Part shown: one piece after another, positions 1-64,000 of the stretch
Numbering within the stretch: the first letter of the stretch is position 1
Layout: every line of letters begins with the position of its first letter
Translations under genes and position numbers: made by a program
The notes under the pieces: model-generated
Told to the model about the DNA's origin: nothing
Database searches by the model: none
Seen by the model: only the letters and a program-made list of their open reading frames with translations
Source of the DNA: Spiroplasma cantharicola
GTDB lineage: Bacteria; Bacillota_I; Bacilli_A; Mycoplasmatales; Mycoplasmataceae
Assembly (NCBI RefSeq): GCF_001281045.1
Contig: NZ_CP012622.1
Coordinates: forward strand, 682,001 to 746,000
Length of the DNA: 64,000 bases
Direction of reading: 5' to 3'

Positions 1-162
1 GATTTTAAGAACAAAGAAATAATCCCATTTGTTGTTTATTTATTTAAAAGTATTAGTAATATGAGAAAAACATTTGTGAAGGAGATTTCTCCCCTCCATT
101 TATATTGTTTCAAAATTTAAGGAAAAAATCTATACACTTTTATAAGTTAAAATGAATTACTC

Positions 163-216
163 AACTTAAAAATGTTTTATAAAATGCTTTATTTCTTAAT
201 AAAACATTTTTAAGTT
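163..216 (+). terminator. Long perfect stem-loop, probable terminator of a gene to the left
   Basis: An 18-bp perfect inverted repeat (163-180 against 199-216) with an 18-base loop. No gene is visible in bases 1-162, so it most likely ends a transcript entering from outside the window. Bases 1-162 otherwise hold only a short GGAGA/TCTCC hairpin at 81-92 and no supportable coding frame. Confidence 0.5.
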
Positions 217-228
217 TCATTTTACTAT

Positions 229-253
229 TTGCTTTTTTTTTTTTTTTTATAAT
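229..253 (+). promoter_or_regulatory. Poly-T promoter-like element (TTGCTT, T tract, TATAAT)
   Basis: TTGCTT (229-234) and TATAAT (248-253) are joined by an unbroken run of T (16 T in all, 233-248). The same arrangement stands before two lipoprotein genes at the other end of the window. The spacer here is 13 bases, shorter than the usual 16-18, so slippage in the tract could change activity. It points toward the short-chain dehydrogenase. Confidence 0.45.
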
Positions 254-259
254 TAGAAA

Positions 260-289
260 GTGTTAGTTATTTCCTATTATAACTAACAC
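260..289 (+). other. Stem-loop in the leader of the dehydrogenase gene
   Basis: An 11-bp perfect stem (260-270 with 279-289) and 8-base loop, starting about where a transcript from the poly-T element would begin. Only a short T stretch follows, so it may be a weak terminator or a 5' mRNA structure. A second TATAAT at 342-347 lies between it and the gene and may be the main promoter. Confidence 0.35.
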
Positions 290-376
290 ATCTTTTATAA
301 AAATATAATTAGTTTTAAATTAATTTGACTCTATTAAGTTGTATAATAATAAAATAATTAAGGGGGAAATTAATTT

Positions 377-1213
377 ATGAAAAATAAAGTGTGATTTATT
401 ACAGGGGCAAGTCAAGGATTTGGTCTAATATTTGTTAAAAAATTATTAGAAAAAGGACATTGTGTTTTAGCAACAAGTAGAAATCCAGAAAAAATAGTTC
501 AAGAAATTGGCAAAAATGAAAATTTGTTAGCAGTTAAAGTTGACTTATCAAAACAAAAAGAATTGGATAAAGCAATGAAACAATGTTTTGATAAATTTGG
601 TTCAATTGATATTTTACTAAATAATGCGGGATATGGTCAACTATGAACTTTCGAAGAAACTAGTGATGAAGAAATTAGAAAATGTTTTGAAGTCAATTTT
701 TTTGGAACACTAAATGCAACTAGAGCAGCATTGCCATATATGAGACAACAAAAATCAGGACATATTTTTACAACTTCATCTGTTTGAGGATATGTAGGAG
801 ATCCCTATATTTCTACTTATGCAGCTGTTAAATTTGCAACTGATGGTTGAACAGAAGCACTAAGTCATGAACTTGAAAATTTAAATATTGGTGTAAGTTG
901 TATAAAACCAGGAGGTTTTAGAACAAACTTTTTAGAATCAACTTCAATGGTTACTGGTGAAAGTAAAATTGAGGACTATAAAACTGCAAGAGATGCTTAT
1001 TTTGATGGAATTGCAAAATTTAATAAACAACAAGATGGAGATCCAGAAAAATATTGTGACTTTATTATTAATTTAACTAATAAAACTACAAAACCACCTC
1101 TTCATATTTTTACAGGTCGAGATGCTTATAAAAAAGCAGAAACTAAAATTGCAAATTTAAAAAAAGATATGAAAATATTAAAAAAAGAAGCTACAAATTT
1201 ACATGTAAAGTAA
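377..1213 (+). CDS. Short-chain dehydrogenase/reductase (SDR family)
   Basis: A 278-aa NAD(P)-dependent oxidoreductase of the classical SDR family, cytoplasmic; substrate unknown. The cofactor glycine motif TGASQGFG is at residues 9-16, NNAG follows further in, and the catalytic Tyr-x-x-x-Lys is Y148/K152. It contains several TGA tryptophans. The start is chosen for its strong AGGGGG ribosome site (361-366). It stands alone on the plus strand, with a TATAAT at 342-347, a poly-T element further upstream and a stem-loop terminator after the stop. Family assignment is firm; the substrate cannot be read from the sequence. Confidence 0.9.
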
Positions 1214-1245
1214 ATTTTATTGCTAATGAACATAGAAATAAAAAA

Positions 1246-1265
1246 GATAACTAAATCTAGTTATC
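1246..1265. terminator. Stem-loop terminator between convergent genes
   Basis: Perfect 8-bp stem GATAACTA/TAGTTATC with a 4-base loop. It is flanked by A-rich sequence on the left and T-rich sequence on the right, so it can serve both the SDR gene and the converging ABC permease gene. Confidence 0.6.
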
Positions 1266-1290
1266 AAAAATTTATTTATATGTTCATTTT

Positions 1291-2178
1291 TTATTTTTTA
1301 GCAGTTCATTTAAAAGTTAAAGTAGTAATTGTAAAAATTGCAATAAGTATCAATATAGCCCCAAGTACTGGTTGTCATGTTGCTGTAAAGTCTTTTGAAC
1401 CATCATGCAAATTAAATCCACTATCTCATCCCTTATCGCTTCAACCTCTTGTTGCATATAAAAATATAAAAACTGAATATTTATGAGGAATGAAATATGT
1501 AAATATAATCATTCCTTTGCTTGATTCAAATGTTTCTGGAGGTAGCATTATCCCAGACAAGAATATACTAAAAAAGTAAATCATCATAATCATACCTTGC
1601 ATTGAACCAACAGAACTAAATAGTCCCCCAAACATTGTTGCTAAAGCAATTGAAGTTAAAGTTATTAAAATCATTGATAATAATAAATAACCTCAATGAA
1701 CTCCTCCTAAAAGCTTTGCAAAAGTAGGATCATTTTTATTTAAAGCTAAACTATAAATTTCAGAGAAAATTAGATTAAAGATCATCATTAATATAAATGA
1801 TATTATTCCAGCAATTAAGTAGACAAATCAAAGAGCTCCAATAAACATCCCTTTTCTGATTCCAGTTATATCAATTCTTTTCAAAAAAACAGAGTTTTTT
1901 CATTCAACTACTGCTGGTGCTAATAATGTTAAGCAAGTAAGACAAGGCAATAAAGTATAGGCGAATAAAATTGAATTAGGATTTCCATTTCCACCAATAG
2001 CTGCTTTTTCACCCATTATAAAGAAAAACATAATGTTAAAAAAAATTGGAACAATAAGCATAAAAATTATTGATTTTGGTTCTTTAATAAAAGATTTAGA
2101 AAGTAATAAAGATAAATTATTAAATATACTAATTTGTTTTTTAATATTTACATCCTTTTGTTTTTTTAATTTATTCAT
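1291..2178 (-). CDS. ABC-2 type transporter permease
   Basis: A 295-aa membrane protein with about six hydrophobic segments, the first near residues 35-55. The layout is that of ABC-2 export permeases (drug, lipid or antimicrobial-peptide efflux). A charged 30-residue N-terminus precedes the first membrane segment. It has several TGA tryptophans. The gene starts directly after the stop of the partner ATPase, one base apart, so the two form an exporter operon. The exported substrate is not evident. Confidence 0.85.
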
Positions 2179-2179
2179 A

Positions 2180-2881
2180 TTATATTTCTCCCTTAAAGAA
2201 TTTATCCATTAGAGCTCTAACTGATTTGTGTTTTTTAATTGTATTGACTATTGAGTCATCATAAAAAACTTTACTATCTTTTATTATAATTAAGCGATCA
2301 CACATTTCTTCAACTTCTTCTGGGTGATGGGAAACTAACAGTAAAGTTTGATTAAATTCTTTTGTATTTTTTGAAAAGAAATCAATAATTTTAAATTGTA
2401 ATTCCATATCTAAACCCGTTGTTAACTCATCTAGAATTATAATTTTTGGATTATTCATAATTGAAATCATTGCATTAAATCTTTGTCTTTGCCCACCACT
2501 TAATTTTTTAAGAGGTCTGTCAATAAATTCATCAATTTCAAAAACTTTTTTAATTTTTTCTTCTCACTCTTTTGTTAATTTTGGATAAACTGCTTTATAG
2601 AAATCCAACATATTATGTGCTGTAATCCCTGTTGGTCAATTACCTTCTTGTAATTGAATTCCAATTTCTTGCTTAATATTGTCTTCCAAATTAATTTTAA
2701 TTTCTCCTGAATCAGGTTTAGAAAATTGTGCTATCATTTCAACTAATGTAGTTTTTCCACAACCATTGGCTCCCATTAAAGCCACCTTTTGACCCTCTTT
2801 TATTTCTAAATTAAAGTCTTTAAAGATAACTTTTTTACCAAATGCTTTTGAAATATTATTAATTTCTATTAAAGTTTTCAT
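2180..2881 (-). CDS. ABC transporter ATP-binding protein
   Basis: A 233-aa ATPase that powers the neighbouring ABC-2 permease. Walker A GANGCGKT is at residues 37-44, the signature LSGGQ at about 127-131, the Walker B Asp/Glu at about 151-152, and the switch histidine follows in SHHPEEVEEM. The start has an AAGGAG site eight bases upstream. It is the first gene of a two-gene export operon. The family is certain; the cargo is unknown. Confidence 0.92.
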
Positions 2882-2926
2882 ATAAATTCTCCTTATAAGT
2901 ATTTACTATAACATATTTTTAAATTA

Positions 2927-2953
2927 AAAAAATAAACATTAAGTTTATTTTTT
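2927..2953 (-). terminator. Stem-loop terminator after the large ABC permease
   Basis: An 11-bp stem of A/T with a GTTTATT/AATAAAC core and a 5-base loop, ending in a T run on the minus strand. It follows the large ABC permease and separates it from the next exporter operon. Confidence 0.6.
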
Positions 2954-3024
2954 CAAATATTTTTAGATACATAATTCTAAATTAAATTGCTAATTATAAC
3001 TAAGCTATTGAATATTAAATTATT

Positions 3025-4767
3025 TTAACTATATATATTTTTTTTGAATTTTCTATTAGCAAAAAATATGAAAATGACATCTAATATTATATAAAATAAA
3101 TAAATATAAATTATTAAAAATATTCCCTTTTCTTTTGGTTTTATACCTTGATCAAATATACTTGAGTCTGTACTCAATTGACTAGTTTCATCATTTTGAA
3201 CTCTATCTATATCTTCTTTGACATTTTTTAAATCAAATCTTGACTTAAGAGTTTTATAATTATTCATAGGTCCTATATTTGAAATATAATCACTATTAAA
3301 GTTATTATCTATATTTACTTCATTTAAAAATGAATTAAATGTAAATATATTTAAAAAAGATTCAACATTATTTTTAATAAAAATCTTATTATAATTTTCA
3401 AAAGTAAATGATTCTCCAAAATAATTTTCAGTATATATTTTATTTGAATTTAATGGTATTTTCATTGAATAAGCTCAATAAGTAAACAACATCTGAGAAA
3501 ACAAAAGATATTCTGGTGCATTTTTGTAAAATTCATTAACTTTTAGTTGTTTTTCAGTTTTATTACTACTTTCTCATTCACCAAAATCAGATCCGATATT
3601 ATTTTTAAAATATAAGTTCATATATCTACCATATTGAAAGAAAAATAATTTACGTTTATTTAAAAATAAAATTAAATCAGAGTATTTATTTCAATATTTA
3701 TTATCTTTTTTAAGCTCTTTAATAAAATATTTTGTATCAAAATTTATTTTATTTGAGTTTTTAATGTTCATCGGCATCATCTCTAAATTATATGGGCTTT
3801 TTCAATCTTTTAAAACCTCATAAGTATCAAATGCAAAACTACCCAATATTTTATTACCATCATTGATAATTAGATCATCTTGCAAAATTTCTTCTGTAGT
3901 TTCATCACTTTTTACATTTAAAATTTGACCCATTTTATAAAAACGAGCAGTTTCTGGATCTAATGTGTTACCATATTCGTGAAAAAAAGTTGCTAAATTA
4001 ATCTTTTGCTCACCCGAAGCATTTCAAATATTTTTTGCAAAATTTGGAGCTATAAAAATATCTTTAAAATACTCATCATTTTTATATTGTTCGTAAAATT
4101 CATATCCCATATTTATTTTTACATTTACTTCAGACATTCTCTTTACATCATCTACTGGAGAACTACTAATTATCTGTTTTCCAATATAATTAAATAAGCC
4201 CGAGAATGATAAAATAAACACAAGGAATGAATTTATAATTGAAGCACTATTTTTCTTAAAATAACTAAAAATTAATACTGAAAATGAAACATAAAATATT
4301 GTTATAAACAATAATATCAAATAAGGTTTTATTACATAATAATAATATGTTCTATTGGTATCTTCATTTCCAATTAAGAAAAATAAACTTGTAATTAAAT
4401 TTATAATAATTAATAAGTATAAAAATGCTAGAATAAATAAAATTCTTGTAAAAAACATTATATTTTTATTAATACCATGTCTTTGTTCCATATTTAATAT
4501 ATTTAAAGTTGTACTACTTTTAAATAATGTTGATGTCAATATTATTGAAAAAATACCTATAAAAAGATAATTAAATAAATTACTTAATATTAAAATTGCA
4601 GTACTACTTGCGTCAATAAATTCATTTTTCAAATTTATCAAAACAATTTGAAAAATGAGATTAATAATTAAAAAGATTAAACTAAACAATAATGTTTTTC
4701 ATTGCCTTAGAAAAAATATGAAATTCAAATTGAATATCATTTTGAAATTTAAGTATCCATTATTCAT
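3025..4767 (-). CDS. ABC transporter permease with large extracytoplasmic domain
   Basis: A 580-aa membrane protein read through many TGA tryptophans. About five or six hydrophobic segments fill residues 20-210. A long hydrophilic, Asn/Lys/Tyr-rich region follows (about 215-545), and a final membrane segment ends in a basic tail. This shape suggests an ABC-2-like exporter subunit with a large outer domain between its last two membrane segments. The ATG overlaps the end of the ATPase gene by 8 bases and has a GAGGGA site, so the two are co-translated. No known subfamily was recognised. Confidence 0.75.
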
Positions 4768-5491
4768 AAACTTCCCTCAACAAATCTATATTCATTTTTT
4801 TATTAGTATAATATTTTTGATAAATATCTTGAATACTATTTTTTTTATTATCAAAATATTCATCATATAAAATTTTTCCCTTTTTAATTAAAATTACTCT
4901 ATTTGCAATAAGTTGTAATTCTTCTGCTAAGTGACTTGTAATAAGCATCCCTATCTTTAATTCACCAAGATACTTAATTATTTCTAAAAACTCAATTTTT
5001 GAATCAATATCCAAGTTAGCTGTAGGTTCATCAAAAAAGATGAATTTTGGTTCAGTAAGCAATACACCTGCTAAAATAGCTTTCTTCTTTTGTCCAGATG
5101 AAAGATTTTTTAATTTTTTATTTATTAAATCTTCTATCTCAATCATTTTTAATATTTTTTCTTGCTTTTTAATAAAAATATCTTTTTTCATATTATTTAA
5201 TTTTGATAAATATCAAAGATATTGTTTTAAAGTCAATTCCAAAGGAATACTATTTTGATCTGAGAAAAATGATATTTTTGTTAAATTTTTTCAAATATGC
5301 AAATTCTCATTATCAAATTCTATATTTCCAGAATCTAATTTTACAAGATTAAATATTGATTTTATTAAAGTAGTTTTACCTGAACCATTTTCCCCAATTA
5401 AAGCAATAATATCACTACTTTTAAATTCTAAATTTACATCTTTTAATTCAAAGTTTTGATAGACTTTTGAAATATTATTAATTTTAATCAT
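4760..5491 (-). CDS. ABC transporter ATP-binding protein
   Basis: A 243-aa ATPase. Walker A GENGSGKT is at residues 33-40, the signature is LSSGQ, and Walker B plus D-loop reads FFDEPTANLD. The C-terminus is longer than the core fold. The start is set at the ATG preceded by a GGGGG ribosome site; a TTG four codons earlier lies inside that site and is rejected. It overlaps the large permease by 8 bases and is its energy-supplying partner. Such pairs often export peptides or antibiotics, but nothing here identifies the cargo. Confidence 0.9.
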
Positions 5492-5636
5492 TTTTTCCCC
5501 CAAAAAAGTTATCTATAAAATAACTATAAATTTTATATTATTATGCAAATTTAATTAAAAATATTTTTTATTTATTACATAATAATTTTAATACAATTAT
5601 TAATAATTAACATAAAAAATTTTATCAAATTTTGCA

Positions 5637-5679
5637 ATATGAAATAAAAAGTACTTCTAAAGCACTTTTTATTTCATAT
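5637..5679 (-). terminator. Strong stem-loop terminator after rpiB
   Basis: A 16-bp perfect stem (5637-5652 with 5664-5679) around an 11-base loop, just downstream of the rpiB stop on the minus strand. It closes the PTS-epimerase-isomerase operon. Confidence 0.75.
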
Positions 5680-5682
5680 TTA

Positions 5683-6105
5683 TTAATACATATCTATTCT
5701 TTTTTGATGTCTTCCACCCTCAAAATTCGCATTAATTCATTCATTAATTATCATTTTTGCAAGTTCTAATCCTATAACTCTTGACCCCAATGATAAAATA
5801 TTTGTATTATTATGCTCCTTTGAAAGTTTAGCACTATAAGGTTCACTACAAACAACAGCTCTTATTCCCTTTATTTTATTAGCAGCCAATGATATTCCAA
5901 CACCTGTTCCGCAAAAAATAACACCTAAATCAACTTCTTTATTTGCTACTAATTTTGCAACCTCTTTTCCAAATAATGGGTAGTCGGTTCTTTCAAGTTT
6001 ATTTGTACCAACATCAATTATTTCATAACCTAATTCATAAAATCATTTCTTTATTGGTTCTTTTAAAACCAAACCAACATGATCACTACCTATTGCTATT
6101 TTCAT
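5683..6105 (-). CDS. rpiB: Ribose-5-phosphate isomerase B family (RpiB/AlsI-like)
   Basis: A 140-aa sugar-phosphate isomerase of the RpiB/LacAB family. Visible marks are GSDHVG near the N-terminus, DVGT, the active-site cysteine in FCGTGVGIS, and the SLGSR motif. RpiB interconverts ribose-5-P and ribulose-5-P, and also allose-6-P and allulose-6-P. It is the last gene of an operon with a PTS permease and a ribulose-P-epimerase-like protein, one base from the latter. That company suggests hexose (allose-type) catabolism as much as the pentose pathway; the sequence alone cannot decide. Confidence 0.9.
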
Positions 6106-6106
6106 T

Positions 6107-6781
6107 TTATAATTCCCTTTCAATTTTTAGTAATTGTTCTTTTAAATTAGCTTCTTTATTATTTATAAATGCTCCAACTACAAGAACTTCAGCTCCCTCT
6201 AACTTTAATTTTTCATATGTATTTTCTCTTACACCACCATCAACTTGTATAAAGTAATTTAATTTACTATTTATTTTATATTTTGACAAATAATTTAAAT
6301 TATCATAAACTATTTCATTAAGCTTTTGCCCATTAAATCCTGGTTTAATTGCCATGCACATTACACCATCAAGTAATTTTAAGTATGGTTTTAAAACTAC
6401 AGGATTTGTTTCTGGATTTATTGCTAAAATTGCTTTCATTCCAGTTTTTTTTATCTCTTTAATTATATTAATAATATTTTCGTGACTTTTATTAGTAACT
6501 GATTCAAAATGAAAATTAAAATGATTTGCTCCAGCTTCTGAAAAAGATTTAATATATCTTTGCGGTTCTAAGCACATTAAATGAACATCAATAATTAAAT
6601 TTTTATACTTTTCCTTTATATCTTTACAAAATTTTTGACATAAAGCATAGTTATTTACAAAATTGCCGTCCATTATATCAACATGAATTCAATCAACACC
6701 AGCATTAACTAATTGATCAAGTTTTTTACCTATTTCTAAAAAATTAAATACATATATAGATACTGCAACTTTTGTTTTCAT
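6107..6781 (-). CDS. Ribulose-phosphate 3-epimerase family (Rpe or AlsE-like)
   Basis: A 224-aa TIM-barrel epimerase. The catalytic aspartates are in VDIMDGNFV and IQVDGGV, a metal histidine is in DVHLM, and the phosphate loop is near the C-terminus (LVVGAF). Family members epimerise ribulose-5-P to xylulose-5-P, or allulose-6-P to fructose-6-P (AlsE). It is translated one base after the PTS permease stop and one base before rpiB. The context of a dedicated PTS plus RpiB plus a divergent RpiR regulator favours an AlsE-like role, but this is inference. Confidence 0.85.
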
Positions 6782-6782
6782 A

Positions 6783-8681
6783 TTATCTACCTAATTTCTC
6801 TTTTACATTTAATGAAATATTTGAAACTTGAGGGCCATAAATTATTTGAATGTTTTCACCCTTTTTTATTATTCCCATATTTCCCGTTTGATTTAAAATA
6901 TCTTCATTTATTAATCGAGAGTCTTTGACTTTAATTCTTAATCTTGACGCACAATTATTAACTTCTAATATATTTTCTTGTCCACCAAGTCCATTAATTA
7001 TTTTATTTGTCTGTTCAATTGTATAAACTATATCTTTACTATTTTTAGTCTTATTTAAGGATTGCTCAGTTTTTTGAAGTGCTATATCTTCTTCTTGAGA
7101 ATTTCTTCCTGGAGTTTTAAGATCTTTAAATTTGATTAATGATCAAAATGAAAAGAAATACGCAGGAGCAATTATTAATAAACCATAAATCATTATTCAC
7201 AATGAGCCATTTCTTCCTGCAAACATTCCAAATATAGTTATTTCACTTTTTCCAATTATATCAACTCCACTTGAATACCCCGGAATTAAACCAAAGAAAA
7301 CATAATCAATCATTCCAGCTGTAAATCCATTACCTGCTTGAATATTTAATAAATAAGCAAATAAATAACTAAGTCCTCCTATTAAAGCATGAACACCAAA
7401 TAATAAAGGAGCTACAAAAATGAAAGAAAATATTAATGGTTCAATAATTCCTGTAGCCATAGATGTAACTATTGCTGATCCCAAAATACCTGTAACTTCT
7501 TTTTTATTTTCTGGTTTTGCTAAAAATATCATAGCCAATCCAGCTGCAGGAAGACCATAGTTATAAACTGCAAATCTTCCACTCATAAATCCAGTTCCTA
7601 CCTCTGTAGTAAAATGATTGAATGAAATATTTCAAACATCTCCACTTTTATAAATAATATCTAAATAACTTGTCATATTATTATCTAAAATACTTTGATA
7701 AGCTTCTTCTGATAATTCAAAACTTCGACCAATTCAATTCATTTGTTCAAAAAAAATTGTATATGCTCCTTGAGTTAAATTTCAACCTGTTATAACTCCA
7801 TCAGATATTTCAGGTGCATATCAAGTACCTCCAACTGAGGTAAACCAAAATGGTGTATAAAACACGTGATGTAATCCTGTAGGAATTAACAATTGTTCAA
7901 ATACTCCAAAAAAATATGCAGCAATTGAACCTGATGTTCTTGCATACTCTTCCTTACTTCCAACATTCATTCAAGTCCCTAAACCTGAACCAATTTGAAA
8001 TAAAGCTATCATCATAATTGGTCATACAAAGAAAATAACAACTCCTAAAGCTATTCCCATAAAAAAAGTAGCTATCGGAACAAATTTTTCTCCACCAAAA
8101 AATGATAACATTCTAGGAACTTTTATATTATAAGTTTTATTATGTACAATTGCTGTTAGTGAACCTACAATTATTCCTCCAAGAACAGAAAGATCCATTG
8201 TTGGATTAATACCCATAACACTTGATAACATACCTTTGTTTTTTCCTATCTCAACCAATTTAGAATCACCTGTTATTTTTCAAGGATCAAAACCAACAAT
8301 TAATTCTTTATTTTGATTCAGATGCGGTAAAAATAGAGCAGATACTGTAACTGTCATTGTCATAAATGCAATCATAGCTGATACAGCAGCAACACCTTTT
8401 GATTTTTTTGCAAAACCAAAAGCTATAGATGATGCAAATAAAATTCCCAAACAGGAAAATACAACATTTCCTATTGTCTTTATTACTTGAAAAAAGTTAA
8501 CTCAACCAATTCCTCATCCATGAGTTTGAGCTGCTGCTAAAAACCCACCACCAATTCCAAGCAATATACCTGCAATTGGCAATATTGCTATTGGAAAAAC
8601 AATTGCTCTTGATAAGTTTGAAATTTTGCTTGTTGTTTTTGTACCAAAAACTTTTCAAGTTTCTTTTTTAAATAATTTCAT
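6783..8681 (-). CDS. PTS EIICB permease, glucose/N-acetylglucosamine family
   Basis: A 632-aa sugar permease. The EIIC membrane domain (about residues 1-510, many glycine-rich membrane segments) is followed by a linker and a C-terminal EIIB domain whose phosphorylated cysteine is C577 in NNCASRLRI. It lacks a fused EIIA, so phosphate must come from a separate EIIA-Glc-type protein. It is longer than typical PtsG (about 480 aa), with extra sequence in the EIIC loops. An AAAGG site precedes the start. It heads the operon with the epimerase and RpiB. The sugar may be allose or allulose judging from the neighbours. Confidence 0.88.
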
Positions 8682-8768
8682 ATTAAATACCTTTCTATTG
8701 AGGGATACTCCTATCCTTCAGCCTTATTTTATTATTCAAAAAGGTATTACTATTTTTTATTTATTTTC

Positions 8769-8783
8769 TGTTGCTTAGCAACA
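8769..8783. promoter_or_regulatory. Palindrome in the divergent promoter region, candidate RpiR operator
   Basis: A perfect odd palindrome, T-GTTGCT-T-AGCAAC-A, lies in the 145-bp gap between the PTS permease and the divergent RpiR-type regulator. On the plus strand it overlaps TTGCTT, which could serve as -35 for a TATACT at 8796-8801 in front of the regulator. Binding there could control both directions. A second small hairpin, GGATA/TATCC, sits at 8703-8716 in the PTS leader. Confidence 0.4.
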
Positions 8784-8826
8784 ATTTTTAAAAGATATAC
8801 TTTAAGTAGAGTAAAGGAATAATAAT

Positions 8827-9657
8827 ATGGAACTAACAAGTACTGAAAAACTAATTCTATTGAAAATTGAAAATGATATTGAAACTTTTACAAATAAATC
8901 TATTTCAGAATTAAGTAAATTGTATTATGCATCTGACGCCTCAATTCTAAGATTGGTAAAAAAACTTGATTATAAATCACTAAAAGAAATGCAAATTGAG
9001 TTTGGAAGTAAATTAAAAATTAGCAATATGATAAACAATTTTAAGGAGGACTCATTATTTGAAACAAATACTAATATCGACGAAACTATCTCTAGCATAA
9101 CAGCCTTAAGTCTTTATTCAATATTTAGAACTGAAGAAAATTTAGATAAAAAAGCTGTTGAAAAATTTGTAAATATAATTTTAGAAAGTTCAAGTATTTC
9201 AATTTTTGGAATTGGAAATTCAAAAAACTCAGCATCATTTTTAAATAATCAGTTACAAAGAATAGGAATTTTATCAAGTTTACAAGATTCTGTTCATGGG
9301 TTTTTAATGCAAACTGGGTTTTTGAAAAATAAAAATATATCTATAATAATTTCAAATACATTAAAAACAAAGGAAATTAAATTTATATTAAACTTCTTAA
9401 AAAATAATAATATTCCTTACCTATTAATAACCTCAAATAAAAATAACAGTGAAAATGAATTTATAAAATTTGCAAGGTGCACTATTGAATATTCTATTAA
9501 CTCAAAGGAGAAATATTCGTTTCCAATGATAAGTTCTTTTTATTCGCAAATATTTATAATAAATATAATTTTTAATAGATTAATTCAAAAGACAAAGGAC
9601 TTTAAAAGTAAGATTGAGATGGGTAACGAAATGACTCTTAAGTGAAATAAATCTTAA
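8827..9657 (+). CDS. RpiR/MurR-family transcriptional regulator
   Basis: A 276-aa regulator. An N-terminal helix-turn-helix domain (about 1-77, with DASILRLVKKLDY typical of the recognition helix region) is followed by a SIS sugar-phosphate-binding domain (about 115-255, with GIGNSKNSA). It ends through a TGA tryptophan, adding four residues past that codon. An AAAGGAA site precedes the ATG. It is divergent from the EIICB-epimerase-RpiB operon and very likely controls it, as the founding member RpiR/AlsR does for rpiB and the allose genes in E. coli. Confidence 0.9.
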
Positions 9658-9664
9658 ATAAAAT

Positions 9665-9687
9665 AAAAATTGCCTAAGGCAATTTTT
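9665..9687. terminator. Bidirectional stem-loop terminator
   Basis: A 10-bp perfect stem AAAAATTGCC/GGCAATTTTT with a 3-base loop between convergent genes, with A and T tracts on either side. It touches the stop codon of the minus-strand EIIA gene. Confidence 0.75.
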
Positions 9688-9992
9688 TAATTGGTATATA
9701 AATTAATCAAGTGTTCGGCCAAATCGATAATAATAATAGCACTTGTTAAATGATCTTGTGAATGGACAAAAAGTAAAGATATATCCAGTTTTTCACCACC
9801 AGCTTCCTGTGCAATTAAGTCACCATGAATATTATGTACTTTATTTAATTCTAATTTTGCTTCTGAAAGCATTTCCAAAGCTTTCTTTTTATTTTTCTTT
9901 TGAGCAATTGTTATTGCAGATAAAGCCATTGATTTTGCAGTTCCAGCTGTTGCTATTAACTCCATACTAACATTTATAATTTTTTCATTCAT
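9687..9992 (-). CDS. PTS EIIA component, lactose/cellobiose family
   Basis: A 101-aa all-helical EIIA of the Lac family. The phosphorylated histidine is H77 in LFVHSQDH, and the helix-rich layout and length match LacF/CelC. It accepts phosphate from HPr and passes it to the EIIB encoded at the head of the same operon (19.2-19.5 kb). Its ATG overlaps the stop of the preceding membrane-protein gene by one base (TAATG), so it is translationally coupled. It is the last gene of a thirteen-gene operon. Confidence 0.92.
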   Translation of the reverse strand: MNEKIINVSMELIATAGTAKSMALSAITIAQKKNKKKALEMLSEAKLELNKVHNIHGDLIAQEAGGEKLDISLLFVHSQDHLTSAIIIIDLAEHLINLYTN

Positions 9993-10546
9993 TATTTATA
10001 ATCTCCTAATTTTTCTATATCTTTAAATTGAAATAATAAGTCCTCAAGATATCAATTTTTACTATCTTTTCTGTAAATAAAGAAAATAGAACTCATTAAT
10101 GAATCATCTTGATTATCTCCATCTTTATATCTAATATCTTCAAAATAATTATTTGTAACTGAGAAAATAATAAAACTTTTAGAAGATAAAGATTCTATTT
10201 CATATATATTTATATATTTAATTATAACTTTGTTGTCCTTTTGATAATCATAATAGGAATTTCTTTGTTTAACAAATTCATTACATCTATTAACAAATTT
10301 TTCTGAAGTATAATCCAACTCTTTACAGACCTTATCATTTTCCTCTTGTAATACTATCTGATTATAGTATTTTATTGTTTTATTTTTATATTCAACATAT
10401 AAGAATCCCTTAAAAGCAAAACCTCATATTAAAATTATAAAGAGTATTATAGATAAAAGAATTAAAACTATTCTAGCTCATCAATACCAAGGTTTTCCAT
10501 TTAAAAAAGTTTTTTGACTAACCTCTTTTTCACTAATTTTTTCCAT
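9992..10546 (-). CDS. Small single-pass membrane protein in PTS operon
   Basis: A 184-aa protein of unknown function. Residues 1-20 are charged and probably cytoplasmic, one membrane helix lies at about 25-50, and a hydrophilic, Asp/Lys/Tyr-rich domain follows that would be exported or anchored outside. It contains four TGA tryptophans. It sits between an RpiR regulator and the EIIA of the same operon and overlaps EIIA by one base. No family was recognised. Confidence 0.7.
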
Positions 10547-10559
10547 AAACCTTCCTTAT

Positions 10560-11387
10560 CTATTTTGTAGTAATTAAAACTGATTTGTAATTTTTTTCGC
10601 TATTTAAATTTATAAGTAATTGAATTAAAATATCAATAAGAAAAATAAAAGATATTCTATTTCCTTTTATAAGTGACTTAAAATGATTATCATTGTTAAA
10701 TATAGATAGATTTAGGTTTGATAGTTTTTTAATCTTATTTTCTTCAAGACCTGTGAAAGATATTAAAAACATTTTTTTCTCATTTATTTTTTCTGCAACA
10801 TAAACTAATTGTTTTGTTTCACCTGATAGTGAGAAAATAATAAATAAGCAATCTTTTTTTGTGGAATTTGCACTTAAAAGAGTTTCTTGTATTACAGAAT
10901 CATTTGAAACATTAACATTAAAACCTAATCTTTGTAATTTTAAACAAAAATCATAGGCCACAGAATATGTTCCACCCATTGCAAAAATAAATATTTGCTT
11001 AGATAAATTTATTTTTTCAATTACTTGATCAATTTTTTTATCTTTAGTTCAAATTATATTATTTTTTTCTAAGATTTCATTTATATATGAAATCTCACTT
11101 TTTATTATTAAGCTTAATTCTTTATTTTCATTATTTTGATATTTTGAATCAACTAAGACACTATTTATATAATTTTTGACCTCATATTTAAATTCATTGA
11201 ATGAACTATAACCTAATCTTTTAATAAATCTAGTAACACTACTGGTAGAATGATTTATTTTTTTTGCCAAATCTCTAATATCAATATTATCCATAATTTT
11301 AATATTATCAATAACAAAATTTGCAATATTTGCATCAGATTCATTATTAATTCTTATTTTCTTTAATTTTGTTATTACATTTGACAT
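10560..11387 (-). CDS. RpiR/MurR-family transcriptional regulator
   Basis: A 275-aa regulator with an N-terminal helix-turn-helix (about 1-80; STSSVTRFIKRLGY marks the recognition helix) and a C-terminal SIS sugar-phosphate sensor (about 120-260; FAMGGTYSVAYDF and SLSGETKQ are the binding loops). The ATG is chosen for its AAGGGG site; in-frame codons upstream lack one. It lies inside the GH170/DgaE/DgaF operon and probably controls it, sensing a sugar phosphate of the pathway. Confidence 0.9.
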
Positions 11388-11401
11388 AATTTTACCCCTT
11401 A

Positions 11402-12607
11402 TCAACTGTGGGAAATTTTTTTTAATCCGGTTATTGATAAATTTTTAACTGTTGAGATTATTATATCACTATTAAATTCCTTTTCAAAAAGTTCAATTAT
11501 TTGTCTATTTTTAAATAAGCCACCTGTTGCAATAATTTTAGAGTTGCTCTTTTTTTTGGAATCAATTATTTTTTTATATTCTTTAATTCTATTAATCATT
11601 TGAATGATATAGGTATATAACAAATCAATATTAAATTCTACTTCTTCAATATTTAAAATATTTTGATCAAATCTTTCTTTATAGAAAAAAATTTGTTTAT
11701 CAATTAATTTTGCTCTTGAAAAGTCAACTTCATTTAAATCATCTAATGTCAACCTCATTTTTTTTGCAATTAATTCAATATTATTTGCACCATTTGACGA
11801 TGAAATTCCATATATTCACTTATTATTGTATATTGGAAAACAATAATCAAAATCATGAGATATTTCAACGTATTTCTGTGAAACATATCTTATACCAAGA
11901 GTTGTTCCTAGAGATAAAGAAATATTATTTTCTTCAGAAACTGAACCAATAGCAGCAGATGCTCCATCAGAAATACCTAAATCTATTTGTAATTCAAAAT
12001 TGTTTAGACTGCAGTTAAATACTTTTCTTTCTAAGAGTAACTTTGGAAAAATACTTTCACTTACATTTATATTTTTTAAAATTGTTTTACTATAATTCTT
12101 ACTTCTAGAATTAATTACCCCTAAGCCCACTGCATCTGATATTTCAATTACATTCTCATCAGTAAATTTATATAGAATAAAACTTTTTAAAGTTGTTATA
12201 GAATCATAATTAATTCCTTTATAGTTTTTAATTTTATAGACAGGTAAAAATTCAGAGTTAACTAATTTGTTAATTTTTCTAAAGTAATTTTTTTCTTCAT
12301 TTTTTAAAGTAAAATCTATTTTTTCTAAAAGTGAATGCCCTTTTCCAATTTGATTGTAATTCTCATCCAAAAAAATTAATGTATGCATTGCTGATGAAAA
12401 AATGACAAATAAATTTTTATTAAATTTAATATTTAAATTAATAAGATATTCTTTTAAAAAGTTAAATAATTTTTCTGCAGAAAAATTATTTTCTTCATCA
12501 AAATATATTTTTTTATTAAGAACTGAAATTTTATCAACTATTTTTTTATTATCATAAGCTTCAATTTTAATATTTGTGGTTCCTAGATCAATAAAAATTT
12601 TTATCAT
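11402..12607 (-). CDS. FGGY-family carbohydrate kinase
   Basis: A 401-aa sugar kinase of the FGGY group (gluconate, xylulose and glycerol kinases). The N-terminal phosphate loop reads DLGTTNIK, the second-domain loop LSLGTTLG, and the adenosine motif ATGGLFKN. It is about 80-100 residues shorter than usual family members but keeps all three motifs in one frame. It overlaps the upstream GH170 gene by one base (TAATG). In this operon it could phosphorylate the unphosphorylated sugar or aldonate released by GH170. The substrate is inferred only. Confidence 0.82.
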
Positions 12608-13719
12608 TAAAAAATCAACTTAAAATAACTTCAAGGTTGTATTTCTTCAAGAAGAAATAAATATTCATTTTCTAAGTAACCAACTACATTTCTTAAGCCA
12701 TCGTTCTTAATTTCCTTTTTTACAATTTGTAATTCACCTTTATATCTATTGTATAAATTATTTGGAATAACTATTGAACCAATTGGTATAATATCTCCAT
12801 TAAATTTTCTTGGCTTTATACTTAACTCTTTAAATTCAACTCTTGTGATAGTACTTCTTAAAATATTTTGAGAAAGATCCCCTCTTATGAAATGATTTTC
12901 AAAAGACATTATTTCTTTCTCCTCACTTGTAACATTTTCATTTAGATTAATTTTTAGATGTTTTTTAAAATCAAAATGTTTTAATATTGATTCAAAATCA
13001 TTTTTATTTGCACATTGTGTTGAAATATAAATATAACTTGCATAATCATTTGAAAGTAAATGATTTACTTGCATTCCAATTTCCAAAAATCTATGAATTT
13101 CAAGAGTTGGTAAATTTTCACTAACATCTCAAGGGCCTACACTTTCGTGTTCTGTTATTGTAACAAAAGCACCTACTTTAATACCCTTTACTTTTATTTT
13201 GGAATTAAATTTCTTAAATAGTTCATAGTCTAAACCTGAATATTTTTGTGGATAAAAATTATGAAGAGCTTGTAAATTTTGTTTATTTGCACCATAACTT
13301 AATATATTATCAATGTGGTCATTAAATGTGGAAGGATTTAATTCAATTTTTATATTGTAAGAATTGAATGTTAAATTAGCTTCAAAAAAACCATTAAACT
13401 GGTCATCTAACCTTAGACAATCAACACCTAAATCAAAAAAATATTTTAAATCTGGATTTTTATAATTTATTTTAACAGAATCAAATGTTGACTTATTGAC
13501 ATCTATTGTTACAAAATAATTTCTTTTTTTTGCTTCTGTGATTGTTTTTTTATATTTTTCAAAAAGTTTTTTATCTTTTTTTTCAATTACTCCAATAAAA
13601 TTTATAAATAATAAATCAAAAGAATATTTATTTGCAAGATCCAAATAAGCAATTATTTCATTCTCTTCGAGTGTCTCTGGATAAATTGAAATTCCCAATT
13701 TATTTTTTAAATTATTCAT
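12607..13719 (-). CDS. GH170 6-phosphoglycosidase family protein (MupG/DUF871)
   Basis: A 370-aa protein of the DUF871 family: a TIM barrel (opening LGISIYPETLEENE) followed by a small beta domain (about 250-370). MupG of Staphylococcus aureus, founder of GH170, cleaves the phosphorylated disaccharide MurNAc-6P-GlcNAc. Here it is co-encoded with a lactose-family PTS, so it probably splits the disaccharide phosphate that the PTS delivers. It overlaps the DgaF-like gene upstream by 8 bases and the kinase downstream by one. A paralogue lies at 38.5-39.6 kb. Confidence 0.85.
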
Positions 13720-14464
13720 AAAACATACCTCTAATTATTTTATATAGTTGCTTTACTTTTTCTATACTTGTTTCTCCACTTTGCTTATCTATAATTGAAT
13801 TGTAAACATGTGGAATAATTAACGGTACTTTTTCATCAAGAGCAACTTTAATTATTTCTTCAAAGTTTTCTAAATCAATTCCACCAGTTGGTTCTAATGA
13901 GAAATTATTCCTTGCACAAGCTCTTGCCACTATTTTATATTCTTCCAGAGTAGACATGCCATTCATTGGAAAAAACTTTATTGAATCTCCTCCCATATCT
14001 TTTATAATTTGTATTGCAGTATTCACCTCCACAATTGCATCTTCATTTTTTATTGATGAACTTAAAGGACCAGTATTTATTTTTACATATCCAGGCTTTC
14101 CAGTTGGTGAAACTAAGCAATTTATGAAAGTGTCATTTTTTTCAAAATCATTAACTGTTAATCCCACACCGGTAAATACTTGATTTGCATGAGCAGGCTT
14201 TACTTTTTTTGATAGTCTAGCTACCATGTAAGATTGGTTTGGATCACCTGCTCCTAAGCCAATACTAATTTTATTATTCGTTTCTTTTTTTCATTTAGTC
14301 ATTTCATCATATGCGGTCTTATCATTTGGAAAGTTTTTTGATAAAATTCCAACCACAACATTTCCCTCAGTAGCTTCAATAATTTCCTTTGCATTTTTTA
14401 AATCTTTTGCTAATACATTTAAACAAACTCTATTTTTATAAAAACTAATTTTTTTCTTATTCAT
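13712..14464 (-). CDS. dgaF: KDGP aldolase, DgaF family
   Basis: A 250-aa aldolase resembling DgaF/DagF, which splits 2-keto-3-deoxy-6-phosphogluconate into pyruvate and glyceraldehyde-3-phosphate. Recognisable stretches are KPGYVKINTGP, FFPMNGMSTLEEY and EPTGGIDLENF, and the length matches the family. An AGGGAG site inside the end of the DgaE-like gene drives translation. It is directly downstream of the DgaE-like ammonia lyase, as in the Salmonella glucosaminate (dga) operon, so the two act in sequence. Confidence 0.85.
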
Positions 14465-14466
14465 AT

Positions 14467-15522
14467 TTATCTCCCTTCGAAAAATAATGTTATATATTTA
14501 TTTATTATTTTTGCCTCTTCAATATTTATATTTCTAATGTCAATATCCAAATAACCTTGAAATGCAAAATAATCTCTAAGATAAATTGCAATATCACATT
14601 CTTTTAAATAGTTTGCTAATTCTTTTGCACTATTTTTTTTATTTACTATTTCAAAACGTATTCTTTCAATACCTCTTGTATCAATATCTTTTTTACATAA
14701 TATATTTTTATTTAGACTAAATATTTTTAAATATTCGTCAAAATTATTATTTTTATTAATTTTATAATTTTCTAAAGCGCTCAACAAACCAAAAATATTT
14801 TCTTTTCCAATTTTCATTGTTCTTCCAATAATGTCTTGATGTTTTTTTATATTTTCAATTATTATTTTGTTTTTACCAAAGACAAAACCTGATGTTGGAC
14901 CTTCAATTGCTTTTGATCCTGAAAAAATAACAACATCAATATCCTTATTTGAATACTTTCAAATATCTTCTTCAGCAGCACAATCAACTATTAGAACAAT
15001 ATTATTTTCTTTACACAATTTTATAACTTCATCAAGTGAAGCCATATTCTTTTGAACACAATGATGAGAAACTACATAGAGTAGTGCTGCAGTATTTTTA
15101 TTGAAATAATACTTATAGTCTTCAATAGAGCATTTATTTGAATATCCTGCTTCCATAATTTTAGCATTTACTAAATTTAAAAGTGATTCAATTGGTGCTC
15201 CGAAATCAATATTATGTCCTTTTGCTAAAATTATTTCCTTTTTATCAGGAATAATTTTATTAACATCATAGATCTTATCTTTATAAATTGATGCACAAGC
15301 AGATAGAGTTATACCTGCAGATGCCGAATTAACAACACAAACATTTTCGCTTTTAATTATTTTTTTTATTTTATCATATACAATTTCTTTGAATTCCGAC
15401 ATAATAAAAAAATTATTGCCAGCATATTCCATAGCTTGAGCCACATTTGAATTAAATTTAGATACTCCCAAAATAGTCATTCTTCCATCTGCATTTATTA
15501 CTTTTTTAAATTTTTTCGTCAT
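14467..15522 (-). CDS. dgaE: DgaE-like PLP-dependent ammonia lyase (SelA superfamily)
   Basis: A 351-aa pyridoxal-phosphate enzyme. The family opening VINADGRMTILGVS is at the N-terminus, the motif NSASAGITL binds cofactor, and the Schiff-base lysine is about K204 in SGSKAIEGPTSG. DgaE converts D-glucosaminate-6-phosphate to KDGP and ammonia. The start is the ATG with a GAGG site 8 bases upstream; two in-frame ATGs further upstream lie inside the preceding gene and have no site. It overlaps the amidohydrolase gene by 17 bases. Confidence 0.85.
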
Positions 15523-16618
15523 TATTTTGTACCTCATAAAACTTTCCATTTACAATAACTGCAAGAGGAACTATTTGTTCTTCTAATTCTAGAATGTTTT
15601 CTTTTGAATCAATTTCAATATTTTTATTTTTTTTAATTTTAAAAAAAGTTAAATTTGCAATATAACCATTTTTAATTTCTCCCATTTTCCTTAGATTAAA
15701 AAAATTATATGGATTTTTAATAACTCTATCTAAAATATCTTTTCATTCCATTCCAAGTTTTCTAAATTTATTCATTGTTACTGAAAGTGATTTTACTTTC
15801 TTATTTTTAATATTTGTTTCGTATATATCAGTACTAATAATATCTGGAATAAAATTATTTCTGTAAGATTCTTTAGCACATTCAAAAATGAAACTCTCAT
15901 TACCATGTCCCACATCAAATAATATTTTTTTATCTATTGCCTTTTCTAAGTCTTGGGTTTTTGTAAAATCCTTATTGAAAAGAGAATTGTTTTTGTAATT
16001 ATAAATATGTGTGATTATATCTCCCTTTTTTAATAATTTTATTATATCCAAAAACTTAGGTGGTTCATTTCCTATATGTACCATAATTGGTTTTCTTATT
16101 TTTTTTTCTTTTCTAGTATCAGCAAATATTTTTAAAGGTTCTAAACCAGTCTGAAGTGTAACAGAGTTACTCATTCTAGCTTTATAGCCTACAACAAAAT
16201 TATCAAACTTTTTATCATAATCAAATTGAATATCTTTTAAATTTGATAATTCCGATTGCTTATAGATTCCTTTTTTTGAGATATTTAAAAGTATTTTTAA
16301 ATTTGTAATATATTGTTTATTGATATTTCACATTCTCTCAATACTATTGATACCCACACTACCTGCATCTATTACAGTTGTTACACCATTTTTATATCCT
16401 ATCTCATCAAGAATAGATCCATATAATTTATTTTGATTATCACAATGAACATGACTATCTATTCAACCATAACTAACATAAATATCTTTTTCAAATTCTA
16501 TTTGCTTAAAATCATCTTCTTTAATATTTTTTGGTTTTTTTAAATAAATTAAACTCTTTCAAATATAAATATTTATTAAATTATTGTTGATATCTTTTAT
16601 ATTTAGAATTTTCAACAT
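15506..16618 (-). CDS. Amidohydrolase/deacetylase family metallohydrolase
   Basis: A 370-aa metal-dependent hydrolase of the amidohydrolase superfamily. The metal-binding HVHCD is near residue 55, the barrel strand MVHIGNEPP lies mid-protein, and HIYN and DVGHGN carry further likely ligands. It resembles the amidohydrolase that accompanies DgaE and DgaF in other Firmicutes and is annotated as a deacetylase. Here it probably removes an N-acetyl group before the ammonia lyase acts. It starts with a one-base TAATG overlap with the gene upstream. The substrate is inferred. Confidence 0.82.
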
Positions 16619-17124
16619 TATTTAATATCTCTTACTCTATTTAATAAATAATCCTTTAAAAGAAGAACTTTATTTACTACTTTTGCATTAAAAGCACTTT
16701 GCAATTTTTTATGTTCCTTTTTATTTATTTCTTTAATTGTTCTTTGAGATTCTAAATATCAAATACTTGTAGAGTAGTTTTCCTTTTTTTGTTTAGTTCT
16801 AATAAATATTTTTGTTAAAACAGTTTCATCTGAATTTAAATGAGCTAATTCAATTCTTTCATTTTCAATATATTCTGTTATTAAATAATTTTTTATATTA
16901 TTTTTTGTATCACTAATATTTAAATTAATTCCAATTTTAAGTTTTTCTATTTCAAAATTTTTTGTTCTCAAGTTTAAAAATAAATATTTTAAAAACTCTT
17001 CTCAAAATTCAAAGTTTGTCATATTAATTTTAAAAAAAATCTCAGATGAAAAAATTCTATTTATTTCAGATGCATGATTTTCAAAAATTGGTTCTTCAAA
17101 ATTATTGATCTTTTCTAATTTCAT
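16618..17124 (-). CDS. Conserved hypothetical protein in PTS/Dga operon
   Basis: A 168-aa soluble, charged protein without signal peptide or membrane segment, rich in Lys, Glu, Asn and Ile. No family was recognised. It lies between two small membrane proteins and the amidohydrolase, overlapping the former by 23 bases and the latter by one base. The tight coupling suggests a role in the same pathway, perhaps as an accessory subunit. Confidence 0.7.
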
Positions 17125-17533
17125 TTTTTTTACCCTTTTTTAATTCTTTAAATTTATCAACATTAAAAACAATTTCTAAACCAATAAAGATAAGTAATAG
17201 AGATCATAATATAAACCCTGGAATACTATTTAGTAAAATTCCAGCTATAAAAAATAATGTTGTATATATAATTCATTTTATAGCACTAAAATTTTTTCTA
17301 TTAGATCCATAAATAAATGAGCCTGTTATTAAAAAACTTAAACCAATTAATAACATTGTTGAATTATTATCTCCAAATAAATTTTTTGTGCCACCTCATT
17401 CTTCTCAAAGAATTGTAAAATATATTACATAAGAAATTATAGTAAGAATTCCTAAAACTATAACTCAGTTATGAAAATATTTTTTTAAATTTTTCTTTTC
17501 TTTAACTTTTATTTCATTATCTTCTTTTTTCAT
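17102..17533 (-). CDS. Small membrane protein in PTS operon
   Basis: A 143-aa protein with a charged N-terminus (about 20 residues), four hydrophobic segments (about 22-120) and a very basic tail. No family was recognised. It is read through several TGA tryptophans. It is encoded between the PTS EIIC-side genes and the catabolic enzymes, so it may assist transport; this is inference from position. Confidence 0.7.
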
Positions 17534-17536
17534 AAA

Positions 17537-17815
17537 TTAGAAAATCCTTTCTTTAATTTTATTTTGTTTTAATAAATAATACATATAATTTAGTCACCAT
17601 GCTAAATAAAAACTTATAAATATAATTAAAATAATTAAAGGAAGAAAAGTAGCTATAATTCAACTTACACCAATAAATAATATTAAACCAATAACTCCTA
17701 TAACTAAATTTTTACCTTTTAATTTTCCTTCATATTTTCTATAAGTAAAGATAGAAACTATTCAATTAATAGAAGATAATAAAGTAAAAATTATTATTAA
17801 TGTAAATGTACTCAT
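17537..17815 (-). CDS. Small membrane protein following PTS EIIC
   Basis: A 92-aa protein with three hydrophobic segments and a basic tail ending KIKERIF. Its ATG directly abuts the EIIC stop codon (TAGATG). No family was recognised. A similar-sized membrane protein stands beside the EIIB in the second GH170 operon (39.6-39.9 kb), suggesting a recurring accessory of these transporters, although I see no clear sequence similarity between the two. Confidence 0.7.
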
Positions 17816-19210
17816 CTATAAAACACCTGACTCACTATCTATTTTTTCCTTTTTCAATAAAAATCTATCATAAGCTAATGTAAATGGGAATCAAATTACA
17901 ATAGCTGAAGCTAAGACAATTAATGCAGCAATGGACGCTTGTCATTGATTACCACTTGCAAAGAATGCTCCAAAGGGACCTGGCATTGTTCAAGGTGCCA
18001 TTGTAACTCAATGAATACCAAATGTAATTTGCAATAGATATCCTATTGTTGCAGATACAACTGGACCCAATACAAATGGAATCCACATAAAAGGATTTAA
18101 TAATATTGGCAATCCAAATAATATTGGTTCGTTAATATTAAATATTCCTGGTACCAGACTTGTTCTAGACATAGATTTTAAAGTTGCTGATTTAGAAATT
18201 ATTGAACCTACTATCACAAGACCTAATGTATTTCCAGCTCCACCTACCTGAGCAAATCATTGAAAGAATGGTTCTATAAAATAGTTTGGAACCTTTTCAC
18301 CATTTTTGAAGGCCTCTTGATTTTCTTCAAGAGCAATAATTCAAAAAGGTCTTGTAATTGATTGAACTAATGAACCACCATGAATTCCAAATCATCATAG
18401 AAATACAATTAAAAATATAATAATTAAAGCTCCTAATAAATTACTTACTAAGAAATTCCCCATTGGTGCTAAAGCATCTTTTAAGAAATTTGCCAAATCA
18501 AATCCTACAATATATCTAATAAATCCTATAATTAGAGCACCAAAGAAAATTGGAACTAAGGCTGAAAAGGAATTACTTACAGCATCAGGAACTTGTTTTG
18601 GTAATCTAATAGTTATTCGATACTTAAGACAAACTCTATAAATTTCTACACAAATTGTAGAAGAAACAATAGCAACAAAAGCTGTTGAACCTCCTAAATC
18701 CTTTATATTAATTCACAATCCACCTTTTAAAATACTAAAAGATATTCCTGTTTTATCAAGTAATTCTGCTAATTGTGCAGATTCTTGTTCAGACAAAACA
18801 CTAACATTTAATGATAATGGCAGTATTCACATTATATACCCCATTGCACCAATAACAGCTCCTTGAGTTGAACTTAATCTACTTAGTCTGGCAAGTTCTG
18901 AACCAATTCCAATTGCCATATACAATGCCATAATACCAAATGTAAATCTATTAATAAGATCAAAAGCCACTTTTAACTCGGGTGGAAAAAGAGTTGATAA
19001 TAATTGTCCATCTCCAGTTCCTATTGGAATACTTGAGATAATTAAAAAAACACTTCCAACTAATATAAATGGTAATGCTGCCATTATCCCGTTTCTTATA
19101 CCTAATAAATGTCTTTGAGTACTAATCTTTCCAAAAAATGGTATTAATTTATTATTCATTCATATTTTGAATTTTGAATCTTCTTTTGAATCTTTACCTT
19201 TTGGACTCAT
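17816..19210 (-). CDS. PTS EIIC component, lactose/cellobiose family
   Basis: A 464-aa membrane channel of the CelB/LacE type. The N-terminal cytoplasmic helix RHLLGIRNG precedes about ten membrane segments, and the substrate-site region WWFGIHGGS and the motif NINEPILFG are both present. It imports a disaccharide or glucosamine-type sugar and works with the separate EIIB just upstream and the EIIA at the operon end. It overlaps the EIIB stop by one base (TAATG). Confidence 0.92.
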
Positions 19211-19509
19211 TATATACTCTCCTTATTTTTTTCTCAGAATTGAGCAATTGAATTAAGATTAAAATATTCTGCATCAATTTGAATCATCTTTATTTTTCCA
19301 TCAACATCTTCTTCAAGTTTTGAATACATATGCTTAATTTGTGGTGAGACGAGCAATATTGAATAGTCTTCTAAATAGTCTAATCAACTTGTATCAGTCA
19401 TTATACCTTTAGCTTCAAACTCAATATAACCATCAGCACATTCGTTTAATTTTTTAGCGATCATTGTAGTTGAAATACCACCGCTACATATTAATAAGCC
19501 TTTTTTCAT
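19210..19509 (-). CDS. PTS EIIB component, lactose/cellobiose family
   Basis: A 99-aa EIIB with the phosphorylated cysteine C8 in LLICSGGIST at the N-terminus, the typical position for the Lac/Cel family. It carries phosphate from EIIA to the sugar during import. The ATG has a GGAGGT site. It heads the thirteen-gene GH170/Dga operon. An imperfect dyad (TTATGAAA, ATA, TTTCC, AAATAA) at 19563-19584 in front of it could be the operator of the RpiR regulator in this operon. Confidence 0.9.
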
Positions 19510-19594
19510 ATAATACCTCCAATCATATTTTAAGGGAAAAAAATTTGATAATATTCTTATATTTATGAAAATATTTCCAAATAAATAAAACAAA

Positions 19595-19640
19595 AAAACT
19601 AATATTTACATATTAAGAAATAATTGTAAATATTAGTTTT
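19595..19640 (-). terminator. Strong terminator after 6-phospho-beta-glucosidase
   Basis: A 16-bp perfect stem (19595-19610 with 19625-19640) with a 14-base loop, just past the stop of the minus-strand glucosidase gene. It separates two PTS operons. Confidence 0.75.
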
Positions 19641-19648
19641 ATATATTT

Positions 19649-21049
19649 TTAAAGCTCTTCCCCATTTGTTTTAATTAAATTTTGATATCAAAAGAAACTA
19701 TCTTTTCTATAACGCTTTAAATCCTTTAAATCAAACTCATCACGATTAACATAAACAAAACCATAGCGTTTTTTAACACCTTCATGTGTTGATGTTAGGT
19801 CAATTGCACTTCAAGGATTATATCCAAAAATATCTATTTTATCTTCAATAATGGCTGCTTTCAATTCTTTTAAATGAAATTTATAGTACTCAATTCGATA
19901 ATCATCGTGAACTTTACCATCACTTGTTAAAGTATCATAGCCACCAATTCCATTTTCAGTCACTATTAAAGGTAATTGATATCTATCTCAAAGCTCTCTA
20001 ATTGTATTTCTAAAACCTAATGGATCAATCTCTCATCCAAATTGAGTTTTTAATAAGTTGTCATTTTTAACTTGTTCATACATACCTTTTACACTTTTTA
20101 CTTTTTGCTGATCTGGTAACTCATCAAATAATTCATCACTTTCAGGCATTTTTGCAGTAGCAGATGCATAGTAGTTAAAAGCAATAAAGTCTGGCTTTCC
20201 TTTTTTTATTATTTTCATCTCTTCTTCAGTGTATTCAAACATTGAATTGTTTGCTTGTAAATAATTGATAACTAACTGATTATATCTTCCAAAAACACAA
20301 GTATCTAAATAAAATCAATTACGCATTACTCTCATATTGAAAGCTGCAAATTGGTCAATTGGTTTATTAGTATTACCATAAACACTTGTAATATTTGGTG
20401 CGGGACCAATTTTACCATTTTTAACAATTTCGTGACATAAATTAATAGCTTTTGCTTGAGCTAACATCATATGATGATTTACTTGATAGATATTTTTAAG
20501 TTTGTTTCCACCTTTTGGTAAATTAATACCTACAATTTCGCCAAATAAAATCATTACATTTTGTTCATTAATTGTTAATCAATGTTTTACACGATCACCA
20601 TAAGATTCAAATAAAACTTTTGCATACTGTTCAAAGGCATTAATTGTTCTTTTATTCAATCAACCTCCATCTAAATTCAAACTATGAGGTAAATCAAAAT
20701 GGAACATCGTTACTATTGGAGTTATTTTATATTTTAACAACTCATTAATTAAGTTATTATAAAATTCAATTCCTTCTTTATTTACTTCTCCATCACCTTC
20801 TGGCAAAATTCTTGTTCAAGCAATTGAAAATCTATAAGATTTAAATCCCATTTCAGCCATTAACGCCACATCTTCTTTTCAATGATTATAATGATCTGAA
20901 GCTACTTTAAAATCAGTTGTTCCTTGTGGAATGTTTGTTCTTGTATCTTGAATTGATTTACCTTTTCCACCTTGATCAAAACCTCCTTCAAATTGGTAGG
21001 CACTAGTTGACCCACCTCATAAAAAATTACTTGGTATTTTATTTGACAT
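19649..21049 (-). CDS. bglA: 6-phospho-beta-glucosidase (GH1)
   Basis: A 466-aa GH1 enzyme, the usual length. The N-terminal [15 protein letters not shown], the acid/base glutamate in TINEQN and the nucleophile glutamate in VTENGIG are all present; the NEQN form resembles the NEIN of phospho-glucosidases rather than the NEP of plain glucosidases. It hydrolyses 6-phospho-beta-glucosides such as cellobiose-6P or salicin-6P inside the cell. It overlaps the end of the beta-glucoside PTS gene by 11 bases and is its obvious partner. Confidence 0.92.
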
Positions 21050-23525
21050 GCTTCATTTCCTCTCTTGTTTTTAAGTTTAAAACTTCTTTTTTTGTTCAAT
21101 TTAAATTATTCATTTCAGTTAATTCATAGGCAATATCAATAGAATTAATTGCATTTAAATAAACTTTTTTATAATCTTCTAAAATTTGATTTTTATTAAC
21201 ATTTAAATTATCAATAATATCAGATACTTCTTTATATTTTTGTGTGTTAAAAGTTTTTACTTCTTTTTCACAATTACTTAATTTTAATTCAAGTTCTTTA
21301 ATTTCAATTACTAACTCATTAAAATTTTCAGGTAATTTTAAGTTATTATATTTATTTGCAAAATAATTATATTTATCTAAATCTTTATCTTCTAGTTTTA
21401 ATATTTTATTATAAAGTTTTTCTTTTTTCATTTCAAATCTATTTATTATATTTTGTTTTTTAATTTCTTTTTTTTGTAAAGAGATTAAAGTATTTTCATA
21501 ATTTTTATAATTTTTATTAAAATCTTTAATTGCTAAAGTTTCTTTTGCTAATTCTTCTTTTAAAGATTTTAATTTAGTATCATCAAAATCAAAATTTAAT
21601 TTAACTGTTTTTAATAATAATTTATTGTTTTCTCTAAAGGCAATATACTCTGATTTACGATCTTGATACAACATCAATGTTAAAACTAATGCTGTAATTA
21701 AAGAAATAAATCCAGCTAAAATACCAAATACTATTCCCCATCCAATATCTAATCCCATTCAAGACATAATACCAGTTCCAGTTCTTCTATATTGAGCAAC
21801 TCCTAATACTCCTGCAACAAATCCTCCAACCAGTCCACCAACACAACCAAAAATAAATGGTTTTATTTTCGGTAAATTAATTCCGTAAATAATTGGTTCA
21901 GTTACACCAAATATAGCTCCAGGCAATGAAGCAAAGATAGCTTGTTTTGTTTTTTGATTTTTGCTAATAAAACTTAAAGCTAATACAGCTCCAATTTGTC
22001 CCATAATTGCTATTTGTAAACAAGCATACATAGCTGATGGGTCTCCATCATTCATTGGTAATGCAATCACAGTCACAACAGCAACGTGAGTTCCTGTTAA
22101 AACTAAAGGTTGCCATATCATTGCAAATATTCCCATACCTATTCCAAATGGTATTTTTCCTAATAAGATTACGAATTTTGCAATAAATTGCTCAATAATT
22201 CTAAAAAATGGGCCTACTGTAAATAGCATTATTAGGAATGTTGATAAGAAAACTAATGCTGGTCTAAAGACAATATCAACTGATGTTGGCATTCATTTTT
22301 TAATTCAATTATTTAAAAATACTAATAGTAAACCAGCACATATCATTGGTAAAACTGTACCCTCATAAGTTTTAATAACAATGGGATTTCCAAATAATGT
22401 AAATAAAGTTCATCCACTTCCAAATAAATATCTACTAGTTAATGCAGCTCCTAATCATATGGCAAGCCAGGGATCTCCATTAAAATATTTTACAGTACTG
22501 CATAAAAATACAATTCCCACTAATTCAATTCCTACTTTTGACATAATATACATTAAAGAACTAAATAAATCCAATTCCATTACTGATTGACCTGGTGCAG
22601 GATTTGAAATTACACCAGAAATTGCAAGAATAGCTTGTAATCCACTAATTACTCCTGTTCCAATTAAAATTGGAATAGTTGGAAAAACAATGGCAGTAAT
22701 AGCTCCCATGATTTTTTGCTTTCTTGGAACTTTTGTAATTTTTTGTTTTTCATCACTTGTTGATTTATTGTCAATTATTTTTTGACATTCATCTTTAACT
22801 TTGTAAACTTCTCCTCCAATAATTATTTGAAGTTCTTCACCATTTCAATTAATTCCCTTAGTCAATTCAATTTCTTTTAAAGCTTTTTCATTAACAAGAT
22901 CTTTATTAATAATTTTAAAGCGCAATCTTGTCATGCAATTGTGTACAAGAGATTGATTGTTTTTTCCACCAATAGCTTCTAGATATTTTAGAGCCAAAGA
23001 TTTATATTTACCTTCTCTTTTTTCAATTTTAATTTTATTATCTTTAATTATTTTTACATCTTCAATTTCTATTTCATAAATTAACTCACCTTTTTTAACT
23101 TTTTTTCCTTCATTTTTAATTGTTAATTTATATTTTGAAACCGAATTCAAATCTACTAATACTGGTGTTACTTTTGGCAAATTTGCAGCTTCAATAATTT
23201 TCCAATCAACTTTAACAATTTCATCACCAAGAGAAACTTCTTGACCTTGTTTTCCTAACAATGAAAATGGTTTACCTGAAAGCGCAACTGTTTCTAAACC
23301 AATATGCATTAAAACATTGTAATTATTTGTTGAAAAATATATTGCATGTTTAGTATCTGTGATTAATTCTATTCTTCCATCTTTTACCGGTGAATAAAAA
23401 ATATCTGAACTTGGTTCAATATAAACTCCATCACCTAAAGATTTGCTTGCAAAAACAGGGTCTGAAATATTTTCAATTGCTTTAACAATTCCATCTACAG
23501 GAGCATAAATTTTTATCTTTTCCAT
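21039..23525 (-). CDS. Beta-glucoside-type PTS EIIABC with C-terminal coiled-coil extension
   Basis: An 828-aa fused permease in the order EIIA (about 1-150, histidine in VLMHIGLETV), EIIB (about 195-270, cysteine in VHNCMTRLRF) and EIIC (about 280-620, with GVTEPIIYGINLP). Standard BglF runs B-C-A, so A comes first here. After the last membrane segment a Lys/Glu-rich stretch of about 200 residues (about 625-815), predicted by eye as coiled coil, is added. An AAAGGA site precedes the start. It is followed by the matching 6-phospho-beta-glucosidase. Confidence 0.9.
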
Positions 23526-23539
23526 ATATTTCCTTTCTT

Positions 23540-23557
23540 ATTAGAATTTTTTCTAAT
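23540..23557. promoter_or_regulatory. Inverted repeat upstream of beta-glucoside PTS gene
   Basis: ATTAGAA-TTTT-TTCTAAT, 7-bp arms, 15 bases before the PTS start. It could be a regulator site or a leader hairpin. The arms share ATTAG...CTAAT with the inverted repeat before the RpiR gene of the second beta-glucoside operon at 52.0 kb, but with different spacing. Confidence 0.3.
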
Positions 23558-23608
23558 TCATAATAATTTTAAGAAAAAATAAAAAATATTTGCATTTATT
23601 GAACTCGT

Positions 23609-24394
23609 TTATTTTTTATGAACTTGTTTAGTCAACTTAAAAATTAAGTTAGTTAATATTATATTAATTTGATTTAATCTTATTAATATTCTTGTTTCTC
23701 TAGTTAGACCACTTATTGACTTTATGGTAATTATCTTATTTAGATCATCTTGATATTTCACTACTTTTGAGAAATGAGACTCACTTGTAATAATTAAAAA
23801 ATTTATATTATTATCTTTTGCTATACTAATATAATTAAGAATTTCATCTATATCTAAGCCAGTCATAAAAAAAAATATTGTATCATTTGGTTTTAGTATT
23901 GTTAATAAACTTCTTTCAAATTTCCTATTATTATAATAAAAAGTTTGCTTATTATTATTAACAATTTGTGAAAAAAGAGTTAATAATTTAAAATCATTTT
24001 CTTGACTGCTAATAATTACTAATCTATTTGTTCTATTAATTTCTTGTACAAAAAAATCTACTTTTTTTTGGATTTCTAATCTATCTATAAAGTTATTTAT
24101 ATCTATTCAATCAATTAAATCTAATTCCTTGTCTTGATTATTAGTTTGTTCTTTTAAGCCATAAAATTCCATTTCAGCAATTAGCTTATGTAATAACTCG
24201 CCATATCCTTCATAACCAAGTTTTTTTGAAAAAAGAGTTAAAGTTGATTTTGAAATATTTAGTTTAAAAGAAACTTCTTTTGATTTTAAAAAAACATTAT
24301 TATAAGCATTTTTTAATATAAAATTTGCAATTTGATAATTTAGAGTTTTATCATTAGTTTTTATAACATTTTTAAGTTTTTCTCTGATTCTCAT
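23609..24394 (-). CDS. RpiR/MurR-family transcriptional regulator
   Basis: A 261-aa regulator: helix-turn-helix at about 1-80 (SKSTLTLFSKKLGYEGY) and a divergent SIS-like domain after about 110 (RLVIISSQENDF). It lies just upstream of the beta-glucoside PTS and glucosidase genes in the same direction and probably controls them. A run of 17 A (17 T on its own strand) at 24447-24463 lies in its promoter region. The SIS domain lacks the usual glycine-rich loop, so its ligand may differ. Confidence 0.85.
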
Positions 24395-24446
24395 ATGTGT
24401 ATCCCTACTTATTCATACAGTTTTATATATTAGTAATACTACATAT

Positions 24447-24463
24447 AAAAAAAAAAAAAAAAA
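24447..24463 (-). repeat. Homopolymer tract (17 A on plus strand) upstream of RpiR gene
   Basis: An unbroken 17-base A run, about 50 bases before the RpiR start. On the transcribed strand it is a T tract followed by TATATG and then TAATAT and TATAAA further down. The flanks differ from the TTGC...TATAAT setting seen at the lipoproteins, so it is not clearly a promoter spacer. Confidence 0.6.
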
Positions 24464-24514
24464 GAATATTTATATAGTATTGAATAACTATTTAAACATT
24501 CTTTAATTCTTTAA

Positions 24515-26995
24515 CTAATTATTTATAAGTTTATTATAATCAATTATAAATTTTTCTTTTAATTTAATTTGATAATCAACAATTGATTTTTGATAATCAT
24601 CTTTAATTAGATCAACTTGATTTGAATAATTTTCAAGATAATTTCTCTTATCAAATTTTTGTAAATTTACAACTTCTTGATTTTTTTTATTAGAGATTTC
24701 TTGTAAAGAGTTTTTTCTAGTTAATTTAGAATTTTTTATAAACTCTTTAATTTTATTGCTATTTTCTTTAATAAATAATTTTTCACTATCTTTTAATTGA
24801 TTGAAAGCATTTTTTGCAAGTTGAATTTGCTCTTTTGCTTCTATATTAATTTTTTGTTTTTCTTCTTTTAAATTATTAATTTCTTTATGAATATTATCTA
24901 AATCATTTTGAGTTTTTGCAGATTTTAATGAATCTTTTAAAACTAACATTTGATTTCTAATTTCTTCAATTTTTTCTTTTTTATTTTCAATAATTTGTTC
25001 CATTTTTAAAACATGATGTTCTTTTAAAGAACCAATATTTCCTTTATTTAAAATTAACAATGTTCCATAAACTAAAGTTGTTACAGTCACACCTGCTAAA
25101 ATTGCAATAAAGAATATTATTGTAAATCATCCATAAGGAACAGCACCTAAGATTGCTACAATTGGTCCCCCATGAGCTGCAAGATCTGTAACTTGAAATC
25201 CTCCAGCAATTGCTCCAGCAACCATTCCTCCAAGAACGTTTGCAATAATAGCTCTTTTTGGATCTCTAATAGCAAATGGAATTGCTCCTTCAGATATCCC
25301 AATTGTACCCATTATCATTGCTGAAATACCCATACCTCGTTCTTCATTTGTAAAAAATCTTTTAAATAAAATAGTACTTAATCCCATTGCCAATGGAGCT
25401 ACTGGAATAGCTGCTGCCATTGCTCCCATTGGTTCTGCAATAGGATTTTCTAATGTAACTAATGCAGAGCAAGTCACAAACGCAATTTTGTTGATTGGTC
25501 CACCCATATCAAATGAAGCCATTGCTCCTAATAAAATACCTAAACCAATTCCTAAACCAATACCAAAACTTTCACTTCTATATCCTGATTCAATAGCAGA
25601 TGATAATTGATTCATTAATCAACCAATTGGTCCACCCAAAATATAAATGAATAAAATTGATATTCCAATACCTGCTGTTAATGGAATAAAGAATATTGGC
25701 ATAACAGCTTTAAGTGATTTGTGAACTTTTCAAGTATTAACTCACTTTACATAATACCCAACTAATAAACCAGCTATGATTGCACCAATAAATCCTGTTG
25801 GTGTGCTAACTTCTGTCATTCCTGGTAATGGCATAAATTTAGATGCATCATTTCCAATAAATGCTCCTAGCATCGCTGGTGCAATTGCAGCTCTACCTGC
25901 AATTGAATTTGCAATAAATCCTGCTAAAATTGGAATCATTAATGCAAATGCAGCTCCACCAATTTTATCCATTACTGCTAATGGATTTCATGGATACAAC
26001 GGTTCACCATTTTCACCAATGGGTCCTCCTGTTCCTGCTGAGGGACCTCAAATTGCTTTAGCAATCCCAATTGAAAATGCTAAACAAATTCCCCCCATTA
26101 TAATTACAGGAATCATATATGAAATTCCAGCTAAAATATGTTGTAACACACCCTGCTTTGATTTATTCATACCTCCATCATTTTTAAACTCACTATTCAT
26201 TTGAATAGTTGCTTTGGCAAAAGCTTCATCGACTAATTTTAATGGTTCTTTTATTGCTCTTGCAACATGAGTTTGATAAACTGGTTTTCCATTAAAACGT
26301 TGTAAATTAACTTTAGTATCTGCTGCAATAATAACAACATCAGCATTTTCAATTTCTTTTGTTGTTAAGGGTGTACCAATCCCCTTACTTCCCTGAGTTT
26401 CAACACGAATGTTATATCCTGCTTTTGATAACTCAGAAAGTAATTTATCTTCAGCCATATATGTATGGGCAACCCCAACAACACAAGCTGTAACAGCCAC
26501 AATATTTTTACCTGATTTTTTATTATCATCTTGATTATTTTTTATAACAGCTTGCTTCACTTGAATTAATTTTGAAAACTCTTTTGAATCCTTTGCATCT
26601 TTTAATTTTTGTCTTAGTTTATCATCCATTAATTTTTTTGCAGTTTGACTTAAAATATCTAAATGTTCTTTTGAAGCATTCTCTGGAATAATAAGAGCAA
26701 TAATAACATTTGATGGTTGACCATCAAGAGCCTCTCATTCAATTCCATTTAAAGTTCTAATACAAATAATTGATGCTGATGTAATCCCCTTAACTTTTGC
26801 ATGGGGTATTGCAAAACCATCTTCAAATCCTGTTGTTCCTTGTTTTTCTCTATCATAAAAAGCTTTTAATAGTGATTTTGTATCTTGATAGATACCTAAT
26901 TCATTTGCCTTATTGCAAATGTACTTTAAAACTTCATCTTTTGAATTGAGATCAATATTTAAAAAAATGTTTTTTTCTTTATATATGTTTTCCAT
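24515..26995 (-). CDS. fruA: PTS fructose-type EIIABC with C-terminal coiled-coil extension
   Basis: An 826-aa fused permease: EIIA-Fru (about 1-150, histidine in FAIPHAK), EIIB-Fru (about 165-265, cysteine in VTACVVGVAHTYMA) and EIIC (about 290-655, with FDMGGPINK). A charged, coiled-coil-like tail of about 170 residues is added. It imports fructose or mannose/mannitol-like sugars. The start is the ATG at 26995, because the best promoter (TATAAT at 27037-27042) would begin transcription downstream of the in-frame ATG at 27034. An AAAGGA and a GGAG motif lie upstream of the chosen start. Confidence 0.88.
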
Positions 26996-27036
26996 ATTCT
27001 CCACTTTTTTCCTTTCAACTAGATTATTTTCCATTT

Positions 27037-27065
27037 ATTATAAAAAATCAACATATTATCTACAA
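27037..27065 (-). promoter_or_regulatory. Sigma-A-type promoter of the fructose PTS gene
   Basis: On the minus strand TTGTAG, a 17-base spacer, then TATAAT (27042-27037). Transcription would start near 27030, so an in-frame ATG at 27034 is too early and the next ATG at 26995 becomes the start. Confidence 0.6.
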
Positions 27066-27071
27066 AAGAAA

Positions 27072-27089
27072 AAAACCTAAAAAGGTTTT
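27072..27089 (-). terminator. Stem-loop terminator after manA
   Basis: AAAACC/GGTTTT stem with a six-base loop, A- and T-rich flanks, downstream of the manA stop on the minus strand. Confidence 0.5.
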
Positions 27090-27116
27090 ATAAAAATATG
27101 AGTCTTTTATATCTAT

Positions 27117-28028
27117 TTATGTTCAAGAAATAATGATTTCACACTTCCCAATTATTTCTAATTCTTTTAAATTATCAATACAAATAGCAGATTCTCCCAT
27201 TTTAAAATTAATATTGTTAATAGTGCAATTTCCATTTAAAATAGTTAACTGATATCATTTAATATTCTCTGGTTTTTTTCAAATAAATGCTTTACCAAAC
27301 TCAATTTTATTTTTTTCAAAAGAAAAGAATTCACAATTAAACTTAAGATTATCTTGTTTTCTAAGAATTATATCTTTTGAATCTGGAATTGAAAGATTAT
27401 CTAAACTTTCTTTAATATGCAACTCTCTTGGATTTCCTTTATCATCAACTCGATCATAATCGTATAGTCTATAAGTTATATCACTAGATCTTTGAAGTTC
27501 ATAAACTACAACTCCAGGAGTAATTGCGTGAATTTTTCCCGGCTCTACATAAAGAAAGTCTCCTTTTTTTACCTCAACTTCTTTTAGTAAATCTTTTCAA
27601 TTACCTTCTTGCATTAATTGTTTAAAGGAATCTAAATTATTTGCTTTATGACCATAAATTAATTTTGCGTCTTTTGGACAATCAATTACATACCAACTTT
27701 CTGGTTTTCCTAAAGAATTATGATGAACTTTTGCGTATTGATCATTTGGGTGAACTTGAACGGAAAGATAATCATTTGCTGTTATTATTTTTGATAACAA
27801 AGGAAAATCTAACCCATTAGAAATTCCAAATTTATCTCTATTTTTTTCAAAAAAATCCTTAAATGTAGTATTATCCTCTAACAAAGACATTCCATTTTCA
27901 TGTGCTGATATAAGTCATGCTTCACCAATATCGTTACTGGGAATATTAAATCCATATTCTTTTAATTTATTGCCCCCTCAAATTCTTTTCGAAAAGAAAG
28001 GTTTAATTTTAATTATTTTATTTGTCAT
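27117..28028 (-). CDS. manA: Mannose-6-phosphate isomerase, class I
   Basis: A 303-aa cupin-type zinc enzyme interconverting mannose-6-P and fructose-6-P. Seen are the opening PFFSKRIWGG, the zinc-binding VQVHPND, KPESWYV, and the second metal-site region PGKIHAITPG. The length is typical of the short Firmicute form. A GAGG site lies 9 bases before the start. It ends through a TGA tryptophan. It lies after a Cof-type phosphatase gene and before the fructose PTS gene, fitting mannose entry into glycolysis. Confidence 0.92.
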
Positions 28029-28065
28029 TTTTCATTACCTCTTTAATTATTTTATAATTTATTTT

Positions 28066-28929
28066 TTACTGGAATTCTTCCACAATTTCATTTAGTTTTT
28101 TTCCAACACCAGCATTTTGAACAGTATCAATAACTTCCTTTGAAAGTTCTTTAATTCCATCAATTGCATTTCCTACTGCATAGCAATTAGGAAATTGTTC
28201 AAACATTGGATAATCATTGTGTTCATCACCAAATAAATGAATGTCTTCTTTAGATAAATTAAATTTATCTAATAACTTATTTAAACCTCAACTTTTTGTA
28301 ACACCCTTTTTATAAATTTCAATTCTACAGTTATCTTCTTTTGGAAATTCCAAAGCTAATAAATCATATTCATTTACAACAGCTCTAACATATTCTAATT
28401 GCTTGTCATTTTTAATATTTGCAACTAACCCAGGAAAACTTTCATCTAAATCTAAACCTTTTTCAATTAATTCTTCTATACTTTCATAGTTGCATATAAC
28501 TTTTTGATCAGGAAAATGAGAAAAATCTAAATTAACCTTATTTTCCATTAGATAGTCAAATCAATCTTCGTTTTGAATAAAATGTGTTCTAAAGTCATTT
28601 GGAACGTTAATTTCAATTCCTGTATCTAAAAATTTTTCTAATAATTCCTTGATTTCCTCTTTTTTAAAATGTTTTTTTGCAATATACTTTAAAGTTTGTG
28701 GATCAATTACTGAAGCACCATTTGAACAAATTACAGGTAAATTAATATTTAATTCTCTAGCTGCAAAATCTGCTAAAAAATAGTTTCTACCTGTGACAAT
28801 TGTTAAACTATTATTTGATTTTTTTTGAAACTTTAACAATTGTTTTTTGTTTTCTTCACTAATAGTATCCAACTCAAAAATAATTGTACCATCCATGTCA
28901 GTCGCTGCTATTTTCTTAATTTTTCTCAT
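28066..28929 (-). CDS. HAD-superfamily sugar phosphatase, Cof type
   Basis: A 287-aa haloacid-dehalogenase hydrolase. Motif I ATDMDGTI with the catalytic aspartates is at residues 9-16, motif II is IVTGR, and motif IV is LFGDEHND near the C-terminus, with the C2-type cap between. Cof-family enzymes dephosphorylate sugar phosphates and other small phosphates. A GGAGGA site precedes the ATG. It is upstream of manA in the same direction. Substrate unknown. Confidence 0.9.
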
Positions 28930-29164
28930 TTTTATCCTCCATTACAAGATTATTTTATATTGAATTTTTCAAAAAATAATTTAATTATAAACTTATATTA
29001 GGTTTATACTTATTAGGTAATATAAATATAAAAATGTTCATATTACTTAATTTAGAAAATATTTAAGAAATAAATGGTTTAATTACTAAAATAAAAATTT
29101 AATATCTATAATTTTGATTACTTAAAATTTTTAGCATTTCTTAAAAAAAGAGAGGAAAATAAAA

Positions 29165-29812
29165 ATGACAAAAAGTTTAGAATTATTAAATAGTCGTATT
29201 TCTGCTAAAAGATATCAAAAAGATTTCAAACTATCTGATGAGCAAAAAAAAGAATTATTAGAATCTGTGAGATGAGCACCAAGTGCATTTGGAATGGAGC
29301 CATTTAAAGTTCTTTTAATTGAAAATGAAAAAATTAGAGAAGAAATTCTACCAGCTTGATGAAATCAAGTTGGAGTTACACAATCTTCAGCGATTATGAT
29401 CTGAGTTGGTTATAAAGAAGAATATTTAAAAACTATTCATTTTAAAGAGCAAACTGAAAGAAATATTCCTGCTGGATTTGAAAATATTAGAGAAGCAATG
29501 ATTGGAGGAGTTAATACTGTACTTACTACATTAGATATGACAATCAATGAATGAGTTGCAAGACAAGCCTATCTTTCATTGGGGACTGTACTTAATACAG
29601 CTCAAGAATTAGAAATTGATGTTTGTCCTAGTGAAGGTTTTGATTCAAATATGGTTGGAGAAGTACTTGCAAAACATAATTTAATCAATTTGGATAATGA
29701 AAAAGTATTGGTTGGAATGTTTATTGGAAAAGTTGATACTACTCAAGAATTTCATCACTCATTTACAAAAACAAGAAGACCAATTGAAAAAGCATATAAG
29801 ATTGTCAAATAA
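29165..29812 (+). CDS. Nitroreductase family protein
   Basis: A 215-aa FMN-dependent oxidoreductase. The FMN-phosphate motif SRISAKRY is at the N-terminus, WAPSAFG follows, and the C-terminal FMN-binding region is shortened. It likely reduces nitro compounds or quinones with NAD(P)H in the cytoplasm. It has an AGAGAGGA site, several TGA tryptophans and its own terminator, so it is monocistronic and divergent from the Cof-type gene. Confidence 0.88.
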
Positions 29813-29850
29813 AAATATATAACAAAGAAAAACAAGAAAAAATTAAAAAT

Positions 29851-29883
29851 AAAAACTCCAACATTTTAAAAGTTGGAGTTTTT
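29851..29883 (+). terminator. Terminator after nitroreductase gene
   Basis: AAAAACTCCAAC / GTTGGAGTTTTT, a 12-bp perfect stem with a 9-base loop, ending in a T run. Bases from here to 30097 contain no supportable gene. Confidence 0.8.
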
Positions 29884-30097
29884 ATTTTAAGTTTTATTCT
29901 AGGATAAGTTTTCTCTATAATAATTTATCTAGGATTTATTTAGTTTTACTTTCCTTTTTAATTTCTATTTTGAACTACATTAAAAAAATGAAATCAACGC
30001 AAAACTAAAAATTTACCAAGACAGAAATATTTTTAATACTAATATAAATATATTATTTTCTAATTCATTAAACGTAATATCTTTATAAGTTAATATT

Positions 30098-30982
30098 CTA
30101 TTTCTTTGTAAAGAATTTATCCAAATTATAAGCTATTTTTTTACTTTTACTTAATTTGTCATAATCTTCTTTACTAAGAACTTTTATTTCATATTTTTTA
30201 CTATTTTTATTTAATCTAATTCAGTTTCAAAATCCATAAAATGAATTAATTAAACTTGATCCTCATTGAATTATAAAAATAATTACTGTTGAACGCTCAA
30301 ATGAACTATTTTCAATATCTGCTAAAATAACACTTCACATAATTAAACACATTAAATTAGTTAATAATCATAATGTTCATTGGTCAACATACCTAAAAAT
30401 CATTAAAATAATTGCCATAGCACTTCCAATTAAAATAAATGAATCCAATCATACACTTTTTGCATCAGTAAACTCAATAAGTAAGAATGAATATGCAATT
30501 CAAACTACAATTAAAGAAACATAAATTACTATCATTGCTGGTCAAGATAAAAATCTTGACATAACATCTCCCTTATTATCTCTTTTTCTAAATCAAAGAC
30601 CAAAACCAATAATATTCATTGGAATATAAAAAGCTGCGTGCAAAATTATCGAACTAAATAAAGAGCCTTGTAAAAGTAATATGATATATAGAACAGAATT
30701 TGTTGCACCAACAATAAAAGCACTTATTTTACCTTTTGCTCCTAAAATAACCGCGATAGTTCCAGTGATACCTGCAAGTATTGATATTGCTTTATCTTTG
30801 GCAATAATTCCCAGAGTTAAAATTAAAGCTGTGGAAATAACTAGAAGCAAAATCTCAAATGCATTCCAACCTGATAATTCTGATTTTAAAAACTTTAAAA
30901 AAATATTTTGTTTCTTAATCTCTTTATTTTGTATACTTTGATTTTCTTCATGATCAAGATTTTCATTATTAGTAGTTTTCAT
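30098..30982 (-). CDS. pnuC: PnuC-family nicotinamide riboside transporter
   Basis: A 294-aa membrane protein. A charged 35-residue N-terminal extension is followed by about seven hydrophobic segments with the PnuC features GATNSVLYIILLLQ, the tryptophan-rich RYVDQWTLWLL and a C-terminal FYGFWNWIRL. It imports nicotinamide riboside or a related vitamin nucleoside by facilitated diffusion. The start overlaps the end of the PfkB kinase gene by 14 bases. With the ADP-ribosylglycohydrolase and PfkB kinase it forms a three-gene operon pointing to NAD-precursor or nucleoside salvage. Confidence 0.88.
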
Positions 30983-31883
30983 ATTGCTCCTTTAAGTAAT
31001 CAATTATTTTTTGATTCACAATTTTTGCTCCTTGAACCTCAACTATTTTACTTGCCACTAAATTTGCAAACTCTAGTGATTGTTCAATTGTTTTGCCACT
31101 TGATAAACTTAACATAATTGTTGCAACATGAGCATCCCCTGCTCCAAGAGTGTCAACAATTTTCTTTACTTTAAAACCCACAACTTTATTAAAAATTGTT
31201 CCGTCAAAATACGCTACTCCTTTTGAACCTAAAGTGACATATATAATATTTTTATTTTCTAAATATAAAGTTTTTATTGCTTGCTCTAAATTATTTATAT
31301 TTGTATAGTCTTGCAGTTCCTTTTCATTTAAATGTAATATTGGTTTTAAACTCATAATTTTTTTCATAACTTTTTTACTTATGGAAGTTATCATTGGTCC
31401 TGGACAAAAATAAATATTTTTATTTTTTAATTTTGCCAATTCATTAACAATTTTTTCTCCACCATTACTATAAGCTTTATAACCCTCAAAATAAATATTT
31501 TCATATTCTTTGAAATCAATTTCTTTAAATCACTGCTTTTCAAATTCTTCTTCCAAACCAGAATACGTTATAAAGGTTCTTTCACCATCTGGTTCTATCA
31601 AAGCAATACAATATCCATTATCTTTATAGTCTTTTTTTAAAAGTATATCATGCTCATCTTTTATAAGTTGTTGTTCAATAATTGAAGCAAAAACCCCTGT
31701 TCCTATTGGAACAAACAATGAGCAATCTTGATTAAATAATTTAAAAATATTTGCAACATTATAAGCACAACCACCAACATTAATTGTTCGCTCTTTTGAA
31801 ACAACATCTCCTGATCTTTGCGGTAAGTTTTTAACTTGCATCATTATGTCAACAATAGCAGAACCTATAATTAGAGTTTTCAT
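30969..31883 (-). CDS. PfkB-family carbohydrate/nucleoside kinase
   Basis: A 304-aa ribokinase-like kinase. The N-terminal glycine motif VGGCAYNVA, the central substrate loop and the catalytic-base motif DTLGAGDAHV with the anion-hole glycines are visible. The start at 31883 is chosen for its AGAAGGA site and the IIGSAIVDI opening; an ATG further upstream lies inside the preceding gene. It overlaps the ADP-ribosylglycohydrolase gene by 13 bases. In this setting ribose or a nucleoside is a likely substrate. Confidence 0.87.
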
Positions 31884-32887
31884 TTTGAAATATCCTTCTG
31901 TTTTCAATATCTTTCAATTTTTTCAATATAAAAATTCAAATTTATTTCATTACTTTCTTTAATTATTTTAACAAAATTATTATCTATTTTCTCAACACCA
32001 GTATATGCTCCACAAATTGCGCAAGCCATTGCTCCAATAGTATCGGTATCTCCTGCTAAATTTGCTGCAAGAAATGCAGCTTTATTAACATCTTTTGCAT
32101 AATATGCAATAGCAATTGCTGTTGGAACTGATTCGCTAATGTTTACACCTGCTCCAATAATATCATATAATTCATTTATAAATTCAATATCCTTGCCCTT
32201 AAAACGATTTGCAATATCAATTGCTAACTTAATTCTTTTTGTCATAGATGGACTATATGTTTCACTTCCTAGATCTAATGCTAATTTATCAACAACATAT
32301 AAATCTTCTAGAATTTCATTAAAATCACTTTTATAAAGTGCTGAGTTAACACACATTGCAATAATTGAAGCACCAGAAATTGTAATATCACTTGTATGAG
32401 TAACTTGTGAAACTTTAAAAACATAATCAACTAAATCCTTATGTTGGTTTGCTTTAAATAATAAACCTATTGGTGCAATTCGCATAGCAGAACCATTACT
32501 TAACGCTTTATTTGTTATTTCAATTGGGTTCAAATTTTTTTTAATCATTTTTAAGGACTCTTTTGAAGTTGGTCCTAAAATATTTTTTTTGAAAGCATTA
32601 TTCTGTTCAGCTCAATTTAATAAATTTTTAGCTATTATTTTTTTATCAGGAATAAAATTATTTTCAAATAGTGAATCTAAAATAACTAAAGCTTGTGCAG
32701 TATCATCTGTAAATTGTCCTTTTTTATAATTTTTTGCAATTTCATTTTCTTGGGGACCATCCAAAAACTCAGTAATATATCCTTTAAAAAATTCTCTAAC
32801 TTTTTTTCTTCCTCATAACTCTGAAGGCATTCCCATTGCATCTCCAATGGCCATACCATAAATTACACCCTCAATTTTGCTTTTCAT
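31871..32887 (-). CDS. ADP-ribosylglycohydrolase family protein
   Basis: A 338-aa protein of the DraG/ARH fold. The binuclear-metal aspartates are in GDAMGMPSE near the N-terminus, FTDDT at about residue 60, and GDTDTIGAM near the C-terminus. Family members hydrolyse N- or O-glycosidic ADP-ribose bonds, and relatives in metabolic operons may act as nucleosidases. It is the first gene of the operon with the PfkB kinase and PnuC. No toxin or target protein is visible nearby, favouring a metabolic role. Confidence 0.87.
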
Positions 32888-33177
32888 ATTCTCTCCTAAA
32901 ATTTTTCTATTATGTTTATAATTTAATAAAAACAAGATATTATTCCTTTAAAATTATCTCATTAAATAATATTAAAAAATTAATTATAAGAACATACAAA
33001 ATTTTGATGGCTTTTTATAAATATAAAGACATTTAATTTTCTCATTTTTCTAATTTACTTGATATTGTTAATAATCATTAATAATTAAGATATAGCCTAA
33101 GTATGAATGAGAAAAATATAGTCAATCTATAAAATAGTTGTAAACTTACCTTTAATTAAATAATTATTTTATAAAAT

Positions 33178-33768
33178 TTAATTAATTTCAAACATTTCCA
33201 TAAATATTTGATAGACTTTTTCAAGATTATTTTTTTCAGTTGAAGATATTGCTAAAAATTTATCATCTGGAGATAAATTTAATGTAGTTTTAATTAATTT
33301 TTCATTTTTTATAATGTCGTTTTTTTTGCATTTATCTCTTTTAGTAGCGACTATAAATACTTTTATCTCATGATGTTTAAAAAAATTATACATTTCAACA
33401 TCATCTGTTGTTGGTTTGTGACGTAAATCAACTAGTTGACAAATAAATTTTAACTCTTCTCTATTGGTTAAATACTCATCCATCATTTTACCAAAAGCCA
33501 ATTTCTGATCACGATTTACTCTTGCATAACCATATCCTGGCGCATCAACTATTCTAAATTCACCATTATTAATATCAAAAAAATTTAATAATCTTGTTTT
33601 TCCTGGTGTTGAAGAAGTCTTTGCCAATTTATTTTGATTTGTAAGAGCATTAATAAAAGTGGATTTACCAACATTACTTCTTCCAATAAAACATACTTCC
33701 TTAATATTATCTTGCAATCAGCCACTTTTATTGGCAGCAGATGTAATAAACTTTGCTTGCTTTATCAT
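33178..33768 (-). CDS. engB: Ribosome biogenesis GTPase EngB/YsxC
   Basis: A 196-aa essential TrmE-Era-like GTPase for 50S assembly. G1 is GRSNVGKS at about residues 30-37, G3 is DAPG and G4 is TKRDK. The start is the ATG with a GGAG site; it adds the conserved N-terminal AKFITSAANKSGW before the G domain. Length is typical. It is followed upstream by a small coiled protein in the same direction. The 290 bases to its right (32888-33177 on the other side) hold no gene. Confidence 0.93.
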
Positions 33769-33791
33769 AATGTTTTATTCTCCACTTTTCA

Positions 33792-34148
33792 CTATAAAGA
33801 TAGAATTTTATCAATTTCTTTTATCATTTTTTCAAAATCTTCTGTTTCTTCAAACATTTCATCTCTTGCTTGTAATTTTTCATTACTTTTATTTGACATT
33901 TCTGACTCATATAATAGTCTTAATTTACCAACTAAATCTTCTTGTGTTTCAATTGTTTCATCTAAATACTTATTTTTCTCATTTAAAAACTTGTTACGTA
34001 ATTTACTACGTCCCCCGTTTTCTTTCAATGATTCCAAATAAGCAATTTCAAATTTCATGTATTTTTCATAATTTTTGTTTTTCATATCTTTTTTTGATTT
34101 TTCTGAAAATACTTTCTTTTCTTCATTACTTAAAATTTTCTTTAACAT
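33792..34148 (-). CDS. Small charged coiled-coil protein upstream of engB
   Basis: A 118-aa hydrophilic protein with very high Lys/Glu content, mostly helical by eye, no signal or membrane segment. The start is the ATG with a GAGG site at 34148; an earlier in-frame start has none. It ends 23 bases before engB and is probably co-transcribed. No family was recognised. Confidence 0.65.
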   Translation of the reverse strand: MLKKILSNEEKKVFSEKSKKDMKNKNYEKYMKFEIAYLESLKENGGRSKLRNKFLNEKNKYLDETIETQEDLVGKLRLLYESEMSNKSNEKLQARDEMFEETEDFEKMIKEIDKILSL

Positions 34149-34245
34149 ATTCGCACCTCGAATTTCATCATATATCATTATTATAGAACATTTTTTGATT
34201 AAAAAGTGCTTATTTATAGTTTATTTTTTTCAATATAACTAAATA

Positions 34246-34277
34246 AAAAAAGAATAGTAATTAAACTACTCTTTTTT
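34246..34277 (-). terminator. Terminator after SemiSWEET gene
   Basis: A 13-base arm pair with one mismatch (34246-34258 and 34265-34277) around a 6-base loop, with a T run on the minus strand. It overlaps the SemiSWEET stop codon and closes the fucosidase/GH170 operon. Confidence 0.65.
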
Positions 34278-34544
34278 ACTTTCTTTTAAACATATTATTT
34301 TAACAACTAAAATGATGGTTGAAAAAATAGCTTGAAATATATTTGTTATATAAACTTGTGGCTGAGGTATTGGAGTTAATAAACCATAAATAATTCAAAT
34401 TAATGAAGCAATAATTAAAATAATAATACTATAATAGGAAATATCCTTTGTATTTTTTGTTTTAATAACTTTAATTACTTGTGGAATTAAATAGACTGCT
34501 GTTAAAATCGTTCCAATTCAACCCATTATTTCATATATTTGCAT
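34266..34544 (-). CDS. SemiSWEET sugar transporter
   Basis: A 92-aa three-helix membrane protein with the SemiSWEET/MtN3 features: the PQ motif in YLIPQVIKVIKTKNTKDIS in helix 1, then IIYGLL and a third helix. SemiSWEETs dimerise and pass sugars down their gradient in either direction. The ATG overlaps the kinase stop by one base (TAATG), tying it to the fucosidase/GH170 operon. Since the operon already has a PTS for uptake, export of a released sugar such as fucose is a reasonable guess, though uptake is equally possible. Confidence 0.82.
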
Positions 34545-35371
34545 TACTTAATAATTACCTCATAATTTCTTTTGTTAAAACCGCTTATAAGTAAAGACTT
34601 ATAATATTTATTTTTTACCATTCCTCCAAAAATATACACTATATTTATTTTTTTATTTATTTTTGTTAAATCAATATATTCAAAGAAGTTTCTAGCTAAA
34701 ATGTCTAAAATACAATTAATTTCATTAATTAAAGCATTATAATTTTTAATTAAAATATAAACACTAAATTTTAGAAATTTGGACTTTACAGCATTTCAAT
34801 TTTTATAAAGTGTTTTAAGTTCTTCTATATCTTTAAAATTAAAATATTCCAAAGTATATTTTATAAAATTACTACTACTTTTTTCTCTTTCCTTATCTAT
34901 TATTGCGTATTTTATAAATTCCTTTGCAAATGTATATGCAGATCCCTCATCTGCAATTAAGGGTCCAAAACTAGACATAATTCGTTTCTTGCCTTTAACA
35001 TTTTCAATCATGACACTACCACTTCCTAGTGATATTGCTAAATAGCTTTCCTTTTCACAAAATAATAACTCTTGAATTTCAATATCAGTTAATATGTAAA
35101 TATTTTTTTTAATAATTTTATTATTAAAAATATTATATATTAGTTTATATTGTTTAAATTCCAAAATTCCTGGTGCTCCTAGATACAATTTTTCTAAACA
35201 GTATTCTTTATATTTTTGATAAATTTTGAAAAGTTCTGCTAAGGATTGATTAGTTTTTGTATATAAATTTACTCCATCAAAAATATCCTTCTTAATTATT
35301 TGCTTGTTAGCATCTAGTAAGTAGACTTTAGTAGAAGTAGCTCCACCATCAATTAATAGATTATATTTCAT
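34544..35371 (-). CDS. BadF/BcrA-type ATPase, N-acetylglucosamine kinase-like
   Basis: A 275-aa member of the ASKHA fold. The N-terminal phosphate loop DGGATSTKVYL is at residues 8-18, the second is SLGSGSVMI, and ADEGSAY matches N-acetylglucosamine kinases; a late FGGMVKN closes the fold. Members phosphorylate GlcNAc or other aminosugars. It follows the PTS EIIC gene by 7 bases, with an AAAAGG site. In the operon it could phosphorylate a sugar freed by GH170 or the fucosidase. Confidence 0.8.
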
Positions 35372-35378
35372 TTTTGAT

Positions 35379-37247
35379 TTAACCTTTTTTTTCGAATTTT
35401 CTATCTTTATTTTGCTTTTTATTAATTTCTTCTAAAGCAATCATTTTCATATATTCATGTACGGTTTTTCCTATTTTCTCAGCTTCTTTTTGAATATAAG
35501 CCTGCTCTTCTTTTAAGATTTGTTTATCTCAAGCTTTATAAAATGGAAATCATACTAATGTAGCAACTCCAGTACATATCAATGAAGTGGCAACTGCAAA
35601 TATACTATTACCACTTGAAAGAAATGCTCCAATTGGACCAGGTAAGGACCATGGTGCAACAGCAACTCAATGGATGCTAAATAAATTGACTAAAATTAAA
35701 GAAACAATTGCACAAATCATTGGAGCTATCATAAATGGAATAAATAAATAAATATTTAATACCACTGGAAAACCAAACATCATTGGTTCGGAAATATTAA
35801 AAACAGCTGGCACAAAACAAGCTTTTCCCATTGCTTTATTTTGCTTTGATTTAGAAAAAAACATACCACAAATTGCCAAGCCAATTGTAGACCCTGATCC
35901 TCCAATTCAAATAGTTCATTGATAATATTGTTCTACAAATTTATTTGGTACATCTCCAATCATTCCATTATTTCATCATTCAGAATTCTGAGCAATTGCA
36001 GGATATCATATCGGATAAGTTATAATTCCTGTTATTGCGCTTCCATGAATTCCAAATCATCAAAATAAGGAATTAAAGAAGATAATCATTATTACAGCTC
36101 CAAAATTATCATTTACTAATGAAGCTAAGGGTTTTAAAATATTATTTATTCCTGTAATTAAATCCACATTTGCGATATAGCCAATTAATATTACAAAAGT
36201 TGCGTAAATAATTGCTGGAATAATTGCAATGAATGAATTACTTACAGCTGGTGGAACACTTTTTGGTAATCTAATAGTAATTCGATATTTTTTAAATATT
36301 CGATATAACTCAACCATAATCATTGAAGTTATCATTGATACAAATAAACCCTGACTTCCTAAATCTGCTAAAGGTAGTGCAGTTCCACCCCCTTCCGCCA
36401 GTACTTCTGGTTTCACTCAGAGAATAAATCCAAGCATACCCATAATTCCAGACATTAATGAAGCCTCACCATAACTTTTACCTAAGTTTACTCCAATGGC
36501 AACTGATAGTGCAAGAGCCATAATCCCCATTGTTAATCCAGAGATTACAACCAATGCATGATCTAATACTTTTGGAAAATATGTATATAAATATGCATGA
36601 TCTGAATTTGGATCAAAATCTGTGGGAATACTTCTAATAACAGTAATAAAAGAAGCAATCATAATAAATGGAATTAGAGAACTAAAAGCATTTCTAATTG
36701 CCATTAAATGTTTTTGACTAGCAACTTTACCCAAAAATGGCATTACTTTACCATGAATATTTTTTGCACTTGTTGTAGTAGTATTTTTAAAATACCTCAT
36801 TGAGTTAATTTTACAACTATTTTTTAGTTGCTCAACTTCTTCTCTAAGTTGCTCTTTTCTTTTAGCATTAAATTTCTTTAATTCAATCAATTCTAATTTT
36901 TTTTCATCTTTTGTTAAGTTTTTAATTGTCTTTTTATATTTTCTTTTTTGCTTATTTATATCTTGAAAATAATTATTTTGTACTTCAATAATTTTTAGTT
37001 CAACAGCTTTTTGTTCTTGAACTTTTTTATATTTTTCAGGATTTTTTAAAGCTTTTAATTCTAAATTATGAGTAGCTTTAATAATTGAATATTGAGACTT
37101 GTATTGTTCAATTACTAATTCTTTTTCAAATTTTAATAATTGCTTATCTTTTAATTTATCTTTTTTTTCAATTTTTAAATCCACTAATTCTTTTTTTTGT
37201 AAGTCTTTAAACTTTTTAATTTCTAAATTCTTTTCTTCTTTTTTCAT
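35379..37247 (-). CDS. Lactose-family PTS EIIC with N-terminal coiled-coil extension
   Basis: A 622-aa permease. Residues 1-155 are an extremely Lys/Glu-rich helix without prolines until near the end, predicted by eye as coiled coil. A normal CelB-type EIIC of about 440 residues follows (RHLLGIRNG-like KHLMAIRNA, WWFGIHGSA, FNISEPMMFG). A strong AAGGAG site precedes the start, so the extension is really translated. EIIB and EIIA are separate genes in the same operon. A 27-bp perfect palindrome lies 45 bases upstream. Confidence 0.9.
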
Positions 37248-37291
37248 TAATACACTCCTTCCAATTTAAATTTTAGATGGAGTATCTATGC

Positions 37292-37318
37292 AAATTATTT
37301 CATAATATGAAATAATTT
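37292..37318. promoter_or_regulatory. Perfect 27-bp palindrome, candidate RpiR operator
   Basis: Arms AAATTATTTCATA and TATGAAATAATTT around a central A, between the RpiR gene and the EIIC gene. A near-identical palindrome stands before the first gene of the same operon (41478-41502). The shared core is TTATTTCAWANTWTGAAATAA. Two matched sites flanking one regulon strongly suggest the operator of the RpiR encoded between them. Confidence 0.65.
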
Positions 37319-38143
37319 CTAAATAAGATTATCAGACTTTATTAACTTACTAATTCTTTCTTTATTTAATAAAGCGTGAAAAATTGACTTGAGTATAAAT
37401 AAAACTGTCAATTCACTTGATTGTCTATTTTCAATAATGCTTTCATTTTCACCAATTCTAATTACAATATCATCTTTTGAAATTAAATTTGAAACATCAT
37501 TTCTTGTTATTATTATTTTTCGAATATTTTTCTGATTAAGTTTTGTAATAATTTTTTCAAAAAAACTACTCGATAATGAATAACTGATAATTAAAACACA
37601 GTCTGATTCATTAATTATATTAGAGTAAGCAAGTTGTTGATCAGTGTCTTGAGAAAAAAATGTTCTAAGATTAACTCTTAAAAGTCAATCTATAAATAAA
37701 TGAACCAAAAATATATTGCCTCCCTTGGCAAACATAAATATATTTTTAGAATTTTCAATAACTTCCTTTGCTTTCATTATAGCAACTCTATTTATTTTTG
37801 CTGTCTTTTCTAAACTCAATTTAGTTATATCTGCTAGTTTATCTATAGAATTTGCTTCACTTGAAAAATTAAACTCTTGATTTTTCAAATTAATTGTTTG
37901 CAAATATTGATTTTCTAGCTTTAATGATATATTTAGACTTTTAAAACCATTTAAGCCTAACCGCTTACAAAATCTTGTCACTGTTGAAGGGCTGGTAGAA
38001 GTATTTTTTGAAATATCAAAAATGGTATACTTTTCCAATACCATATATTTTTCTAACAAAAAATTAGCAATTACTTGAAAACTTATATTCTCAGAATATT
38101 TTGATATGTCTTTAATTTGTTCTAATGTATTTTTCTTATTCAT
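37319..38143 (-). CDS. RpiR/MurR-family transcriptional regulator
   Basis: A 274-aa regulator: helix-turn-helix at about 1-80 (TSPSTVTRFCKRLGLNGF) and SIS domain at about 110-260 (FAKGGNIFLVH, IISYSLSSSFF). It lies inside the fucosidase/GH170 operon after EIIA, and its stop codon adjoins the 27-bp palindrome that precedes EIIC. It most likely binds that palindrome and its twin in front of the fucosidase, sensing a sugar phosphate. Confidence 0.9.
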
Positions 38144-38149
38144 ATTTAA

Positions 38150-38461
38150 TTACTTTTTGCCTTTATATAAATCAATTATATAGTCTAAAAGTTCTAAAAT
38201 AACAAGAGCATTAGAAAAATGGTCTTGTGAATGAATAAAAAGAGTTTTTATATCTCAGCTTTCTCCTTGAGCTTCTCTTGAGATTATTTGAGCATGTAAT
38301 CTATGAGCTTCATTTAATTTTGATTTTGCCTTAATAGCCAATTCCTCAGCTTTAACTATGCAACCACTCTTTGCATTTTTAAGAGCTAGAAATGCTATTC
38401 CTTTTGCCTCACCAGAAATACCAATTAATTCCATACTTATTTCTATTGTTTTTTCTTCCAT
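38150..38461 (-). CDS. PTS EIIA component, lactose/cellobiose family
   Basis: A 103-aa helical EIIA with the active histidine in LFIHSQDHF (about H78). It is paralogous to the EIIA at 9.7 kb: both open EISMELIG or VSMELIA and share the SQDH motif. A GGGGAG site inside the end of the GH170 gene drives it, one base after that stop. It serves the EIIB and EIIC of the same operon. Confidence 0.92.
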
Positions 38462-38462
38462 T

Positions 38463-39569
38463 TTAAACTCCCCTAAATTTAAACTTATCTCAACCTTGTA
38501 ATATACTCAAGAGAAGTAAATCATAATCCTTAATTGAACCGATATAATTTGCTGTATTTCCTAATTGAGTGTAATTATCTTTAAGTATTATTATTAATTC
38601 TCTTTGATAATGAGAATTGTTTTTATTAATAATGCATACATCTCCTCTATTTAATTTAATTTTAATATTATTTGTCTTTATTTCATCTTTGAAATCAACT
38701 CTAGTAAAAGTTGATCTAACAAAATCTTCATTTAAATCTCCTCTTCAAAAATGATTTTCATAGTCTAAAATTTTTTTCTCAATTACTAATAGATTTTTAT
38801 CTAATTTAATATCAAACTCAAACTTATCTATTTTATTTACTTCTGCAAAATTAATTATTTCTTCTTCGCTCATAGCTTGATTACCAACTATCACTGTTGA
38901 GATAAGACCAGTTGCAAAAAGAAATTTTGCTTGACTTCTTATTGGTAAATTTCTAGTTTTTTCAATTGTTACTAAATTATCTACATCATAATTTTGCGGA
39001 CCTTTATTTCCAAAATTAGAACCTACAAATGCGGAAGAATGTATCCCTAAATCTACAAAGCGTTTTGTTGTTTTTCAAAAAAAATTAAATGATAATCCAC
39101 TATTTTTTAAAGGATAAAAATTATGACAACCAAACAAATTTTGCCTCTTAGGTTTATAATCCAAAACATTATTAATAAAATTATCATTATTACTTATATT
39201 TAATTGAATATCTAAATCTGATTCATTAAATGTTAAATCAGCTACCTCTTTTGGTAAAAGTGGAGAATCTAATCTCACACAAGATACACCAATTTTTTTA
39301 AAGAAATTAAGTTCATTTATTGAAAGTTCTAATAAATTTAAAGCATTATCATTAATATCTAAAATAATATAAAAACCAATCTTATTAGCATTAACGCATA
39401 TATATTTATATAACTCTAAAATCTCATCTTTTTCCTTTTTATTAAAATGAATAATTGACATAAATAAATTATTAATTCCTTTTTTATAACATTTATTTAA
39501 ATAATCAATTGTTTCTTTTTTGGAAAAATGTTCAGGATATATTGATATTCCTAATTGTTTTTTAAACAT
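38463..39569 (-). CDS. GH170 6-phosphoglycosidase family protein (MupG/DUF871)
   Basis: A 368-aa paralogue of the 12.6-13.7 kb protein. It shares the opening LGISIYPE, the mid-barrel HNFYP, and a C-terminal beta domain with FWRGDLNEDFVRST matching FIRGDLSQNILRST. The family founder MupG cleaves MurNAc-6P-GlcNAc. In this operon it may cleave a phosphorylated disaccharide after fucose removal. It overlaps the upstream membrane-protein gene by one base (TAATG). Confidence 0.85.
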
Positions 39570-39874
39570 TATAATAAATCTCCTTTTCTTTTAAAGATAA
39601 TACGTTTTCTAGTTTTATAATATGAAACTCCTAAAATAATTCCTAAAATAATTCCTCAGGATAATGAGATTATTATTGCAGTTATTAAAGTATTTGAAAT
39701 TATTATTAAACAGAAAACAACAATTAAAATTCCAATTATTGTAAAGCAAGGTGTAATAATTCACAAACTGGGTCTTAAATCGTTATTTTCACAATATTTT
39801 AAAGACATTCAAAAAAATATTAAAAAACTAACTGCTAATAAAATTCCCGTTAATATATAATATCAAACTGGCAT
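39569..39874 (-). CDS. Small membrane protein beside PTS EIIB
   Basis: A 101-aa protein with three or four hydrophobic segments and a basic tail. No family was recognised. Its ATG directly follows the EIIB stop (TAAATG) and its own stop overlaps the GH170 start by one base. It occupies a place like that of the small membrane proteins next to EIIC in the first GH170 operon. Confidence 0.7.
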
Positions 39875-40189
39875 TTATAAACCTAAAATCCTTAAAATTC
39901 GCTCAAACAATATTTCTACGTTTGATGATGCATATTCTTTAGATTGTATTTGAATTAAGGGAACTTTTTTATCTTCTAAAGCATCTTCAAAGTCATCAAA
40001 ATGCATACTCAAATGAGGTGCAAATAGAATTAAATCATACTTATTTGCTAACTCAAGTATGTTATCTTTTCCAAATCCACCTTCATCAAATTTTAAATTA
40101 TACTCTTCTCCTAATTCATTTAATCTTTTAGAAATTATTGAACTACTATAACCACCTGAACATAATATTAAACCTTTTATTTCTTTCAA
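39875..40189 (-). CDS. PTS EIIB component, lactose/cellobiose family
   Basis: A 104-aa EIIB with the phosphocysteine C10 in LILCSGGYSSS. It begins with TTG rather than ATG: a GAGGAGGA ribosome site lies at the right distance (7 bases) and no ATG is available. The site overlaps the end of the fucosidase gene, two bases away. It transfers phosphate to the sugar imported by the coiled-coil EIIC of this operon. Confidence 0.9.
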   Translation of the reverse strand: MKEIKGLILCSGGYSSSIISKRLNELGEEYNLKFDEGGFGKDNILELANKYDLILFAPHLSMHFDDFEDALEDKKVPLIQIQSKEYASSNVEILFERILRILGL

Positions 40190-40191
40190 AA

Positions 40192-41424
40192 TTATTCCTC
40201 CTCTATTTTAATTACACGCACGATAGTGTTTATTCCATAATCAAATGATTTAATTTTAATTAGCAACTCATTTTGTTTTTGTTCAAAGTCAACTTTTTCT
40301 GAATTATCTAAATATGAAATATTTTTAATATTTAATTTTTTTTCTAAATTGTATTTTCTAATTTCTTGAAATTCTCCACCTAAGTGAATTTTTTTTACAT
40401 GTCCTCCTGTTGTGACATTATAGGCAAATAAATAATAAATATGATTTTTTTTAACAATAAAATCTTCTTCTAATACATATGTTAATTCATAGTCACCAAT
40501 TAAACTATAGCCATATTTTTTAACTCAATAGCTAAATTTTTTAACTGTCTCTATTTCTAGATTAATTAAATCTCCCTTTTTGTTGACTGATAAATTTAGT
40601 AAGTAATTGGCTTTTTGTTTTCTAGCCATCAAAAATTTTAGAATTAATTCTTTAACAGATTTAAAATTAAAATCTTCTTTAGCATATCCTCAGTGATCAT
40701 TAAAAGTTTGACAAGTTTCAGCAGCAAGATCTCTTGAAAAAATTGAATAGTCAATTTTTTTTAAATGTCCTTGTTCAAAAGTAATTGAATCAACTTCTGG
40801 ATGTTGTTCCTTTCCAGCATTTAAAAGTCCTGAATTATTTATAATCATTGCATTTGGATTATACTTTCTAATTATTTTATATAACCTGTCTTCTTTTCAA
40901 TCGTTATTTTTTTTATTTCAATTACCATCAAATCAATATCCCTTTACATTAGGGTATTTTTTACATAAATATTCAATATTTGAATGCATATATTCTAAAT
41001 ACTCATCAAAATTTGTCTCATAACTTGGGTGACTTCAATCCCAAGTTGCATAATATAAATAAGGATCAATATTAGCCTTATTACATTCATTAATAAATTC
41101 ACTCAAAATATCTTTTGTTTTAGTAATTGAAATGTCATATAAACTAATGCCATTTGAATCATATAATGCAAAACCATCATGATGTTTCGTTGTTAAAGTT
41201 ATATATTTAAAACTATTCTCCTTAGCAAATTTAACTATGCTTTTAATATTTAATTTTAAATCAGTCTCATTAAGTTTTGGAAAAAGTGATAGATAATCAT
41301 CAGTTGATAGGTTATACATTTTCATATATCATTCGCCTTTTTCTAATTGATTATACAAACCATAATGAATAAATAAACCAAGACCATATTTTTTAAAATT
41401 TTTAACTCTTAGTATCTCTTTCAT
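40192..41424 (-). CDS. Alpha-L-fucosidase (GH29)
   Basis: A 410-aa intracellular glycosidase of the GH29 type, without signal peptide. Visible are LGLFIHYGLYNQ, TLTTKHHDGF and the nucleophile aspartate in GYWFDGNWN. GH29 enzymes release alpha-linked L-fucose with retention. It is about 40-60 residues shorter than many homologues, ending with a short beta domain. A GGAGGT site precedes the start. It heads the PTS/GH170 operon, so its substrate is probably a fucosylated sugar phosphate brought in by the PTS. Confidence 0.88.
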
Positions 41425-41477
41425 ACTACCTCCATAGTGATTATATTTTCAATTTCTTATAAACATGGAATTATGAA

Positions 41478-41502
41478 ATTTATTTCAAAGTTTGAAATAA
41501 AT
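41478..41502. promoter_or_regulatory. Perfect 25-bp palindrome, candidate RpiR operator
   Basis: ATTTATTTCAAA-G-TTTGAAATAAAT, 53 bases before the fucosidase start. It matches the palindrome at 37292-37318 in its TTATTTCA...TGAAATAA arms. A TATAAT on the minus strand (41445-41440) lies between it and the gene. Confidence 0.65.
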
Positions 41503-41600
41503 ATCAAAATTGAAAATAAAAAAAAGAAACTGTAAAAATTTCTTAAAGTTAATATTTTATAAACAAATGATTTTTAATGAAAATATCAGTAAATTTTTTA

Positions 41601-42143
41601 CTAATTAATTTTTTTTAAATAATCATAAAGCCCTAAGTTGTATTTTAATTTAATAATATCTTGATATTCTTTTTCATCTTTATATGTAATAAATATTAGA
41701 GTTCTTTTAAAATTGTGAGTTATTTCAATAATATTTTCTAAAGTAATAATTTCATTAAATAAAAATAACTGACTATCATGAACAAATGCAATTATAGAAT
41801 TTTGCTTAATATTTAATAAAATTATATATATAAGTACTTGAATTGTATAAATTAAGTAATAAATTGTAAAACCAAATCCAAGATATTTCATATTTTTAAA
41901 GACTAGATTTATAATAAAAAAAACTGTTAATGATAAAAACATTAATGTAAAACCAATTAATAGATAATATACAAAAAAATTATTTAATTTCTTATTAAAA
42001 TACTTATTTTCTACTTTTAAAGAATTCATTTTTCTAAGCCTGTTTGAGTATAAAATGAAAAAATATACTAGAGTAATTGAAGTAAATATAGAGAAAATAT
42101 ACCCACTAATTACACTACCACTTCAGATATTTGAATATATCAT
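41601..42143 (-). CDS. Membrane protein of unknown function
   Basis: A 180-aa protein with three hydrophobic segments in the first 115 residues (about 12-33, 55-80, 85-110) and a cytoplasmic-looking C-terminal third (HNFKRTLIFITYKDEKEY). The start is the upstream ATG with an AAGGAG site; an internal ATG at residue 39 lacks a good one. It is preceded in the same direction by another single-pass protein whose C-terminus is similar in style (DNDKYIILLEDFD). Their function is unknown; both C-termini look like small beta domains. Confidence 0.7.
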
Positions 42144-42149
42144 GCTTAA

Positions 42150-42683
42150 TTATCTCCTTTTTATTAATTCTTTAATGGTAAGAAATAAATCAAAATCTTC
42201 TAATAAAATAATATACTTATCATTATCAACTTCTAATTCAATATATTTATTTCAAATTTTATTAACATAAATAAGTAAATAATTGCAGAATACGATGTCT
42301 TTTAAACTATATTGAAAATACTGATTTTTTAATTGAATCATTAATCTTTTGTTTGTAATATAAATTGAAAAGTTAATATCAGACTCTTTTAATTCTTTCT
42401 TGTAATCTTCTTTTTCTTTTTGATTTTTTAACTTTATTTTATACAATTGCAATTTATCACTAAAAAAATAACATTCTTCACCTTTTGGTAATTCAAAATC
42501 AATATCAACCTTTTTAATTTTGAATTCATCTTTCAGTATTTTTATTTGTTCTTTTATTTTAAAATTCTCACTTTTAAAACTCTTATATTTTTCTTTAAAA
42601 ATTAAAGCTAATGTTCCTGTTACTAATATCATAATTAATCAGATTAAGACTATTATAATTACTGCAACATTTCTACTTGTCAT
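42150..42683 (-). CDS. Single-pass membrane protein of unknown function
   Basis: A 177-aa protein with one N-terminal membrane helix (about 7-28), a charged coiled stretch (about 30-60), and a soluble domain. Its last third (KRLMIQLKNQYFQYSLKDI) resembles small PH-like beta domains. It ends six bases before the start of the next membrane protein, with which it forms a pair. No family was recognised. Confidence 0.65.
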
Positions 42684-42769
42684 AGTCCTACCTAACCCCT
42701 TTTGTTAATATATTATAACAATTATAGTTTTATACTTTTCAAGTATTTTCTAAAAAAGACAATAAAAAA

Positions 42770-42791
42770 AGTCCAGACCTAAATCTGGACT
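42770..42791 (-). terminator. Stem-loop terminator
   Basis: AGTCCAGA/TCTGGACT, 8-bp GC-containing stem with a 6-base loop, followed by an A-rich (T-rich on minus) stretch. It lies downstream of a weak 63-85 codon frame (42800-43057, minus) that I could not support as a gene. The stretch 42684-43159 holds nothing else I can name. Confidence 0.6.
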
Positions 42792-43159
42792 AAAACTATT
42801 TAAGGGTAAAATAATTTTAAATTTAACAACTTGAATTGTTCTAGGTACTTATTTGCTTTTTTCAAAGCATTTTTACAAGTAGCATTAACTTGTAGTTTCC
42901 TGATCCCACCCTTACACCCTTTTGTTCTAACTAATAGATTAGAACAAACAAGAAAACTTGGAGATTTTGTTAATTTGATTAATAAAATCAATACCTTTAT
43001 AGAATAATTCTTTTGATATGCTTTTTTTTCTGATATATTGCAAGTCCTAAAAGAACTTTACATTCTTTATTATTGATTATTTAAATAAATAATCAATAAT
43101 AAATTGATAACATAAAAGAGTTTTTATATTTTTTTTTTATTTTTATGTTTAAAAAAAGA

Positions 43160-43187
43160 TTGCAAATATTATTTTTTTTGATATATT
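43160..43187 (+). promoter_or_regulatory. Promoter of candidate non-coding RNA
   Basis: TTGCAA (43160-43165), a 16-base spacer and TATATT (43182-43187). Transcription would begin near 43195, exactly at the base of a 9-bp stem-loop. Confidence 0.5.
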
Positions 43188-43194
43188 TATATTA

Positions 43195-43446
43195 GCTGTT
43201 AATTTGCTAATTTTATTAACAGCGCTAAGACTTATGTTGTTGTAAGCCCTCCCAAGTTTATAATAACTGCAGGGAAATATAATTATTATCATTTTTAATT
43301 AAGTCATTTATTTGAGATGTATATATACTTCAAATAAACTATGACAAATAAGATAATATAATATATTCCCTTTTTTTTATGAAAATTTTAATTAATATTA
43401 ATTTTTTCACTTAAAGCTCTATTTAAATAATAGAGCTTTTTTTAAT
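43195..43446 (+). ncRNA. Candidate structured non-coding RNA, about 250 nt
   Basis: No coding frame is present, but there is a promoter-like element at the left, a strong terminator at the right and extensive pairing between. A 5' hairpin GCTGTTAAT/ATTAACAGC spans 43195-43223. A long interrupted stem pairs GGGAA (43272-43276) with TTCCC (43366-43370), TATTATC (43284-43290) with GATAATA (43352-43358), GTCAT (43303-43307) with ATGAC (43341-43345), and TTATTTGA with TCAAATAA (43330-43337). The rod with internal bulges recalls 6S RNA, but no family consensus (tmRNA, RNase P, SRP) was recognised. Confidence 0.5.
43413..43439 (+). terminator. Strong rho-independent terminator of the candidate RNA
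   Basis: AAAGCTCTATT/AATAGAGCTTT, an 11-bp perfect stem with a 5-base loop and a T run on the plus strand. No protein gene precedes it on that strand, which is what points to an RNA gene. Confidence 0.8.
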
Positions 43447-43739
43447 TTAGTTACTAAACCTGTTAAGGTACATAATCATAATCAAAGAATATTATAAAAT
43501 TCAATAGAAAATAACATCTTTTATTGTATTCGCTATAAGTCAAAATATATTTTTACATTTCTTAAATGTAGTAGTTTCTTTTGACATAATTATTTTATTC
43601 CTTTTATTTTATTTTGCAACAAAAAAATAAAAAAATACCCTAAAAAGTGTTGATAAAACTAGCTTTAAAAAAAGAGAAATTTTAACTAAAATTACTGTTT
43701 AAATTGAATTTTTACAAAAATTACTAGTTTCAAACTCTT

Positions 43740-44135
43740 TTAGATTCTCCTATATTGGTAAACTAAAGAAAGTAGTTGAAGCTAAAACAATACACATTGC
43801 TAAAGTATCTTGAATATCTTTATTGGTTTTTAAGAAAAAGTATCTCGATGTAAATAACATAATTGAATAAAATAGGAATCCAATTATTAAAACTCCCAAT
43901 TGTTTAATAAGATCTTGTACTTTAATATCTATTAAAATCCATCTAAAGTTAGAGCTGGAATACCAATTAACATTACAACTTTGACAAATACTTTATCTCA
44001 CTCCTTATTTAAAACATTTTTTTAGTTAATATGAAACCTAAAAAATTACTGTTAAAGTTGAAAAAATGCTCCTCAAAATCCCCAGTCGCCTAATATCTAA
44101 CTAATTGTTTCTCCAATATTTGTTGATAATACATA
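43740..44135 (-). pseudogene. Decayed AEC-family transporter gene
   Basis: Fragments of an auxin-efflux-carrier-type permease can be followed in broken frames. ILGDWGFWGAFF comes first, then VKVVMLIGIPALTLDG ending in TAA, then in another frame IGFLFYSIMLFTSRYFFLK and LAMCIVLASTTFFSLPI ending in TAG. There is no start or ribosome site, at least two frameshifts, and a TAG where a TGG or TGA tryptophan is expected. A further fragment (43500-43600) may be its C-terminal half. Intact relatives have about 300-400 residues. It is not expected to make protein. Confidence 0.65.
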
Positions 44136-44260
44136 AATTTTATCTTTCTATTTTTTAAGTTTCGCATTAAAAAACTTATATATGTATCTTTGTTGTTACT
44201 TAATATTTTATGCTCAGGATAAAATATATTTCAGTTTATGAATAATTATTGTAAAATAAA

Positions 44261-44288
44261 AAACTTTTTCACATAAGTGAAAAAGTTT
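44261..44288. terminator. Terminator after phosphatase gene
   Basis: AAACTTTTTCAC/GTGAAAAAGTTT, a 12-bp perfect stem with a 4-base loop, 37 bases past the phosphatase stop on the minus strand. Confidence 0.75.
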
Positions 44289-44325
44289 CATAATAAATAT
44301 ATAATTTTCAATAAATATTAATCAA

Positions 44326-44772
44326 TTAAAAATTATATGGGAAATTAACTTCTAAAAATTTTTTTCAACCAGGATTTGGTGAATGATTAGGATAAATTTT
44401 TCAATATTTCTTTTGAGCTTCAAGATAAGAGCTAGCTTCTATAATTTTATTTCTTACTAAATACATAAAAACTATACTTGCACTTCTGTTAACACCTCAA
44501 ATACAATGAATATAAATTTTTTTATCTTTAATATTATTTTCAATTTGTTTTATGGCATCCAAAATTAGTGTTTCATCCATATCTTGAAAATTAGGATAAT
44601 CTTCAAAATTATATAAAATTCTATTATTTTTTTCATCAACTAATTTAATTTCATCCTTTTTGGGATTTTGCTCAAGAAAGATTTCCTGAGCACAACTCAA
44701 AACTAATTGTGCATCATTCGGAACACTGTGCATATCTCCAAGATATAAATTTTCTATTATTTTTTTACTCAT
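44326..44772 (-). CDS. Dual-specificity (DSP-type) protein phosphatase
   Basis: A 148-aa phosphatase with the Cys-based active site HCIWGVNRSAS (HCxxGxxRS), a preceding general-acid aspartate in the YNFEDYPN region and no other domain. Such DSP/tyrosine phosphatases remove phosphate from Tyr/Ser/Thr or from phosphorylated sugars or nucleotides. The ATG has a GGAAG site; a GTG one codon earlier is not needed. It overlaps the preceding gene by 8 bases. One TGA tryptophan sits inside the signature loop. Confidence 0.85.
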
Positions 44773-45280
44773 CACTTTTCTTCCTTTCTGAAATTCAAAA
44801 TGGTAAAAATTTTGAAAAAAATTCTTTTGCTGAATTTATGAATAAACAATCGAAATTAGTAACACTTTGATATTCTAAATTTTTATTTTTAGTTATAGTT
44901 ATACAAATATGTCTATCATTATCAATTACATTTTCTAATAATAAAATTGGACCCAATTGAATACTTGGCTTCATTTCTTTTAATCCCAAAATACTAGGAT
45001 TTTTTAGATATGGTTCAATTATTTTTTCACACTCTTCTTCTGTTTTACCATTTAGATCCAGATAATAACTCAATGAGTTTTGATTACTTGCTTTAATTAA
45101 TCAATTTCTCTCATCAAATACTATATATAAATTAATACTTCAATATTCATTATTGCGAAAATAAATTCTATATATTTGCTTTAATTCATTAAAGTCTTTC
45201 GGTTCATAGAATTCTATATCACTACAATTACCCTTAATTAATTCTAAATTTAACTGCTTTAAAAAATCTTTTATTTCCAT
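44765..45280 (-). CDS. Hypothetical protein paired with phosphatase
   Basis: A 171-aa soluble protein without signal peptide or membrane segment, of mixed alpha/beta character. No family was recognised. It overlaps the phosphatase start by 8 bases and must be co-translated, so it may be that enzyme's partner or substrate. A 41-base near-perfect palindrome lies 23 bases before its start codon. Confidence 0.7.
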
Positions 45281-45302
45281 AAATTTGTACCTCAATAAAA
45301 TT

Positions 45303-45343
45303 ATAAATAAAATAACTAGTATTTTACTAGTTATTTTATTTAT
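45303..45343. other. 19-bp perfect hairpin palindrome upstream of phosphatase pair
   Basis: Arms 45303-45321 and 45325-45343 are fully complementary with a 3-base loop, longer than any terminator nearby. It lies in the leader of the minus-strand gene pair rather than after a gene, so it could be an operator or an attenuator. The rest of 45281-45741 holds one weaker AAAAGTTT/AAACTTTT hairpin (about 45656-45677) and no gene. Confidence 0.5.
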
Positions 45344-45741
45344 AATTAAATTATTTTATATATAGTTAGGTAAAATACAAAATAATTGTTAAAAATATAG
45401 TGTTATGATTGCCCTTTTTTAATAAGATAGTAATTTATACTTTATATTTTGGGTAAATATTTATTATAAAAATTAGTTATCTTCTTTATTTTAAAAATAT
45501 ATATTAATTCAAATCTAAGTAATTATCAAATTCAAGGTATTTAAATATAGTTATTTGACCCTACCTATTAATGCAAGGCATTTTAATTTTATATCTTCAA
45601 AATAAAAAAGATAGAAATACAAACAAATCTAAAATGATTTTGATAAATATAAAAAAAGTTTAACAAAATTCAAACTTTTATACTAAATTTATTAGTTTTT
45701 TTCTGAAAATTCTTTAAAATAATAAGAAAGGAATGATGTAA

Positions 45742-46737
45742 ATGAATTATAAAAAAAGTTTAAAAAAATTGAAAAAATATCACTATAATTGATTGAATAT
45801 TACACTTATGATAATTCTTTTTCCTATTGTCATAATCTTATCAATTTTATGTTCAATTATGTTTGTACCCTATTTATTTAAATATACCCGAAAAGGAAAA
45901 TATAAAGGTATAGAATTTAATACTTATGAGCATCTGCTTTATGATCTAGAAGTTAAAAAAATTAATAATTTTAATATTAAAAAGGAGCAAATTAGAGAAT
46001 TTAAAATTGGAGCAACAAGTGAAGAAATAAGTGCTTTAATTGTTAAACATAAAAATTCTAAAAAATGAGTAATAGGTTTGCATGGCTTTAAAAGAAATAA
46101 ATATATGGGACTAAGAGGAGTTTTTCATCTCTATGAGCAAGGTTATAATATTATCTGTTTTGATGCTTTTGCCCACGGTTCAACTTATGGCAAATATTCT
46201 GATTTTGGGCTTACAAATGCAAAGGTATTAAATGAAGTTATTACTTGAGTTAAAAATTCTTTTGAAGTAGAAGAAATCGGAGTTTTTGGAACAAGTATGG
46301 GTGCTACAAGTGCAATGTTTTTTGCAAATAAATATTATGAAAAAAATAAAATAGATTGATTAATTGCAGACTGCCCATTTACTCAAGCAGTTCCACAAAT
46401 TAGATTCTTTTTACAAAAATATATGATTATACCTTGGTGACTGATGTCATTAGGTATAAATCGTAATTTCAGAAAATATGCAAAAATGAATATAAAAGAT
46501 GTCAATTTATTAAAGCAAGATAACATTATAAATGATCTTAAAATTCTATTTATTCATGGAAAAAAAGACGATTTTATTTTATATGATAATTCAGTGGTTT
46601 TATATCATTTAAAAAATTGAGTTGAAAAAGTAAAATTGAGTCAAATTAAATTATATGAAAATGCAAAGCATTCAAGTTCAATGCATAAAAATTTAGATGA
46701 CTATATAGACACAACTATTAAATTTATATCTAATTAA
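45742..46737 (+). CDS. Membrane-anchored alpha/beta hydrolase
   Basis: A 331-aa serine hydrolase. A basic N-terminus and one membrane helix (about 20-45) precede the alpha/beta-hydrolase domain: oxyanion HGFKRNK, nucleophile serine in GTSMGA, and a late histidine in AKHSSS. It resembles YqkD/BAAT-type esterases that act on acyl groups of lipids or small esters. It is monocistronic on the plus strand with an AAAGGA site and its own terminator. Eight TGA tryptophans confirm code 4. Confidence 0.87.
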
Positions 46738-46763
46738 GAAGTTTTTACAAAAGCTTCTTAATT
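46732..46763 (+). terminator. Terminator after alpha/beta hydrolase
   Basis: AATTAAGAAG/CTTCTTAATT, a 10-bp stem overlapping the stop codon, with a T run on the plus strand. Confidence 0.75.
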
Positions 46764-46788
46764 TTTTGTTAAGAGAATATAAAAAAGA

Positions 46789-46814
46789 AAAAAACTTCTA
46801 TAAAGAAGTTTTTT
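46789..46814 (-). terminator. Stem-loop terminator facing the S1-domain gene
   Basis: AAAAAACTTCT/AGAAGTTTTTT, an 11-bp perfect stem with a 4-base loop. It could end the minus-strand S1-protein transcript, about 120 bases after its stop. Confidence 0.6.
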
Positions 46815-46931
46815 AGCTATATCCATTAAAACTATATCATTAATAAATTATTTAGAAATTTAACATAAAGCAAGACAATTGTAATATTATTACTAAAACC
46901 AAAACCCTATTTAAATAAAAGCTAAATTATA

Positions 46932-47168
46932 TTATTTTGAAACTCTTTTTAATGATAACTTAGCTTGGTCTTTGCTTTCATCTACTGAAATAACATATCC
47001 ATCCATTTGTTGACCTACTGTTACATAGTCAGCTACGTTTGTTACGTAAGCGTCAGCAATTTCTGAAATATGAATAAGACCTTTGTAGATTTTACCATCG
47101 ATTTCAGCATCACAGAATGCTCCGAAATCAACAATTTTAGTAATAGTAATATTTACAATTGTACCCAT
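46932..47168 (-). CDS. S1 RNA-binding domain protein
   Basis: A 78-aa protein made of one S1 domain (IVDFGAFCDAEIDGKIYKG is the core strand pair; KLSLKRV ends it), resembling YabR/GSP13/CvfD-type translation and virulence regulators. It binds RNA or ribosomes in the cytoplasm. An AAAGGAG site precedes the start. It is monocistronic, between the alpha/beta hydrolase and a beta-glucoside operon. GC and codon use look slightly higher than its neighbours, as expected of an abundant conserved protein. Confidence 0.9.
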   Translation of the reverse strand: MGTIVNITITKIVDFGAFCDAEIDGKIYKGLIHISEIADAYVTNVADYVTVGQQMDGYVISVDESKDQAKLSLKRVSK

Positions 47169-47275
47169 GTTTCGTTCTCCTTTACAATTAATAATAAACT
47201 ATTTTTATACATAAAGATACCTATTATTAAATAAATTTAAAATAAATATTTTAGTGTGTAAAACTAGTAAAATTT

Positions 47276-48682
<1,407 letters not shown>

Positions 48683-48684
48683 TG

Positions 48685-51174
48685 TTATTTAACCGCCTTC
48701 ATTTTGATATCTTTTCTTCTTAAATAATCATTCTTAATTTGAGTTAATCCATAGTTTATATCTAATGAATGTATAGCACTAAAGTATTGATTATTAAGTT
48801 TAATTAAATCTGCAAAATTTAATTCTATTGCAAAATTATTAATATTTTGAGAAATTATATGCATAAATTCTTCTTGCTTATTGTTGAATCATTTTGATTT
48901 TTCTTTAAGTTTTTCTTTAAATGAATCAATTTCCTTTTGCATTATTTCTAACTTGTTATTTTTTTCAAAATTTTTAAAAGAATTATATAAAATTTCAATT
49001 TTTTCAATTTCTTCTGTTTTACGCATTTTTTTTAATTTTAATAAATATTTATTTTTTTGTACTTCATATTTTTCATTATACTTATCAAAAGTTGCTTCTT
49101 TTTTATTTAAAATAATTATTTCTTTTTCTAATTCCTTAATGTTTTTAAGTTCTTCTTTTGAAAAATAATTATTGGTTCTTAATAAGAAAACATCTAATTT
49201 TAAAAGTGCTTCTTTTTTTGTTATATTATTTTTTTGACAATAAGTGTAGACCAATAATTTATTTATTTTTCTAATTTCTTTTAACTCATCTGGTCTTTCT
49301 TTATATATTAATAGAGTTATAAGTGCGCTTGAAGCAAGTGTTATTAAAAGACATAATGAAAACATTGCCACATTAATACCGCCACCAGGAATATAACCTG
49401 TTATTGAAAATATTCCATATCCTCCTGGAACATGCAGTTTAACACCAATAATACCAGAAATCATTCCACCAATTGCTGCACCGATATTTCCTGCGATAAA
49501 TGGTTTTTGTTTTGGTAGGTTTATTCCATACAATATTGGTTCTGAAACTCCAATTAATCCTGCTGGAATATTTGCAATAGACATAGCTCTCAATTTTGCA
49601 TCTTTTGTTCTAATAATTAAACCAACTAAGGCTCCTACTTGTCCATAAACTCCATACATTAAACCTGGACTTAATAATTGAGGTATCTGTTGTTGAACTT
49701 GCACAGAAATTGGCATTGCAATAGCAATGTGAATTCCAAGTACAACAGCTGGTTGTCAAACAAATGAAAAGATAGCAACTCCAATTCCAAAAGGCAATAG
49801 TCCTATTTCATTAACAACATAACCTATTCCATATTCTACAAGACCTAGTGTTGGTCCTACAAAGAAAAATGTTGCACTTACAATTATAATAAAAGCAAGT
49901 GTGTGTCTAAAAATTATATCAACCATTGCTGGCATTCAAGTTCTGATTCATTTATCTAATCAATAATAACCAATCATTGCAGCTACACAAGGCAATATTG
50001 TATTTGCATATGCTTTAATACCAATTGATACATCTCCAATTTTAAATCATGTTCAAATTGGAGTAGCATTTTGAAATAAAAATGGATTAGCAATTACTAA
50101 ACATATTAGTAAACCCATTTGAGAATTACCGCCCAAATACCTAATTGTGTTATAACCAACAAATAATCCTAAGAATTTAAAGGCTACATCAGTTATAATA
50201 TAAAAATATTGACTAAAATGATCAATTTCTTCTAAAGAACCAGCAGGTCCAGGTTTAACTAAAACTCCTGCTTGAATTAAAATACTTTGCACAGCCATTA
50301 ACATTCCCACACCTATAAAAATTGGTAAATTTGGGACCATAACCCCTGCTAAAGATGCCATAGCTTTTTCTTTAAAAGATCTTTTTGCTTTTACTACACT
50401 ATTTTCTTTTGAAAAATTATTAGTTAGATTTGTAAATGATGCAAATACTTTTTGCACTTCTCCACCAATAATTATTTGAAGTTCTTCACCATTTCAATGA
50501 GTTCCCTTAACTAAATTTAATTTTTCTATACTTTCTAAATCAACTTTAGATTTATTTTTAATTATTAATCTAAAACGTGTCATACAATTATAAAACTTTG
50601 AATAATTTGCAGATGTTCCCACAAATTTATATATATCTTCTGCTGTTTTATCGTATTTATTTATAGAAATAAGAGCATCAATATTTTTTAAAATATCTTT
50701 TTGATTTTCTAAATAAAAATAACCAATCTCATCTCCTCTTTTTACATTTTTAATATTATCTTTTAAAATAAATTTTCAATTATCTTCTAAACTCTCTTCA
50801 ATTACTATTGGTGTAGAAATTTGAAGTTTATTTTCTTTTATCATATTAAAATTAACTTCAACAAGTTTGTCATTCAAAGAGACTTGCTTATTTACTTCTG
50901 TAAAAATTTTAAAAGGTTTCCCCTTTAGATTAACAGTATCCAAACCTATATGAATAAGAACGTTTGGACCGTTTTTACATTTTAAAAACATTGCATGTTT
51001 TGTATCAAAAATCATATTAATATTTGCTTCTTCAAATGGTGAGTAGAAAACATTTGAATCAGGTTCAATATAAATTCCATCACCTAGCATTTTTTCACTA
51101 AAGACACCATCATTTAATTTTTCAATTTTGAAAATTTTTCCATCACATGGTGCATAAAATTTTATTTTTTCCAT
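48685..51174 (-). CDS. Beta-glucoside-type PTS EIIABC with C-terminal coiled-coil extension, second copy
   Basis: An 829-aa permease built like its paralogue at 21-23.5 kb: EIIA first (histidine in VLIHIGLDTV), EIIB (cysteine in FYNCMTRFRL), EIIC (GVSEPILYGINLP), then a Lys/Glu-rich coiled tail of about 195 residues (about 630-829). Both copies share WNGEELQIIIGGEV at the B/C junction. A GGGAGGT site precedes the start. It is flanked by its RpiR regulator upstream and the glucosidase downstream. Confidence 0.9.
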
Positions 51175-51253
51175 ATTACCTCCCAGAAGTATTATCTCTA
51201 AAAAGAAAATTAAAGAAAGACTCTTGGTGATTTTTTCATTTAGATTAATTTAA

Positions 51254-51979
51254 TTAAAGTAAATTAAGAGCTTCATTAAAAAATGCTAGTATATAACTCA
51301 TTGAAATATTTCTATAGATATAACTACTTGGAAAACTTTTTAAGTCTAAAATAAATATATCTTTATAAGTTTGAAGTTTATATTTTTGTGAATTTGAACA
51401 AAATATAAAAATGTTTTTATTTACTTCTTTAAGTTTTTCATAAATTTTGATTAGTATCTCATTACCTTGACCAGCAAAAAAAAGTAAAATACTATCATTT
51501 TGATTAATTTTTTCAATATAGTTGTAAAATAAATAATCATTTACTATATTAATAGTATTAATATTATTTAAATTAAATATCTCTACAATTAAGTTTGAAT
51601 AATATTTTAATTGATTAGAACTTAAAATATAAACTTTGCCATCTTTAATTTTATTAAAGATTTCAAAAACTTTTTTCTTAATTTCATCAAAAATATTTAT
51701 TTCTTTATCCATATTTGTTGCATGAGAAAATTTAAAATTAGCATCTACTTGTTCAGCTAATTCAAATTTTAATAATGAAATTAATTCTCTGTAACCTTTT
51801 AAATTAAGTTTTTTTGAGAATACTGTCAATAAGCTTTCAGATACATGTATAGTATCTGCAAATTCTTTTATAGATAAAAAATTTTTATTAATATACATTT
51901 CCACTAATTTTTTTGCAATTAATGTGTCATTCTTATTATCATTGTTCTGTGTTATCTTAGTTAATTTATCAAAAATCAT
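51254..51979 (-). CDS. RpiR/MurR-family transcriptional regulator
   Basis: A 241-aa regulator with a helix-turn-helix (about 1-85, SESLLTVFSKKLNLKGY) and a degenerate SIS-like domain. The start is the ATG with an AAAAGG site. It resembles the regulator of the first beta-glucoside operon (23.6-24.4 kb) and heads the second one, which it probably controls. An AATTAG/CTAATT inverted repeat (52032-52049) precedes it. Confidence 0.87.
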   Translation of the reverse strand: MIFDKLTKITQNNDNKNDTLIAKKLVEMYINKNFLSIKEFADTIHVSESLLTVFSKKLNLKGYRELISLLKFELAEQVDANFKFSHATNMDKEINIFDEIKKKVFEIFNKIKDGKVYILSSNQLKYYSNLIVEIFNLNNINTINIVNDYLFYNYIEKINQNDSILLFFAGQGNEILIKIYEKLKEVNKNIFIFCSNSQKYKLQTYKDIFILDLKSFPSSYIYRNISMSYILAFFNEALNLL

Positions 51980-52071
51980 GTTTTCCTTTTCTAAATTTTT
52001 TCTAAAAAAATTTATAAAATAAATATATACCAATTAGTTGTTGCTAATTATATTAATCTATTCAAATAAAA

Positions 52072-52095
52072 AAACAAGATAATAATATCTTGTTT
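52072..52095 (-). terminator. Terminator after secreted-protein gene
   Basis: A 10-bp stem AAACAAGATA/TATCTTGTTT with a 4-base loop and A/T runs, about 50 bases past the secreted-protein stop on the minus strand. Confidence 0.65.
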
Positions 52096-52143
52096 TTTTA
52101 TTTAAAAATAATTTACCTTTATACTTAATATTAAAAAAACATT

Positions 52144-53130
52144 TTATCTTTTTAATGCTACCTTCAAAGAGACTTCAAAATTTCCCTTAAAAGTGTCAGA
52201 TTTATATTTTCTAATAAGTCTACTATTTCCTAAAGGGCCTGGGCTTGGAAATACTGTTAATCAACTTAGACCTAAAACATTTGTCTCTACACCTGGTTTA
52301 TCTTTCATTAATCTAACTGCTATCATCGTGTTATAAGTATCTTCTAAAAATACTCTGTCGTCAGTTTTATAAAGCATTGCATCAATAATATATTCTTCCT
52401 TTGTTTTAATATTTGTTAAAGACCAATATGGTTTTACAATTTTTAATTTTTCTTTTGGATTTTTATTAAAATAATTTTTATACTCGCTTAATGTTTTCAC
52501 ATACATTGTTTGAGAATCATTCTCACCTAAATCCAAATCTAGATTAAATATATCATTATTAGAAAACTTTATTAAATCTAGAACTTCATATTCAGTAATA
52601 ATAAAGAAATCGCTTAGAATTTGTCAAGATGTAAAATATTGATTTTCCTCATATCCAGAGAGAGATACATTTTTATATTCAATATTATCAATTATAAAAT
52701 CACCAATAAAATCAATTTTATATTGGGCGTCAACTTTATCATAGATATAAAAATTTAATTTTTGAATTTCTACATTATCTGAAATTAATAATTTTTTATA
52801 AAAATTATTATCAATATTTTCACCTGAACTATCTAATGCTCCAAACTTTGCTTCTAATTGTTCAATATTTAATTCCACAATATTATTTTCTTTTTTATAC
52901 TCTTGTCATTTAACTAAACTTTGTTGCATTTCTTTTTTTCTATCATAACTTTTATTTGGCAAAAGTTCATTTTTATTATCTACTTCAAAATTTGAAGTAG
53001 ATATTTTTATTGAAAATTTATCATCTACTGATAGAAGATTTTCATTATTTTTTATAGTAAAAGCACTAATTTGATTTACAGATCCCAATGTTAAGGAAAA
53101 TACAGTTAAACTATTTAAAAGTTTTTTCAT
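52144..53130 (-). CDS. Secreted or surface protein of unknown function
   Basis: A 328-aa protein with an N-terminal signal peptide (MKKLLNSLTVFSLTLG, cleavage plausible near the ISA at about residue 23) and no lipobox cysteine. The rest is hydrophilic and rich in Asn, Asp, Lys and Tyr. Four TGA tryptophans lie within. An AAAGGAT site supports the chosen ATG. It is monocistronic with a terminator. No family was recognised. Confidence 0.72.
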
Positions 53131-53311
53131 TTTTTTATAAAATCCTTTCCTTCTTAAACCCACCCTCACCCAATTAATTTTTAATTTAATTATAGATATA
53201 TTTTATAATAAATGCATAAAATTAACTGTTTTTTAATATTTGTGAATAATAATTTTTTGATTTTACTTTAATAAATTTAAAGCTATTCCATATTAAATGT
53301 CTAAAAAATAT

Positions 53312-53353
53312 AAAAAATCCTATACACTCTTTTCAAATGTCATAGGATTTTTT
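53312..53353 (-). terminator. Terminator downstream of decayed ABC gene
   Basis: AAAAAATCCTAT/ATAGGATTTTTT, a 12-bp perfect stem with an 18-base loop, after the end of the decayed ATPase gene. Confidence 0.7.
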
Positions 53354-53409
53354 GTTGTATTATTGGTAATCATAAAATTAATATTAACATAAGTTTTTAT
53401 TATTAATTT

Positions 53410-54136
53410 TTAACCTTTCCTACTTTTTAATGCTTTATGAATTGATTCCATATTTATAGGCAATTTTATAAGATTCATCAATGGCAAATTATTTTTAATT
53501 AAATATAGAAATAAATAATTAATTTGACGATAAGTTTCAGCAGCAATAACTAGTGAATTTTCATTGTTATCATATTTAAATGATTTAATATTTTCTTATA
53601 ATAAATACTTTCTAAAGGATTCAACGTCAAAAGAATCCTTAATAAATATTTTATATTTAGAATAGACTCCCAATTTATCCTTAGAGCCTTCAAATATTTT
53701 TAATCCAGTTTCTAAAATTACATATTCATCAATAATATCTGAAATTTCATCAATGTTATGAACAGTTATAATTACAGTTTTACCTTGTTTCTTGTAATCT
53801 ATTAATAAGTTCTTAACTTTATTTCTTCAACAATATTAATAAATCTGCTTCAAGATTAAATGCCTTGATAATTTGATCTTTAGTATATTCTCCACCACTG
53901 CTAAAAATTTCATTCAAAAAATAGTTTTGTTCAATATAAAGTGTTTTAAATTTATTTATTAGTAACCCTTTATAATCATTTTCAATTCCTAAAATTGCTT
54001 TGGCAAAACTGGTTTTGCCACTTCCATTATTTCCAATTAGCCCAATTACTTGATTATTATTATCTATCAATAATTTTTCTATTTCAAACAAAAATTGATC
54101 TTTTTTTTCTAATTTAAAATTTTTTATTTGTATCAT
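53410..54136 (-). pseudogene. Inactivated ABC ATPase gene lacking Walker B
   Basis: The first 105 codons read as an ATPase of ABC-F or exporter type: Walker A GNNGSGKT at about residues 35-42, YIEQNY (Q-loop) and SSGGEYTK as signature. The frame then stops just after LLIL, where DEPT should follow. In another frame the protein resumes at NKVKNLLIDYKKQGKTVIIT with the switch region TVHN, then meets a TAA. A small out-of-frame deletion has removed Walker B. It cannot make an active ATPase. Confidence 0.75.
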
Positions 54137-54180
54137 ATAATAATCTTCCTTTTAAAAAATAAGCTATATTTACCTGCTAA

Positions 54181-54714
54181 TTAATTATTATCAAAATAAT
54201 TTTTAAAGTATTGTGTAACTTTATTAATATCTAAATTTTTAGGTTTTCATTTATTTGCTTGATTTAATACCATAAAATTTTGTTTATATCATTTTAATAA
54301 ACTATTGTAGTCCTTTATCGTGAAACTTTTTAATTTTAAACTACTATTTTCTAAATAAATTTGTGATATTTTATATCAAGTTAATTTTGTATTATAGGGT
54401 AAAAAATCTTTCAATTCTCATTGAATTATACATTCAAGTATTAAAAAGTAATCAGTTTCCACTTGGTGAAATGAGTTATTAAGTGAATAAAAAGAATGAA
54501 AAGAATTAACATAATAACCCCTTTTATCCATCTCATTTTTTCAGTTGAAAATAAGTAAATTAAAATAATTTCTTCCTAAATCTAAAAATGGTTGCATAGC
54601 TTTATTATTGGGTTTTAAATTTAAACAATAGTCATGCATGCCAAACTCTTTTCTTAATGCTGTTAATGTTATATCTGGTGCATATTTATAAATCTCATAA
54701 GGAATAATTCTCAT
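54181..54714 (-). CDS. Hypothetical protein with many TGA tryptophans
   Basis: A 177-aa soluble protein (opening MRIIPYEIYKYAPDITLTAL), with five TGA tryptophans, no signal or membrane segment. The mid-region has many aromatic residues. It ends 45 bases before the decayed ATPase. No family was recognised. No clear ribosome site is present, although GGAAT lies a few codons inside; confidence is limited. Confidence 0.5.
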
Positions 54715-54759
54715 AAAATATTTTCTCTTCTCTATAATTAAAAAAATTTTAACACTTAA

Positions 54760-55650
54760 TTAAATAAAAAAATAATATCTATAAAATTATTATAAAATAA
54801 AAATTATCTGGGTCTGAACTTACTCCTTCTTTTTTTATTGTATTAGTAGCTTTAGATCATTATCTAGTTTGAAATCTTCTATTTGAATATTATCAATTAC
54901 ACAAAATGGTTTTAATAATTTTAGTATTTAAATATGACCCAATTAATTCTATAATATCAGAAATATTTTTTTATTTTTTAGCTAAACTTTTAATCTCTGC
55001 TATTTCAAAAAATTTTAGTTGATAAAATTTTATAACTCCAAATTTTGAAAAGCTATATGTATTTCAATTTGATTTAATTACCGATTTAATTCAAGACTTT
55101 TCTAATAATTATTTTAAATGATTTATCTAAAAATTACTTACTTGAATTCATTTTACTTTCCACTGCTAAAATGTTTCCTATAAGGTTTTCCATCATTCTA
55201 GCTTTTCCTCTCTTAATCAGTGAGTTAAAAAAATCAATATAGTCTATTGTCAATTTTTTAGTATTTCACCAATCTGGAGTTTTTATTGTTAATATTTATT
55301 ATACTAATTTAAAATTTTTAATGTAATAAATAATTTTTTACAATCAGCAAACTTGGCTTTAATGGTTTGGATAATAATTTTATGATTTTTATAAATGAAT
55401 GCTTTATCTATATCTTTATAACCTCACGATAGTGCAACTGTTGTAGAAACAAGGACTTTTTTAATCTAATATTTTTTACTTTTTACCGATGTTCTTATTG
55501 GGACGGGCAATTCCATGAACATTATTAGAGCAAAATAAACCATTATTAAATTTTAAAGTTTTAATAAGTATTTTTTTTCTCTTGTTGTATTTCTTGATTT
55601 TGATAATATAATTATTTGAAAAATTAAAAGTTATATAAATAATCTATCAA
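54760..55650 (-). pseudogene. Degenerate coding remnants between ABC and lipoprotein genes
   Basis: The minus strand shows pieces of protein-like sequence broken by stops and frameshifts: MVYFALIMFMELPVPI then TVALSWGYKDIDKAF, later WWNTKKLTIDYIDFFNSL, FYQLKFFEIAEIKSLAKK and IIELIGSYLNTKIIK. Tryptophans occur as TGA. No fragment has a start with a ribosome site or is longer than about 50 codons. The original product was not recognised. The rest of 54715-55853 holds nothing else. Confidence 0.4.
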
Positions 55651-55770
55651 GTTTCGGAGAATAAAAATAATTTTTTTTAAATCAGATACACTTATATTTT
55701 ATTTTATAATTCTTGACTTTCTTTAAAATTAATTATATTTAATTTATTATTAAAAGCACTTTATATAAAA

Positions 55771-55831
55771 AAATTCTCAATATATAAATATTATTAGAAC
55801 TTTTTATTCTATATCTATATATTAAGAATTT
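55771..55831 (-). terminator. Repeated stem-loop after lipoprotein copy 1
   Basis: A 16-base arm pair (55771-55786, 55816-55831) with one mismatch and a 29-base loop. The same element follows copy 2 (58001-58061) and copy 3 (60234-60294, perfect). It lies about 20-25 bases after each stop and is a likely terminator. Confidence 0.5.
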
Positions 55832-55853
55832 ATACTAATTATTAATTTTTATT

Positions 55854-57671
55854 TTATGTAAATGTAATAAATTCCTTACCAAAATTACCATCAAGTATCT
55901 GATCTAAGTCAATATAAAAGTTTAAATATCCAAAACTTCAATGAAATGAATTATTCTCAAAACGAGAGCTATCCCCTGATGGATTATAATAAGAAATATA
56001 AATACCTTTTTTCTCATCATAATGTTTAAATCATTTTGAATTAATTAAATATTGAAATGACTTAGATTTCCTTTGAGAAAAAGAAAACATTGTATCTGAT
56101 GATAAATTTGCTAAATCAAACATTGATTCTCTATAACTTTCCAAATTTGTTAATTCGTTAGTTAAAGATAATTGATAACTCATAAATTCTGAACCACCAG
56201 CTAAAGCTTGATCAAATTTTATTTTTTTAGTAAAATCAGATCCTTTTAAGGCCATTAATATATCATCTTTTGAATTAGCTTCTGGTACATATCCATAATC
56301 ATAATCAACACCAAAAGTTTCATGAAAAGCCTTAATAGTTTTTACAGAAAACTCAGACATATCATCTAAAGCTTTATCTTCACTTTCATTTAAATCAATC
56401 ATATAATTTACAGCAATTTTAAAATCTGGTAACTCATGAACATATGCATTACTTCCCAAATTAATTGATAATCCCTTTAAATTAATATAACCCATAGCAA
56501 CTGAACTTTTATACTCATTACTATTTTTATACTCATCAAAATTTCCCTTTAAAGTTTTTAAAAAATCTTCTTTTAATAAATTAAAATCCTTATTTCAAAT
56601 ATCTTTATTTTTTTTCACAAAATATTGATTTCTCAAAGCTTGCTTTGCATTAGTAGTTTCTGGATTATTTCTAAAAATAGTTTTCAACATTACTTGACCA
56701 TTTAAATTTGAATAATCATATTTAATTGATTCTTCATTATTAGCAATTTTATGTTTATTAGCGCTAGCTAATAAAGACGTTTGATTCAACTCTTCTGTTT
56801 TAAAAATTGATTCTTCACTAAATGCAAGTGGTAAAGCTTCTAACTCAGCAAAGTATTTATTTTTTATAAATGAAATTATTGATTTTTCAAAGCCATTATT
56901 TTTTCTATCTATATCATAATAATTAGCTAGTTCTTTATCAATTTTTCCATATCCATCTGATGGTTTTTTAGAACCCATAATATCTTTTCACTTTAAATTA
57001 GTTTGTTTAATATCATCTTGTTCTTTTGAAGATAAATAATCATTTGCAATATTTCTATAAAAAAGATCAGTTGCATTTTTTAAAGCAACATTATCTGTTG
57101 ATGTATATTTAAGAGTATCATCAATATTTAAAGTTTCAATCTCTTTTTTGCCTTTATACTGTATTTCAATAGTATAATCTAAAGTCACATTACCTAAATA
57201 CATTTGCTGACTATTATTAGAATTAATTTTTAATGTACTTCAATCAAAAACTATTCCCTTATATAAACTATTAACATCATTTAAAATAAGTTTATATTCA
57301 CTAATAAACTTTAATTCATTTAAACTCTTTTCAAGATTTTCAATATCTAAAACTCTTACAATATCTAAGTTTAATTGATTTAATCGGTATTCACCTATCT
57401 CTTCAGAACTTTTCCCCTGATATTGTTCAATTGTTGTTTTATTCAAAAATTGATTATCAATTTCTGTAGCTGGTAAATTTATTAAATTCTGATAAACATT
57501 TTTTTCTAAATGTTCAGCAAAAATATTATTAACGTCTTTTTCAAATTTTTTTATCAATTCAGCTGTTATTATTTCATCTTTTCCAGGATCTGTTTCCCCA
57601 CAAGCTACTACAGTAGCACTTGATGAGGCTACAAGAGTAACTGCTCCTAATAAACTTAATAGTCTTTTCAT
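55854..57671 (-). CDS. Lipoprotein, tandem paralogue 1
   Basis: A 605-aa surface lipoprotein. The signal peptide MKRLLSLLGAVTLVASSSAT ends in the lipobox VVAC with the lipidated cysteine at residue 24. The exported part is hydrophilic with no recognised domain. It is nearly identical to copy 2 over the first 440 residues. The divergence gathers near residues 528-550, after SSDTMFSFSQR. Transcription is probably from TTGCTT-T tract-TATAAT (57745-57720). Such clustered lipoproteins usually serve host interaction or antigenic change. Confidence 0.88.
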
Positions 57672-57719
57672 ATTTCTGTCCTTTTCTTAATACCCTTAGA
57701 ACAATTTAAGCCTATACAT

Positions 57720-57745
57720 ATTATAAAAAAAAAAAAAAAAAGCAA
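57720..57745 (-). promoter_or_regulatory. Poly-T spacer promoter of lipoprotein copy 1
   Basis: On the minus strand TTGCTT is followed by a T tract (17 T in all, 57741-57725) that runs straight into TATAAT (57725-57720). The spacer is 14 bases, about three short of the optimum. Slippage in the tract would change promoter strength, as described for the poly-A tract of Mycoplasma hyorhinis vlp genes. Confidence 0.6.
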
Positions 57746-58000
57746 CATTTAAGAGCAAATGAATGTAAAATAATATCTTAATAAACTTATAAAAGTAATA
57801 AGTAAGCTCAAAAATGTAATATTTAAAGAGAATTTTATAAATGAAATTTGCTATTTGACTTTAAACTTCTTCCAATTTCATTATTAATTTAGAGATATAA
57901 ACTCTCTCAATTATTTAAATACAATATTTTATTTTATAATTCTTGACTTTCTTTAAAATTAATTATATTTAATTTATTATTAAAAGCACTTTATATAAAA

Positions 58001-58061
58001 AAATTCTCAATATATAAATATTATTAGAACTTTTTATTCTATATCTATATATTAAGAATTT
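58001..58061 (-). terminator. Repeated stem-loop after lipoprotein copy 2
   Basis: Same 16-base arm pair as after copy 1, with the same single mismatch. Confidence 0.5.
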
Positions 58062-58083
58062 ATACTAATTATTAATTTTTATT

Positions 58084-59904
58084 TTATGTAAATGTAATAA
58101 ATTCCTTACCAAAATTACCATCAAGTATCTGATCTAAGTCAATATAAAAGTTTAAATATCCAAAATTTCAATGAAATGAATTATTCTCGAAACGAGAGCT
58201 ATCCCCTGATGGATTATAATAAGAAATATAAATACCTTTTTGTTCATCATAATTTTTAAAATATTTTGAAGTAATTAAATATTGATGTGACCCATGAGAG
58301 TATCTTTGAGAAAAAGAAAACATTGTATCTGATGATAAATTTGCTAAATCAAACATTGATTCTCTATAACTTTCCAAATTTGTTAATTCGTTAGTTAAAG
58401 ATAATTGATAACTCATAAATTCTGAACCACCAACACTAGCTTGATTAAATTTTATTTTTTTAGTAAAATCAGATCTTTTTAAAGCCATTAATATATCATC
58501 TTTTGAATTAGCTTCTGGTACATATCCATAATCATAATCAACACCAAAAGTTTCATGAAAAGCCTTAATAGTTTTTACAGAAAACTCAGACATATCATCT
58601 AAAGCTTTATCTTCACTTTCATTTAAATCAATCATATAATTTACAACAATTTTAAAATCTGGTAACTCATGAATATACGCATTACTTCCCAAATTAATTG
58701 ATAATCCCTTTAAATTAATATAACCCATAGCAACTGAGCTTTTATATTCATTACTATTTTTATACTCATCAAAATTTCCCTTTAAAGTTTTTAAAAAATC
58801 TTCTTTTAATAAATTAAAATCCTTATTTCAAATATCTTTATTTTTTTTCACAAAATATTGATTTCTCAAAGCTTGCTTTGCATTAGTAGTTTCTGGATTA
58901 TTTCTAAAAATAGTTTTCAACATTACTTGACCATTTAAATTTGAATAATCATATTTAATTGATTCTTCATTATTAGCAATTTTATATTTATTAGCGCTAG
59001 CTAATAAAGACGTTTGATTCAACTCTTCTGTTTTAAAAATTGATTCTTCACTAAAGGCAAGTGGTAAAGCTTCTAACTCAGCAAAGTATTTATTTTTTAT
59101 AAATGAAATTATTGATTTTTCAAAGCCATTATTTTTTCTATCTATATCATAATAATTAGCTAGTTCTTTATCAATTTTTCCATATCCATCTGATGGTTTT
59201 TTAGAACCCATAATATCTTTTCACTTTAAATTAGTTTGTTTAATATCATCTTGTTCTTTTGAAGAAAAATAATCATTTGCAATATTTCTATAAAAAAGAT
59301 CCGTTGCATTTTTTAAAGCAACATTATCTGTTGATGTATATTTAAGAGTATCATCAATATTTAAAGTTTCAATCTCTTTTTTGCCTTTATACTGTATTTC
59401 AATAGTATAATCTAAAGTCACATTACCTAAATACATTTGCTGACTATTATTAGAATTAATTTTTAATGTACTTCAATCAAAAACTATTCCCTTATATAAA
59501 CTATTAACATCATTTAAAATAAGTTTATATTCACTAATAAACTTTAATTCATTTAAACTCTTTTCAAGATTTTCAATATCTAAAACTCTTACAATATCTA
59601 AGTTTAATTGATTTAATCGGTATTCGCCTATCTCTTCAGAACTTTTCCCCTGATATTGTTCAATTGTTGTTTTATTCAAAAATTGATTATCAATTTCTGT
59701 AGCTGGTAAATTTATTAAATTTTGATAAACATTTTTTTCCAAATGTTCAGCAAAAATATTATTAACGTCTTTTTCAAATTTTTTTATCAATTCAGCTGTT
59801 ATTATTTCATCTTTTCCAGGATCTGTTTCGCCACAAGCTACTACAGTAGCACTTGATGATGCAACAAGAGTAACTGCTCCTAATAAACTTAATAGTCTTT
59901 TCAT
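58084..59904 (-). CDS. Lipoprotein, tandem paralogue 2
   Basis: A 606-aa lipoprotein; the first 143 residues are identical to copy 1, with the same VVAC lipobox. Later differences are single residues (for example YLSSK to YFSSK) until the patch after SSDTMFSFSQR, where RYSHGSHQYLITSKYF replaces RKSKSFQYLINSKWF. The C-terminus GNFGKEFITFT is shared. It has its own poly-T promoter (59953-59978). Confidence 0.88.
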
Positions 59905-59952
59905 ATTTCTGTCCTTTTCTTAATACCCTTAGAACAATTTAAGCCTATACAT

Positions 59953-59978
59953 ATTATAAAAAAAAAAAAAAAAAGCAA
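59953..59978 (-). promoter_or_regulatory. Poly-T spacer promoter of lipoprotein copy 2
   Basis: Identical in layout to copy 1: TTGCTT, 17-T tract (59974-59958), TATAAT. The tract length equals that of copy 1 in this sequence. Confidence 0.6.
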
Positions 59979-60233
59979 CATTTAAGAGCAAATGAATGTA
60001 AAATAATATGTTAATAAACTTATAAAAGTAATAAGTAAGCTCAAAAATGTAATATTTAAAGAGAATTTTATAAATGAAATTTGCTATTTGACTTTAAACT
60101 TCTTCCAATTTCATTATTAATTTAGAGATATAAACTCTCTCAATTATTTAAATACAATATTTTATTTTATAATTCTTGACTTTCTTTAAAATTAATTATA
60201 TTTAATTTATTATTAAAAGCACTTTATATAAAA

Positions 60234-60294
60234 AAATTCTTAATATATAAATATTATTAGAACTTTTTATTCTATATCTATATATTAAGAATTT
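60234..60294 (-). terminator. Repeated stem-loop after lipoprotein copy 3
   Basis: 16-bp perfect arms (60234-60249, 60279-60294); the mismatch of copies 1 and 2 is absent. Confidence 0.55.
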
Positions 60295-60316
60295 ATACTA
60301 ATTATTAATTTTTATT

Positions 60317-62134
60317 TTATGTAAATGTAATAAATTCCTTACCAAAATTACCATCAAGTATCTGATCTAAGTCAATATGAAAGTTTAAATATCCAAAACT
60401 TCAATGAAATGAATTATTCTCAAAACGAGAGCTACCAACTGATGTATTATAATAAGAAATATAAATACCTTTTCGCTCATCATAATTTTTAAATCATTTT
60501 GAAATAAATAAATATTGAAATGAATTAGAGTACCTTTGAGAAAAAGAAAACATTGTATCTGATGATAAATTTGCTAAATCAAACATTGATTCTCTATAAC
60601 TTTCCAAATTTGTTAATTCGTTAGTTAAAGATAATTGATAACTCATAAATTCTGAACCACCAGCACCAGCTTGATTAAAATTTATTTTTTTAGTAAAATC
60701 AGATCTTTTTAAGGCCATTAATATATCATCTTTTGAATTAGCTTCTGGTACATATCCATAATCATAATCAACACCAAAAGTTTCATGAAAAGCCTTAATA
60801 GTTTTTACAGAAAACTCAGACATATCATCTAAAGCTTTATCTTCATTTTCATTTAAATCAATCATATAATTTACAGCAATTTTAAAATCTGGTAACTCAT
60901 GAATATACGCATTACTTCCCAAATTAATTGATAATCCCCTTAAATTAATATAACCCATAGCAACTGAACTTTTATATTCACTACTATTTTTATACTCATC
61001 AAAATTTCCATTTAAAGTTTTTAAAAAATCTTCTTTTAATAAATTAAAATCCTTATTTCAAATATCTTTATTTCTTTTCACAAAATATTGATTTCTCAAA
61101 GCTTGTTTTGGATTAGTAGTTTCGGGATTATTTCTAAAAATAGTTTTCATCATTACTTGACCATTTAAATTTGAATAATCATATTTAATTGCTTCTTTAT
61201 TATCAGCACTTTTAATTTTATTAATGCTAGTTAATAACGATGTTTGATTCAACTCCGCACCTTTAAAAATTGATCCACCTTCGAATACAAGGGGTAAAGC
61301 TTCTAACCCTGCGAAATATTCACTTTTTATAAATGAAATTATTGATTTTTCAAAGCCGTTAGTTTTTCTATCTTTATTATAATAATATACTAGTTCTTTA
61401 TCAATTTTTCCATATCCATCTGATTCTTTTTTAGAACCCATAATATCTTTTCACTTTAAATTAGTTTGTTTAATATCATCTTGTGCCTTTGAAGCTAAGT
61501 AATCACTTGCAATATTTCTATAAAAAAGATTAGTTGCAGTTTTTAAAGCTCCATTATCTGTTGATGTATATTTAAGAGTATCACCAATATTTAATGTTTC
61601 AACTTCTTTTTTGCCTTTATATTGTATTTGAATTTTATAGTCTAAAACCACATTACCTAAATACATTTGTTGACTATTATTAGAATTAATTTTTAATGTA
61701 CTTCATTCAAAAACTATTCCCTTATATAAACTATTAACATCACTTAAAATAATATTATATTCATTAATTGACTTTAATTCATTTAAACTCTTCTCAAGAT
61801 TTTCAATATCTAAAACTTTTATGATATCTAAGCTTAATTGATTTAATCGATATTCGCCTATCTCTTGAGCACTTTTTCCCTGATATTGTTCAATTGTTGT
61901 TTTATTCAAAAATTGATTATCAATTTCTGTAACTGGTAAATTTATTAAATTCTGATAAACATTTTTTTCCAAATGTTCAGCAAAAATATTAGTAACTTCT
62001 TTTTCAAATTTTTTTATCAGCTCACCTGTTATTATTTCATCTTTTCCAGGATCTGTTTCCCCACAAGCTACTACAGTAGCACTTGATGAGGCTACAAGAG
62101 TAACTGCTCCTAATAAACTTAATAGTTTTTTCAT
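60317..62134 (-). CDS. Lipoprotein, tandem paralogue 3
   Basis: A 605-aa lipoprotein opening MKKLLSLLGAVTLVASSSAT with the VVAC lipobox. It differs from copies 1 and 2 at scattered sites throughout and in the patch after SSDTMFSFSQR (RYSNSFQYLFISKWF). The GKEFITFT end is kept. Unlike the first two it has an ordinary promoter, so it may be expressed constantly. Confidence 0.88.
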
Positions 62135-62182
62135 CTTTTTATCCTTTTCTTAATACTTGTAGAACAGTTTAAGTCTATTACT

Positions 62183-62213
62183 ATTATACAACTAAAAAAT
62201 AATTTATTATCAA
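62183..62213 (-). promoter_or_regulatory. Ordinary promoter of lipoprotein copy 3
   Basis: On the minus strand TTGATA, a 19-base mixed spacer and TATAAT (62188-62183). The homopolymer of the other copies is absent. Confidence 0.45.
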
Positions 62214-62500
62214 TATTCAAAAGTTAATTAGTGTATAATAATAATTTAATTCACTTATAAAAGTACTATGTAAACTCAAAAGTGCAATTTTTATAGAGAA
62301 TTTTATAAATAAAATTTTTATTTGATTTTAAACTTCTTCTAATTTTATTTTATTACTTATTGATTTCATTAAAATTAATTATATTTAATTTATTATTAAA
62401 AACAATTAATATAAAAAAATTCTCAATACATAGATAATATTAGAACTTTTTATTCTATATCTATATATTAAGAATTTTATATTAATCATTAATTTTTATT

Positions 62501-64000
62501 TTATGAAAATACAATTAAATCTTTCTTCAAACCCATTGTAGTCGGTCCTAATGCACTATAAAATAAATTATTTAAATTGATATAAAAATTCAAATATCCA
62601 AAACTTCAATAAATTGTACTAGTTTGATAAGCTACACCTGGTGACATTGGAAAAATATTATTCCTTGAAATTGAAATTCCTTTTTGTTCATCATAATGTT
62701 TAAAATAATTTGACCCTTCTAAAAAATTATACTCACCATTTAAATCAGTCCTTCTTTGAGAAAATTGAAACATTGTATCTGATGATAAATTTGCTAAATC
62801 AAACATTGATTCTCTATAACTTTCCAAATTTGTTAATTCGTTAGTTAAAGATAATTGATAACTCATGCTTTTTGAAGAACCATAAGTTTCAAAAGAATCA
62901 AACCTTAATTTGTTAGTAAATTCAGATCTTTTTAAGGCCATAAATATATCATCATCTGAATTAGCTTCTGGTACATATTCATAATCATAATCAACACCAA
63001 AAGTTTCATGAAAAGCTTTAATAGTTTTTACAGAAAACTCAGACATATCATCTAAAGTTTTATCTTCATTTTCACTTAAATCAATCATATAATTTACAGC
63101 AATTTTAAAATCTGGTAGTTCATGAACATACGCATTACTTCCCAAATTAATTGATAATCCCTTTAAATTAATATAACCCATTGCAATTGAACTTTTATAT
63201 TCAGCACTATTTTTATAATCAACAAAATTTCCATTTAAAGTTTTTAAAAAATCTTCTTTTAATAAATTAAAATCCCTATCTCAAATATCTTTATTTTTTT
63301 TCTGGAAATATAGATTTCTCAAAGCTTGTTTTGGATTAGTAGTTTCGGGATTATTTCTAAAAATAGTTTTCATCATTACTTGACCATTTAAATCTGAATA
63401 ATCATATTTAGTTGCCTCTTCATTAATACCACTTTTAACTTTATTAGTGCTAGTTAATAACGATGTTTCATTTAACTCTGCTCCTTTAAAAATTGATTCT
63501 TCTTCAAATACAATTGATAAAGAATCTAAAACATAAAAATATTTACTCTTTACAAATGAAATTATTGATTTTTCAAAACCGTTATTTTTTCTATCTAAAT
63601 TATAATAATTAGCTAGTTCTCTATCAATTTTTCCATATCCATCTGATACTTTTTTAGAACCCATGATATCTTTTCATTTTAAATTAGTTTGTTTAACATC
63701 ATCTTGTTTCTTTGAAGCGAAATAATCACTTGCAATATTTCTATAAAAAGTATCAGCTGAAGTTTTTAAAGCATCATTATCTGTTGATGTATATTTAAGA
63801 GTATCACCAATACTTAATGTTTCAATTTCTTTTTTTCCTTTATATTGTATTTCAATTTTATAGTCTAAAACCACATTACCCAAATACATTTCTTGACTAT
63901 TATTAGAATTAATTTTTAATGTACTTCAATCAAAAACTATTCCCTTATATAAACTATTAACATCATTTAAAATAATTTTATATTCATTAATAGACTTTAA
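62501..64000 (-). CDS. Lipoprotein, tandem paralogue 4 (5' end outside window)
   Basis: The last 499 codons of a fourth paralogue; the signal peptide lies beyond the right edge. It is the most diverged: after SSDTMFQFSQR it has an insert-like RTDLNGEYNFLEGSNYF, a different serine-rich stretch, and a new C-terminus ending KKDLIVFS instead of EFITFT. It keeps the GYINLKGLSINLGSNAY core. Confidence 0.85.

Follow-up and report, generated by a model that had tools for sequence, protein, structure and literature searches.

C1-oxidised chitin fragments are products of LPMOs. Insects use AA15 LPMOs in cuticle turnover (PMC9156745), and GlcNAc-GlcNAc1A is the remainder after LPMO products have been digested with chitobiase (PMC13325158). 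In the literature searched, a published route for oxidised chitin products was found only from marine gammaproteobacteria: the Ong pathway of Pseudoalteromonas converts chitobionate-derived N-acetylglucosaminate to KDG-6P, acetate and ammonia by means of a deacetylase, a PLP lyase and a kinase (PMC9537276). There, cleavage is carried out by GH20 in the periplasm and GlcNAc1A enters by a symporter; the deacetylase is of the D-aminoacylase type and the lyase belongs to fold type III.

Other described systems share different parts with the locus considered here. The Salmonella dga operon (DgaABCD-DgaE-DgaF) handles D-glucosaminate with a PTS that acts on a monosaccharide, and it has no glycosidase, deacetylase or kinase (PMC9529869). 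In Lacticaseibacillus paracasei, the use of N,N'-diacetylchitobiose genetically requires the GH170 protein ChbE and a cellobiose-type PTS; the chb operon releases ordinary GlcNAc and lacks DgaE, DgaF and the amidohydrolase (PMC12791066). A GH170 gene also adjoins the chitobiose PTS in Borrelia, where chbC functions in that PTS (PMC2845121). Staphylococcus aureus mupG-murQPR combines a PTS, a MurR/RpiR-type regulator and the GH170 enzyme MupG, which acts on a MurNAc disaccharide, but follows a MurNAc-6P route with MurQ and uses another EII type (PMC6262408). At the Enterococcus faecalis locus EF_0830-EF_0839 and its relatives, the genes for GH170, amidohydrolase, DgaE, DgaF, a lac-type EIIC and a kinase form a single stretch; no reported function for this locus was found in the open literature.

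How does the locus of Spiroplasma cantharicola compare? It shares the predicted DgaE/DgaF chemistry and the active-site residues with the Salmonella system, to which it adds a lac-type PTS, an amidohydrolase and a kinase, and it shares the pairing of PTS and GH170 with the chb and mup systems. In contrast to the Ong pathway, import would be by a PTS and cleavage by GH170 inside the cell; the deacetylase and lyase come from other families and the operon has no OngB or OngC homologues. The operon is analogous, not homologous, to the marine pathway. We propose that it probably serves the catabolism of a beta-linked disaccharide with an oxidised reducing end, N-acetylglucosaminate; chitobionate (GlcNAc-GlcNAc1A), in which the oxidative degradation of chitin usually ends, is the likeliest such substrate.

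Layout and boundaries of the operon

The window, a stretch of 64,000 nucleotides from the S. cantharicola genome, contains thirteen minus-strand genes that run from 19509 to 9687 and mostly overlap when read with genetic code 4, with intergenic gaps of -44 to +13 bases (Table 1); with translation table 11 most of them are broken. The co-directional, overlapping arrangement described in the earlier note was borne out. The whole gene order is repeated in two further genomes of the genus (G043 and G033) with 53-97% protein identity and a single frameshift, in memC of G043; because the full order recurs, the operon is not a chance assembly. The enzyme families named before also stand, but four small ORFs (memA, memB, memC and the gene for the 168-aa protein), for which no family matches were found, were left unnamed there. 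The 168-aa protein was considered as a counterpart of ChbD (DUF3284), but it lacks a match to that profile and ChbD is not recognisable in the operon; its AlphaFold model (mean pLDDT 44.5) is too poor for use.

The GH1 and EII-Glc genes lying upstream (19649-23525) were considered as members of the unit and rejected. The pair is absent from the G033 locus, and all three genomes share a conserved 37-bp block that lies 35-71 bases ahead of the start of EIIB. The unit therefore starts at EIIB.

Table 1. Features of the operon, in order of transcription, and the conserved block upstream
Feature	Position	Strand	Evidence
PTS EIIB, lactose/cellobiose type; first gene of unit	19210..19509	-	PF02302 4e-7; TIGR00853 5e-12
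PTS EIIC, lactose/cellobiose family	17816..19210	-	TIGR00410 305 bits (cut-off 236)
memA, small predicted membrane protein	17537..17815	-	no Pfam family; kept in G043 and G033
memB, predicted membrane protein	17102..17533	-	no Pfam family; kept in G043 and G033
168-aa protein	16618..17124	-	no credible family; operon orthologues 63-72% identical
Amidohydrolase of the EF_0837/COG3964 type; putative deacetylase of N-acetylglucosaminate(-6P)	15506..16618	-	TIGR03583 361.1 bits (cut-off 432.15); PDB 2ics 1e-70
DgaE-family PLP ammonia lyase	14467..15549	-	PDB 7lc0 4e-57; H162, H163, K213, R296, R325, R339 conserved
DgaF-type 2-dehydro-3-deoxy-6-phosphogluconate aldolase	13712..14464	-	NF047796 364 bits (cut-off 300); PF07071 1e-96
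GH170 (MupG/ChbE/DUF871) phosphoglycosidase	12607..13719	-	MupG_N PF19200 1e-73; MupG_C PF05913 3e-33; PDB 1x7f 3e-71
FGGY-family kinase, gluconokinase-like; proposed aldonate 6-kinase	11399..12607	-	PF00370 6e-12; PDB 3gbt 9e-10
RpiR/MurR-family transcriptional regulator	10560..11405	-	HTH_6 4e-10; SIS 5e-14
memC, predicted membrane protein; frameshifted in G043	9992..10546	-	no family
PTS EIIA, lactose/cellobiose type	9687..9992	-	PF02255 5e-28
Non-coding block ahead of EIIB, conserved; putative promoter or operator	19544..19580	-	three-species alignment

The GH170 enzyme and the proposed disaccharide substrate

In the proposed pathway, the lac-type PTS would import the disaccharide and phosphorylate its non-reducing GlcNAc at O6, and GH170 would then cleave it to GlcNAc-6P and free N-acetylglucosaminate; the former would pass to NagA, encoded elsewhere in the genome. 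The MupG_N and MupG_C domains span the full length of the GH170 protein. Residues conserved across the family in a 59-row alignment are all present: R103, D105, N128, N154, Y156, P157, E207 and R210, together with R279, D281, R288, R293, N320, Y326 and E329.

Could the operon instead serve to scavenge peptidoglycan? GH170 would then act as MupG on MurNAc-GlcNAc, or on a similar sugar derived from muropeptides, taken up by the PTS. MupG is the founding member of GH170 and the regulator is of the MurR/RpiR type. Against this, MurQ-linked GH170s form a separate branch (support 100/96) with the operon enzyme outside it, although a tree joining the operon GH170s to them is not rejected by the AU test (p 0.255), and a muropeptide would yield no aldonate for DgaE and DgaF. 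The genome, which was queried by family and in a few stretches, has NagA and GH18 matches on five proteins (the DGxxIDWE motif is present in four) but no MurQ was found in it, and a MurNAc disaccharide is therefore unlikely. Taken as a whole, peptidoglycan scavenging, the main alternative of the earlier note, is a highly improbable function.

A less distant alternative keeps the same class of pathway and changes the substrate to another phosphodisaccharide that likewise has glucosaminate, or an N-acyl derivative of it, at the reducing end. Its non-reducing unit might be glucosyl or a deacetylated glucosaminyl, for instance, or the acyl group on the nitrogen might differ from acetyl. The sequence reads neither the glycosidic bond nor the acyl group. 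In addition, the operon GH170 sits on a long branch of its own whose placement is not settled by AU tests: a grouping of the GH170s from the operons of the genus with those from Firmicutes operons is absent from the best tree but is not rejected (AU p 0.224). By contrast, characterised GH170s act on GlcNAc or MurNAc disaccharides (PMC6262408, PMC12791066), and the nearest relatives of EIIC beyond its own orthologues are Spiroplasma-type EIICs (42% and 39%) from operons that pair GH170 with BadF kinases, which are GlcNAc-kinase-like. Another substrate of this kind is thus a minor possibility, and we infer that chitobionate fits best.

Residues common to operon GH170s do not separate them clearly from chitobiose-type GH170s. 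Position 343 was tried as a signature for an oxidised aglycone, being R or K in all operon enzymes and mostly otherwise elsewhere, but it is not decisive: three enzymes whose genes are linked with GlcNAc-kinase-like ones also have R or K there.

The proposed path from aldonate to pyruvate, and the place of the kinase

The free aldonate would be phosphorylated at O6 by the FGGY kinase and lose its acetate to the amidohydrolase, in either order. The DgaE homologue would then convert glucosaminate-6P to KDG-6P and ammonia, and DgaF would split KDG-6P into pyruvate and glyceraldehyde-3P. The DgaE homologue matches the structure of the Salmonella D-glucosaminate-6P ammonia lyase, but its scores fall below the cut-offs of both the equivalog NF047797 (263.7 bits against 600) and the family model TIGR01437 (342.6 against 385.3). 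It keeps the PLP lysine, His162/163 and the Arg cluster 301/332/346 of the Salmonella enzyme, a cluster that holds the phosphate in a docking model (PMC9529869) and is invariant across all 62 DgaE rows of the alignment. Activity on glucosaminate-6P is a prediction from sequence. DgaF passes the cut-off of its equivalog. Enterococcus caccae has operons of both types, Man-PTS dga and GH170, and between them the DgaE proteins are 98.3% identical and the DgaF proteins 100% identical; this argues for one intermediate common to the two, which would be glucosaminate-6-phosphate.

The amidohydrolase is recognised by Pfam as Amidohydro_1 (2e-10) and scores below the TIGR03583 cut-off, yet it aligns over its full length with EF0837 (PDB 2ics), with the HVH (HxH), KARMS, VHIG, TH and STDIY motifs in common. 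The kinase is divergent: it scores 44.4 bits with gntK_FGGY, far below the cut-off of 648, and Pfam recognises FGGY_N only. Its structural match is a gluconate kinase, and an SDGA-AAIG motif is conserved in three orthologues; the AlphaFold model (mean pLDDT 38.5) was not used.

A search for the gene set in other Firmicutes and Mollicutes, which the earlier note had proposed, found it in distant Firmicutes as well as in G043 and G033. A lac-type PTS, GH170, amidohydrolase, DgaE, DgaF and a sugar kinase occur together in Clostridioides difficile and E. faecalis, and the same functional set is present in further Enterococcus, Clostridium, Priestia, Lactococcus and Thermoflavimicrobium. These operons have a PfkB kinase instead of FGGY and a different regulator; in the E. 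faecalis type this is an antiterminator or GntR regulator, and there is an extra SFCGS/DUF4310-4312 transporter.

When is a kinase needed? Among 80 named loci, it is present in 68 of the 72 that have GH170/lac-PTS or no recognised phosphorylating transporter, and in none of the eight with a Man-PTS or SFCGS/DUF4310-4312 system alone (Fisher 2e-8, uncorrected for relatedness). The Salmonella dga transporter is likewise of the Man type. The amidohydrolase is missing only from two Man-PTS dga operons. The kinase is thus confined to loci in which import would deliver an aldonate without a phosphate.

The kinase might also act late, on the same substrate: the amidohydrolase and DgaE would process unphosphorylated N-acetylglucosaminate and glucosaminate to KDG, which the kinase would convert to KDG-6P, in parallel with OngB, OngC and KdgK of marine bacteria. 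The Ong pathway has this order of steps (PMC9537276), and the PfkB kinases of the Firmicutes operons have their top scores with KDG-kinase models. However, the substrate of the E. caccae Man-PTS operon, with its nearly identical DgaE, should arrive phosphorylated, the Arg cluster is invariant, and the kinase of the S. cantharicola operon is gluconokinase-like. A late kinase therefore seems doubtful. The chain from PTS through GH170, kinase, deacetylation and DgaE to DgaF, as set out in the earlier note, is supported by its recurrence in distant Firmicutes, the distribution of the kinase and the DgaE residues.

Possible repeated assembly and a proposed link to LPMOs

The modules also occur apart, DgaE-DgaF without GH170 and GH170 without DgaE, as might be expected if one transcript carried two unrelated functions, one module consisting of GH170 and a PTS of the chitobiose type and the other handling glucosaminate. 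Nevertheless, the two are repeatedly found together, with DgaE proteins from several branches and with differing kinases and regulators. Such a pattern would be difficult to account for if the modules were not functionally connected, and two unrelated functions are very unlikely.

Is the single route proposed here connected with LPMOs? Of the named genomes searched, 14 of the 15 that have the GH170 version contain AA10 LPMOs, compared with 8 of 24 kinase-only and 1 of 6 SFCGS-only genomes. Within Enterococcus the figures are 12/12 for the GH170 version and 1/7 for the others; this genus supplies 12 of the 14 positives, so that the link comes mostly from one genus. No AA10 LPMOs were found in three further GH170-type genomes of the class sample (G113, G086 and G356), nor in genomes of the genus Spiroplasma.

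No published account of such a PTS-GH170-DgaE/DgaF pathway was found in the open literature. On balance, we lean towards a widespread, undescribed Gram-positive route for LPMO-generated chitobionate, in which the oxidised dimer, phosphorylated on import by a PTS and then cut by GH170, would feed a phosphorylated glucosaminate branch, with a deacetylase and lyase not homologous to those of the Ong pathway. It may have been assembled repeatedly by swaps of transporters and kinases, and a wall-less, probably arthropod-associated bacterium would have re-assembled it with an FGGY kinase. If true, this would explain the fate of LPMO products in Firmicutes and mollicutes, give a function to the E. 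faecalis EF_0830-0839 type of locus and to the corresponding locus of C. difficile, and widen the scope of GH170 past peptidoglycan and plain chitobiose.

The operon and its relatives in the genus

The genome consists of one 1.18-Mb contig with genetic code 4, the window being its positions 682001-746000; its gene content agrees with Spiroplasma. Family assignment under this code bears out the PTS-GH170-kinase-deacetylase-DgaE-DgaF set described in the earlier note: 13 genes lie on one strand, with gene-to-gene gaps of -44 to +13 bases. The full order is also found in two genomes of the same genus, G043 and G033, with 53-97% protein identity; the three operons have a short upstream block in common, and the presence of upstream GH1 and EII-Glc genes varies among them. 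DgaF (PF07071) was found in 6 of the 60 genomes of the family. In the comparison genomes G056, G024 and G016, the amidohydrolase-DgaE-DgaF trio is placed after a DUF4311-type transporter, and that gene run has no GH170, lac-type PTS or FGGY kinase.

Features of the operon, its surroundings and related loci
Feature	Location	Strand	Content
Operon genes 1-5	window 19509 (EIIB start)	-	EIIB; EIIC; two small membrane proteins; 168-aa protein, no family named
Operon genes 6-9	window	-	EF_0837-type amidohydrolase; DgaE-family lyase; DgaF aldolase; GH170 protein
Operon genes 10-13	window 9687 (EIIA end)	-	FGGY kinase; RpiR regulator; third membrane protein; EIIA
37-bp block	window 19544-19580		common to all three operons
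RpiR regulator	window 8827-9657	+	directly past the operon (6783-9657), divergent from EIICB
Glc-type EIICB	window 6783-8681	-
Second GH170 operon	window 34544-41466	-	BadF-like kinase, PTS EIIA/B/C, RpiR, protein that by eye resembles a GH29 fucosidase; may serve for chitobiose, either plain or fucosylated
GH18 cluster	G000:C1:459754-475604 (L166, L167; window's genome)		clustered predicted lipoproteins; five GH18 matches, 4 of 5 with DGxxIDWE
G043 operon	L009:13175-13721		frameshift splits membrane protein preceding EIIA
G015 locus	L164:8948-11761		FGGY kinase beside weak 168-aa-protein match, memB-like and EIIA-like genes; no DgaF there; possibly a relic of the operon
Borrelia GH170	L148:4770-5867		annotated alpha3-beta1 integrin-binding protein; directly behind chitobiose PTS EIIA and EIIB; may be an intracellular phospho-chitobiase

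The gene set in other Firmicutes

The search in other Mollicutes and Firmicutes that the earlier note had proposed recovered the set, beyond G043 and G033, in C. difficile (lac-type EIIB, EIIA and EIIC with GH170, amidohydrolase, DgaE, DgaF and a sugar kinase) and in E. faecalis, which has SFCGS/DUF4310-4312 in addition. The operon's DgaE groups with that of G056 (100/100), apart from every Firmicutes GH170-type operon, and the DgaE proteins of the latter are spread over several branches. Its EIIC is closest to those of GH170 and BadF-like-kinase operons in its own family. Since its kinase and regulator differ from those of the Firmicutes versions, the same pathway seems to have been put together here independently, and this strengthens the case that the modules are functionally linked.

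A scan of species genomes provided 80 named loci, classed by gene content. Fifty-two carry amidohydrolase, DgaE and DgaF, usually with a PfkB kinase and GntR and often with a gluconate symporter; 18 have GH170, and in ten of these the SFCGS set is present as well; the remainder have kinase plus SFCGS set (2), SFCGS only (6) or a Man-type PTS (2). Among the 72 loci that make up the first three classes, 68 have a kinase; L123 and L135, two of the four that lack it, are short or truncated. None of the eight SFCGS-only or Man-PTS loci has one; the Fisher value for this split, 2e-8, overstates the evidence because the loci are related. This distribution fits the chemistry: a kinase is needed where GH170 releases an unphosphorylated aldonate, and none where the transporter phosphorylates it. 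SFCGS/DUF4310-4312 (EF_0830-0833) loci without GH170, such as L047, L075 and L140, were kinase-less in every case seen, except where a kinase-type operon adjoins. The kinase pattern suggests PTS-like phosphorylation of the substrate by this uncharacterised transporter.

Substrate and order of steps

Which disaccharide enters the pathway? In L. paracasei, use of N,N'-diacetylchitobiose genetically requires GH170 and a cellobiose-type PTS (PMC12791066), and in Borrelia the GH170 gene adjoins chitobiose PTS genes. Two further GH170 operons of the window's genome include kinases that, on inspection of the sequences by eye, are ROK-like or BadF-like, as expected if these operons release GlcNAc. A search of this genome found NagA and did not find MurQ. 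MurQ-linked enzymes cluster together in the GH170 tree (100/96), and the Firmicutes operon enzymes have a branch of their own. Those from the operons of this genus make up a third group, and AU tests did not reject joining it to the Firmicutes operon enzymes (0.224) or to the MurQ-linked ones (0.255). DgaE and DgaF require an aldonate at the reducing end, and the amidohydrolase, missing in the survey only from Man-PTS operons, requires an N-acyl group. GlcNAc-GlcNAc1A is the dimer remaining after chitobiase digestion of LPMO products (PMC13325158). The proposed class of pathway is well supported, and we moderately favour chitobionate as the best single substrate. No description of the route was found in the open-access literature searched.

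At what point is the aldonate phosphorylated? Between a Man-PTS and a GH170 operon of Enterococcus caccae (L104, L124), DgaE is 98.3% and DgaF 100% identical; ef_0839 and ef_2975 are strictly identical (PMC2912369). Salmonella DgaE acts on glucosaminate-6P, with the phosphate docked at Arg301, 332 and 346 in a model and His163 as proton donor (PMC9529869). R296, R325, R339, H162 and H163 stand at the matching positions of the window's DgaE, and the arginines are invariant across 62 alignment rows. The E. caccae identities and the conserved residues, among them the phosphate-site arginines, favour an order in which the kinase would act ahead of DgaE, which differs from the Ong pathway of marine oxidative chitin use, where phosphorylation is the last step (PMC9537276). 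The resemblance of the PfkB proteins of Firmicutes operons to KDG kinase leaves phosphorylation after DgaE as a less likely alternative.

LPMOs and possible sources of chitobionate

Of the 15 named genomes searched that have the GH170 version, 14 carry AA10 LPMOs, scored as PF03067; the counts are 8/24 for kinase-only-type and 1/6 for SFCGS-only-type genomes, and one of 395 for the class sample, which is rich in small genomes. Within Enterococcus, 12 of 12 genomes with the GH170 version have one, versus 1 of 7. Beyond Enterococcus the link is weak: AA10 LPMOs are present in Thermoflavimicrobium and Priestia taiwanensis, and the PF03067 search found none in GH170-type Clostridium simiarum, G113, G086 and G356. 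AA15 LPMOs are active in insect moulting (PMC9156745), and S. cantharicola is presumably arthropod-associated. The PF03067 search found no AA10 LPMO in the window's genome; therefore, chitobionate would come from the host or from other microbes.
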